A stretch of 37,680 nt of DNA from a virus, in IMG/VR virus record IMGVR_UViG_3300033571_015756, positions 1-37,680 of that record; one strand, given 5' to 3'. The notes beneath the pieces were generated by a model that was given only the letters and a program-made list of their open reading frames with translations, ran no database searches and was not told where the DNA came from. This document shows, piece by piece, positions 1 to 37,680 of the stretch; positions within the stretch are counted from its first letter, which is position 1, and every line of letters starts with the position of its first letter. The position numbers and the translations under genes were made by a program.

Positions 1-591
1 AGCAACATCGGCGGAAGTGCCTTTCCCCGCCGTTCGGCTCGGCGGAGGATCCCCGCGCAGGCTGTGGCGCTCAAAAAGTACCGCCGCGGCAGGGCGCCAG
101 TCTCCAAGGTATGCGACAACGAACACGCGACGCCGTCGCTGGGCCACTCCGAAGAACTGAGCGTCAAGAACTCGATAGGCGAACCCATACCCGAGTTCGA
201 CCAAGCCCCCGACGATGGAACCAAAGTCCCGTCCCCCGTTGGATGACAGGACGCCGGGGACGTTCTCCCAAACCACCCAAGTGGGCCGAAGTCGGTCAGC
301 AAGGCGAAGAAACTCAAGGGCCAGGTTACCGCGGTCGTCATCCAGTCCGCCTCTGAGGCCCGCGACGCTGAAGGACTGGCAGGGGGTTCCGCCGACCAGA
401 AGGTCAATTGGCCGGTAGTCGCCGGCCTGGATCGTCGTGAAGTCGCCATGACATGATACCTCGGGCCACCGATGGGCCAGCACGGCCCGGGGGAAGGCCT
501 CAATTTCGGAAAAGAACGAAGGCTTCCAGCCAAGCGGCTCCCAAGCCACGCTCGCGGCCTCAATCCCGCTGCAAACGCTGCCGTAGATCAT
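1..591 (-). CDS. DNA (cytosine-5) methyltransferase, N-terminal part, cut by window edge
   Basis: Transfers a methyl group from S-adenosylmethionine to C5 of cytosine in DNA; in a phage it probably protects against host restriction or competes with it. The reading frame is open from 591 to base 1, giving 197 residues without a stop. Motif I is GSVCSGIEA (residues 4-12), motif IV is GGTPCQSFS with the catalytic Cys at 71, motif VI is ENV (109-111) and motif VIII is QRRRR (151-155). The target recognition domain and motifs IX-X lie off the left edge, so specificity cannot be inferred. The ATG at 591-589 overlaps the upstream stop (ATGA), and no strong ribosome binding site is seen, so translation is probably coupled to the HNH gene. 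The first 11 codons after the start are mirrored, with synonymous codons, at the start of that HNH gene. Family assignment is firm. Confidence 0.95.
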   Translation of the reverse strand, partial: MIYGSVCSGIEAASVAWEPLGWKPSFFSEIEAFPRAVLAHRWPEVSCHGDFTTIQAGDYRPIDLLVGGTPCQSFSVAGLRGGLDDDRGNLALEFLRLADRLRPTWVVWENVPGVLSSNGGRDFGSIVGGLVELGYGFAYRVLDAQFFGVAQRRRRVFVVAYLGDWRPAAAVLFERHSLRGDPPPSRTAGKGTSADVA

Positions 592-1070
592 GTGGAATGC
601 TGCCGGATGTAGGCGGCCGCGCGCTCCAGAAGATCGGGGTCGTCGCGGAAGGCCCCTAGGGAGGTGTTACAAGGCCCGCAGAGCAACGCCCGCACCTTGC
701 CGGTGGCGTGGCAGTGATCAACCTTCAGGGGCCGCTCCTGACCACAGATGGCGCAACAGCCAGCCTGAGCCTTGACCATCGCCGCGTGTTGATCGCGCGT
801 GAGACCGTAGAGGCGCTTAAGCTTTTGATCTCGCCGCATCTGAAGGTGGCGTTCAGGATCAGCGAGGCGCGTCGCCTTGGTTTTCGCCAACCGAGCCTCT
901 CGGTTCTTGACGTAATGCCGGCGGCTATCTGCCAGCGCACATTCGCGGCACCAAGCGGCGCGACCCAAGCGCCCGGCCTGCTGTTTGTTGAAGTCGGTGA
1001 GCGGCTTCACGAGCTTGCACATAGTGCAGTCCTTCGCCTCGATGCCGGAGCACACGGATCCGTAAATCAC
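588..1070 (-). CDS. HNH endonuclease, recombination endonuclease VII family, with a methyltransferase-like N-terminal tag
   Basis: A 160-residue zinc-binding HNH nuclease of the T4 endonuclease VII-like family. Many phage members are free-standing homing-type nucleases. The core has zinc Cys pairs at residues 106/109 and 131/134 and the active-site motif VDHCH (D118-H121), followed by CGPCN and a helical tail. An additional N-terminal Cys cluster (CTMC and CREC) precedes it. The GTG start at 1070 overlaps the previous stop (GTGA) and has GGAG seven bases upstream. An in-frame ATG lies 23 codons further upstream, but the GTG is favoured by the ribosome site and the gene overlap. Residues 2-12 (IYGSVCSGIEA) are identical to residues 2-12 of the methyltransferase encoded directly downstream and are foreign to this nuclease family. 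The gene appears to have taken over a methyltransferase start. Confidence 0.88.
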   Translation of the reverse strand: MIYGSVCSGIEAKDCTMCKLVKPLTDFNKQQAGRLGRAAWCRECALADSRRHYVKNREARLAKTKATRLADPERHLQMRRDQKLKRLYGLTRDQHAAMVKAQAGCCAICGQERPLKVDHCHATGKVRALLCGPCNTSLGAFRDDPDLLERAAAYIRQHST

Positions 1071-1225
1071 AGCCACGCTCCAATCAGCAGGGTCACTAGA
1101 AAGCCGAGGCCCCACGCGCCCAAGAAAACCGCCAGCCACAGCGGGCAGTAAATGTCGCGCTCGGGTCGGCGGGACGGTTCGCGGAGAACGTCGAGGATGT
1201 GGAGGAAAAGCCAGCTAGGGTTCAC
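1067..1225 (-). CDS. small single-span membrane protein (52 aa)
   Basis: Short gene starting with GTG at 1225, which overlaps the upstream stop as GTGA and has AAGGAG just before it. The product begins MNPSWLFLHILDVLREP, has a charged middle (RRPERD) and ends in one strongly hydrophobic stretch (about residues 29-52) that runs to the C-terminus, so it should sit in the inner membrane with a cytoplasmic N-terminal part. Its stop overlaps the HNH start, and that gene's ribosome site lies inside this one. No family was recognised. A lysis-related role is possible but rests only on size and topology. Confidence 0.7.
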   Translation of the reverse strand: MNPSWLFLHILDVLREPSRRPERDIYCPLWLAVFLGAWGLGFLVTLLIGAWL

Positions 1226-1806
1226 TGGTCAGTCTCCTTGAGCAGAGCGCGGGCATCTGCAATGCGTCGGCTCATTACATGAAGCGGAAAGCCACTAAGG
1301 AATGTGGTGCTTTCGGTGTTGTGCCGCTCGACAGCATCAAGCGTTAACTGCATTGCGGTTACGCTGTCTTTTAGAGCCTCCACTAGCGCCTTGATCCGTT
1401 GGTTCAACCACCGTTCTTTAACAGCCGCTTTCTGCACTTCAATGTCGAAGCCTGTGGCGCGGTTTTGGGCTTCGCGCTCGAGCGTCTCGTGGATCATGAC
1501 CTCGCCCTCCAGCGCCTTGATCCGCTCGTCTTGCTTGTCCATCAGCGTGTAGCCGTAAACCACCGCCTCCTGTGCCGCTTCCCATGCTTGATCGGTCCAC
1601 ATCAGGTCGCCCTCCAGCGCCTTGATCCGCTCGGCGGATGCGGCCTGCCCGGCTCGGTAGGCGCTGGCGTCAGCAACCTCCAATTTGCCGTCGCGCTTTC
1701 CCGCATCGATTTGCGCGCAGATGTTTCGGCCAGCGGTGGAGAGGACCGAAAACCGCCTTTTCGCCCGCTCCCTCGCATACAGCAGGGCCTCGTCTGGTTC
1801 AGTCAT
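1222..1806 (-). CDS. coiled-coil phage protein with RIKALE repeats (194 aa)
   Basis: The product starts MTEPDEALLYARERAKRR and is largely helical. A short motif, (E/Q)RIKAL(E/V), occurs three times, twice as ERIKALEG and once as QRIKALVE, spaced roughly 38-45 residues apart, which suggests a repeated helical hairpin or coiled coil. The start at 1806 is chosen over an ATG 16 codons upstream because AAAGGAG lies about eight bases before it. The stop overlaps the GTG of the next gene. No enzymatic motif was seen. A scaffold or host-interaction role is only a guess. Confidence 0.75.
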   Translation of the reverse strand: MTEPDEALLYARERAKRRFSVLSTAGRNICAQIDAGKRDGKLEVADASAYRAGQAASAERIKALEGDLMWTDQAWEAAQEAVVYGYTLMDKQDERIKALEGEVMIHETLEREAQNRATGFDIEVQKAAVKERWLNQRIKALVEALKDSVTAMQLTLDAVERHNTESTTFLSGFPLHVMSRRIADARALLKETDQ

Positions 1807-1831
1807 CGTGCAGTCTCCTTTGTGATCTCTC

Positions 1832-2383
1832 TCATATGAACGCCCCCACCGCACAGGTGATTGCCATAGCGAGCCCGTAGCCCAGGCCCCGGGTCCGCTC
1901 CACTTTGGCGTTCCACTCGTCGTTCCAAGGTTCGCCGGTCTTTTGGCATTGGATCAACAGGGTGCCGAGGCCAAACGCGAGCGATGCCGCGACGCTGGCG
2001 TAGATCAGCATCAACACCGTAGTCAGGATCCATGGGCCTTTGAAGACGTAAACTAGGCCAGCGGAGAGGACGGCGATCAAATGCCTCAGGACAGCGTTCC
2101 GCCGCTCCCGCGGGTTTGTTGGCGCCGCCGCGCCGTGCTTGAAATCCAGGCTCCTGTAAGGAACCCAAAACAGGCCGAGGGACGCGCCCCAAGGGCCAGC
2201 CGCGGCATAGCCCAGCGCCGCGCCGATCACGCCGCCACCGATGAAACCGAGGCTCCGGCCGCCAAGCGGCCCCAACACCTTTTCACCGCCGGCCCCGACC
2301 CGCCGATCCGCCCATTGAAACAGGAAGGGCAAAGCAGCTGCCGACGCCATTTTCACGATCAGTTCACTCTCCATCGTAGTCAT
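1832..2383 (-). CDS. multi-span membrane protein (about 183 aa)
   Basis: Hydrophobic protein with about three or four likely transmembrane segments: a glycine-rich one around residues 45-75, one or two around 98-145, and one at the C-terminus (about 165-183). A basic loop (PRERR) lies after the first region. It overlaps the upstream HTH gene by about 20 bases. The start is uncertain: ATG 2383, ATG 2374 and a GTG further in are all possible, and the GGAGAG at the end of the HTH gene would suit the last. The next gene begins 26 bases downstream. No family was recognised; a holin-like or superinfection-exclusion role cannot be excluded. Confidence 0.7.
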   Translation of the reverse strand: MTTMESELIVKMASAAALPFLFQWADRRVGAGGEKVLGPLGGRSLGFIGGGVIGAALGYAAAGPWGASLGLFWVPYRSLDFKHGAAAPTNPRERRNAVLRHLIAVLSAGLVYVFKGPWILTTVLMLIYASVAASLAFGLGTLLIQCQKTGEPWNDEWNAKVERTRGLGYGLAMAITCAVGAFI

Positions 2384-2630
2384 CGCCCCACAGAAGATGA
2401 TCCGGCCGGTAACCGGCCAGAAAGGCTCCTACGGCCACAGAGACCGGGCCGCTGATCTCACGGCGCCCGTTCTCCATTGAACGCACCCGGGTCTTCGGGC
2501 CGATGTCCTCGGGGTCGTACCAACGCCCCAGCTTCAGCGCCCGTCCCATCAGGCCCATGCCCCACCCCAGGTTCTTCCGCGCCTGGAAGAACTCATCAGG
2601 CGTCATGGCGTCTGGATAGACTGTTGTCAT
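2364..2630 (-). CDS. helix-turn-helix DNA-binding protein (Cro/XRE-like)
   Basis: An 88-residue protein with the layout of small XRE-type regulators common in high-GC proteobacterial phages and plasmids. It has MTPDEFFQARKNLGW near residue 9, then a helix-turn-helix region, then the typical recognition and dimer segment RSMENGRREISGPV followed by a helix (AVGAFLAG). It probably binds DNA as a dimer and regulates a phage promoter. The target cannot be read from the sequence, although the iterated elements at 7456-7520 or the CGGAC boxes at 9672-9788 are candidates. The ATG overlaps the upstream stop as ATGA. Fold assignment is likely; the role is inference. Confidence 0.72.
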   Translation of the reverse strand: MTTVYPDAMTPDEFFQARKNLGWGMGLMGRALKLGRWYDPEDIGPKTRVRSMENGRREISGPVSVAVGAFLAGYRPDHLLWGDDYDGE

Positions 2631-2824
2631 CGTTGCACCTCTTTCGCCGCAGCACGAAAAGCCTGGCCGATGGCGGCGATCATCTGGTCAGGAAAGATGG
2701 ACAGCCAGCGCGCCGCTTCAGCGCGCTCCTGAAAGGTCATGTCATGGAACATCTCGGCCTCCTCGAGGGCGTTGGACACCGCGTCCCTGAGGCGAGCTCC
2801 ATCAAGCCGCGGCGAGGGGCGCAT
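2627..2824 (-). CDS. small helical phage protein (65 aa)
   Basis: Starts MRPSPRLDGARLRDAVSNAL and is predicted to be all-helical and soluble. GGAGG lies six bases before the ATG at 2824, inside the end of the previous gene, which it overlaps by 23 bases. The stop overlaps the HTH gene start. No family was recognised. Co-expression with the HTH protein is implied by the overlap. Confidence 0.65.
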   Translation of the reverse strand: MRPSPRLDGARLRDAVSNALEEAEMFHDMTFQERAEAARWLSIFPDQMIAAIGQAFRAAAKEVQR

Positions 2825-3131
2825 CGGGATCCTCCATCATGATCCGGTACTCGACCCCGTCGATCCAGCCATTGGCATGCACGGCGCCGGGGTGATCTGC
2901 CCTCACAAAATCCATAGGGCCATCGGGGCGAACCCAAACCTGCACCAGGCCGTCCGACTCCCAGCCATGGGGAACCAGCCAGATCTTGGGAGGCTTGCCC
3001 TTGTACGCGCTCATCATCAGCAGACGGCGGTCGCCAAGAGGCCGGGGCATTCCCTGCGGCCAATGGTCAACCGAGACATAGAACAGCCGGCCATGGAACA
3101 TGGCTTCGACAGAGGGCTTGGGCGGGAACAT
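2802..3131 (-). CDS. hypothetical phage protein (109 aa), first gene of a leftward chain
   Basis: Begins MFPPKPSVEAMFHGRLFYVS and looks like a small beta-rich soluble protein with many Trp and Pro residues (for example IWLVPHGWESDGLVQVW). No signal peptide or membrane segment is present. AAAGGAG lies seven bases before the ATG. Just upstream is one of the six hairpin leaders (3139-3165), so this gene probably heads the chain running left to the methyltransferase. Function unknown. Confidence 0.7.
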   Translation of the reverse strand: MFPPKPSVEAMFHGRLFYVSVDHWPQGMPRPLGDRRLLMMSAYKGKPPKIWLVPHGWESDGLVQVWVRPDGPMDFVRADHPGAVHANGWIDGVEYRIMMEDPDAPLAAA

Positions 3132-3138
3132 TCCACTT

Positions 3139-3165
3139 CTCCTTTGAGGTAGGCCACAGCGGCCA
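3139..3165 (-). promoter_or_regulatory. hairpin leader element, copy 1
   Basis: On the minus strand: GGCC-GCTGT-GGCC stem-loop, then TACCTCAAAGGAG, which ends in the ribosome binding site of the gene starting at 3131. It belongs to the family also found at 6963, 7431, 8579, 8999 and 9639. A related GTTAGACTAAC sequence lies just upstream. Confidence 0.6.
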
Positions 3166-3199
3166 GGGAAGCGTTAGTCTAACTGGGATTCAGGCAAAA

Positions 3200-3236
3200 G
3201 AAAACCCCCTGCGCCGAGGGGAGGGGCGCAGGGGGT
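3200..3236 (-). terminator. rho-independent terminator for the 5182-3295 genes
   Basis: The minus strand carries a 12-bp perfect stem (ACCCCCTGCGCC pairing with GGCGCAGGGGGT) and a nine-base loop, followed directly by TTTTCTTTTG. It lies 60-95 bases past the end of the 89-residue gene and separates it from the next leader, so it closes the transcription unit that carries the large virion-like protein. Confidence 0.85.
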
Positions 3237-3294
3237 CCGAGAGAGGTCTGACTACCAGGAAACAAGGCGAAGATGCGCCGGATCCTGGATGTCG

Positions 3295-3564
3295 TCAAGC
3301 CTCAGGCGCGGCCTTGGCCTTCGCAGCCTTCGGAGCCGGGGCCACAGTCACCACGGCAGCAAGGTCAGCAGCAGAGGCTGACACCGCTTCGGCCAAGTTC
3401 GCCAGAACCTCGGGATCCGAAGCATGAGCGCGGATCGCATCAGCGATGGCGTCCAGAGACCGGGAGATGGTGTCCAGCGGAGCCAGGCCAGCAGCCTGAA
3501 TGTCGCGGAAGGCGTTCTCCAGCCGCTGACGAGGTGTGGGAGGGGGGATGTCGTAGTTGGCCAT
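3295..3564 (-). CDS. small helical phage protein (89 aa)
   Basis: Starts MANYDIPPPTPRQRLENAF and continues as a helical region, ending in an Ala/Lys/Pro-rich tail (APAPKAAKAKAAPEA). GAGGAG lies eight bases before the ATG. It follows the large virion-like gene by 16 bases and precedes a strong terminator, so the two are probably co-transcribed. It may be a chaperone or accessory virion component for that protein, but only the position suggests this. Confidence 0.7.
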   Translation of the reverse strand: MANYDIPPPTPRQRLENAFRDIQAAGLAPLDTISRSLDAIADAIRAHASDPEVLANLAEAVSASAADLAAVVTVAPAPKAAKAKAAPEA

Positions 3565-3580
3565 GATCGTGTCTCCTCTG

Positions 3581-5182
3581 TTAGGACATGGCTTCCTGGC
3601 CGATCAGCGATGCGCCGACGTTGCCGGCAAAGGCAGCAGGCGTGGTGATCGCGACCGTCAGGATGTCCGGGGCCGATCCCCGGATGGTGTTGTAGAGCGG
3701 GAAGAAGTTGCTCAGGTCATAGGACTGCAGACCTCCCGAGGGAAGCGGGGCGTTATAGACGACCTCGCCGCCAGTCAGGGACGTGGCAGAAACATCTCGC
3801 TCGGCAAACGAGTTCACCGAACCCAGCGAGTACAGCGTCGCCCAGTTCGCACCAGTCAGCGCCACGGGGCTCTGGAACGTCGAGCCGATCAGTTCCAGGG
3901 TGCAGTTGGCGGAGGAGAAGATCTGCAGGGTCTGAGGCAGGATTTGACCGCGGTCGATGATGCCGAGGATGTAGTTGGCCCCCGCCGCCGGCGCCGTGGC
4001 CAGAGCCCCACCAGTCACGTTGTCCACGTAGGTCAGTGTGTTCGTCGTGTTCGCGGTGACCCGACCGATTTGGCCTTGGCCAACAGCCCCCGTGCCGCGG
4101 AAGAACACATACTTCCCGACCCACTGGCCAGCCGTCCAAGGATTGCCCGCGACCGTGCAGGAGGTGGTGGTCGCACCGGCCTGGATAGCCGCGCCGCCCG
4201 CCGGCAGGGTGCCGTTGGCGCCAGAGTAGGCCGCATCCACGCCGTACTCGAGCGTGCCCATGACCCGATAACGAATTGAGAGCAGCGGATAGCGGGTTGC
4301 AGAAGCGCCAGGCGCCCGGGTCGGCGCGCCTGCCGCCATGCCGTACCCGTAAGTAAAGCCGCGCTGCTGGTCGATCTTGCCCTCGGCCAGAACCGAGACG
4401 CCGTAGTGGACCATGTTGCTGCCGGAGGCCGCGGTGCCGACGTTGCGGAGCTCGTACCGCACAGGCAGGTTGCCGGTCCTGGCCCAGGGGACCGTTTGAG
4501 CCGCAGCCGTGGACGGTCCCCAGGTCGGGTAATTGCCGAAGCCGATTTGATGCAGGACGAAGGGGGTGCCATTGACGACCACGCCCCACCGGATTGTGCC
4601 GGCGCCGTACCAAGCGTACTCAATCCAGTACATTTGGATCCGGCGGAAATCGATGGTGTCCTTGATGCCATAGGGATCCGACCACTGCTCATAGCCGATC
4701 CGGGTATCCACCGGGACGCCTCCCGTGTCGGTGCGCCAGACCACGTACATGCCTGAGGGATTGGTCCCCGGAACGCTATCGCCCTGCTCGAAGAAGCAGC
4801 CGTTGCCGTCGTCGAAGAAACCCACGCGCTGGCGGGAGTTGGTCACCGGCGCCCCGAAGAGCATGCCAGTCGCCATGTAGGAGGTCTTGCCAGGCTGGTA
4901 CCGGATGTAGGGCCGGGTCTGGCGGATGGCGAGGTCGTTGGCGCTGGTCGTGACCGCCATCGTGACGCCACCCAGACCGGAGGTCGGGGTGACCGTGGCA
5001 GAACCCGTGGTGAACACTTCCCAGCGCATGGGTTGTCCGCCGTATTCGAAGTCGGCCTCGAAAAGGTTCTGACTCTCGGAAATCTTCAGCTTCCCGAGGT
5101 TGTCAAGGAAGCGCCCGGGATAGTACTGGCGCATGGCTCCAGGGTAGATGTCGAAGCCGGGAGAGTTCTGGGGTGACGGCAT
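3581..5182 (-). CDS. large virion-like structural protein (533 aa), possible fibre or decoration protein
   Basis: Begins MPSPQNSPGFDIYPGAMRQ and continues with YYPGRFLDNLGKL, a start resembling hypothetical virion proteins of environmental phages. The sequence is rich in Gly, Thr, Tyr and Asn, beta-structured, without membrane segments, and has lectin-like stretches such as RVGFFDDGNGCFFEQGD (about residues 120-140). A Thr/Ala/Gly-rich segment near residues 340-410 (AGGAAIQAGATTTSCTVAG) resembles phage fibre repeats. ATG 5182 is chosen over 5227 because GAGG lies eight bases before it. It is a structural-looking gene on the strand opposite the other structural genes, with its own terminator. 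A receptor-binding or head-fibre role is plausible. The structural assignment is moderate and the exact role unknown. Confidence 0.72.
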   Translation of the reverse strand: MPSPQNSPGFDIYPGAMRQYYPGRFLDNLGKLKISESQNLFEADFEYGGQPMRWEVFTTGSATVTPTSGLGGVTMAVTTSANDLAIRQTRPYIRYQPGKTSYMATGMLFGAPVTNSRQRVGFFDDGNGCFFEQGDSVPGTNPSGMYVVWRTDTGGVPVDTRIGYEQWSDPYGIKDTIDFRRIQMYWIEYAWYGAGTIRWGVVVNGTPFVLHQIGFGNYPTWGPSTAAAQTVPWARTGNLPVRYELRNVGTAASGSNMVHYGVSVLAEGKIDQQRGFTYGYGMAAGAPTRAPGASATRYPLLSIRYRVMGTLEYGVDAAYSGANGTLPAGGAAIQAGATTTSCTVAGNPWTAGQWVGKYVFFRGTGAVGQGQIGRVTANTTNTLTYVDNVTGGALATAPAAGANYILGIIDRGQILPQTLQIFSSANCTLELIGSTFQSPVALTGANWATLYSLGSVNSFAERDVSATSLTGGEVVYNAPLPSGGLQSYDLSNFFPLYNTIRGSAPDILTVAITTPAAFAGNVGASLIGQEAMS

Positions 5183-5195
5183 GGCAGAGCCTCGT

Positions 5196-5223
5196 TTGCG
5201 AAATGAGGCACAAGGCATATCAT
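5196..5223 (+). promoter_or_regulatory. candidate sigma70-type promoter for the basic-peptide island
   Basis: TTGCGA (5196-5201), a 16-base spacer and TATCAT (5218-5223). The -10 box matches the consensus at five of six positions and the -35 at four. It lies in the 87-base gap between the leftward gene starting at 5182 and the rightward island. A hairpin (CGCCAG and CTGGCG, 5230-5249) sits at the predicted transcript start, before the ribosome site at 5259. Confidence 0.5.
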
Positions 5224-5269
5224 GCAAGCCGCCAGCGCCAAACCTGGCGTCTCAGAGCGGAGATCTCCA

Positions 5270-5371
5270 ATGTACGGACACAAGACGCCCTCAGGGCGGA
5301 TGGGCAGCGCGATGCCCGACAAGATGGTTAAGCGGGCGGCCAAGCGCACCCGCAAGACCAAGAGGGCGTAA
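5270..5371 (+). CDS. polybasic mini-protein (33 aa)
   Basis: Begins MYGHKTPSGRMGSAMPDKMV and ends in an Arg/Lys-rich tail (KRAAKRTRKTKRA), giving it a strong positive charge. GGAG lies seven bases before the ATG. It is the first gene of a rightward island of four basic products inside the leftward block. DNA binding or condensation is a reasonable inference from composition alone; no family was recognised. Confidence 0.65.
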   Translation: MYGHKTPSGRMGSAMPDKMVKRAAKRTRKTKRA

Positions 5372-5373
5372 TC

Positions 5374-5403
5374 ATGGCCAAGCGCAAATCCAAGCGGTGC
5401 TGA
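5374..5403 (+). CDS. basic micro-ORF MAKRKSKRC (9 aa)
   Basis: Ten codons including the stop, starting three bases after the previous stop, with GAGGG about eight bases upstream. It would be ignored on size, but a near match, MARKRKSRRK, is encoded behind a strong ribosome site at 18260. It may be a real micro-peptide or a leader controlling the gene at 5407. Confidence 0.4.
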   Translation: MAKRKSKRC

Positions 5404-5406
5404 TCC

Positions 5407-5550
5407 ATGCCCCTCAAGCAGGGATCAAGCAGGAAGACCATCAGCGAGAACATCTCGCGTGAGGTGCGCCGCGGTCGGCCGCAGAAGCAGGCCGTGGCCA
5501 TCGCTCTCTCAACCGCTCGCAAGTCGAAGCGGAAGGGGAAGAGGAAGTAA
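5407..5550 (+). CDS. small conserved basic phage protein (47 aa), DUF6496-like
   Basis: Begins [20 protein letters not shown] and contains [14 protein letters not shown], followed by a Lys/Arg-rich tail. This matches a widespread phage family whose members read MPxKxGSSxKxIxxNI followed by [13 protein letters not shown] recall it as DUF6496, though the number is from memory. Function is unknown and the ribosome site is weak, so coupling to the upstream micro-ORF is possible. The stop overlaps the next start (TAATG). Confidence 0.8.
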
Positions 5551-5837
5551 TGCCTAAGACGCCCGCCTGGCAGCGCAAAGCCGGTAAGAGCCCTCGCGGC
5601 GGTCTGAACGCCAAAGGGCGGGCGTCGTACAATCGCGCCAATCCAAGCAAGCCGGGGCTGAAGCGCCCGCAGCCTGAGGGTGGGGCCAGGAAGGCCTCGT
5701 TCTGCGCCCGCATGCAGGGCATGAAGCGGAAGTTGACCAGCAGCAAGACCGCCCGGGACCCGAACAGCCGGATCAACAAAAGCCTCAGGGCCTGGAACTG
5801 CTCGGGATCCCGGAAGCGGAAATCTACCCGGCGCTGA
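5550..5837 (+). CDS. conserved basic phage protein (95 aa), DUF6321-like
   Basis: Begins [20 protein letters not shown] and contains KGRASYNR, then RKASFCARMQGMKRKLTSSK and DPNSRINKSLRAWNC, ending in a basic tail. These blocks are characteristic of a small protein common in podoviruses and other marine or environmental phages, which I recall as DUF6321. It is strongly basic and likely nucleic-acid associated or a minor virion component; the function is not established. It is last in the basic island, and about 50 bases separate it from the convergent leftward gene. Confidence 0.8.
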   Translation: MPKTPAWQRKAGKSPRGGLNAKGRASYNRANPSKPGLKRPQPEGGARKASFCARMQGMKRKLTSSKTARDPNSRINKSLRAWNCSGSRKRKSTRR

Positions 5838-5887
5838 CACCGGCCATCTAACGAGGATTCCCCCGTGCGCGGGCCCGAGAGCGCCGG

Positions 5888-6049
5888 CTAGGCCCGGGCC
5901 ACCCCCAGGATCACAACCCGGAACCCCTGCGCCCGCAGGCGCCGCCTGGCGAATTGCGCCGCCAGCCCAGCCCGATAAGCCTGTAAGGTGATGCGACCTC
6001 GAGAGCCGGTCGGCAGCTGATAGGTGACAGTCCAGGACGGTTCGGACAT
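5888..6049 (-). CDS. small hypothetical protein (53 aa)
   Basis: Begins MSEPSWTVTYQLPTGSRGRI and ends with a basic helix (AAQFARRRLRAQGFRVVILG). GGAG lies seven bases before the ATG at 6049. The form, a beta strand followed by a helix and another strand, resembles small phage proteins of unknown function. It is last in the chain that runs leftward from 6952. Confidence 0.6.
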   Translation of the reverse strand: MSEPSWTVTYQLPTGSRGRITLQAYRAGLAAQFARRRLRAQGFRVVILGVARA

Positions 6050-6098
6050 GGCGAGCTCCAAAGAAAGCGGCCCGAGGTTTCCCCCGGGCCGCAGTGGA

Positions 6099-6281
6099 TC
6101 AAATGGCATGCGCCAGGCGGGCGAGGGCCAGCAGGGCGAAACCGATCAGGACCGAGGTCCGCACCTCTCGGATACGCGCCCGCCGATCCTCGCCCCGGTG
6201 AGCCGCGGCAGACAGGCTTTGAACGGCACCGTAGGCCACACAGATGGCGAGGTAGGCCAGGAGGGAGACCGACGGGTTCAT
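6099..6281 (-). CDS. small two-span membrane protein (60 aa)
   Basis: Begins MNPSVSLLAYLAICVAYGAV. It has one hydrophobic segment at about residues 5-25, a charged middle (HRGEDRRARIREVR) and a second hydrophobic segment at about 43-58. The ATG overlaps the stop of the preceding 34-residue membrane protein (ATGA). Two adjacent small membrane proteins in a phage suggest holin or accessory lysis proteins, but no lysin was recognised nearby. Confidence 0.68.
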   Translation of the reverse strand: MNPSVSLLAYLAICVAYGAVQSLSAAAHRGEDRRARIREVRTSVLIGFALLALARLAHAI

Positions 6282-6382
6282 TGCGCCCCCAGAGCCGCCA
6301 GAACGCCCAGCAGCAGCCCCAGGCCACCGAACGTGGCCACGGTGAGGGCGCCGCGCAGGATCAACAGGAGGGCCTCACGCAT
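6278..6382 (-). CDS. very small single-span membrane protein (34 aa)
   Basis: Begins MREALLLILRGALTVATFGG and is almost entirely one hydrophobic segment. GGGAG lies seven bases before the ATG at 6382, within the end of the preceding gene. An in-frame ATG two codons upstream is too close to that site. The stop overlaps the next membrane protein gene. It is supported by the overlaps on both sides rather than by homology. Confidence 0.58.
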   Translation of the reverse strand: MREALLLILRGALTVATFGGLGLLLGVLAALGAQ

Positions 6383-6758
6383 GATCATGCTCCCACTGCT
6401 CGAGCTCTTGCGCCCGGTCAGCCTTCAACGCAGTGAAGCGCGCCCGCATCTCCTCTTTCAGCGCATTGACCTTCGCCCTGGCCCGAGCCGCTCGCAATTC
6501 CAGATCATCCGCGATATCGATCAGGGCGTGCAGTTTCTGAAGCGGGGTCAGGTCAGGAACCTCCACCTGATTCCGATAATCCCAACCGATGTCGCCGCAC
6601 TCTGAGCAATACAGATCGCCCGTATTCGGCCCATCGCTGGGGTCCCAGCTTTGCGTCTTCACATTCCAGTAGAACGTCCCATCAGCAGTGATGCAGTGGG
6701 TGGCGTCCGGCGCGTCCGGGTCGCCGCAATCCGGGCAGTGGTACGTGATCCGGCTCAT
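6375..6758 (-). CDS. zinc-ribbon protein with C-terminal coiled coil (127 aa)
   Basis: Begins MSRITYHCPDCGDPDAPDAT. Two Cys knuckles (CPDCGD near residue 8 and CSECGD near residue 50) frame a Trp/Tyr-rich segment and form a probable zinc ribbon. From about residue 70 the chain is a charged helix (AARARAKVNALKEEMRARF). The start at 6758 overlaps the upstream stop. Such proteins are common in phage accessory regions and may bind nucleic acid or protein partners; function unknown. Confidence 0.72.
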   Translation of the reverse strand: MSRITYHCPDCGDPDAPDATHCITADGTFYWNVKTQSWDPSDGPNTGDLYCSECGDIGWDYRNQVEVPDLTPLQKLHALIDIADDLELRAARARAKVNALKEEMRARFTALKADRAQELEQWEHDHA

Positions 6759-6952
6759 CCCATCACCTCGTAATGCATGCTGGCGCGCTCCAGGGCGAAG
6801 TCTACAAGCGCCCAAGTCGCGCCGTGGCGCGGGTCCAGATCGGCCACTTGCTCAAATGCGAGGCGGTTCAGTGCGTCAAGCTGGCTTTGCGTGTAGCCTT
6901 CCGTATTGTCCATGCGGGCGGCATACAGGCGATCGAAATCCTCTCGGGTCAT
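6755..6952 (-). CDS. small acidic phage protein (65 aa), first gene of a chain
   Basis: Begins MTREDFDRLYAARMDNTEGY and is helical and acidic. AAAGGAG lies ten bases before the ATG and is part of hairpin leader copy 2. It heads the chain with the zinc-ribbon protein, the two membrane proteins and the 53-residue protein. No family was recognised. Confidence 0.65.
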   Translation of the reverse strand: MTREDFDRLYAARMDNTEGYTQSQLDALNRLAFEQVADLDPRHGATWALVDFALERASMHYEVMG

Positions 6953-6962
6953 CTGTCTCAGT

Positions 6963-6990
6963 CTCCTTTCAGGTGGCCCACCATGGGCCA
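6963..6990 (-). promoter_or_regulatory. hairpin leader element, copy 2
   Basis: On the minus strand: TGGCCCA-TGG-TGGGCCA stem-loop, then CCTGAAAGGAG. The stem differs in sequence from the other copies but keeps the pairing. A GGCTGTCTGG box just upstream is shared with copy 5. Confidence 0.6.
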
Positions 6991-7052
6991 GACAGCCTGA
7001 AGGCGGGCCAGGGTTTCCCCCTTCCCGCCCCGGGCCGGTTTTCGGCGATGAT

Positions 7053-7286
7053 CTAGGCCAGTTCGTCGTATCGCTTCAGCCGCTCCCAGATTTCCCAAAG
7101 CTTGGCCCGCCCAGCGTCGTAGCCGGTTCCCGGCCATGACGCCATTGAACCCCAGCCGCCATCGGCGCGCCGGTAACCAAGAATCCAAATCCCGCCGTCC
7201 TGGTAGAGTTCATATACCGTGTCCGGCCTTCCATGGGCCGAATCCAGGGAGTGGATAGCGTCGTTCGTCATGATGTAGCGGGTCAT
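7053..7286 (-). CDS. hypothetical phage protein (77 aa)
   Basis: Begins MTRYIMTNDAIHSLDSAHGR and includes YELYQDGGIWILGYRRADGG, which suggests a small beta-sheet protein, then a helical end. A GGGGG run lies about nine bases before the ATG at 7286. A second ATG five codons later is possible. It starts three bases after the stop of the 44-residue gene, so the two form one unit behind leader copy 3. Function unknown. Confidence 0.65.
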   Translation of the reverse strand: MTRYIMTNDAIHSLDSAHGRPDTVYELYQDGGIWILGYRRADGGWGSMASWPGTGYDAGRAKLWEIWERLKRYDELA

Positions 7287-7289
7287 GAT

Positions 7290-7424
7290 CTAGCGCCCCC
7301 GACGCCGGGATAGCCAGGCCTGAGCCTCGGCCTTGGACGGAAACCGGCTTGACAGGGGCGCATGATGCGGCCCCCGGACCACGTACCAGCCGCCCAACAG
7401 CCGGTTATGAACAATCTTAATCAC
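7290..7424 (-). CDS. small conserved phage protein (44 aa)
   Basis: Begins MIKIVHNRLLGGWYVVRGPH and ends KAEAQAWLSRRRGR. The plan, a short beta hairpin followed by a helix with a KAEAxAWL motif, is the same as in small single-domain proteins of other high-GC phages and plasmids. The GTG start at 7424 has AAAGGAG six bases upstream, in leader copy 3. It was found by reading the strand directly, because the product is under 60 residues. Function unknown. Confidence 0.68.
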   Translation of the reverse strand: MIKIVHNRLLGGWYVVRGPHHAPLSSRFPSKAEAQAWLSRRRGR

Positions 7425-7430
7425 CTGAGA

Positions 7431-7456
7431 CTCCTTTAAGGTCGGCCATCTGGCCC
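7431..7456 (-). promoter_or_regulatory. hairpin leader element, copy 3
   Basis: On the minus strand: GGGCC-AGAT-GGCC stem-loop, then GACCTTAAAGGAG, leading into the GTG start at 7424. Directly upstream are three copies of the TTAGAYAACCG element. Confidence 0.6.
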
Positions 7457-7520
7457 GGTTGTCTAACGGATAGTCGGTTATCTAACGCTTACAGTCAAGC
7501 GGGCGCCGGTTATCTAAAAG
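7456..7520 (-). repeat. three iterated TTAGAYAACCG elements (operator-like)
   Basis: On the plus strand CGGTTGTCTAA, CGGTTATCTAA and CGGTTATCTAA occur at about 7457, 7475 and 7507, flanked by C or T. A fourth copy (CGGTTATCTA) lies near 8609, upstream of leader copy 4. Their position just before a leader suggests binding sites for a regulator. Confidence 0.55.
7470..7498 (-). promoter_or_regulatory. candidate leftward promoter
   Basis: On the minus strand TTGACT (7498-7493), a 17-base spacer and GACTAT (7475-7470). The -35 box is good and the -10 box is weak. One of the TTAGATAACCG elements covers most of the spacer, as expected for a repressible promoter. Confidence 0.35.
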
Positions 7521-7592
7521 TGAAGCCTTAGCGCACGCGCCTGGCCGGATAGGGCGCCCGCCCCTAAGGGAAGGCGCCCCAGTCGGACCCCA

Positions 7593-8309
7593 TCAGGCCG
7601 CTTTTGAGCCGGACCGGGTAATGGCGAACCTGGCCCTAGAACCGTGTGAGATGATGACGGGATGCGCCCTCGCCTTGGCGCCGGTCCCGCCACAGGCGCG
7701 GCATTCCTGACACTGCAGCCGCTTCCCGGCCTCAGCCGACGCCGGACATACGAACTCGCGCTCGCCTAGCGGTTCGCCCGCTTGGCGGATTCGATAGGTG
7801 CGCCATCCCATCGCCCGCGCTAGAGCCGCCTCTTCGAGGCTTTCGACGGACGCCATACAGAGGGAAGCGAGTCCAAGATCAGCGCGGCGCCACTGGTGCG
7901 TGAATCCCGTAACCGATTTCGCGTCGCTGGCGAGCATCTGCCAGATTTCCAGAGGGACAGCGCCAGGATCCCCATAGGCGCCGATCCTGAGATCCTCGCC
8001 GGATCCGAACGCGATTAGGTCCGCTGGCGAGCAAGCTCGATCATGGCGCCCGCGCTGATAGGCGCCCCAGGTTGACGCCGGCGCCTGCCAGGTCACGACG
8101 TAGCACCCACCACCCAAGGCCGGACGCTGCGGGCAGTCACCGCAGACTGAAACGTCATCGCCGGATTTCACGGCCGCATGCGGATTCACGTCGGCGCGCA
8201 TAATCCAGGTTTGCAGCTGTGCGCCGGTTTTTACATTCCGGCTATCTTTCGTCCCGATTAGGACAATCGGGGCGCCGTCTAACAGGCTTTCGCCTTCCCA
8301 CAAGATCAT
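7593..8309 (-). CDS. conserved phage protein of unknown function (238 aa), Cys-rich
   Basis: Begins MILWEGESLLDGAPIVLIGT. It carries blocks I associate with a widespread phage family of unknown function: TWIMRADVNPHAAVKSGDD (about residues 34-52), VCGDCPQR, GAYQRGR, LRIGAYGDPGAVPLEIW (about 107-123), TGFTHQWRRAD and a C-terminal Cys cluster (CQECRACGG). The conserved Cys sets suggest bound metal. The start follows the upstream stop by two bases, with AAGGGG seven bases before the ATG. The family may be a DUF7227-like one, but I cannot confirm the name. No catalytic residues can be assigned. Confidence 0.78.
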   Translation of the reverse strand: MILWEGESLLDGAPIVLIGTKDSRNVKTGAQLQTWIMRADVNPHAAVKSGDDVSVCGDCPQRPALGGGCYVVTWQAPASTWGAYQRGRHDRACSPADLIAFGSGEDLRIGAYGDPGAVPLEIWQMLASDAKSVTGFTHQWRRADLGLASLCMASVESLEEAALARAMGWRTYRIRQAGEPLGEREFVCPASAEAGKRLQCQECRACGGTGAKARAHPVIISHGSRARFAITRSGSKAA

Positions 8310-8311
8310 CT

Positions 8312-8569
8312 CTAGACCCCTTCGGCTGAGTAGACGCAGGGGACGCTATAGGCGCGATACACGCGATAACTTGCGAGGTTTTCGACCTTGAACGGCGAAA
8401 GAGCGAAGCCTTCCGCTTCAGCGTAATTCCTTAGCCAAGCTTTGGCGCCGCCAACCGTTAAAGCTATCCCGACGGTTTCCCATTGTCCCGGCGGACTAGC
8501 CGCCGCATCTCGGGCATTCACAAAGGCCAGCCGTTGCGCCGGGTCCCGATAGATCATGAAGGACTTCAT
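8312..8569 (-). CDS. hypothetical phage protein (85 aa)
   Basis: Begins MKSFMIYRDPAQRLAFVNAR and reads as alternating strands and helices, with GGAKAWLRNYAEAEG near the middle. AAAGGGA lies about ten bases before the ATG, at the end of leader copy 4. It is the first gene of the unit with the 238-residue protein. Function unknown. Confidence 0.68.
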   Translation of the reverse strand: MKSFMIYRDPAQRLAFVNARDAAASPPGQWETVGIALTVGGAKAWLRNYAEAEGFALSPFKVENLASYRVYRAYSVPCVYSAEGV

Positions 8570-8578
8570 TTCAGTTTT

Positions 8579-8604
8579 CCCTTTAGGTGCGCCACAACGG
8601 CGCC
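8579..8604 (-). promoter_or_regulatory. hairpin leader element, copy 4
   Basis: On the minus strand: GGCGCC-GTTGT-GGCGC stem-loop, then ACCTAAAGGG. A TAGATAACCG element lies just upstream. The 8570-8708 stretch holds no gene apart from this element. Confidence 0.6.
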
Positions 8605-8708
8605 GTTTCGGTTATCTACTGCAGCCGCCGGACATGCAACGCCGGACGGTAGAGGCGGCGCCGGACTGAGCCAAAATCGCCCAGGGTGGCGCGCCAGTTT
8701 GGCCAGGG

Positions 8709-8798
8709 TTAGCGCCATGCGTCCCGATTGAGACAGCAAGCAAGGATGAGGACGGCGCCCGCGATCGCGGTTCCGTAGGTCAGAGCGTACAGGATCAC
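8709..8798 (-). CDS. very small membrane protein (29 aa)
   Basis: Begins MILYALTYGTAIAGAVLILA and ends CCLNRDAWR: one membrane segment with a short charged tail. The GTG start overlaps the upstream stop (GTGA), so translation is coupled to the 65-residue gene. It is too short for most gene callers. The topology and overlap support it; nothing else does. Confidence 0.5.
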   Translation of the reverse strand: MILYALTYGTAIAGAVLILACCLNRDAWR

Positions 8799-8992
8799 GG
8801 CGCCACCCTTTCCAAACGAAATTCCGCCGCGGCGCCGCCTCCGATGAAATAAGCGGACCCCGAAGCCAAACTGTCCCGAATGTCCGCGATGTCGAATGCG
8901 TCCAGACTGTCCCGGTTCGCATTCAGAAAGTCGGCTAGCGGACCCCGCCATTGGGAGTCGCCAGTCGCCACGTCATACAGTGCTATATACAT
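8795..8992 (-). CDS. hypothetical phage protein (65 aa)
   Basis: Begins MYIALYDVATGDSQWRGPLA and contains an acidic helix (ADFLNANRDSLDAFDIAD). ATG 8992 is preferred over an in-frame GTG eight codons upstream, because that GTG lies inside hairpin leader copy 5 and AAGGG precedes the ATG. It heads a two-gene unit with the 29-residue membrane protein. Function unknown. Confidence 0.62.
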   Translation of the reverse strand: MYIALYDVATGDSQWRGPLADFLNANRDSLDAFDIADIRDSLASGSAYFIGGGAAAEFRLERVAP

Positions 8993-8998
8993 GTTCCA

Positions 8999-9025
8999 CC
9001 CTTCTAGGGGCGCCACAGCGGCGCC
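8999..9025 (-). promoter_or_regulatory. hairpin leader element, copy 5
   Basis: On the minus strand: GGCGCC-GCTGT-GGCGCC, a six-bp stem with a five-base loop, then CCTAGAAGGG. Upstream, GGCTGTCTGG and TAGCGTGCG boxes recur before copy 6. The 8993-9094 gap holds no gene. Confidence 0.6.
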
Positions 9026-9094
9026 AGACAGCCCAAAGGGACCGCACGCTAGGCGCCGGTCCCAAAGGGCGGGTTGTCCGCGATGGGGCCGGAG

Positions 9095-9328
9095 TCAGGC
9101 GTAATACTTCGCGAGCGCGTCCGCTAAGGACGGAACCCATGGCGTGGCCTCATCATCAAAGCCCCACGTCTCATCATCCCCGTTTAAGTCCATCCAACAC
9201 AAAGCGAAGCCTTCAGCGCGCTGGATCACGAACCCGCCGCAAGCGCATTGCGTCCCCTCGCTCGGGACCGCCACCACGGTGGCAAGAAACCCGTTTGCGT
9301 ATTCGATTTCTTGACCGGTCCGATACAT
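9095..9328 (-). CDS. hypothetical phage protein (77 aa)
   Basis: Begins MYRTGQEIEYANGFLATVVA, a small beta-barrel-like start, followed by CACGGFVIQR and a Trp- and Asp-rich acidic end. ATG 9328 has AAAGGG seven bases upstream; a GTG two codons earlier overlaps the previous stop. It is coupled to the 99-residue gene. Function unknown. Confidence 0.65.
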   Translation of the reverse strand: MYRTGQEIEYANGFLATVVAVPSEGTQCACGGFVIQRAEGFALCWMDLNGDDETWGFDDEATPWVPSLADALAKYYA

Positions 9329-9330
9329 GT

Positions 9331-9630
9331 TCACGCCCTTTGTCCTGTCATGTGTTCCAGAATGTCAACGCAAGCCGCGTGCATCGCTTCCCGGGAAGGA
9401 AACACCCCCACCGGCTCATAACGGGTGCGCTTGTTATAGCGGGGCATCCCGTTAACGATCTCACAGTGAGAAATAACAAGGCGGATACCACCTTGCGCCA
9501 GCGCGTCATATCTGAGGCCCGTGGCATCCTTCAGGCGCCCGAGCGGATCGTTCCGCATTTCAACCGGAATGCGAGATTGAACGAAAGCGGTTTGCGCGCG
9601 CTCTTTCTCAGTGATGAGGGGCGAAAGCAT
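9331..9630 (-). CDS. hypothetical phage protein (99 aa), first gene left of the divergent region
   Basis: Begins MLSPLITEKERAQTAFVQSR. The middle (RLKDATGLRYDALAQGG) is helical and the C-terminal part (VGVFPSREAMHAACVDILEH) looks like a small alpha/beta fold. ATG 9630 is preferred over a GTG nine codons upstream, which lies inside leader copy 6; AAGGGAG precedes the ATG. As the first leftward gene it is likely expressed early. Function unknown. Confidence 0.65.
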   Translation of the reverse strand: MLSPLITEKERAQTAFVQSRIPVEMRNDPLGRLKDATGLRYDALAQGGIRLVISHCEIVNGMPRYNKRTRYEPVGVFPSREAMHAACVDILEHMTGQRA

Positions 9631-9638
9631 TTCAGGAC

Positions 9639-9666
9639 TCCCTTGCAGGTGCGCCACAGTCGGCGA
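9639..9666 (-). promoter_or_regulatory. hairpin leader element, copy 6
   Basis: On the minus strand: CGCC-GACTGT-GGCG stem-loop, then CACCTGCAAGGGAG. The core TGTGGCGCACCT is identical to copy 4. Confidence 0.6.
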
Positions 9667-9671
9667 CTAGC

Positions 9672-9788
9672 CGGACCCTGCCGGACTCTCGGGTAGCAAT
9701 CAAGCCTAAACCGCCAGACAGGCCGACGCACGCTAGAGACGGTCCCGGACAGCGACGGACTCCTTATAGTGGGGACAGACAGACGGAC
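9672..9788 (+). repeat. paired CGGAC boxes around a leftward TATAAG element
   Basis: CGGAC occurs at 9672, 9682, 9746, 9756 and 9784, with GGGAC at 9772. Two pairs are spaced exactly 10 bases, one helical turn. On the minus strand TATAAG (9768-9763) lies between boxes and has no recognisable -35, as expected for an activator-dependent promoter. Confidence 0.45.
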
Positions 9789-9823
9789 AGCTGCCGGAAC
9801 ACGCGGCGCCGTTCTGGAGTCGC

Positions 9824-9855
9824 GGGGAAGGGAAGGGAAGGGAGGGAGGGAGGGG
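9824..9855 (+). other. G-quadruplex-forming tract
   Basis: Seven consecutive runs of three or four G (9824-9827, 9830-9832, 9835-9837, 9840-9842, 9844-9846, 9848-9850, 9852-9855), separated only by AA or A. Four such runs are enough for an intramolecular quadruplex. The tract is also a 32-base pure purine run. Confidence 0.7.
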
Positions 9856-10087
9856 CGCCAGATCACCCGCCGACCTATCGACCGAGTCCCAGCTTCACAG
9901 GCCTGTCAGGCGCCATCAGGACCGGTCTATGGCCTACAGATGCACCCTCGCCCATCCCATGACAGACGCCCCACAGGCCCCTTCCACCCGTAAACCTCAC
10001 AGGCCAGCATGCGCCGTGACAAACGCCCCTGCCGGTCGCCAGCAAACACTAGGGACCGCCTCGCGGCTCCGGTCCGGTCCGGCCTCG

Positions 10088-10099
10088 TCTAGGCCTAGA
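10088..10099. repeat. 12-bp perfect palindrome TCTAGGCCTAGA
   Basis: Perfect dyad about 400 bases upstream of the serine recombinase gene. Half-site-like CTAGGCC also occurs near 10133. It could be an operator or part of a recombination site; there is no direct evidence for either. Confidence 0.4.
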
Positions 10100-10296
10100 G
10101 TGACGCCGCGAACCGGCCCAGACGCGCCGACTAGGCCGACCGACCCCGCCCAGCGCCGACCGGGACGCCGACCATGCGGATTGATAATCCCCCACCTCCA
10201 CAACTCCCCAAAAGAAAAAGGGCTTGGTTTCCTGATCCTGTTATCCTAACGGTGATCTGAGTGTGATCTAACTGGCATACGGGAGATGGGTTGGTT

Positions 10297-10497
10297 ATGG
10301 GCAAGGCTGGACCGAAGAAGGGTGAGTTGGCTGAGTTGAGGACGAGGGTGTTGTGCCTGGTCCAGGAGGTTCGGGATCTTCGTGCGACGGTGGAGATGAT
10401 GACGCCGGCGTATGAGGCGCATCTGAAGAACCGGGAGGGGAGCCGAGAGGCGATGCGGCGGTTGCGGGCTTCAAGGAAGGGGGAGGTTGTTCAGTGA
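10297..10497 (+). CDS. small coiled-coil protein (66 aa) coupled to the recombinase
   Basis: Begins MGKAGPKKGELAELRTRVLC and continues as one long helix (VQEVRDLRATVEMMTPAYEA), ending basic (MRRLRASRKGEVVQ). GGGAG at 10281 lies 11 bases before ATG 10297 and five before an alternative TTG at 10291. The stop overlaps the recombinase start (GTGA), so the two are translated together. The G-rich coding strand differs from the structural genes. It may be an accessory partner of the recombinase; no family was recognised. Confidence 0.62.
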   Translation: MGKAGPKKGELAELRTRVLCLVQEVRDLRATVEMMTPAYEAHLKNREGSREAMRRLRASRKGEVVQ

Positions 10498-11276
10498 CTG
10501 GGAAGATGGTGGGCTATGCCCGGGTGAGTACGACGGATCAGGATCTGACGATCCAGCTGACGGCTTTGGAGAAGGCGGGATGTGATCCGGTGTTCTCGGA
10601 GAAGCGGTCTGGGACGAGCACGGACAAGCGGGTGGAGTTGGCCCGGTGTCTTCAATACCTGCGGGATGGGGACACCCTGGTGGTGGCCAAGGTGGATCGG
10701 CTGGGGCGAAGCCTGGTGGATCTGGCGAAGATCGTGGACGGGCTTCAGCAGCGGGGTGTGAAGTTTCTGTCCCTGGATCAGAACTTCGATGTGGAGACGC
10801 CTGGGGGCAAGGCCATGCTGCAGATGCTGATGGTCTTTGCGGAGCTCGAGAACTCGTTCCGGCGCCAGCGGCAGTCCGAGGGCATTGCCGCGGCGAAGGC
10901 CCGGGGGGTCTACGATAACAGGCGGACGCAGCAGATGCGGTCCCGGCGGGCTTATGGCAAGCGGCTGCTTGAGCAGGGCATGACGTACCAGGAGGCGGCG
11001 GACAAGTGTGGCCTGCACCGCTACACGCTCTACAGGCACTACCCCGAGTTCCGACGGGAGGAGATGCCCGAGGAGGAGGTTCGCAAGCGGGTTGACGGCC
11101 GGAAGAAGCGGAAGGTCGAGCGCGAGGAAGCCGAATTGGAGAAGACCATCAGGGCCGCTCGGAAGGCCGAGAAAAAGGTAGCAGCACCCGTGGTTTCGCC
11201 TGAACCGCCACCCCCTTTACCGCCGGCGAAGAAGACCCTTTGGGGCAAATTATTCCCCTCTACCCCGGGTTCGTGA
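10494..11276 (+). CDS. serine recombinase (resolvase/invertase family) with basic proline-rich tail
   Basis: Site-specific recombinase that cuts through a catalytic serine and joins DNA strands. Residues 6-14 (VGYARVSTT) hold Arg10 and the nucleophile Ser12. KVDRLGRS (66-73) supplies the Asp-Arg and second Arg of the active site. FAELENSFRRQR (115-126) starts the long E helix, and a helix-turn-helix lies at about 155-183 (YQEAADKCGLHRYTLYRHY). Resolvases and invertases are usually about 185-200 residues; this one continues with a charged Lys/Glu-rich and Pro-rich tail to 260. GTG 10494 is favoured by GGGGGAGG seven bases upstream; ATG 10506 is the alternative. It is too short for a large serine integrase. 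Inversion or resolution fits better than integration, but the site is not known. Confidence 0.93.
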   Translation: MTGKMVGYARVSTTDQDLTIQLTALEKAGCDPVFSEKRSGTSTDKRVELARCLQYLRDGDTLVVAKVDRLGRSLVDLAKIVDGLQQRGVKFLSLDQNFDVETPGGKAMLQMLMVFAELENSFRRQRQSEGIAAAKARGVYDNRRTQQMRSRRAYGKRLLEQGMTYQEAADKCGLHRYTLYRHYPEFRREEMPEEEVRKRVDGRKKRKVEREEAELEKTIRAARKAEKKVAAPVVSPEPPPPLPPAKKTLWGKLFPSTPGS

Positions 11277-11323
11277 GGCAAGGTCTTGCTTTCTCGGTCC
11301 TGCAGGAGCAATTCTTGGCACGG

Positions 11324-11390
11324 CCCCGCCCTGCGGGGAGGGCGGTTGTGGTGGGATCGGGGGACAGGCTTGACCGGCCTGTAGGGTCTT
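11324..11390 (+). terminator. two hairpins after the recombinase gene, possible terminator
   Basis: CCCCGC-CCT-GCGGGG (11324-11338) has no T run. ACAGGC-TTGACCG-GCCTGT (11364-11382) is followed by AGGGTCTTTT. The second could act as a weak terminator between the recombinase and the packaging genes. Confidence 0.35.
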
Positions 11391-12074
11391 TTGGCGGATT
11401 TTATTCTTGCGCGGGGCGGGCTGGTCCTGGTGGACAGGGAAGACCTGGACCTCCTCGAGGCCCATGCCCTGACCTGGCGTGTGTGGCGCCATCGCAAGAT
11501 CGCACCGCTCTATGTGGTCCGGGACGAGACCAGCCTCGGCCACCGCTTCCGGGTGATCCTGCATCGATTGGTGGCGGCGCGCATGGAGCCGCGGATGCAG
11601 GACGACCCGATGCGCTTTCGCGTCACGGCAATCAACAGGGACTTCACCGATGTTCGCAGGGAAAATCTGGCGATCTCGTTCGCCTCAAGGGGCTCCGGCC
11701 GACTCCCCATCAACCGCAAACCCCGAGGCTACCGAGCCTACGCCGGCACCCACAGGAGCGCACCCACCGTCTCCAACCCCCTCTGGACAGGGGGAATTGA
11801 GTTCCGCCTTGACCGGAGCCGCAAGCACAAAGGCACACACCTTGGAAACCACCTCCGACCCTACTCCCCAAACCTCGGCACATTTATCGACGGAGCAGCT
11901 GCTGCGGGAGGCGATGAACCGGGAGGCCATCCGGTGGATCAGCGTGCTGGACAACGATCAAAGGGACGCCGAGGGCAACCCGCTGTTCGACTGGAAGGTC
12001 CGCAAGGAGATGTTCCAGATGGCGCAGGACTGGCTGATCCGGTCCCGGAAGCTGTGGCCGCCGGAAGACAATGA
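11391..12074 (+). CDS. degenerate HNH-like homing nuclease frame, C-terminal part uncertain
   Basis: From a TTG at 11391 the first 100 residues follow the plan of phage HNH proteins: LVDREDLDLLEAHALTWRV, then YVVRDE, then VILHRLVAARM, then VTAINRDFTDVRRENLAIS. The last block matches the usual DHIN...LDNRRxNL pattern, but the catalytic His is replaced by Ala, so it is probably inactive. A weak AP2-like stretch (WTGGIEFRLDRSRKHKG) follows. Third-position G/C stays high in this frame to about 11880 and then falls, while the +1 frame of the small terminase gene takes over. The remaining 190 bases to the stop at 12072 therefore look non-coding. It may be a decayed homing gene fused into the start of the packaging operon. 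Confidence 0.5.
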   Translation: MADFILARGGLVLVDREDLDLLEAHALTWRVWRHRKIAPLYVVRDETSLGHRFRVILHRLVAARMEPRMQDDPMRFRVTAINRDFTDVRRENLAISFASRGSGRLPINRKPRGYRAYAGTHRSAPTVSNPLWTGGIEFRLDRSRKHKGTHLGNHLRPYSPNLGTFIDGAAAAGGDEPGGHPVDQRAGQRSKGRRGQPAVRLEGPQGDVPDGAGLADPVPEAVAAGRQ

Positions 12075-12342
12075 CGCCGAGGGCGAGGGCGTCACCAACC
12101 TGCGGGACTGGATGAACAACCCTGAGAACGTCGCCGCCCTGGAGACCATGTTCAAAGCCAGGGGCTGGTTGCCGCCGATCCCAAAGAAGGCGGGACGGCC
12201 GACTAAGGCCGAGGCCGCGGCGCGTCAGACTTTCAAAGAGCAGAAGCAGGCTCTGAAGAATGCCGAGTTCCAAGAGGACGACAGCACCCTGCAGGCCCTC
12301 ATGAAGGGCAAAATCCCGAAGTCCAAGGAGGACGACCAATGA
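11842..12342 (+). CDS. probable terminase small subunit / DNA packaging protein
   Basis: A 166-residue helical protein from a TTG at 11842 (AAAGG eight bases upstream). An ATG at 11650 in the same frame would add 64 Pro/Ser/Thr-rich residues, but those overlap the HNH-like frame where the coding signal belongs to the other frame. Recognisable parts are TEQLLREAMNREAIRWISV, FDWKVRKEMFQMAQDWLIR, MFKARGWLPPIPKKAGRPT and a charged tail. Small terminase subunits bind the packaging site and hand DNA to the large subunit. The call rests on position (three genes before the large terminase), size and helical content; the family was not directly recognised. Confidence 0.62.
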   Translation: METTSDPTPQTSAHLSTEQLLREAMNREAIRWISVLDNDQRDAEGNPLFDWKVRKEMFQMAQDWLIRSRKLWPPEDNDAEGEGVTNLRDWMNNPENVAALETMFKARGWLPPIPKKAGRPTKAEAAARQTFKEQKQALKNAEFQEDDSTLQALMKGKIPKSKEDDQ

Positions 12343-12593
12343 GCAGCTACATGCGTTTCTTCGAGGTGGTGCGGTCGGATGGCGTGACCGTGCGGGTCAA
12401 CGCCAATGCCGTGAGCGCGATCATGGAGACCCAGACCAAGGGTGGTGAAGCCCGGGCCTCGATCATCATGAACAACAACATGACTATCGCCACCCGTGAC
12501 CTGGGCATGCCCGAGGTGTGGGCGCTGTTCGTGGAGGCGGCGGGTCACGCTGTCCACATCGCCCGGGAACCGAACCCGGCCTACGTGGCCTGA
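12339..12593 (+). CDS. small beta-rich phage protein (84 aa), FlbD-like layout
   Basis: Begins MSSYMRFFEVVRSDGVTVRV and continues NANAVSAIMETQ, then RASIIMNNNMTIATRD and EVWALFVEAAG. The order, two strands, Asn-rich turn, strand and Val/Glu-rich helix, is like FlbD-type small proteins. The ATG overlaps the previous stop (ATGA). The gene that follows has the same layout and may be a diverged duplicate. It lies between small and large terminase genes; function unknown. Confidence 0.68.
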   Translation: MSSYMRFFEVVRSDGVTVRVNANAVSAIMETQTKGGEARASIIMNNNMTIATRDLGMPEVWALFVEAAGHAVHIAREPNPAYVA

Positions 12594-12934
12594 TGAGCGG
12601 CTACATCGAAGTCGAGGTGGCGGGCAACCACAAGGCCTACGTCGAGGCTGGCTCCATCGTGGGCGTGATCCACTCCCCTGGGCTCGGTCGCGACGACCAG
12701 GCCACGCCCGACGCTCCGATGACCGTGATCCTCCGGGGGGGCGACAGCCTTGAGAACGTGTATGGGATCAGCCCCTCTATGCTGATCCTCTATGCGACCG
12801 GGTGCCGGTGGGCGCTGCGCTTCAACAAGCGAAAGTTCGGCATGCTCCTGGCGATAGATGCCCGGGCCGACTTCGAGAACACCCTCATGACCCTGCAGCA
12901 GCAGATGGAACTGGAACATGGCCGCGCCCCCTGA
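12593..12934 (+). CDS. phage protein (113 aa), likely paralogue of its neighbour
   Basis: Begins MSGYIEVEVAGNHKAYVEAG and continues SIVGVIHSPGLG, TVILRGGDSLENVYG and an alpha-helical end (DFENTLMTLQQQMELEHG). The start (MSxY, two strands, then a VxA/VEA-SIVGV turn) parallels the preceding protein. The ATG shares one base with the previous stop (TGATG), and the end overlaps the large terminase by 17 bases, so the genes are translationally linked. Function unknown. Confidence 0.7.
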   Translation: MSGYIEVEVAGNHKAYVEAGSIVGVIHSPGLGRDDQATPDAPMTVILRGGDSLENVYGISPSMLILYATGCRWALRFNKRKFGMLLAIDARADFENTLMTLQQQMELEHGRAP

Positions 12935-15758
12935 GCATTGGCTTCCAGCCTTCATGCACTTCATCTCCAAGATCCGCATCACCTCCAAGGAGGCGACGGA
13001 GCCTGTCCCCATCGTCCCCTACGACGCGCAGACGCGGTTCCTTGAAGCGATGGCCTCGGGGCTGCAGGAGGACATCCACCACTTCGTCTGTCTGAAGGCC
13101 CGCCAGCTGGGTATCTCCACGATCCTCCTGGCGCTGGACATCTTCTGGCTGCAGATGTTCCCCGGCCTTCAGGGCGCCCTGATCGCGGACACCGGCGACA
13201 ACAAGGAGACCTTCCGCGAGACCATCACCGAGATGCTGGACAGCCTGCCGGCCGGGTACAAGGTCAAGGTGCGCCGACACAACCGGAACGCCCTGATCCT
13301 GGCCAACGGATCCAGGCTTCAGTACATGAGCGCCGGCAAGGCGGGGAACACGGGCCTCGGCCGATCCCGCGCCCTGAACTTCGTCCACGCGACCGAGTGC
13401 TCCTCATGGAAGGATCAGGTCGGCCTGGACTCCCTGCGCGCCGCCTTGGCCCTTGAGAACCCGAACCGGCTCTACATCTTCGAGAGCACCGCCCTGGGCT
13501 TCAACCTCTTCTACGACATCTACGAGGAGGCGAAGGACAGCGGGATCCAGAAAGCCTTCTTCATCGGCTGGTGGGCCAAGGAGATCTATCGGATTCGAGA
13601 AGGCACCTCGGAGTTCGACCGCTGGTGGAACATCAGCCCCGAACTCACGGACGAAGAAGCCACCCTCACGCAGGAGGTGATGGAGGAATACGGCCACCAG
13701 ATCACACCCGAGCAGTGGGCGTGGTTCCGCCGGGAGTCCTTCAACAAGAGCCAGTCCTCGCTGCACTCCGAGTTTCCGACAACCGAGAGGCTCGCCTGGC
13801 AGTCCACCGGCTTCCCGTTCTTTTCCATGAACCGGGTCAATCAGGATCAGGTCTTCATCCGCAACCAGCGCGTGACCTTCAACGGCTACCGCTACGAGTT
13901 GGGCGAGAAGTTCCTCGCCATGAAGTGCTCTCCGACCACGACCCTGGACGACATCGAACTGCGGGTCTGGGAAGACCCCAAGCCCGACGGCGTTTACGTG
14001 ATGGGCGTCGATCCTGCCTACGGCCGAGACGAGTGGAAGGACCGCTCCGTCATCTCCGTCTGGCGCTGCTACGCCGACAAGATCGTTCAGGTGGCCGAGT
14101 ACGCCACGCCGTGGCCCGAGACCCGCCATGTGGCCTGGGTGATGGCACACCTCGCCGGCTGCTATCGGAACGTGATCATCAACCTTGAGATCACCGGCCC
14201 GGGCGGCAGCGTCATGCAGGAACTCAACTACCTCCGGCAACAGATGCAGTACGGCAAGCTGAAGGAAATCGCGGCCGATCTGAACCCGGAGTGGGCCTTG
14301 GACCAAGCCCGCTGGTTCCTCTACCACCGGGTGGACTCCATGGGCCCGGGGTACATGTACAACTGGAAGTGTCTCGACCTTGAGACTCCTCTTCCCACGC
14401 CCACAGGCTGGACCACGATGGGAAAGGTTCTGGCGGGAGACTGGCTGCTTGACGAGAAGGGCAACCCGACCCGGGTGCTTGGCACGTCTCCGGTCAAGCA
14501 TGGCAGCCCCTGCTATCGCCTGACCTTCGATGATGGTTCGCAGATCGTGGCGGACGAGGAGCACAAGTGGTGCGTCACTCGCAACCATTGGAAGGGCGAG
14601 GAGAAGATCGTCACCACGGTCGATCTGCTCAAGCACGACTACAAGATCAAGATGGCCAAGCCGCTGTCCCTGCCGGAGACCAACCTTCCCGTTGACCCCT
14701 ACGTCCTCGGCGCCTGGCTTGGAGATGGCAGCGCCAACGCTGCCAACCTCACAGCCTCAGAGGCAGACGTTGAAGAGATGGTTGACCTCATGGCGGGTCG
14801 TGGCCTGCCGACCAAGATCCTCAGACACTCCAACCGCGCTCCGACCGCGGCCCTCACTCATCCCAGGGGCCAGCGAGAGGACACCCTGATCCGGCGCCTG
14901 CGAGCGTTGAATGTCTACGGACAGAAGCACATTCCCGCCGCCTATCTCCGCGCCAGCGTGGATCAGAGGCTGGATCTCCTGCGAGGTCTCATGGACACCG
15001 ATGGTGGCCTGAGCGGGAACAACGGCGCCCAGTGCGGCTTCACCACGACATCCGAGCGCATAGCCGAAGGGTTCGCTGAACTGGTCCGCTCCCTCGGCAT
15101 CAAGGCCAAGCGATGCGTCCGCAACCGGACCATCATTTACAAGGGCGAGCAGACCACCTGCCGTTCGGCCTACCAGTTCTGGTTCACCCCGCCCAACGAC
15201 ATGCAGGTCTTCCGGCTATCCCGAAAGGCCCGCAAGCTGGACGAGAACCGCAAGAACGATGGCCGCAAGGCGTACCACCGCATCGTCTCCATAGAGCCTG
15301 TGGAATCCCGCCCGGTGCGCTGTGTGCTGGTGGACAATCCCACCCACCTCTTCCTCGCCGGCGAAAGCATGATCCCGACGCACAACACCAGCGTCGAGAA
15401 CAAGCTGCTCATGCTCAACCGCTTCCGGGACTCCTACAACACCGAGGAGCTCATTGTCCGGTCGCTGCAACTGCTGGACGAGATGATCACCCTGGTTCAG
15501 GAGGGGTCATCCATCCACGCTGCCGGCCGGGGCAAGGACGACCGGGTCATGGGCGCGGCGTTGGCGCACTACGCCTGGGCCGAATGGCAGCGGACCAGCA
15601 TGATGGCCAATGGCGAGACCTTCGATAAGGTCCAGAGCCGCGAGGCCGAGGTCATGAAGGCGGGGCGCCCCGTCATAGATTGGATCGTGCCTCGGCACAT
15701 GGCAGCGGCCGAGGCGGAAGCCAGGCGGCAGGAACTCAAGCGGCTTCTGGAGGAATGA
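12918..15758 (+). CDS. terminase large subunit interrupted by an intein (946-aa precursor)
   Basis: ATP-driven DNA packaging motor and nuclease, docked on the portal. In the extein, the Walker A-like loop is CLKARQLGIS (58-67) and the Walker B-like strand ends in Glu160 (LNFVHATE). The nuclease domain has VMGVDPAYGRDEWKDRSVI (acidic Asp at about 366), VIINLEITGPG (Glu at about 422) and a third acidic site in GKDDRVMGAAL (about 873). Residues 485-823 are an intein, leaving a 607-residue terminase after splicing, a usual size. The frame is intact throughout. Splicing should join NWK to TSVENK within the nuclease domain, so an unspliced protein would probably be inactive. The start at 12918 overlaps the previous gene. 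Confidence 0.95.
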   Translation: MAAPPEHWLPAFMHFISKIRITSKEATEPVPIVPYDAQTRFLEAMASGLQEDIHHFVCLKARQLGISTILLALDIFWLQMFPGLQGALIADTGDNKETFRETITEMLDSLPAGYKVKVRRHNRNALILANGSRLQYMSAGKAGNTGLGRSRALNFVHATECSSWKDQVGLDSLRAALALENPNRLYIFESTALGFNLFYDIYEEAKDSGIQKAFFIGWWAKEIYRIREGTSEFDRWWNISPELTDEEATLTQEVMEEYGHQITPEQWAWFRRESFNKSQSSLHSEFPTTERLAWQSTGFPFFSMNRVNQDQVFIRNQRVTFNGYRYELGEKFLAMKCSPTTTLDDIELRVWEDPKPDGVYVMGVDPAYGRDEWKDRSVISVWRCYADKIVQVAEYATPWPETRHVAWVMAHLAGCYRNVIINLEITGPGGSVMQELNYLRQQMQYGKLKEIAADLNPEWALDQARWFLYHRVDSMGPGYMYNWKCLDLETPLPTPTGWTTMGKVLAGDWLLDEKGNPTRVLGTSPVKHGSPCYRLTFDDGSQIVADEEHKWCVTRNHWKGEEKIVTTVDLLKHDYKIKMAKPLSLPETNLPVDPYVLGAWLGDGSANAANLTASEADVEEMVDLMAGRGLPTKILRHSNRAPTAALTHPRGQREDTLIRRLRALNVYGQKHIPAAYLRASVDQRLDLLRGLMDTDGGLSGNNGAQCGFTTTSERIAEGFAELVRSLGIKAKRCVRNRTIIYKGEQTTCRSAYQFWFTPPNDMQVFRLSRKARKLDENRKNDGRKAYHRIVSIEPVESRPVRCVLVDNPTHLFLAGESMIPTHNTSVENKLLMLNRFRDSYNTEELIVRSLQLLDEMITLVQEGSSIHAAGRGKDDRVMGAALAHYAWAEWQRTSMMANGETFDKVQSREAEVMKAGRPVIDWIVPRHMAAAEAEARRQELKRLLEE
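14370..15386 (+). other. intein with LAGLIDADG homing endonuclease, in the large terminase
   Basis: The 339-residue intein begins with Cys (CLDLETPLPTPTGWTTMGKV). Block B is IVADEEHKW. Endonuclease motifs are LGAWLGDGS and LRGLMDTDGG, a two-motif LAGLIDADG (DOD) type. It ends HLFLAGESMIPTHN with the His-Asn pair, followed by extein Thr. All splicing residues are present. The start and end blocks resemble those of terminase inteins in other tailed phages. The endonuclease should cut intein-free terminase genes and promote spread. Confidence 0.93.
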
Positions 15759-16336
15759 TGCCTGTTACCCGGACCTACCTGTGCGACGACTGCGGCTATC
15801 GCTTCACCCAGTTCCATATGAGCCGAGAGGAGGCGCCGCCGGAATGCCCTGCGTGCTACGCCGCGACCCACAGCATCCCAGGCGGCTTCAACATCACGAC
15901 CAGCAAGGCCAAGGCTGTGGACATGGTGCAGAAGATTGCCGAGGAGGACTACGGCATGACCAACATGCGGGACAACGGCCGTGAGGGCGATGTCGCCGCC
16001 CTGGGCCCGTCTCAGGTCCAGTCGTCCGAGGCTGAGATGCTCACACGCCAGATGATGGCTACGCAGCCTCAGATCAACGAACAGCAGGCCGATCTGGTCA
16101 ACTCGTTCTGGAAGAACAGCATGTCGGGAGCCGCTATCCCCGGCGCCGGAAACCCCAGCCTGACACCGGAGCAGCAGCGCGATCAGATCCTGGCCGCAGG
16201 CGCTGTTGCCTCAAGCCAGGCCACCGGCATGGGCGCCGATCCCATCGGGTTGATCCATGAAGCGGGAAAGCGTGGTATGGCTGACACGCGCCTCGAGGTG
16301 TTGAACCCGAAGGAAACCCGGAGCCTGAAGACGTGA
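15758..16336 (+). CDS. zinc-ribbon phage protein between terminase and portal (192 aa)
   Basis: Begins MPVTRTYLCDDCGYRFTQFH and the N-terminal 40 residues hold two Cys pairs (CDDC, CPAC), a zinc ribbon of the FmdB-like kind. The rest is helical and low in hydrophobics, with QPQINEQQADLVNSFWKNSM and many Gln. It starts at the large terminase stop (ATG 15758; ATG 15755 is an alternative) with GGAGG just upstream. It may be a portal- or packaging-associated accessory protein; this is inferred from position. Confidence 0.72.
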   Translation: MPVTRTYLCDDCGYRFTQFHMSREEAPPECPACYAATHSIPGGFNITTSKAKAVDMVQKIAEEDYGMTNMRDNGREGDVAALGPSQVQSSEAEMLTRQMMATQPQINEQQADLVNSFWKNSMSGAAIPGAGNPSLTPEQQRDQILAAGAVASSQATGMGADPIGLIHEAGKRGMADTRLEVLNPKETRSLKT

Positions 16337-18027
16337 TCATTCCCAAGGACGGCAAGAACCTGGTCCGCTGGACGCAGGAACTGATCGATGAATGCACGGT
16401 GAGCGTGGAGCGCCGCCGTCAGGAGTACAGCACCTGGAAGCAGCTTTTCTACACGGGGTCCACCACCGGGACGCCGTCCAAGCACAACCGCTGCTACTCC
16501 CACATCGACAAGCTGTCGTCCTTCATCTTCTCCCCCACTGACGTGCGCTTCGATCTGGAGTGCGAGAGCGATGACGAGAAGCAGTGGACTGAGCGCCTTG
16601 ACGTGGCGGCGCGCTATCTCAACCGCCAGTTCGTCCGGCAGAAGTGCGACCTCGCTTTCTCCGAAGCCGTCCTGTGGTCCCTGATCAAGGGCAGCACCAT
16701 CATCAAGCAGGTCTGGGGCCGGGGCGGTCTTGAGCCCTGGGTGATCCAGCCTGAGTTCTTTGGTGTGCTGCGCGAGGACATCCCCTCGCTGGATCGGCAG
16801 GACGCCTTCGTCCACACCTTCTACCTGACCCCGACCCAGTTCCGGCGCCTGCTTGGCGAGCGACCGGACAAGGAAGAGATCCTGCGCCAGGCCACGGCCG
16901 GGTTCGCTCCGACGGACTCGGAGGTGACGGGCGAAAGCTACGGCGCAGACATGGTCACAGCTGGATCTGCGTCTATCCCCGGCATCCTCCTGCCAGGCCA
17001 GCAGGGCCAGCAGCAGCGAGGCGCTGTGGACTGGATCACCAATCCGGCCGGTCCCATGCTGGCTCAGGGCGTGGCCAACCAGCTGATCCGCGTGGACGAC
17101 CTCTGGGTCATGGACGATGATCGCGAGGACTGGACAACCATCCGCTACGTCGCACCAGACCTGATCATCGAGGGCCGCTATCGCCGGCGGAACCTGTCCG
17201 ACATTCCAGGATCTCACCCGTTCGTGCGGGTCTGCTCCTCCGAGGTGCCGAACTATTTCTGGGGCCGATCCGAACTGGCCAACGTCTACGAGAACCAGAA
17301 GCTGCTGACCGCCCGGGTCAACAACCTGGACGCCATGTTCAACCTGATCGCCAAGCCCGCCCGTTCCTTCCGCGGCTTCAGCGGCCTGACTGAAGACAAG
17401 GCGCGAGCCCTGCTGTCGCCTGGCGGCATCCTCACCGACCCGTCTCCGACTGGCGAGATCAAGGATCTGGCGCCCACCATCCCGCCCGGGGCGATGGAGT
17501 ACATCAACACCCTGGACAGCTGGTTCAACGAGGCGGCGGGTTTCACCGCCATCATGCAGGGCCAGGGCGAACCCGGGGTCCGCGCCGGATCCCACGCCGA
17601 CACCCTGCTGCGAACCTCCTCGCCCCGTCTTCGCACCCGCGCCCTCATAGTGGAGAAGCAGGTAGCCGACTTCGGGGAGATCTGCCTGAAGATGCTTCAG
17701 ACCAAGGACGCCAGGATCCTGATGGCCGGCACAGACAATGCCTTCCTCTTGGACACCCTGCCCGAGGATCTCGAGGTCACGGTGGACAGCCACACCTCGT
17801 CCCCCGCATTCTCCGGCGACAACGCCAACATGGCCATGGCGCTGAAGCGGGCCGGAGCCATCGACGACGAGACGCTGATTGAGATGATGCACCCGCCCCG
17901 CCAGGATCGGCTGGTCGCCCGGGTCAAGGCGCGGGAAGACGCACAATCCCAGCAGATGCAGGAACTCAAGAAGCTGGACCCCGAACAGTGGGCAAAGGCC
18001 GTGTCAGGTGGCGGCCGCAAGCGATAG
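16333..18027 (+). CDS. portal protein (head-tail connector)
   Basis: Forms the dodecameric ring at the capsid vertex through which DNA enters and leaves and to which the terminase docks. 564 residues, in the normal podovirus size range. It begins MIIPKDGKNLVRWTQELIDE, has a long helical stem, ESYGADMVTAGSASIP in the middle and many portal-like helices (ENQKLLTARVNNLDAMFNL) before an acidic C-terminal part (KAREDAQSQQMQELKKLD). GTG 16333 overlaps the previous stop. Placement directly after terminase and before scaffold and capsid genes supports the call. Confidence 0.85.
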   Translation: MIIPKDGKNLVRWTQELIDECTVSVERRRQEYSTWKQLFYTGSTTGTPSKHNRCYSHIDKLSSFIFSPTDVRFDLECESDDEKQWTERLDVAARYLNRQFVRQKCDLAFSEAVLWSLIKGSTIIKQVWGRGGLEPWVIQPEFFGVLREDIPSLDRQDAFVHTFYLTPTQFRRLLGERPDKEEILRQATAGFAPTDSEVTGESYGADMVTAGSASIPGILLPGQQGQQQRGAVDWITNPAGPMLAQGVANQLIRVDDLWVMDDDREDWTTIRYVAPDLIIEGRYRRRNLSDIPGSHPFVRVCSSEVPNYFWGRSELANVYENQKLLTARVNNLDAMFNLIAKPARSFRGFSGLTEDKARALLSPGGILTDPSPTGEIKDLAPTIPPGAMEYINTLDSWFNEAAGFTAIMQGQGEPGVRAGSHADTLLRTSSPRLRTRALIVEKQVADFGEICLKMLQTKDARILMAGTDNAFLLDTLPEDLEVTVDSHTSSPAFSGDNANMAMALKRAGAIDDETLIEMMHPPRQDRLVARVKAREDAQSQQMQELKKLDPEQWAKAVSGGGRKR

Positions 18028-18034
18028 ATAAAAT

Positions 18035-18058
18035 AGGGCGGTCTGGACGGATCGCCCT
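18035..18058 (+). terminator. hairpin after the portal gene, possible terminator
   Basis: AGGGCGGTC pairs with GATCGCCCT (one G-T pair), loop TGGACG, then TTTC. A second hairpin (CAGGAC and GTCCTG) lies at 18105-18121. The T run is short, so this may be a partial terminator or a processing site. Confidence 0.4.
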
Positions 18059-18134
18059 TTCACCGCCTCATAATTCCCTCTCCACGTGATGCGGTAGCAG
18101 GGGTCAGGACAAGAAGTCCTGTAAAATGAGGGCG

Positions 18135-18162
18135 TTGACGAAATCTTCTAGTGCGCTGTATT
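18135..18162 (+). promoter_or_regulatory. candidate promoter before the scaffold and capsid genes
   Basis: TTGACG (18135-18140), a 16-base spacer and TGTATT (18157-18162). Five of six -35 bases and four of six -10 bases match. About 95 bases of leader follow, with two possible hairpins (GGTTCC with GGAACC; ACGTG with CACGT) before the strong ribosome site at 18248. Confidence 0.45.
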
Positions 18163-18259
18163 CCTCTTGTTGCCTGAGGTTCCTTGTCCCAACCGGGAAC
18201 CGACGGCTCTCCCCGACGTGGCAATCCCGTCACGTTGTAGCGGTTCAGGAGGTGGTCCC

Positions 18260-18292
18260 ATGGCCCGTAAGCGCAAGTCCCGCCGGAAGTAA
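18260..18292 (+). CDS. basic micro-ORF MARKRKSRRK (10 aa)
   Basis: Eleven codons including the stop, directly behind AGGAGGT six bases upstream, one of the best ribosome sites in the window. The product is nearly all Lys and Arg and matches the micro-ORF at 5374 (MAKRKSKRC). It ends 25 bases before the next gene. It is either a real micro-peptide or a regulatory leader for the scaffold-capsid genes. Confidence 0.5.
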   Translation: MARKRKSRRK

Positions 18293-18317
18293 CTCCGGCT
18301 CACCACAGGGTGAATCC

Positions 18318-18734
18318 ATGCCTCCCTTGCCTATGATGATGCCGCCTATGGGATCTGCGGGTCCAGCCAGTCCCCCGACTGCAAACCCCGGAGCCATGGC
18401 CGACTCTATGTCAAAGGTGAGGGAGGCAATCCACCTCCTGGAACTTGCACTGCCTGGCCTGGCGATTGGCAGCGAGCCCCACTCTGCGGTGGTGAAGGCC
18501 CTGCCAGGACTGTCCAAGGCTGTTCCTGCCACTGAAGCGGTGAGCGGCGTACAGAACACCCAACTCCTCGCGCTCCAGCAGCGGGCTCAACAGAGCGCCG
18601 CGATGCAGGCCGTGATGCGAGCCATGGGCGGCGGCGCTGGTGGTCCCCCTGGGGGTCCTGGCGCACCTCCCGGTCCCCCTGGTCCGATGGGCGGCGCTAT
18701 GCCTCCCCCCGGCGCTCAACCCCCGATGATGTAG
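18318..18734 (+). CDS. Pro/Met/Gly-rich virion-region protein (138 aa)
   Basis: Begins MPPLPMMMPPMGSAGPASPP. The middle (SMSKVREAIHLLELALPG to QQRAQQSAAMQAVMRAM) is helical, and both ends are low-complexity, the last 35 residues being Gly/Pro-rich (PPGGPGAPPGPPGPMGGAMP). AGGGTG lies six bases before the ATG at 18318; the open frame extends upstream to 18126, but that part lacks a ribosome site. It lies between portal and scaffold genes, as in other podoviruses with similar Pro-rich proteins. Minor virion or scaffold helper is a guess. Confidence 0.68.
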   Translation: MPPLPMMMPPMGSAGPASPPTANPGAMADSMSKVREAIHLLELALPGLAIGSEPHSAVVKALPGLSKAVPATEAVSGVQNTQLLALQQRAQQSAAMQAVMRAMGGGAGGPPGGPGAPPGPPGPMGGAMPPPGAQPPMM

Positions 18735-18743
18735 GAGGCCCTC

Positions 18744-18923
18744 ATGGCCCAAAACGGTACCCCCATCTTCACCCCGCCGATGAACTCCCTGATCAAGGAA
18801 GACCCGCAGATCGTGCGCGTCCCCCTCGACTACACCGAGTTCGGCGCCCGTCCGTCCAGCGTGAACGCTGCGGACTTCAAGTCGAACATCTTCCCCGTTC
18901 GGAACCTCCCGAACGGTCAGTAA
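18744..18923 (+). CDS. small virion-region protein (59 aa)
   Basis: Begins MAQNGTPIFTPPMNSLIKED and continues PQIVRVPLDYTEFGARPSSV, ending NIFPVRNLPNGQ. AGGAGG lies seven bases before the ATG. It is too short for standard cutoffs but has a strong ribosome site and good codon use. It sits between the Pro/Met-rich protein and the scaffold, so a small capsid or head component is likely. Confidence 0.72.
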   Translation: MAQNGTPIFTPPMNSLIKEDPQIVRVPLDYTEFGARPSSVNAADFKSNIFPVRNLPNGQ

Positions 18924-18962
18924 TCCTCTCGCACCCCAACCCTCCACGACAGGTTAGGAACC

Positions 18963-19544
18963 ATGGCTCAGATCCCCGACGACCAACTTGATGCGCTCCT
19001 GAAAGCGGCCCAGCTTCTGCAGACCCTGCAGGCGAACCCGCATGCGCTCGTCCACCTGGAGAACTCGATCAAGGCGGTGAACCCGAACGTCGAGACCTCT
19101 GCAGAGATCGCGGCGCGTCAGGCGAAGCCCCTGATCGATCCCATCCAGCAGAGGCTGGACGAGGTCACTCAGAAGCTGGAAGACCGGATCAGGGCCGAGG
19201 ACGAGCGCGAGGCGTCCACAAGGACCGCTCTCGCTGAGTCGCACCTGTCTTCAACCTTCAAGCGCCTGCAGGAGCAGGACGGCTACACGGCCGAAGGGAT
19301 CGAGAAGATCAAGGAGCTGATGGTCAACAGGAACATCGCGGACCCCGATGCGGCCGCGGCCCTGTTTGACCGAATGAATCCCCCGAAGCAGGAACAGGCT
19401 GCGTGGGAACCCCAACGGTGGAACCTCGAAGAGAACGCCATCGAAGGGGATGTGAAGAGCCTCTTCTCGGACCCGGACAAATGGGCCGACAACACCGTGG
19501 GCCAGGTGCTCCTTGACGAGCGCCGCCGGTCCTCCTCCGAATGA
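18963..19544 (+). CDS. scaffolding protein
   Basis: Acts as an internal template for capsid assembly and leaves before packaging. A highly charged, helical 193-residue protein: LDALLKAAQLLQTLQ near the start, then a long coiled coil (DEVTQKLEDRIRAEDEREAS), and an acidic C-terminal region rich in Glu and Asp. TAGGAACC precedes the ATG. It is located directly before the major capsid gene, the standard scaffold position. Called on position and composition. Confidence 0.75.
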   Translation: MAQIPDDQLDALLKAAQLLQTLQANPHALVHLENSIKAVNPNVETSAEIAARQAKPLIDPIQQRLDEVTQKLEDRIRAEDEREASTRTALAESHLSSTFKRLQEQDGYTAEGIEKIKELMVNRNIADPDAAAALFDRMNPPKQEQAAWEPQRWNLEENAIEGDVKSLFSDPDKWADNTVGQVLLDERRRSSSE

Positions 19545-19561
19545 TCAGAAGGAAGTAGATA

Positions 19562-20578
19562 ATGGTTTCGCCGGTTTACGGAACGGGTGTCGTCCCCAAT
19601 CAGGGCGCGATCACCAACGAACTCAACGCCGTCACCCGGCGGGCCTTTGTGCCGAAGATGGTGGTGCAGATCTACAAGGCTGCTCCTCTCCTTAACGCGT
19701 GCCTTCGCAACGCGCAGCGGGCCAAGGGCGGTCTGTCCCAGATTTCGGTTCCGGTTCAGGGCTCGTCCTTCGTGTCCTTCAACTGGGCCGGCTACTCGGG
19801 TTCGTTCCCGCAGCCGACCGTGGCCAACGCCGCCCAGACCGCAGGCTTCAACCTGTCAGTCGGCACCGTTCCCGTCCCGCTCCTGGGGATGGAGAGCATG
19901 GTTCAGTCCAGCGAGGCCATCATCCCGCTGGTGAAGGCCCGTATGGCGGACGCCACCACCGTGGCCATCCAGTCCATCGCGACTTCGCTCTTCTCCTCGT
20001 CGGGCGCCGACCCGCTAGCCGTCAACGGTCTCCTGGATGTCTACGACGACGGCACCTCGGTGGCCAACTACGGCGGCATCAGCCGGACCACGAACACCTT
20101 CTGGAAAGCCACCAAGTACACCACCTCCATCACGCCCACCCGGTCGAACATGATCACCCGGATCATGCAGACCACGTCGGCCGCTGGCGGTGACTCCCCG
20201 GACCTCGTCGTCATGTCCCTGGGCGATTGGTGCACCCTGCTGACGGACTTCATGCTCATCGAGCAGTTCAACACCGGCCCGAACAGCCGCTACGGCAACG
20301 ACGACGCCGTCAACGCTGGCTTCCGGTGCCTGATGCTCGGCAACACCCCGATCATCGCGGACCCCTTCTGCCCGAACGGCAAGGCGTTCGTCATCAACAC
20401 GAAGTACCTGGCCCTCTACCTCTCCGAGTACGCCAACTTCGCCTGGTCCGGCTTCCACAGCCTGATCCCCAACAACCAGCTGGCGAGCGTCGGCGTTGTC
20501 ATCATCGGTCTGGCCCTGGCCTGCACCAAGCCCTCCACGGGGATGCAACTGTCGAACGTCAACGGCGCCGCGTTCTAA
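19562..20578 (+). CDS. major capsid protein
   Basis: Main shell protein, 338 residues, HK97-like fold expected. Begins MVSPVYGTGVVPNQGAITNE and has VPVQGSSFVSFNWAGYSGS, then an alpha-helical spine (SSEAIIPLVKARMADATTV), a domain ending in the hydrophobic strand LASVGVVIIGLALACTKPST, and a C-terminal QLSNVNGAAF. AAGGAAG lies six bases before the ATG. The position after scaffold, the size and the codon use fit. HK97 fold is established for such proteins in general and inferred here. Confidence 0.85.
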   Translation: MVSPVYGTGVVPNQGAITNELNAVTRRAFVPKMVVQIYKAAPLLNACLRNAQRAKGGLSQISVPVQGSSFVSFNWAGYSGSFPQPTVANAAQTAGFNLSVGTVPVPLLGMESMVQSSEAIIPLVKARMADATTVAIQSIATSLFSSSGADPLAVNGLLDVYDDGTSVANYGGISRTTNTFWKATKYTTSITPTRSNMITRIMQTTSAAGGDSPDLVVMSLGDWCTLLTDFMLIEQFNTGPNSRYGNDDAVNAGFRCLMLGNTPIIADPFCPNGKAFVINTKYLALYLSEYANFAWSGFHSLIPNNQLASVGVVIIGLALACTKPSTGMQLSNVNGAAF

Positions 20579-20602
20579 TTCGGCCACACAAGGACACCCG
20601 AC

Positions 20603-21691
20603 ATGGCTATCACCCTTCAGAGCGGCGCGGGCATCGGCCTGGTCACCAAGCCGCTGGCTGGCAACAACAACTTCCTCTCGCTTCCGGCGGGTCAGGTCTA
20701 CACGGTCCCGGCCGGTCAGTACTACATCGACACCGGCGCCTACCTGCAGATCCAGACCCTGGATCCGATCAGCGGCATCTGGCGCGAACTGACCGGCGTC
20801 GGCACGGACAAGATCACCTTCGTCAACAGCGACGGCGTCAACGTCCGGGTGGCCAACCTGACTGGCTGCCCCATCGGCTCCATCGTCACCAACGTCGGAT
20901 CGGGCTACACCTCGGCCCCGGTGGTCACGGCCTCGGCCGGTAGTTCGACCTGGCGGGCCATCGTCGGCGGCGCGATCAACACCTCGGTCACGATCACGAC
21001 AGCTGGCTCGGGCTACACCTATCCGCCTCAGGTCATCTTCGACGCCCCGCCCGCCGGTGGTGTCCAAGCCACGGCGACCTGCACCATCTCGGGCGGCGCG
21101 ATCAACGCCGTGACTGTGGTGAACCAGGGCGCGGGTTATCTCGTGGTCCCGAGCATCACCATCGTCAACGACCCCCGCGATGCGACTGGCACCGGCGGCA
21201 AGCTGACCCCGGCCCTGACCGGCTCTGGCACGGTCACTGCGGTCCTCTGCACCGATCACGGCACCCCGCTGACTTCGGTTCCGACCCTGTCCTTCTCGGG
21301 CGGCGGCGGCGCTTCGGCGGCGGCTACGGTGGCCATGTGCTTCACTACCACCGGCTTCACGGTTGGCTCGGGCGGCACGGCCTACGGCAACGCCCAGCCC
21401 TTCCTGGTGCAGGCTGTCGGCGGCATCGTCTCGGCCACGGCCGGCGCGGTGGTCAACCCGCAGCTCTCCGTGAACCGCCTCACCCCTCGCATGGGCGTGC
21501 ACACCGGCACCACGACCGCTGGTGGCGCCATTCAGGCCACGGGTGCGGTGATTCAGGACGGTGGTCTGTTCCAAGCGGTGCCGATCGGCATCGTCACGGC
21601 GGGCGGTTCGGCTCTGGCCACGGCTGTCGGTCAGGTCACCATGACCGTGGGCGGCGTGACGGACACCTTCATGATCCAGCCCTTCGCCTGA
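20603..21691 (+). CDS. capsid decoration-type virion protein with GxGY repeats (362 aa)
   Basis: Begins MAITLQSGAGIGLVTKPLAG. From about residue 98 it has a repeated beta unit with GSGY or GAGY (residues 98, 134, 175), about 36-41 residues apart, of the type NxGSGYTSAPxVT, plus one degenerate copy (LTSVPTLSFSGGGG). The C-terminal part is Gly/Thr/Ala/Val-rich. AAGGAC lies nine bases before the ATG. It follows the capsid gene and precedes a strong terminator, so a capsid decoration or minor capsid role is likely. Related repeats occur in the next two virion proteins. Confidence 0.7.
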   Translation: MAITLQSGAGIGLVTKPLAGNNNFLSLPAGQVYTVPAGQYYIDTGAYLQIQTLDPISGIWRELTGVGTDKITFVNSDGVNVRVANLTGCPIGSIVTNVGSGYTSAPVVTASAGSSTWRAIVGGAINTSVTITTAGSGYTYPPQVIFDAPPAGGVQATATCTISGGAINAVTVVNQGAGYLVVPSITIVNDPRDATGTGGKLTPALTGSGTVTAVLCTDHGTPLTSVPTLSFSGGGGASAAATVAMCFTTTGFTVGSGGTAYGNAQPFLVQAVGGIVSATAGAVVNPQLSVNRLTPRMGVHTGTTTAGGAIQATGAVIQDGGLFQAVPIGIVTAGGSALATAVGQVTMTVGGVTDTFMIQPFA

Positions 21692-21720
21692 TCGGGCGAC
21701 ACTGGATGATCTCGGCTTAG

Positions 21721-21757
21721 GGGCCCGGGGCTTGAACCAGCCCCGGGCCCTTTCTGT
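21721..21757 (+). terminator. strong rho-independent terminator after the capsid genes
   Basis: A perfect 12-bp stem, GGGCCCGGGGCT with AGCCCCGGGCCC, six-base loop, then TTTCTGTT. It begins 29 bases after the decoration gene and 49 bases before the adaptor gene. It should reduce expression of adaptor and tail genes relative to capsid. Confidence 0.88.
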
Positions 21758-21769
21758 TGAGGACCGGAC

Positions 21770-22699
21770 ATGGATTTGGCGACGTACATCTCAAACGTGC
21801 AACTGCTGCTGAACGACCCCAACGCGCAGTTCTACACGACCGCCTCCCTGACCAATTACATCAACCGGGCGCGGGTCTATGTGGCTGGCCGGACTCAGTG
21901 CTGCCGCCTCCTGACGCCGTCCTCGGGGCCGATCTCTACGGTTGTGACGGTGACCGCTGGGGGCTCAGGATACTCCACGGCGCCCACGGTTACGGTGTCT
22001 GCACCGGATGCCCTGGGGCCGCTGACCTACACCCAGGCCACGGCGACGGCGACTGTGGTGGCGGGTGCCGTGACGGCCGTGACGGTCACCGATGCGGGGA
22101 CGGGGTATGTGAACCCTCCGACCTTCTCGTTCTCCGGCGGTGGAGGATTGGGCGCCACGGCTACGGGAGCCGCGACCACGGGCTTCCTGTCCACGACGGC
22201 GAACCAAGAGGTCTATCCCTTCAGCGCGGTGAACACGATCCTGCAGAGCGCACAGACTGGCGCGGACAAGATCCTGGGTGTGGCTTCGGTCTCCATCGCC
22301 ATCGGATCCACCAAACCGACGCTGAACTGGTGCGACTTCCTCACGTTCCAGGCCTATGCGCGGGCTGCGAACTGGGGACAGAACCAGCCGTCGCTGTGGA
22401 GCCAGTATGCCCAGGGCGAGACCGGATCGATTTACCTGTGGCCGGTTCCGTCCCAGAAGTACCAGATGGAGTGGGACTGCTTCGTGGCCCCCCTGGCCCT
22501 GTCAGCCCTGCAGACGGTGGACATCATCCCAGAGCCTTGGTCGGAGCCGGTGACCTACTACGCCGCCTACCTGGCCTACCTGAACGCGCAGCGGAAGGAC
22601 GACGCCAACTTCATGCGGTCGGAGTGCGAGCGCCTGATGCTTGAGACCCGAGGGTTCGTGACGCCTGTCCGCATCCCGACGATGTACCCCACGGAGTGA
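21770..22699 (+). CDS. head-tail adaptor (gp11-like, tail tubular A type) with GxGY insertion
   Basis: Begins MDLATYISNVQLLLNDPNAQ and YINRARVYVAGRTQC, the helical start typical of podovirus adaptors that sit below the portal. Residues about 45-140 are an insertion of two GxGY beta units (GGSGYSTAPTV at about 62 and AGTGYVNPPTF at about 106). After this it resumes with NTILQSAQTGADKILGVASV and a Trp-rich region (ANWGQNQPSLWSQYAQGE). The C-terminal part (PEPWSEPVTYYAAYLAYLN) is helical and probably contacts the nozzle. GAGG lies seven bases before the ATG. The role is inferred from position and motifs. Confidence 0.72.
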   Translation: MDLATYISNVQLLLNDPNAQFYTTASLTNYINRARVYVAGRTQCCRLLTPSSGPISTVVTVTAGGSGYSTAPTVTVSAPDALGPLTYTQATATATVVAGAVTAVTVTDAGTGYVNPPTFSFSGGGGLGATATGAATTGFLSTTANQEVYPFSAVNTILQSAQTGADKILGVASVSIAIGSTKPTLNWCDFLTFQAYARAANWGQNQPSLWSQYAQGETGSIYLWPVPSQKYQMEWDCFVAPLALSALQTVDIIPEPWSEPVTYYAAYLAYLNAQRKDDANFMRSECERLMLETRGFVTPVRIPTMYPTE

Positions 22700-22702
22700 T
22701 CG

Positions 22703-24988
22703 ATGGCGCAGCCTCCTGCAGCAGGTAAGGACCAAGGTTCCGAGGTTGGGCTGATCTCGATTGAGGACTACGGCACCCTCAACACCAAGGCCAACCGCGC
22801 CGCCATCGAGCCCAACGAGTTCTCCTGGATTGAGAACTGGTTCCCCATTGGCAAGGGGAACATGCGAACGATGTACGCCGAGGGATCGACCCTCTACACG
22901 GCCACAGGCGGCAAGACGGTCATCTACAAGCTGCCCTATAACCTCGGGGCAGTACCCTACATCGCGGTGTTCCTCAGCGATGGATCGGCCGTGCAGGTGC
23001 GCGTGTCGGACGGCGCCACCACCACCATCGGCGCTGCAGCCACTTTCTGGACCGCTGGCGGCGATTTGCCGTGTGCCTGTCAGTACCAGTCCAAGTACCT
23101 CATTATCGGCTCCACGATCTCCACAAACGCCTATTGGGTATGGGACGGCGCAGTCCTCTATGGATCGGGGACGGTGGCCCCTCAGACCTCCATCATTCGC
23201 GGTGGGTCGGGCTACACGTCGGCGCCCACCATCACGGCCTACGGCGGTAGCGGATCGGGGGCGACGTTCACCGGAACCATCGCCAACGGCGCCCTGGCGA
23301 CGGTCACCTGCACCAACGCTGGCAGCGGATACAAGGGGACGGACCATGTGACCCTGGTGGTCACCGGCGGTGGGTCCAACGATCAGGCCCGATGCACCCC
23401 CGTCGTGTCCGCGACTGCCGGCGTGGCGCGGGTTCAGGTGACTAACGGCGGCTCAGGCTACCCGGCCGCGACGACCGTGACCTTTACTGGAGGTGGCGGA
23501 ACGGGTGCTCAGGCGATTGTCTCGTCCCTGATCAATGGCGTCGTGGTTGGGGTCACGGTGATCAACGGCGGGACCGGCTACACGTCTGCTCCCACGGTGG
23601 CGTTCACTGCCGTCTCGGGTTCCGGCGCCACGGGCAGCGCGGACATGCGCCGTGGGCAGATCACGTCGATCACGGTCAACAGCGGTGGCACGGGCTATAC
23701 GGGAGCCCCGACGGTGGTGATCACGCCGCCCGACGACACCAACTACCCGACCCTCCAGGCGACGGGGATCGCTACGGTCGTTGCAGGTGTCGTGACCGCT
23801 GTGACCGTGACCAACCCCGGGCTGGGCTACACCAACGCCGCGGTAGAGCTCCAAGGCGACAACAATGCGGCCAACGTCGTGTGCTTCACCATGCCTCAGG
23901 GCATTCAGGCCACCAGCATTGAGACGTACCAGAACATCATTTGGACCTCGGTGGGGACGAAGATGTCCTTCACCGGCCCCAACAGCGTGTCAGACTTCTC
24001 AACCGTGGGAGGCGGTGGATCTGCGCCGGCGAGCGACTCCTACCTACGTCGGCAGATCACCTGCCTGAAACAGGCCAACGGCTTCCTGTATCGGTTCGGA
24101 GACTCGTCCATCAACGTCATCTCCAACGTCCAGACGGGATCGACGGGGATCACGACCTACAACAACTCCAACGTGGACGCCCAGGTCGGCACGCCCTACC
24201 GGGACACCATCGTTTCCTTTGGTCGAGCCCTGGTCTTTGCCAACTCCTCCGGGGTCTACGCCCTGTACGGTGGTGCGGCTGAGAAGGTGTCGCAGCCCCT
24301 GGATGGTCTCTTTGCCACAGCCAGCTTCAACACCGGCCAGGCGGGCCTGACGCCTACCGCGGCGACCGCCACCATCTTTGGCATCCGGGTCTACATCCTG
24401 CTGTTCACCACGACCGACGCCTACAGCCGGACGCTTCGAAACATCATGTGCATCTGGGATGGACAGAAGTGGTTCACGGCCTCGCAGCTGAAGACCCCGA
24501 CGGTCATCTCGGCACAGGAGATCGACTCCGTCCTGACGGCTTGGGCCACCGATGGGACCAACCTCTATCCCATGTTCAAGACCGCCTCGGCCTCGCTGTC
24601 GAAAGTGTTCCAGACCAAGCTGAACGCGGTGGCCGGCTACAACGAGTACAAGCAGGTCAACCGCGTCTTCCTGATGGCCCAGACCAACACGGCCGACGCC
24701 TCGAGCGTGACCATCGCCATCAACAAGGAGAACCAGACTTCGGCGCCTTCGGTGACCACGAACCTCTATCAGGCCCCGATCTCTTGGACAGGTCTTGCTG
24801 GGGCGCCCTTGTCGTGGAGCGGATCCGGTGGTGCGAGCCTGGAGTTCGCAGTCACGGGCCTGACGATCACCGGCTACCAGGAGTCTGCGTATGGTCGCCT
24901 GATCGGCGCCACGCTGACGACGAACGCGGTGGACGTGACCTTCATCGGCATGTCCCTGCTGCTGCGTGAATATGCGACCTACGGATGA
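22703..24988 (+). CDS. tail nozzle / tail tubular B-type protein with six GxGY repeats (761 aa)
   Basis: Large tail protein, probably the tail nozzle hexamer. Begins MAQPPAAGKDQGSEVGLISI and has blade-like segments such as AYWVWDGAVLYG, typical of beta-propeller nozzle proteins. Residues about 165-375 are six consecutive GxGY units (at about 168, 206, 249, 289, 328 and 372), spaced 38-44 residues. The C-terminal half has long Thr/Asn/Gly-rich beta segments (FGDSSINVISNVQTGSTGI) and ends LLLREYATYG. It begins three bases after the adaptor stop. The position after the adaptor supports the nozzle call. Confidence 0.72.
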   Translation: MAQPPAAGKDQGSEVGLISIEDYGTLNTKANRAAIEPNEFSWIENWFPIGKGNMRTMYAEGSTLYTATGGKTVIYKLPYNLGAVPYIAVFLSDGSAVQVRVSDGATTTIGAAATFWTAGGDLPCACQYQSKYLIIGSTISTNAYWVWDGAVLYGSGTVAPQTSIIRGGSGYTSAPTITAYGGSGSGATFTGTIANGALATVTCTNAGSGYKGTDHVTLVVTGGGSNDQARCTPVVSATAGVARVQVTNGGSGYPAATTVTFTGGGGTGAQAIVSSLINGVVVGVTVINGGTGYTSAPTVAFTAVSGSGATGSADMRRGQITSITVNSGGTGYTGAPTVVITPPDDTNYPTLQATGIATVVAGVVTAVTVTNPGLGYTNAAVELQGDNNAANVVCFTMPQGIQATSIETYQNIIWTSVGTKMSFTGPNSVSDFSTVGGGGSAPASDSYLRRQITCLKQANGFLYRFGDSSINVISNVQTGSTGITTYNNSNVDAQVGTPYRDTIVSFGRALVFANSSGVYALYGGAAEKVSQPLDGLFATASFNTGQAGLTPTAATATIFGIRVYILLFTTTDAYSRTLRNIMCIWDGQKWFTASQLKTPTVISAQEIDSVLTAWATDGTNLYPMFKTASASLSKVFQTKLNAVAGYNEYKQVNRVFLMAQTNTADASSVTIAINKENQTSAPSVTTNLYQAPISWTGLAGAPLSWSGSGGASLEFAVTGLTITGYQESAYGRLIGATLTTNAVDVTFIGMSLLLREYATYG

Positions 24989-25027
24989 TGAGTTAGAGTG
25001 CCCTCGCAACCGGCAAAGGAGCCAGCG

Positions 25028-25237
25028 ATGATCTTGGAAAACAAAGGCGGTGTGTTTGGATACCCTGAGGGGGACGCCATCACCGAGACCCCGGACGGCC
25101 GTACCACCGTGCGGAACGACTGCTGCTTCGACAACAACCTGGTGAACTCGCCCTTCACCACGACGAACGGCATTGCCTTCTCGCCCTTCGGCGTCGATCT
25201 GACGAAGGGCATGGTCCAATTCCGCGACGAGGACTGA
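25028..25237 (+). CDS. small virion-region protein (69 aa)
   Basis: Begins MILENKGGVFGYPEGDAITE and includes RNDCCFDNNLVNSPFTTT, ending KGMVQFRDED. AAAGGAG lies eight bases before the ATG at 25028; an upstream GTG in frame has no site. A TTAGAGTG element about 30 bases upstream resembles elements before other late genes. No family was recognised; it may be a minor tail component. Confidence 0.62.
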   Translation: MILENKGGVFGYPEGDAITETPDGRTTVRNDCCFDNNLVNSPFTTTNGIAFSPFGVDLTKGMVQFRDED

Positions 25238-25238
25238 C

Positions 25239-25583
25239 TTGTCTCTGGCGATGATCCAGTACCCGCCCCCGGTGTCTGAGGGACATCGGGAGTGGGCTGG
25301 CCACAACTGGCAGCATCACCAGGGCATAATCCTGGGGCTGAAGCAGAAGTACGGCGTGGACGCCCCTCTGCTGCGGATCTGGCCGTGGCAGGGGGAGTTC
25401 TCCAACGACTGGCTGCAGCAGCACCAGCAGATGCACTCGTTCATGTGCGGCGTCCTGGGCATTCCCGGATCCGACCTGTCCTCGGTGGATTACAAGGACA
25501 AGCGCCAGTTGGACTCCTTCTTCTTCCAGCACTTCATTGAGCATCAGGCGGCGGCGTCCCGCTTGGGACTCGACATCCTCTGA
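25239..25583 (+). CDS. small virion-region protein (114 aa)
   Basis: Begins MSLAMIQYPPPVSEGHREWA if read from TTG 25239 (GAGGA six bases upstream); ATG 25251 is an alternative with a poorer site. The body is helical and rich in His, Gln and Trp (HHQGIILGLKQKYGV, LLRIWPWQGEFSNDWLQQHQ, FFFQHFIEHQAAASRLG). The stop is followed by CCGTGCTATCCTGAG, a promoter-like element. No family was recognised; probably a tail or connector accessory. Confidence 0.65.
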   Translation: MSLAMIQYPPPVSEGHREWAGHNWQHHQGIILGLKQKYGVDAPLLRIWPWQGEFSNDWLQQHQQMHSFMCGVLGIPGSDLSSVDYKDKRQLDSFFFQHFIEHQAAASRLGLDIL

Positions 25584-25616
25584 CCCGTGCTATCCTGAGC
25601 GCACAAGGAGATCGCC

Positions 25617-27284
25617 ATGGCCGTCAACACCGACCTTGACCCGCAGCCCGTCGTCAACCGGGGTCAGCCCACCCCTGAGGCTGGAAAGGTGTCGGCCGCT
25701 TCGACCCTGCCCAACCTGAACTTCGCCGGGACGATGAACATTCCCAGCGGTGACCTCACGAACGGCATCATGGGCAACATGCCCAACGCCCTCGGCATCC
25801 TGGGCTTGAACGAAGGCGACCTCGTCAAGCAGTACCAGGCCACGCAGGCGGGCCAGGACATGCTCGCGGCCGATGCGGCGCGGCAGCAGCGCCTGGCCGC
25901 GTACAAGGCTGCAAACCCCAACGCCAGCGACTTCCAGGCCAAATACTACGCGATGACTCCAGAGGAGCAGGCGCAGATGCGGTCGAACTATGGCAGCGAG
26001 ATCGGCAAGGCCAAGAACACCTCATGGGTTGGCAGCGCCCCGACGCCGGGGCAGACCTACTTCGATTACATGCTGGCCAACAACGGCGCCATGCCGGAAA
26101 GCAAGCTGAACGAAGGGCCGGGGCTCGGTCAGGCTTTGCTGAACGCTGCCCTGCTGGCCTCTGCTGGATTTGGCGTTGGAACTCTCGGCAACGCGCTCAT
26201 GGCTGGCGCCGGCGCTGCAGGGGCTGCAGGGGCTGGAGCGGGTACGGGCCTCACCGCCGCCGGAACGCCGCTGACCTCTCTCGCGGGTGAGACGCTTGCG
26301 GCCAACACCATCCCCGCGACGGTTGCGGGACTTGTGCCAACCAGCACAGCCCTGGGCGCAGGATCGGCGGCGGGACAGTTGGCTGCTACGCTTGCCGGAA
26401 CGGGAACGGCCGGTCTGGCGGGCAGCAGCGGGGCGGGCACGCTCCTCGGTGGCGCGGCCGCCGACACGCTTCCCCCGGCCGTTTCGGAAGTGGTGATCAC
26501 CGGCGGCGCGACCGGCGGCATGTCTCCTGCGGTTGCTACAGCTCTGGGACTTACTGGCGCCGCTGCGGCGAACGCAACTTTTAGCACTACACCAGGCTCC
26601 ACGGGCTCGGGAACGCCGAACGATTACACCCTGCCAGAAGAAACACTGACGCTCGGATCGCAGCCATCCACGCCGCTGATTCCGCCGTTCACGCTGTCTC
26701 CGACGGTGGTCAACGCTCTGAACCCGACCATCAATCCGAACCAGCCCGGTCTGCAGCCTACCCCCAACCCCACGCTGGACCCAACCCCGCCTGCCGACGA
26801 CGGCACGCTGGTCAGCGAACTTGAGGTGTACCCACCAAAGACGACGCCGGTGCCTCCGGTCACGCCGGGTCCGAAGATTGATCCGAACCAGCCCGATCTG
26901 AAGACGCCGCCAACCGTGACGCTGGATCCGCCCCCGACAACAGAGCCGGACGTTAAAACCGACTCGGGCACAAAGCCGAAGACGACCGACCCGGGCAAGA
27001 AGACAACGACGACCACCACCACGACCAGCCCTACGTCGCCCGCTCCCGGCAGCACGACGACAACGATCCCGACGCTGAAGTCCTACAACCCGACCCTCTC
27101 AAGCGAGCCCTTCAACCTGAGCCAGTTCCTCTCCAGCATGACCTCGCCGCGAGCGGGCCAGGCCAACCTCGGGAACGTCTCTCCGTTCTCCGGCGGCGGC
27201 GTGGGGCCTGGCGCGGGTCCCCTGGATTTGAAGGGATCGTCGGCGCCTGATATCTATCCCTGGGTCAAAGAGGCAGGAGGCTGA
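25617..27284 (+). CDS. probable internal virion/ejection protein (555 aa), hydrophobic and Pro/Thr-rich
   Basis: Begins MAVNTDLDPQPVVNRGQPTP. Residues about 60-160 are helical. Residues about 180-330 are Ala/Gly-rich and hydrophobic (ALMAGAGAAGAAGAGAGTG), like membrane-inserting ejection proteins. Residues 340-480 are Pro/Thr/Asp-rich, with short repeats INPNQPGLQPT and IDPNQPDLKTP and a run of Thr. The C-terminal part has SQFLSSMTSPRAGQ. AAGGAG lies six bases before the ATG. It stands between tail and transglycosylase genes, as T7 gp14/gp15-like proteins do. Assignment from position and composition only. Confidence 0.62.
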   Translation: MAVNTDLDPQPVVNRGQPTPEAGKVSAASTLPNLNFAGTMNIPSGDLTNGIMGNMPNALGILGLNEGDLVKQYQATQAGQDMLAADAARQQRLAAYKAANPNASDFQAKYYAMTPEEQAQMRSNYGSEIGKAKNTSWVGSAPTPGQTYFDYMLANNGAMPESKLNEGPGLGQALLNAALLASAGFGVGTLGNALMAGAGAAGAAGAGAGTGLTAAGTPLTSLAGETLAANTIPATVAGLVPTSTALGAGSAAGQLAATLAGTGTAGLAGSSGAGTLLGGAAADTLPPAVSEVVITGGATGGMSPAVATALGLTGAAAANATFSTTPGSTGSGTPNDYTLPEETLTLGSQPSTPLIPPFTLSPTVVNALNPTINPNQPGLQPTPNPTLDPTPPADDGTLVSELEVYPPKTTPVPPVTPGPKIDPNQPDLKTPPTVTLDPPPTTEPDVKTDSGTKPKTTDPGKKTTTTTTTTSPTSPAPGSTTTTIPTLKSYNPTLSSEPFNLSQFLSSMTSPRAGQANLGNVSPFSGGGVGPGAGPLDLKGSSAPDIYPWVKEAGG

Positions 27285-27286
27285 TC

Positions 27287-28243
27287 ATGTCGTGGTGGAG
27301 CAACATCATCGGATCTGGCGTCAAGGCGGCCAAGGACATCGGCGGACAGGTGCTGACCAATGTCGGCACCAACGTGGCCAACAACCTCGTCAACCAAGGC
27401 ACCAAAGCCGCGACCGATGTGATCACGGGTGGTGGCAACACTGCAGGCGGCGCAGCGACGGGTGGCACATCCCCGGGCTTTGACTGGCGGCAGATCATTG
27501 CGGGAACCCTGCCCGTCATTTCCTCCCTGCAGAACCAGGATCTCCCTTACCAGAAGGAATTGGAGGGCATCGGCTACGGCGCCCTGGACATCGCCAAGCA
27601 GATGACGCCGACCGCTCTGGCGAACATGCAGGGGATCATTGGCGGCCCTGCCATGGGAGCCCTTGAGAGCAACCTGGAGCGCCAGCGGTCCCAGATCCGG
27701 GGAACCTACAATCAGATGGGCATGAGTGGCTCGACGGCTGAGGCTCAGGACATGGCAGCGGCTCAGAGGGACGCAACCTCGCAGCAGTACGAGCTCGGCC
27801 GTCAGATGGCGTCCACCGGCTTTCAGGGCATCGCTGCAGAGACCGGGATCGCGGACACGACCTTCTCCAACCTGATGACCATGCAGATGCAGCAGGACAA
27901 AGAACTGCAGGACGCCCTGGCGGCGTATGCGGCCCTGTTCGCGGGTGGGGGTGGCACGTCCTCGTCTCAAACGACTATCGTGACCAACGCCGATGGCACC
28001 GTGAGCCTGGCGCCGTATCAGCCGACAGGAACGACTGGGGCTGTTGGATCGGATGTGGTGGCCGGTCCCAGCATCAACGCCAACCAACCGGGGCTGCAGC
28101 CGACGACGGGCACCAGCGGCATTCCGCCGGGATACATTCAGACACAAGGTGGAATCGTTAAAGCGCCAGCACCTCCAGCCGGATCGAAAAAGGGCTACTG
28201 GATCGTTGGTCCGACCGATGCGCTGGAATGGATCGAAACCTAA
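27287..28243 (+). CDS. probable internal virion/ejection protein (318 aa)
   Basis: Begins MSWWSNIIGSGVKAAKDIGG with an amphipathic, Gly-rich N-terminal region, then a helical middle (LERQRSQIRGTYNQMGMSGS, AAAQRDATSQQYELGRQMAS) and a C-terminal part with PSINANQPGLQPTTGTS, echoing the motif in the previous protein. AGGAGG lies seven bases before the ATG. It is two bases after the preceding gene, so the two are co-translated. An ejectosome component is inferred. Confidence 0.65.
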   Translation: MSWWSNIIGSGVKAAKDIGGQVLTNVGTNVANNLVNQGTKAATDVITGGGNTAGGAATGGTSPGFDWRQIIAGTLPVISSLQNQDLPYQKELEGIGYGALDIAKQMTPTALANMQGIIGGPAMGALESNLERQRSQIRGTYNQMGMSGSTAEAQDMAAAQRDATSQQYELGRQMASTGFQGIAAETGIADTTFSNLMTMQMQQDKELQDALAAYAALFAGGGGTSSSQTTIVTNADGTVSLAPYQPTGTTGAVGSDVVAGPSINANQPGLQPTTGTSGIPPGYIQTQGGIVKAPAPPAGSKKGYWIVGPTDALEWIET

Positions 28244-28311
28244 GGGCAATCCGTACCCGTCTTGCAGATCGGCTGCTTGTGATAGAGTGTCCCTAAACCT
28301 CAGGGGCGCGC

Positions 28312-29880
28312 ATGCCTGACTACAGCAACATCATCAAGGGCGCCTCGGCCAAGTACGGGGTGCCAGCGGACATCCTCACCAGGATGGTTCAGGCCGAGAG
28401 TGCGGGCAACCCTCGGGCTGTGTCCCCCAAGAGCGCCCAGGGCCTCATGCAGCTGATGCCTGGCACGGCGAAGGAACTCGGCGTCACCGATCCCTTTGAT
28501 CCTGAGCAGAGCATCTACGGCGGGGCTGCGTACCTCGCGCAGCAGTACAAGCGGTTCGGTGACTGGCAGAAGGCGCTGGTCGCCTACAATGCTGGCCCAG
28601 GCAACGTGGGCAAGGCTGACACCTGGCCCGGTGTTCAGGATTACATCAGCAAGGTGATGGGTATGCCCGATCTCAAGACGTTCGCCCAGGGGATGATCAA
28701 CGATCCCCAGAGGAAGCAGCTGCTGTCTCAGGCCATTGAGTCTGGAAGGGCGGCGACGGCCTCTCGAGAGGAAGCCAAGGCGGCTATTGCGAAGGGGTCT
28801 GAGCGTTCCCAGGCGATCCTCAAAGAGATGGCGGATGAACGCGCTACGGCTCCGACCGGCCCCGCCCTGCGCGAGATTCCGACCCGGCCCAAGGCCAAGC
28901 CCCCGTCTGATCCCCTGAAGGTCTTTGGCGAGGTCGTACCCATGATGGCCATCTTTGGTTCCGCGTTCACTCGGGGCGGCGCCATGGCTGCAATGAAGAC
29001 GGCGACGGCCGCGATGACCGCGGTGAAGAACCGGGACGCAGAGGAAGCCAAGGCAACGCGAGACATGTGGCTGGATCAGGTCCGAGAACTTCAGGCCCAG
29101 AACCAGATTGAGTCCGACCGCTACAAGGCGATCATCGACAATCGTCGGCTGACCATGAGCGAACGAATGGCCGAACTGCAGGCCATAGCAGCCGAGACCA
29201 AGAACCCAATGCTGATGGCGCAGCTGGACGGCGGGAACTACGACAACGCCCTGAAGCTGATCGACGCCTACGACTCCTACGACAAGCGCCTGGCCGACAT
29301 ACTGGAGTCGGCAGAGCGACAGGACGCGGACGAGCGCCGCCTCGCCCTTGAGGAAGAACGGTACTCGGGCGACATCGAGGTCGGCAAGATCAAGCAGGCC
29401 TTGGCCCGGGGCGACAAGTTGACCGCCACGCAGTGGAACGTCCTAAGGGCGGACAGCATGGGATCCATAGACGACCGCCTTGGGTTCCTGATGACGAAGC
29501 GAGAAATGGAAGGCCTGAGTTCTGAGGAACAGAAAAGCCTTGATGAGCTGACCGAGCTCAAGAAAAAGTCTGGGCTCTCGTTACCATTCGGTCCAACCGC
29601 ACCTGGCGGCGCTAGCCAGACCGAGGACACTGACACAGCCAAGACGCCGGGAGCAGACGCAAATCCCCCTGCCGCCGCGCCTCGACCCACCACGCCGTTC
29701 CGCGGCCCCGCTAATCATTGGTCCGGCACCCCTCAAGCCCGAGGCCCGTCGATGTTCCGCATCGCCACCTCGGATGAGCGCGAGCAGATGCGCCAGATCC
29801 GGGCCCAGGCCCCGGAGCAATACCAAGCGGCCAAGGATCTCCTGCGCCAGAGCGGCGTCGATACCAGCGAGTTTGAGTGA
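28312..29880 (+). CDS. virion-associated lytic transglycosylase with coiled-coil body (522 aa)
   Basis: Cleaves peptidoglycan glycan strands during DNA injection. The N-terminal 110 residues are an SLT domain: ILTRMVQAESAGNP with catalytic Glu29, SAQGLMQLMPGTA (41-53), and ALVAYNAGPGNVG (88-100). The rest is helical: SREEAKAAIAKGSERSQAIL, LDQVRELQAQNQIESDRYKA, and an acidic disordered region before QYQAAKDLLRQSGVDTSEFE. CAGGGG precedes the ATG at 28312. Its stop overlaps the giant protein start. Comparable enzymes lie on ejection proteins such as T7 gp16. Confidence 0.9.
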   Translation: MPDYSNIIKGASAKYGVPADILTRMVQAESAGNPRAVSPKSAQGLMQLMPGTAKELGVTDPFDPEQSIYGGAAYLAQQYKRFGDWQKALVAYNAGPGNVGKADTWPGVQDYISKVMGMPDLKTFAQGMINDPQRKQLLSQAIESGRAATASREEAKAAIAKGSERSQAILKEMADERATAPTGPALREIPTRPKAKPPSDPLKVFGEVVPMMAIFGSAFTRGGAMAAMKTATAAMTAVKNRDAEEAKATRDMWLDQVRELQAQNQIESDRYKAIIDNRRLTMSERMAELQAIAAETKNPMLMAQLDGGNYDNALKLIDAYDSYDKRLADILESAERQDADERRLALEEERYSGDIEVGKIKQALARGDKLTATQWNVLRADSMGSIDDRLGFLMTKREMEGLSSEEQKSLDELTELKKKSGLSLPFGPTAPGGASQTEDTDTAKTPGADANPPAAAPRPTTPFRGPANHWSGTPQARGPSMFRIATSDEREQMRQIRAQAPEQYQAAKDLLRQSGVDTSEFE

Positions 29881-32800
29881 TGGCCGACAAGAGCGCGCCA
29901 AAGTCTGTTGACCTCTCGCAGTTCCTGAAGCCGGCGCCGCCGATCAAGCCCGCCGCCCCTGCGCCGGTTGCCGCGCAGTTTCGGGATACCCCACCTGCAG
30001 CGGCGCCCAAGTCCTCGTCGGTGAAGTCGGTGGACCTGTCGGGTTTCCTCAAAGGGAAGCCCCCGGCCCCCAAGCAGCCTCTCCTGACTCCGACTGGCCA
30101 TGTTACCAGCGTCTCGGAGAAAGCGGCGCGAACCAATCGCGCAGCCCTTGACCAAACAAATCCGCCCATGACTGGAGCGGACGCCAAGCGGGCGGCGGAC
30201 ACGGCTGCGCTCTTCTCTGGGTCCACGGCATATCGTCCCAGCCCTCAACAGATTGCTGCAAGCCTGCCGCCTCCGACGCCGCCAGAGACCCTGTCCGAAG
30301 CGGTGCGGAAGTCCAGGGAACGCCTGTTGTCTGATGCCGGCCGTAGCGCCCTGAGCACGGTTGATCTTACCACCAAGGCGCTGACCCAGGCCCAGCGGGC
30401 GGGCGAGGCCGGCATGAACCTGGATCTTGGTGAGGCATTAGGCAAAGCCACTGGAGCGGCGGGTTACGGCTTGGGCGCTGTGGGTTCTGGCTTTGACGCC
30501 GCTGCCCGTACGATCCTCGGCGCCACCAACGTCGGCCCCGCGATTGAGGCGGTGTACGGTAAGCCCCTTGAGGAGGCCACGGCGGGCCTTTCCCCTGGCG
30601 CCATCAACCTCCCGCGCATTCCGGTGCCTGGCCTCACCCAGCTACTGAACGCTGGCCAGAGCCTATACGAGTCCGCGACGAACGCTCCGGTGGAACCGAA
30701 GATCAAGGGCTGGAGCACCATCGGCGGCCCGGTCCAGTACGACCTGAGCATCCCCAGAGAGTTTCCCGTTGAAGCGGGCATCCAGATCGGCGGCATGTTC
30801 CCGGTCGGTAAACTGTTTCGCCCGCCTCGGTCGCCCACGATCCCGAAGAACCTGGAGTACAACGCCAGGCAGTTCGTTGGACCGGGGCAGGTCGCCCGGG
30901 AAGCGGCGGATGCGGCGGCGGCGTTCCAGGGTGGCGAGGGGGTCTTCACGCCGGATCTAAGCGCCCTGCCCACTGCCGCCGCCGTAGAGGCCGGAAAGAA
31001 GGCCGCCAGGACCGCGAAAGCCGCCACGAAGATCCAACCCCCCAAGGAAGCGGTCACGCGGCCCACGGCCGCCCCTGAGCCTCCAGCGCCTGCCCCGCCT
31101 GTGCCCGTGGACAATTGGCCCTCCGATGTCCCGCGCACGGTGTTTCATGGCTATGGGCGCAAGGATCAGGCCAGCGTCTATGGCGGTTTGAAAGAGCCGA
31201 TCTTGGGTCCGGCCCGCTACTCCGCGTTCGACAAGGCCGACGCGGCGGAGTTTGGCCCCAACGTGGTGGAGAGCCAGGCCAGCACTAAAAACCCGCTCGT
31301 CATTCGGAACAACGACGACTGGATGGAGGCATGGCGGCAGGCCGGCTACCGCGGGCCGCCCGTGCAGTTGACCGCCGAATTGCTGGCCGACCTGCGGAGA
31401 AACATTGAGCAGCGCGGCCATGATGGCGTCATCGTCTGGTTCGACCCGATGGCGGATGTGGATGCCGCGGGCAAGCCCACCAAGCGCCTGCGAGAGGCGT
31501 TCGGCGGACCTCAGGTGGTTGAGTTCGGCAAGACCTACGGTGCGCTTGAGCGGGCCCCGCCCGCCGCCAAGCCGGCTCCTAAGGTTGCAGAGGGTGTTGC
31601 TGAACCTCCTGCTACGCCCAAGGAGGAAACGGCGCCGAAGCCCCCTGAAGCGCCGCCCGCAGCCAAACGCCCGCCCGTGTCTCCCGAGGCTCAGGATGCC
31701 GCGAACATGGCCTGGGGCAAGGCGGTGCAGACGGCCGAGGGCCTAGACGCCGCAGATCCAATTCGCACCACGCCGCCCAAGAAGCCCGTGGTGAAGACCT
31801 ACACGGCCGGTGTCGTGCGCGCCGGAGAGGTGGCAGATCGCATTGATGCTGCCGTCAGGTCCAGCGATGTCGATGGCCTAAGACAGATTGCGGCCGAACT
31901 GGAAGACCTTCCCTCGGCGGGTCAATCCATGACGGATGGGGCGCAGCTGGCGGTCCTGAAGGACTACCTGAGCGATGCTATGACTCATGTGGCGGCGACG
32001 GGGCGGGGCATTGGAAATGCCGTGGGCGAGACACTGGCACGGCCTCGGGCGTCAGTCGCAGACGACCTTGTGGAACGGTTGCGGCAGAGCCAAGGCGAGC
32101 GTCCGGCTCAGGTCGAGGGCGGGGTCGTCCAGCCGGATCCTGAACCGGCCCGCACCAGCGACTTCTACAACCGCGCCCTGGCGGCGTGGAACGAGATCGG
32201 CACGAAGCTGGATAACCTCTTCGGTGAGGGCGCTCCGATGCCGCCCACGCCGGAGCGACCGCGCTTGGCGGGCATGGACAAGGACCACTGGGTCCACGGT
32301 GCTCTGGACCGGATCCAGAAGGCCATTGATGACGGCGACGGCCAGGCGGTGGTGAACGAGGCGTCCTCGGCCAGTCGGGTCATGGCAGACCCCAAGGCCG
32401 ATGTGGTGGAGCGCGCAGCTGCGGCCACGGCCATGGACTATGCCCGCCAGGGGATGGAGCATCTTCAGGGTCGCGCCATCCGCGAGCGCGCCGGCGAGTT
32501 CGTGCGTCCCGGTGAAGCGGCTGACATCTACAGCATGTCCGACATGTCCCGGCCGAAGACGGTGCCCGAGGCTCAAAAGCAAGCCGCTCGCGCTGAAGAG
32601 GCTCAGGCTTTCCCGGATACCCGCACGGCGCCACATGACCTGGACGACGGTCTCAGCGCGCCGCGGCAAATGTCGCCGGAGGATCTGGCCCGCATCATCA
32701 ACGGCAACGGCCTTCCGGGATCTCGCAAGCCAGATCCGACGACGCCGATCCCTCCGGTTCCCCAGGCGGTGAAGACGCCCCAGGAGCTCGCTCGAGACCT

Positions 32801-35800
32801 GGCCGACGTGGTGGGCGTGATCGTGCGCCGGGGCCGGATCCGGTTCCGCAACGCCCTGGGCGTGCTCAACACCCGGTCGCACATCATCCGCATGAAGGAG
32901 ATGGCCGACTTTGACGTGGTCGCTCACGAAGTGGGCCACGCTCTGGAGTTCAAGGGCAAGAAGACCGGCGAGGAGTTTGAGGGTCTCAAGCGATTCTTTA
33001 ACGCCCACGACGCCGTGCTTTCGCTGTTCACCTATGCCAGTGCGCCGGCCAACGCTGCGAGGATCGAAGGGTTCGCGGAGTGGATCCGCCTGTACATGAC
33101 CAACCCCGACATGCTGCGAAAGTACACCGCGCAGACCATGACGGACTTTGAGGCGGTCATGGCGGCATCTGCCCCGGATGTGCTGCAGGGCCTGCAGAGG
33201 ATCCAGGCTGAGTACGATGCCTACATCAAGGCCGACCCGGTCAGCATCGGCATGTCCCGGGTGGCCGAGTACCCGAAGCAGAAGGGCTTCGCCGAGAAGG
33301 TTGGCGAAGCGATGCGCGACCCTAGGCGCGCCATGGGCGGGCTGATGGACGACTTCGTCTACGGCTACGCCTCCAATCTCAATCCGCTCCGCAAGGGGGT
33401 GAACTCCCTCCTGAAGGTGGCCGAGGCGAACATTCGCAAGTCCGGGTGGCAGGTGCAACGGCGCCTTCGGCAAATGCCCAAGAAGGTGACTGAGAACCCC
33501 TTTGACATGATGGAGGCGCTGCCGGGTGCGGCCAACCGAGGCCTGGTAGATGTGAACAAGGGGATTGTTCCCTACGGCGGGGTCGCGCCGGTGGGCATGT
33601 CATTCATCGAGATCCTGGGCGCTGCGGGGGATGCGGCGCGAGCGGCGGGCAAACGCATTGGTCGCACGATTTCGCCCGACGAGTGGCTGACCCGCTTCGA
33701 CTCCTACCTGATCTCCCGACGCATGGTGAAGCAGTGGGAGCGGCACGAACGGGGCGAGATTGGACGGCCGGACCTCCTGAGCAAGGAACAGCATCAGGCG
33801 ATCATCGACGCCGAAGAGGCCATGTTCCCGGAGTGGCGAAGCGCCGCGCAGCAGATGTACGAGATGCAGGGCCGCCTGTGGGCGAAGCTTCGGGACGCCG
33901 GCATCATGTCTCAGGCCCTCTATTTGAAGACCACTCGCGATCACCCGGACTACGTCCCCACGCTTCGGGACATGACCGACGTAACCGAGGACATGGCGCG
34001 GGACATTGAGAATGTGACCGGCATGAGCGCCTCAGACGCCCTTGCAAACTTGGGAAAAATTGCCGGGTTCAAGGGGTCTCAGCGCAATGTTCTTTCCCCA
34101 ACTCGGGCGATCTTTGAAACGATCATGTCGTCAAATCTCGCCATCGCGAAAAATGATGTCCACAAGGCCCTGCTGAACCTATCGCGCCTCCCCGGGTCCG
34201 GCCAGTTGGTGGAACAGATCCCGCGCTACACCCGCGAGGCCATCAACGTCAGCGCCTCAGAGATGGCCGAGAAAGTGGCCGAGATCGTGGGCAACACGAA
34301 CCTGGACGCCTTCACTCAGGGCCTCGTCACCCAGGCCGTGGCAGACGCCGATGGCATGACGGTGTGGCGGGCGGTCGAGGACGCCAAGCGCGGCCAGTTC
34401 ATCATCCATGCCTGGGAAAAGGGCGTGCGTCACGACCTGCGCCTTCCTGGCGGCAAGGAGGGCAAGCAGATCTACGACGCCCTAACCGGCATGGACCGAC
34501 TGACCTCGCAGGCCTGGCTGAACATCGTAGCGGTCCCCGGCGCCGCGCTGCGATCAGGGGTGGTCATGCACCCGACGTTCGCCCTGACCAACCTTGGCCG
34601 GGACATGGTCTCGACCGCTGCGCTGACAAATGTGGGTTACCTGCCAGGGTTCGACAACATCCGCTCCCTGTTCAATGAGGTGCGCCAAGGGGACACAGCC
34701 ACCCGGTACCGGATCGGCATGGGTATCGTCGGCGGTGAGCGCGCTGCAGCTGTCCGCGCTGTGCGAGAGAACAACGACATCCTGCGCCTGAGGAAGGCCG
34801 GGTTCCGCATCGTCCGTCCGCGCACCATCGGTGAGGCTCTGCGGATGATCCCCACTGCGGGCGAGATGTTGCAGAAGGGCGCCGAAGCCGTCGAACTGGC
34901 TGAGACCAGCACTCGCCTGTCCGTCTTTGACCGGGCCGAGCAGCGCGCCCTGGCCCGAGGTCTTTCGCCGTATGAGGCCATGATGGAGGCGTCTCTCGAG
35001 GCCCGTCGCGTCATCGACTTCGACGCCCGGGGCGCCAACCAGTTCCTGCAGGGCCTGCAGATCGCCACGCCGTTCCTGAGGGCCAACATTCAGGGCATGC
35101 GAAGCTTCCTGCGCGTACTGCCGCCCACCGAACTCTTCACTGTGCTGCTGCACAACCTGACTGTTCCCAAGGCCGCGCAGGTGGCCATGACCGAAACCCA
35201 GCGTATTCGGTTGGGCAAGAGCCTGAACCTCTGGCGTGCGATGGGTCTCATGGCGGCGCTCGAGATGACGCTGCGGGTCGTAAACCAAGACAATCCGGTC
35301 TACGACCAGCTGGACGATCTGCGCCGGCAGAACTGGGTCATCCCGATTGGCAATCGTGTTCTGGTCCTGCCCAAGCCATTTGAGATGGCGCTGATGGGCA
35401 ACCTCATGTCACGGTTCTACGAGGGCGTGGTCATGAACGACCCCACCGCGGGCGCCGAGGCCTGGAAGGACTTCGTAGACGTTGCGGTGCCGCCCGTGGT
35501 CCCTCAGACGGTCAAGATGGTCCTGAACATCGCTCGGAACCGGGACGACTTCGGTAATGCCATCGTGCCCGAGGGCAAGCGTCAGCGCATGCCGGAAGAT
35601 CAGTACGGAGACCGAACCAATCCCCTAGCCATTGAGATTGCTCGCTCGCTTGCTGCCGGCGGCGTTCACTGGTCTCCGGCCGTGATCGATTACGTCGCCA
35701 GAAACTCTGGAGGCTACGCCAGTCGCGACCTCATGAACGGCATTGAAGCCGTGATGACTCCCGCCACTCGAGAGGCATTCGACGCCACGAAGGCGCCGGT

Positions 35801-36512
35801 GCTGCAGAGGTTCTGGAAGGACCCGACGCGCATGGCCACGGGCTCCAGGGAGTTCTGGGGTCTCGCCCGGGGCTTCGGAGGCGAACTGACCTCACAACAG
35901 CAGTCGTTCCATGCATCTCTGCAGACTGCCGACATGACCCGCGCCCAGCAGATCTACAACCGCGGCGACCCCTGGGATCGCGCCTACCTGATGGCCACGG
36001 CGCCTGGCGTGTCGTCCGACATGAAGGTGTTCCATCCGATGGTCACCATGCCCAAGATCGTGGGCGCCCTGGGCGACATGACCACCCTGTTGGCGAAGGG
36101 CAACGTGACCTCGCTGGACGGCCAGGTGATCGACCTGACCCCTGCGCAGCGCCGTGATGCGATCAACGCCATGGCCTGGGCGGGACTATCCATGAAGGTC
36201 AACGCCCTGCATGACATCGGCTACATGGGCTACGAGGACAAGCCTGCCTGGCCGTACCGCGCCTACCTGCAGAAAGTCTACGAGATTGATCCCCGGCTCT
36301 ACCAGCACCTGGACATGATGGTCGCCGCTGAATCCGGTGTCAGCCTGGAGATGATCCCGGCCCTGCGGACCACCTATCGCGACAGCATCGCCCCCATCGT
36401 CAACCGTCGCATCTCGCGTGAGGACATGGAGCTCATGGCTGACATCAAGCGCGAGAGCGCGACCACGCGGAAGAAGCTGGGCGAGCGGTTGCGGGAAGTG
36501 TCGCCCCCCTGA
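29880..36512 (+). CDS. giant polyvalent protein (2210 aa): ART-like, zinc metallopeptidase and LPD38-type domains
   Basis: Large polyvalent proteins are packaged or injected proteins with several effector domains. The N-terminus has a Pro-rich region with SVDLSQFLK (9-17) and SVDLSGFLK (50-58). At about 418-550 is an ADP-ribosyltransferase-like domain (TVFHGYGRKD, STKNPLVIRN, GHDGVIVWF). At about 1010-1075 is a zinc metallopeptidase (VVAHEVGHALE, His1016/Glu1017/His1020, then EGFAEWIR). A long helical region follows. At about 1500-1950 (PGAALRSGVVMHPTFALTNL to ATPFLRANIQGMRSFLRVL and NWVIPIGNRVLVLPKP) it matches the large polyvalent protein-associated domain I know as LPD38. No frameshift was seen. 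The ATG shares one base with the previous stop. Confidence 0.85.
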   Translation: MADKSAPKSVDLSQFLKPAPPIKPAAPAPVAAQFRDTPPAAAPKSSSVKSVDLSGFLKGKPPAPKQPLLTPTGHVTSVSEKAARTNRAALDQTNPPMTGADAKRAADTAALFSGSTAYRPSPQQIAASLPPPTPPETLSEAVRKSRERLLSDAGRSALSTVDLTTKALTQAQRAGEAGMNLDLGEALGKATGAAGYGLGAVGSGFDAAARTILGATNVGPAIEAVYGKPLEEATAGLSPGAINLPRIPVPGLTQLLNAGQSLYESATNAPVEPKIKGWSTIGGPVQYDLSIPREFPVEAGIQIGGMFPVGKLFRPPRSPTIPKNLEYNARQFVGPGQVAREAADAAAAFQGGEGVFTPDLSALPTAAAVEAGKKAARTAKAATKIQPPKEAVTRPTAAPEPPAPAPPVPVDNWPSDVPRTVFHGYGRKDQASVYGGLKEPILGPARYSAFDKADAAEFGPNVVESQASTKNPLVIRNNDDWMEAWRQAGYRGPPVQLTAELLADLRRNIEQRGHDGVIVWFDPMADVDAAGKPTKRLREAFGGPQVVEFGKTYGALERAPPAAKPAPKVAEGVAEPPATPKEETAPKPPEAPPAAKRPPVSPEAQDAANMAWGKAVQTAEGLDAADPIRTTPPKKPVVKTYTAGVVRAGEVADRIDAAVRSSDVDGLRQIAAELEDLPSAGQSMTDGAQLAVLKDYLSDAMTHVAATGRGIGNAVGETLARPRASVADDLVERLRQSQGERPAQVEGGVVQPDPEPARTSDFYNRALAAWNEIGTKLDNLFGEGAPMPPTPERPRLAGMDKDHWVHGALDRIQKAIDDGDGQAVVNEASSASRVMADPKADVVERAAAATAMDYARQGMEHLQGRAIRERAGEFVRPGEAADIYSMSDMSRPKTVPEAQKQAARAEEAQAFPDTRTAPHDLDDGLSAPRQMSPEDLARIINGNGLPGSRKPDPTTPIPPVPQAVKTPQELARDLADVVGVIVRRGRIRFRNALGVLNTRSHIIRMKEMADFDVVAHEVGHALEFKGKKTGEEFEGLKRFFNAHDAVLSLFTYASAPANAARIEGFAEWIRLYMTNPDMLRKYTAQTMTDFEAVMAASAPDVLQGLQRIQAEYDAYIKADPVSIGMSRVAEYPKQKGFAEKVGEAMRDPRRAMGGLMDDFVYGYASNLNPLRKGVNSLLKVAEANIRKSGWQVQRRLRQMPKKVTENPFDMMEALPGAANRGLVDVNKGIVPYGGVAPVGMSFIEILGAAGDAARAAGKRIGRTISPDEWLTRFDSYLISRRMVKQWERHERGEIGRPDLLSKEQHQAIIDAEEAMFPEWRSAAQQMYEMQGRLWAKLRDAGIMSQALYLKTTRDHPDYVPTLRDMTDVTEDMARDIENVTGMSASDALANLGKIAGFKGSQRNVLSPTRAIFETIMSSNLAIAKNDVHKALLNLSRLPGSGQLVEQIPRYTREAINVSASEMAEKVAEIVGNTNLDAFTQGLVTQAVADADGMTVWRAVEDAKRGQFIIHAWEKGVRHDLRLPGGKEGKQIYDALTGMDRLTSQAWLNIVAVPGAALRSGVVMHPTFALTNLGRDMVSTAALTNVGYLPGFDNIRSLFNEVRQGDTATRYRIGMGIVGGERAAAVRAVRENNDILRLRKAGFRIVRPRTIGEALRMIPTAGEMLQKGAEAVELAETSTRLSVFDRAEQRALARGLSPYEAMMEASLEARRVIDFDARGANQFLQGLQIATPFLRANIQGMRSFLRVLPPTELFTVLLHNLTVPKAAQVAMTETQRIRLGKSLNLWRAMGLMAALEMTLRVVNQDNPVYDQLDDLRRQNWVIPIGNRVLVLPKPFEMALMGNLMSRFYEGVVMNDPTAGAEAWKDFVDVAVPPVVPQTVKMVLNIARNRDDFGNAIVPEGKRQRMPEDQYGDRTNPLAIEIARSLAAGGVHWSPAVIDYVARNSGGYASRDLMNGIEAVMTPATREAFDATKAPVLQRFWKDPTRMATGSREFWGLARGFGGELTSQQQSFHASLQTADMTRAQQIYNRGDPWDRAYLMATAPGVSSDMKVFHPMVTMPKIVGALGDMTTLLAKGNVTSLDGQVIDLTPAQRRDAINAMAWAGLSMKVNALHDIGYMGYEDKPAWPYRAYLQKVYEIDPRLYQHLDMMVAAESGVSLEMIPALRTTYRDSIAPIVNRRISREDMELMADIKRESATTRKKLGERLREVSPP

Positions 36513-36541
36513 TACCTTGGGCGAAACCTTGGAGGTGAACC

Positions 36542-36907
36542 ATGCCGGTCAGCATCATTGACGAACAGGAGATGGAGCCGACGCCCCGGCTTCGTCTGGT
36601 GCCAACTCCCGATGAACTTGAGGAGCTAGTGGATGTCTCTCCAGCGCCTGCGCGGCCGGATCCCCTGCCGGAGCCCCGACGCCCCCGACTCCCCTTCCAG
36701 TTCCCAACCAAGGAAGTCGTCGCCGTCCTGTCAGCGATCGCGCTGATCATCTCGGTGCGGCTGTCCCTGGTCCTGGGCTTCATGGCCACGGCGGCGCTGT
36801 TCTGGATCGCAGCTACGGCGCCGTCCATTGGATCCATCTCAGCAGCCGGCCTGTTCGCGGTTCTGGTCTTCTGGCCACTCTCCTGGCTCGCGCTGAAGAA
36901 GGGCTGA
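36542..36907 (+). CDS. membrane protein with acidic/Pro-rich N-terminus (121 aa), holin candidate
   Basis: Begins MPVSIIDEQEMEPTPRLRLV. The first 55 residues are charged and Pro-rich, then two or three hydrophobic segments follow (about 57-78, 80-95 and 97-117), ending WLALKKG. GGAGG lies seven bases before the ATG. Gene size, the basic C-terminal end and the position after the virion genes fit a holin or small virion membrane protein; no family was recognised. Confidence 0.62.
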   Translation: MPVSIIDEQEMEPTPRLRLVPTPDELEELVDVSPAPARPDPLPEPRRPRLPFQFPTKEVVAVLSAIALIISVRLSLVLGFMATAALFWIAATAPSIGSISAAGLFAVLVFWPLSWLALKKG

Positions 36908-36911
36908 TCCG

Positions 36912-37463
36912 ATGGCCTACCCCTATACCTTTGGATCTCTGTCCGGCGTCGTCCCCGCCTCCTACCTTGACTCCAATTTTGCGAACGCGGCTGAAGTCAC
37001 GATCAACTTCTCCGCAGCGGGCCTCATCACCGGCGGCGGCACCTTGGCGGCGAACCGGACCTTCACCGTCACCGCTGCGACGGCGGCCAACGTCCAGGCT
37101 GGGAGCAGCGCCACGGTGGCAACAACTCCCAGCGCCCTGTCAGGATCGGCTACCCCGCAGACCCTGACCGATGCCGCGACGGTGAACTGGGCCATGACCG
37201 CCGGCTACAATGCCAAGGTGACCCTGGGCGGGAACCGGACCATTGCAGCCCCGTCTGGTTCCATCCTCGGCCTGACCTACGCCCTCGAGGTGATCCAGGA
37301 CGCCACGGGATCCCGGGTGCCCTCCCTGAACGCCTGCTTTGACTTCGGATCGGCGGGCGCTCCTACCTTCTCCACCGGCGCCAACAAGCGGGATATCATC
37401 TTCATGTACTGCTACGACGCCACGACCCCGGCGTTCCGCTGCACCTTCTCCAAGGCGGCGTAA
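36912..37463 (+). CDS. tail fibre-like structural protein (183 aa)
   Basis: Begins MAYPYTFGSLSGVVPASYLD, with SNFANAAEVTINFSAAGL, then the region NRTFTVTAATAANVQAG and LGGNRTIAAPSGSILGLTYA, and a Trp-poor Gly/Thr/Ala-rich end. The repeated LGGNRT/LAANRT pattern and beta-rich composition are typical of small trimeric fibre or hyaluronidase-like phage proteins. GGGCTGATCCG precedes the ATG, five bases after the previous stop. It is coupled to the RCC1-like gene by TAATG. A host-contact role is likely but unproven. Confidence 0.65.
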   Translation: MAYPYTFGSLSGVVPASYLDSNFANAAEVTINFSAAGLITGGGTLAANRTFTVTAATAANVQAGSSATVATTPSALSGSATPQTLTDAATVNWAMTAGYNAKVTLGGNRTIAAPSGSILGLTYALEVIQDATGSRVPSLNACFDFGSAGAPTFSTGANKRDIIFMYCYDATTPAFRCTFSKAA

Positions 37464-37680
37464 TGCACCCGTTCTCGTCAGCGATGATGCAGGGAGGTCC
37501 TACAGGGAAGCGGCTGTTCCTTTGGGGGCAAAACACCTACGGACAGCTTGGAGACGGCACCACGGTCGATCAAAACTCACCAATTCAGATCGGCGGTCCC
37601 GTCTGGGCCGATGTCGCGCTAGGAAGCAGCCACTCCCTTGGGGTGCGGACGGATGGCACCCTGTGGGCATGGGGCGCCTA
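37463..37680 (+). CDS. RCC1-repeat protein, N-terminal part, cut by window edge
   Basis: Begins MHPFSSAMMQGGPTGKRLFL and then has WGQNTYGQLGDGTTVDQNSP, WADVALGSSHSLGVRTDG and TLWAWG: the RCC1 repeat signature of a beta-propeller (WGxNxxGQLGDG, then a Gly-x-x-His-S/T-L-x-V/L motif). The first 72 residues fit one repeat and the start of the next. It shares one base with the previous stop. In phages such propellers are candidates for receptor binding, or for contacts with host proteins; role inferred. The rest lies beyond the window. Confidence 0.85.
   Translation, partial: MHPFSSAMMQGGPTGKRLFLWGQNTYGQLGDGTTVDQNSPIQIGGPVWADVALGSSHSLGVRTDGTLWAWGA

Follow-up and report, generated by a model that had tools for sequence, protein, structure and literature searches.

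A probably mobile class 3-like intein with its own LAGLIDADG endonuclease in the nuclease domain of a phage large terminase

Background

Inteins in the large terminase subunit (TerL) of mycobacteriophages have been described at the sites TerL1-a to -e and TerL6-f, some of them with a LAGLIDADG endonuclease, and those of TerL1-c and -e were grouped with class 3 (Kelley et al. 2016, PMC5050341). In the portion of that survey available to us, the ATPase domain holds all seven terminase-type sites (these six and Pham3880-g). The cyanophage Mic1 carries two TerL inteins, the second of which, according to the accessible part of its description, is in the nuclease domain (PMC7156551; MN013189). Our own reading of MN013189 places this second intein, of 146 aa, at ...QQDHL/C...LVSN/CDALRYV (slashes mark the bonds), near the third nuclease acid and with Cys as the +1 residue.

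As to splicing class, class 3 inteins are described as lacking a nucleophile at position 1 (PMC5050341, PMC7664689), and such a nucleophile has been called not required in them (PMC5222942), while class 1 inteins with Cys at position 4 of block F (F:4) also exist (PMC3196547), each as stated in the parts of these papers at hand. The mycobacterial DnaB-1 class 3 inteins are mini-inteins without an endonuclease, begin with Ala1 and reside in a helicase, as far as the available text goes (PMC7664689).

In this study we analyse an intein in the TerL gene of a virus whose whole record (IMGVR_UViG_3300033571_015756, 37,680 bases) is referred to as the window. The intein is well bounded and real; its insertion site appears to be new, its class signature is mixed, and its apparent kinship with inteins of portal genes was unexpected. 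A search of the open-access literature found neither this terL site nor the link to portal inteins described. We consider it probable that this is a mobile intein that splices by the class 3 route and bears its own LAGLIDADG endonuclease, lodged in the nuclease domain of an essential packaging protein and belonging to a lineage spread over packaging genes.

Results and Discussion

The host gene and its natural empty site

The gene and its exteins are as follows.

12918-15758, plus strand: terL precursor gene, 946 aa, large terminase with intein (phrog_2 terminase; T4 gp17 fold on the L002 allele)
12918-14369, plus strand: N-extein, the ATPase domain and the first part of the nuclease domain, ending ...MYNWK (from the empty-site alignment)
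15387-15755, plus strand: C-extein, the remainder of the nuclease domain, with Thr+1 as first residue (from the empty-site alignment)

PHROG profiles identify the reading frame as a terminase large subunit, the best three matches of the 946-aa frame spanning the insert and phrog_2 spanning the extein; Pfam Terminase_6N scores 0.0085, under its cut-off. An AlphaFold model of the intein-free TerL of a related contig, L002 (pLDDT 83, pTM 0.61), matches T4 gp17 (E 3.8e-22) and the G20c nuclease (Z 20.7, rmsd 2.1, 180 residues aligned), and judged by this model the L002 allele is a T4 gp17-like large terminase with an ATPase and an RNase H-like nuclease fold.

L002 (IMGVR_UViG_3300032331_002823) was the one contig found in a search with the joined extein, and its TerL is 98% identical. 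The joined extein and the L002 TerL, each of 607 aa, align end to end with 15 residues different, so that removal of the insert restores a continuous TerL in which 607/607 residues are colinear; the DNA absent from L002 is exactly 14370-15386, or 1,017 bases, and the extein DNA differs at 67 of 1,821 bases. The original prediction of a complete intein inserted after NWK, with Thr as the +1 residue, is thus borne out to the base, and the possibility that the flanks do not join into one terminase is rejected by the same alignment. Outside the insert the two records are 95.8% identical over 9692-14369 and 97.5% over 15384-20755 and, being alike on both sides, represent a single phage type in an intein-bearing and an intein-free form. 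They show no evident sign of co-conversion, identity next to the junctions resembling that of the rest of the gene, and no intein match was returned from the 13.6-kb L002 record in a search run without a positive control.

A wider survey used a profile built from six TerLs and took the best 80 of 593 virus loci together with 12 genome loci, some of them near copies of each other. At 91 of the 92 the match continues past the junction with no insert, in a best-scoring sample, and at L182 alone it ends at residue 484, where an intein starts; because the ranking favours uninterrupted genes, one in 92 is no estimate of frequency. The 90 loci readable in one piece all lack additional residues at the bond; 88 of them have Thr and 2 have Ser at position 485, and 64 have Trp at position 483.

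Anatomy of the intein

The intein (residues 485-823 of the precursor) is bounded by ...MGPGYMYNWK/CLDLETPLPTPTGW upstream and LFLAGESMIPTHN/TSVENKLLM... downstream.

14370-15386, plus strand: intein, 339 aa, a Hint splicing domain with an inserted LAGLIDADG homing endonuclease; class 3-like (WCT) with Cys1
14370-14372, plus strand: Cys1 codon, class 1 type N-terminal residue (codon checked)
14562-14570, plus strand: block B His65-x-Trp67; Trp67 is the W of WCT
14706-14729, plus strand: first LAGLIDADG motif LGAWLGDG, residues 113-120, with Asp119
14976-15005, plus strand: second LAGLIDADG motif LLRGLMDTDG, residues 203-212, with Asp211
15321-15323, plus strand: Cys318, block F position 4, the C of WCT and proposed initiating nucleophile
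15378-15386, plus strand: Thr337-His338-Asn339, block G; Thr337 is the T of WCT and Asn339 is proposed to cyclise

Read by codon, the splicing residues Cys1, His65, Cys318, His338-Asn339 and Thr+1 are all in place, and blocks A, B, F and G are present along with the terminal Asn and the +1 Thr that mark an intein; the position of Cys318 is invariant among 37 aligned inteins. Both LAGLIDADG motifs, which had been proposed from the letters alone, keep the Asp typical of homing endonucleases. Pfam finds LAGLIDADG_3 (3e-9) and Hom_end (1.2e-5) in the intein, with Intein_splicing at 0.0089, under its curated cut-off.

The modelled intein (pLDDT 93.9) combines the Hint and LAGLIDADG folds. It has the architecture of PI-SceI (E 1.5e-20), to which it is about 15% identical in the structural alignment; PI-SceI is the yeast VMA intein, of class 1. 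The model shares its fold with the class 3 mycobacterial DnaB-1 inteins 6rix, 6riy and 6bs8 (TM 0.86-0.91 on the target), and these are the closest solved sequences, the best match reaching 4.4e-30. G+C content is about equal in the intein (62.6%) and the exteins (62.7 and 64.2%), and at third positions it is lower in the intein (80%) than in the exteins (90 and 86%).

Splicing class

The class 3 triad is complete (Trp67 at B:12, Cys318 at F:4 and Thr337 at G:5), and it stands alongside a Cys1. The signature is therefore mixed, Cys1 answering to the Cys1 or Ser1 of class 1 and departing from the class 3 rule of no Cys or Ser at position 1, while block B position 7, three residues before His65, is Asp62 and not the Thr of class 1. 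According to the accessible text on the Msm DnaB-1 intein, His65 and Trp67 have the same numbers there and the WCT spacing is the same (PMC5222942); the window intein differs from the mycobacterial DnaB-1 inteins in its Cys1 and its endonuclease.

For comparison we assembled at least 176 distinct inteins, the window's included, from three intein-profile scans of virus contigs, each keeping 80 loci out of at least 600 matching rows, and from other matched loci, the sample being centred on the window intein. Trp is present in 176 of them, Cys F:4 in 176 (counted if within one residue of the expected place; that of L004 is shifted by one) and Thr G:5 in 175. Cys1 occurs in 6 of the 7 distinct inteins of this terL site and in 6 of the 169 others, namely 2 of 19 in P22-type portals (L027 and L028, which are near copies), none of the 4 at further sites of loci matching the window TerL and 4 of 146 elsewhere, counts that are linked by descent and not independent. 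Cys1 is not needed for occupancy of the site, since the L182 intein, at the same terL bond, begins with Asp. The 11 rows with Cys1 need 7 and 8 changes on the two domain trees described below, and Cys1 thus seems to come and go. The class 3 definition was reportedly widened by Tori and Perler in 2011 and may since cover inteins beginning with Cys or Ser, in which case the combination of Cys1 with WCT would not be new in itself.

Could this be an ordinary class 1 intein, in which Cys1 forms the initial thioester and Cys318 takes no part? The presence of Cys1 here and in most inteins of the site agrees with that, as do the class 1 inteins with Cys at F:4 that are reported in the part of the literature noted above (PMC3196547). 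We regard it as unlikely, given the complete triad, the Asp at B:7, the Asp1 of the L182 intein at the identical bond, and the nearest relatives at other sites, most of which start with Ala, Pro, Leu, His or Asp. A 39-row tree points the same way: the 36 WCT inteins in it, the window's included, are set apart (86/81) from three non-WCT inteins (the two of Mic1 and the second one of L205), although those branches are very long and the trees contained no characterised class 3 intein. The triad and the kinship mark the intein as class 3-like, the term we use because its Cys1 keeps it from being filed as a textbook class 3 member. With Asp in place of the class 1 Thr at B:7, Cys1 is probably not the essential nucleophile, and the intein probably works as class 3 inteins do, with Cys1 dispensable.

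On this class 3-like route, whose splicing steps and order of nucleophiles we infer from the sequence, the 946-aa precursor would be translated and its Hint domain would then fold. Cys318, activated by His65 and Thr337, would attack the Lys484-Cys1 peptide bond, the N-extein would be transferred to Thr+1, and cyclisation of Asn339 would leave an unmarked 607-aa terminase.

The insertion point in the nuclease domain

The junction follows extein residue 484 of 607 and falls among three conserved acidic positions.

14010-14012, plus strand: nuclease acid 1, Asp365 (conserved column; aligned with T4 gp17)
14187-14189, plus strand: nuclease acid 2, Glu424 (conserved column; aligned with T4 gp17)
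15537-15539, plus strand: nuclease acid 3, Asp535 of the spliced protein, precursor residue 874 (conserved column; T4 gp17 alignment)

These columns we take to be the catalytic acids of gp17. Conserved columns and a profile alignment with T4 gp17, in which the nuclease pieces are singly weak, put the junction between E424 and D535, in agreement with the earlier placement in the nuclease half between the second and third acids. In the same profile alignment the bond stands opposite GMK/QTKRTK of T4 gp17, and in the L002 TerL model a strand (480-483) precedes it and a helix (487-502) follows it.

This position differs from the ATPase-domain sites of mycobacteriophage terminases, as given in the available part of that survey (PMC5050341). 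It differs as well from the TerL-type inteins of isolates. We used 20 isolate intein loci, 8 of them top matches and 12 from a 60-row spread of 760 records, and in 18 of 18 TerL-type genes (TerL annotated or judged here) the intein sits at 9-36% of the extein; the 18 include L268, whose intein ends are not well read, and omit L273, which is not terminase-like, and L275, which is unannotated and TerL-like with an intein about 100 residues in. Mic1 is nevertheless a precedent in the accessible account of its TerL (PMC7156551), and we reject the idea that the window intein is the first in a TerL nuclease domain. The second Mic1 intein, by our reading of its sequence, occupies a different place and has other end residues. 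The window and Mic1 TerLs gave no BLAST alignment, so that the insertion places are compared by motif only; BLAST of the window intein gave no match with the second Mic1 intein and, with the other, a weak sole match (E 7e-5, 19% identity).

A probable shared lineage in terminase and portal genes

Portal proteins are the docking place of phage DNA-packaging motors. Among the sampled inteins, those in P22-type portals are the closest lineage besides the terL inteins of the same site, in a different host gene. Nineteen distinct ones were found, two of them near copies, and position 1 is Pro in 9; the host gene of L021 is a P22 portal (Pfam 1.3e-164), and the remaining 18 hosts were assigned through BLAST to L021. 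The L002 phage has a portal-like gene of a different type (SU10_portal, only 0.002), whose counterpart in the window is the following.

16333-18027: window counterpart of the L002 portal-like gene

The main intein tree has 70 rows (7 of this site, 15 portal, 2 of a second terL site, 4 others with Cys1 and 42 hand-picked), with position 1 excluded. Its bootstrap had not settled; it places the seven inteins of this terL site on one side of a branch (90/80), the portal and second-site terL inteins together (99/97) and all 24 terminase and portal inteins together (100/99). In a 59-row tree of the endonuclease domain, the 23-row terminase/portal set is one clade (96) and the seven of this site need 2 changes; in the splicing-domain tree the set is not united (3 changes) and the seven need 3. 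The 39-row tree recovers the terminase/portal set (83/87) and the portal plus second-site inteins (99/95), with the seven needing 2 changes and forming one group in 14% of bootstrap trees. A common terminase/portal lineage, clearest in the endonuclease, is on these trees fairly well supported. The branching order within it, including whether the terminase inteins form one branch or are the stem that gave rise to the portal inteins, appears less certain, and the grouping of the seven of this site, seen in the 70-row tree and absent from the domain and 39-row trees, is weakened. The closest kin lie at the same terL bond, in P22-type portals and at a second site in terL, and a single endonuclease lineage has apparently colonised the packaging genes.

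Distribution and probable homing

For the seven carriers, a quick tree of 64 TerLs requires 6 changes, every one of which is forced by starred branches. As few were obtained in 83 of 500 label shuffles, so that clustering of the carriers is not clear. In 18 of the 21 carrier pairs the inteins are more alike than the exteins, the exceptions being window-L189, L017-L197 and L197-L201; the identity ranges are 42-53% for the inteins and 32-54% for the exteins. Scattered carriers, this relation of identities and the empty site together make a pattern of homing. L097 and the L098-L103 group, which are outgroups to the window and L002, are without the intein; this favours, and does not prove, that the window lineage gained it rather than that L002 lost it.

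Vertical descent of an old insertion with many losses, in place of repeated homing, could account for seven closely related inteins at one bond; we hold it to be very unlikely, as 91 of the 92 TerL loci, in the best-scoring sample favouring uninterrupted genes, are intein-free and the inteins' identity hardly tracks that of the exteins. It is also improbable, though less so, that the intein is immobile and kept by splicing alone or as a switch by which redox state or the timing of infection controls the packaging nuclease. Its insertion between conserved acids of that nuclease would suit a switch, and the parts of the literature available to us propose a DnaB intein as a stress sensor (PMC6195587) and such a role for the two TerL inteins of Mic1 (PMC7156551). 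Loss of mobility is at odds with the intact Asp of both LAGLIDADG motifs, and both the scatter of the carriers and the presence of the intein in only one of two near-identical phages point to recent mobility. Not every copy need be active, since in the L182 intein Asn replaces Asp in the first LAGLIDADG motif.

Under repeated homing, the reading we prefer, the excised intein would keep its endonuclease and cut intein-free terL alleles of co-infecting phages, and repair of the cut terL from an intein-bearing copy would spread the intein. The near-identical intein-free phage (L002) would be a ready-made substrate for such cleavage.

A possible shared target in portal and terL

The terL site MYNWK/TS resembles portal sites such as MYNYW/TS, and a run of ten identical bases, ATGTACAACT, is found in the window and in the portal gene of L210, in both starting 15 bases ahead of the bond. 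A matrix from 14 of the 15 portal sites then known (L028 was omitted as a near copy) ranked the true window site 2/3590, 2/3572, 4/3602 and 1/3560 with four flank lengths. With 15/12 flanks its ranks on the other terL sites were uneven, from 9/3968 (L189) to 2489/3860 (L017), and poor on two second-site TerL inteins (701/3824 and 44/3770); in a leave-one-out test, the omitted portal site came first for 10 of 14 portal matrices and the omitted terL site for 7 of 7 terL matrices.

Controls at two flank lengths used 140 shifts of the matrix, some of whose well-ranked members overlap the true site. Shifted matrices reached ranks 3, 3 and 4 against the true 2 (15/12) and 1, 1 and 2 against the true 2 (21/15), and with the seven terL genes taken together 1 of 70 and 3 of 70 shifts ranked as low. 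This lowers the standing of the window site to about the 1-4% level. The case for recognition of a common DNA target is weakened by this control and by the uneven terL ranks, and the similarity of the portal and terL targets is only suggestive. We think it unlikely that this is a packaging-machine homing lineage with a shared portal/terL target in which Cys1 was regained or kept and either nucleophile can start splicing. If it were, the intein would hop between two genes whose products touch.

Neighbouring elements

The original prediction also counted three homing-type elements within some 15 kb and placed two of them within or next to the packaging genes. The intein and an HNH gene stand, and the gene at 11391 does not hold as an established HNH (HNH_3 E 0.04, fragment 0.028, under the curated cut-off), which leaves the intein as the one such element at the packaging genes. 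The class 3 WCT triad and the portal kinship were absent from that earlier reading.

588-1139, minus strand: HNH/Endonuclease_7 gene (Pfam 1.3e-23)

A repeat search at this HNH gene listed none at 15 bases; an encoded repeat is present. Beside the gene lies a C5 methyltransferase (1.7e-40).

Insertion sites and residues of the inteins

Two other loci carry inteins in terminases of the window's TerL family:

L033, 2140-3150: intein in TerL
L199, 3131-4153: intein in TerL

The insertion point, between RLYIWES or SIYIYES and T, is probably the ATPase coupling motif, and the intein tree places both inteins in the window intein's own lineage. At a further locus, L205, the gene at 858-2057 and downstream contains an intein with Cys at position 1 and the class 3 triad (Trp B:12, Cys F:4, Thr G:5), inserted after ...GSTK, and a second, 362 aa intein lacking this triad (CVTADTLITMADG...LITHN) seems to lie inside the C-extein.

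Position 1 was tallied over 176 distinct inteins among the matches listed, a sample centred on the window intein. Among these matches the residue varies with the insertion site: Ala in 89 of 107 inteins preceded by an end in GK, AK or SK, Pro in 9/19 portal inteins, and Cys in 6/7 inteins of the terL nuclease site.

Other genes of the window

1-591 (-): C5 cytosine methyltransferase (Pfam, 1.7e-40), continuing beyond the window end
588-1139 (-): Endonuclease_7-type HNH gene (Pfam, 1.3e-23)
10494-11276 (+): serine recombinase/DNA invertase (Resolvase, 2.4e-41; phrog_125, 2.4e-60)

The HNH gene lies immediately 5' of the methyltransferase gene, whose start, IYGSVCSGIEA, is repeated inside the HNH ORF (1070-1035) in different codons, with 25 of 36 bases identical between the two copies. 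Perhaps the HNH gene is a homing gene that inserted close to the methyltransferase start, a duplicate of which was recoded.

The packaging genes lie downstream of the recombinase. The stretch 11391-12074 (+), possibly a degenerate HNH gene, matches HNH_3 at E values of only 0.03-0.04, under the cut-off; it is overlapped by ORF 11650-12342, which may, as a guess from position alone, encode the small terminase subunit.

At 8780-9692 the window diverges strongly from the near-identical phage contig IMGVR_UViG_3300032331_002823 (928-1776). That contig has a minus-strand RadC-like gene (1.6e-44) at this place, which in the window is occupied by different sequence.
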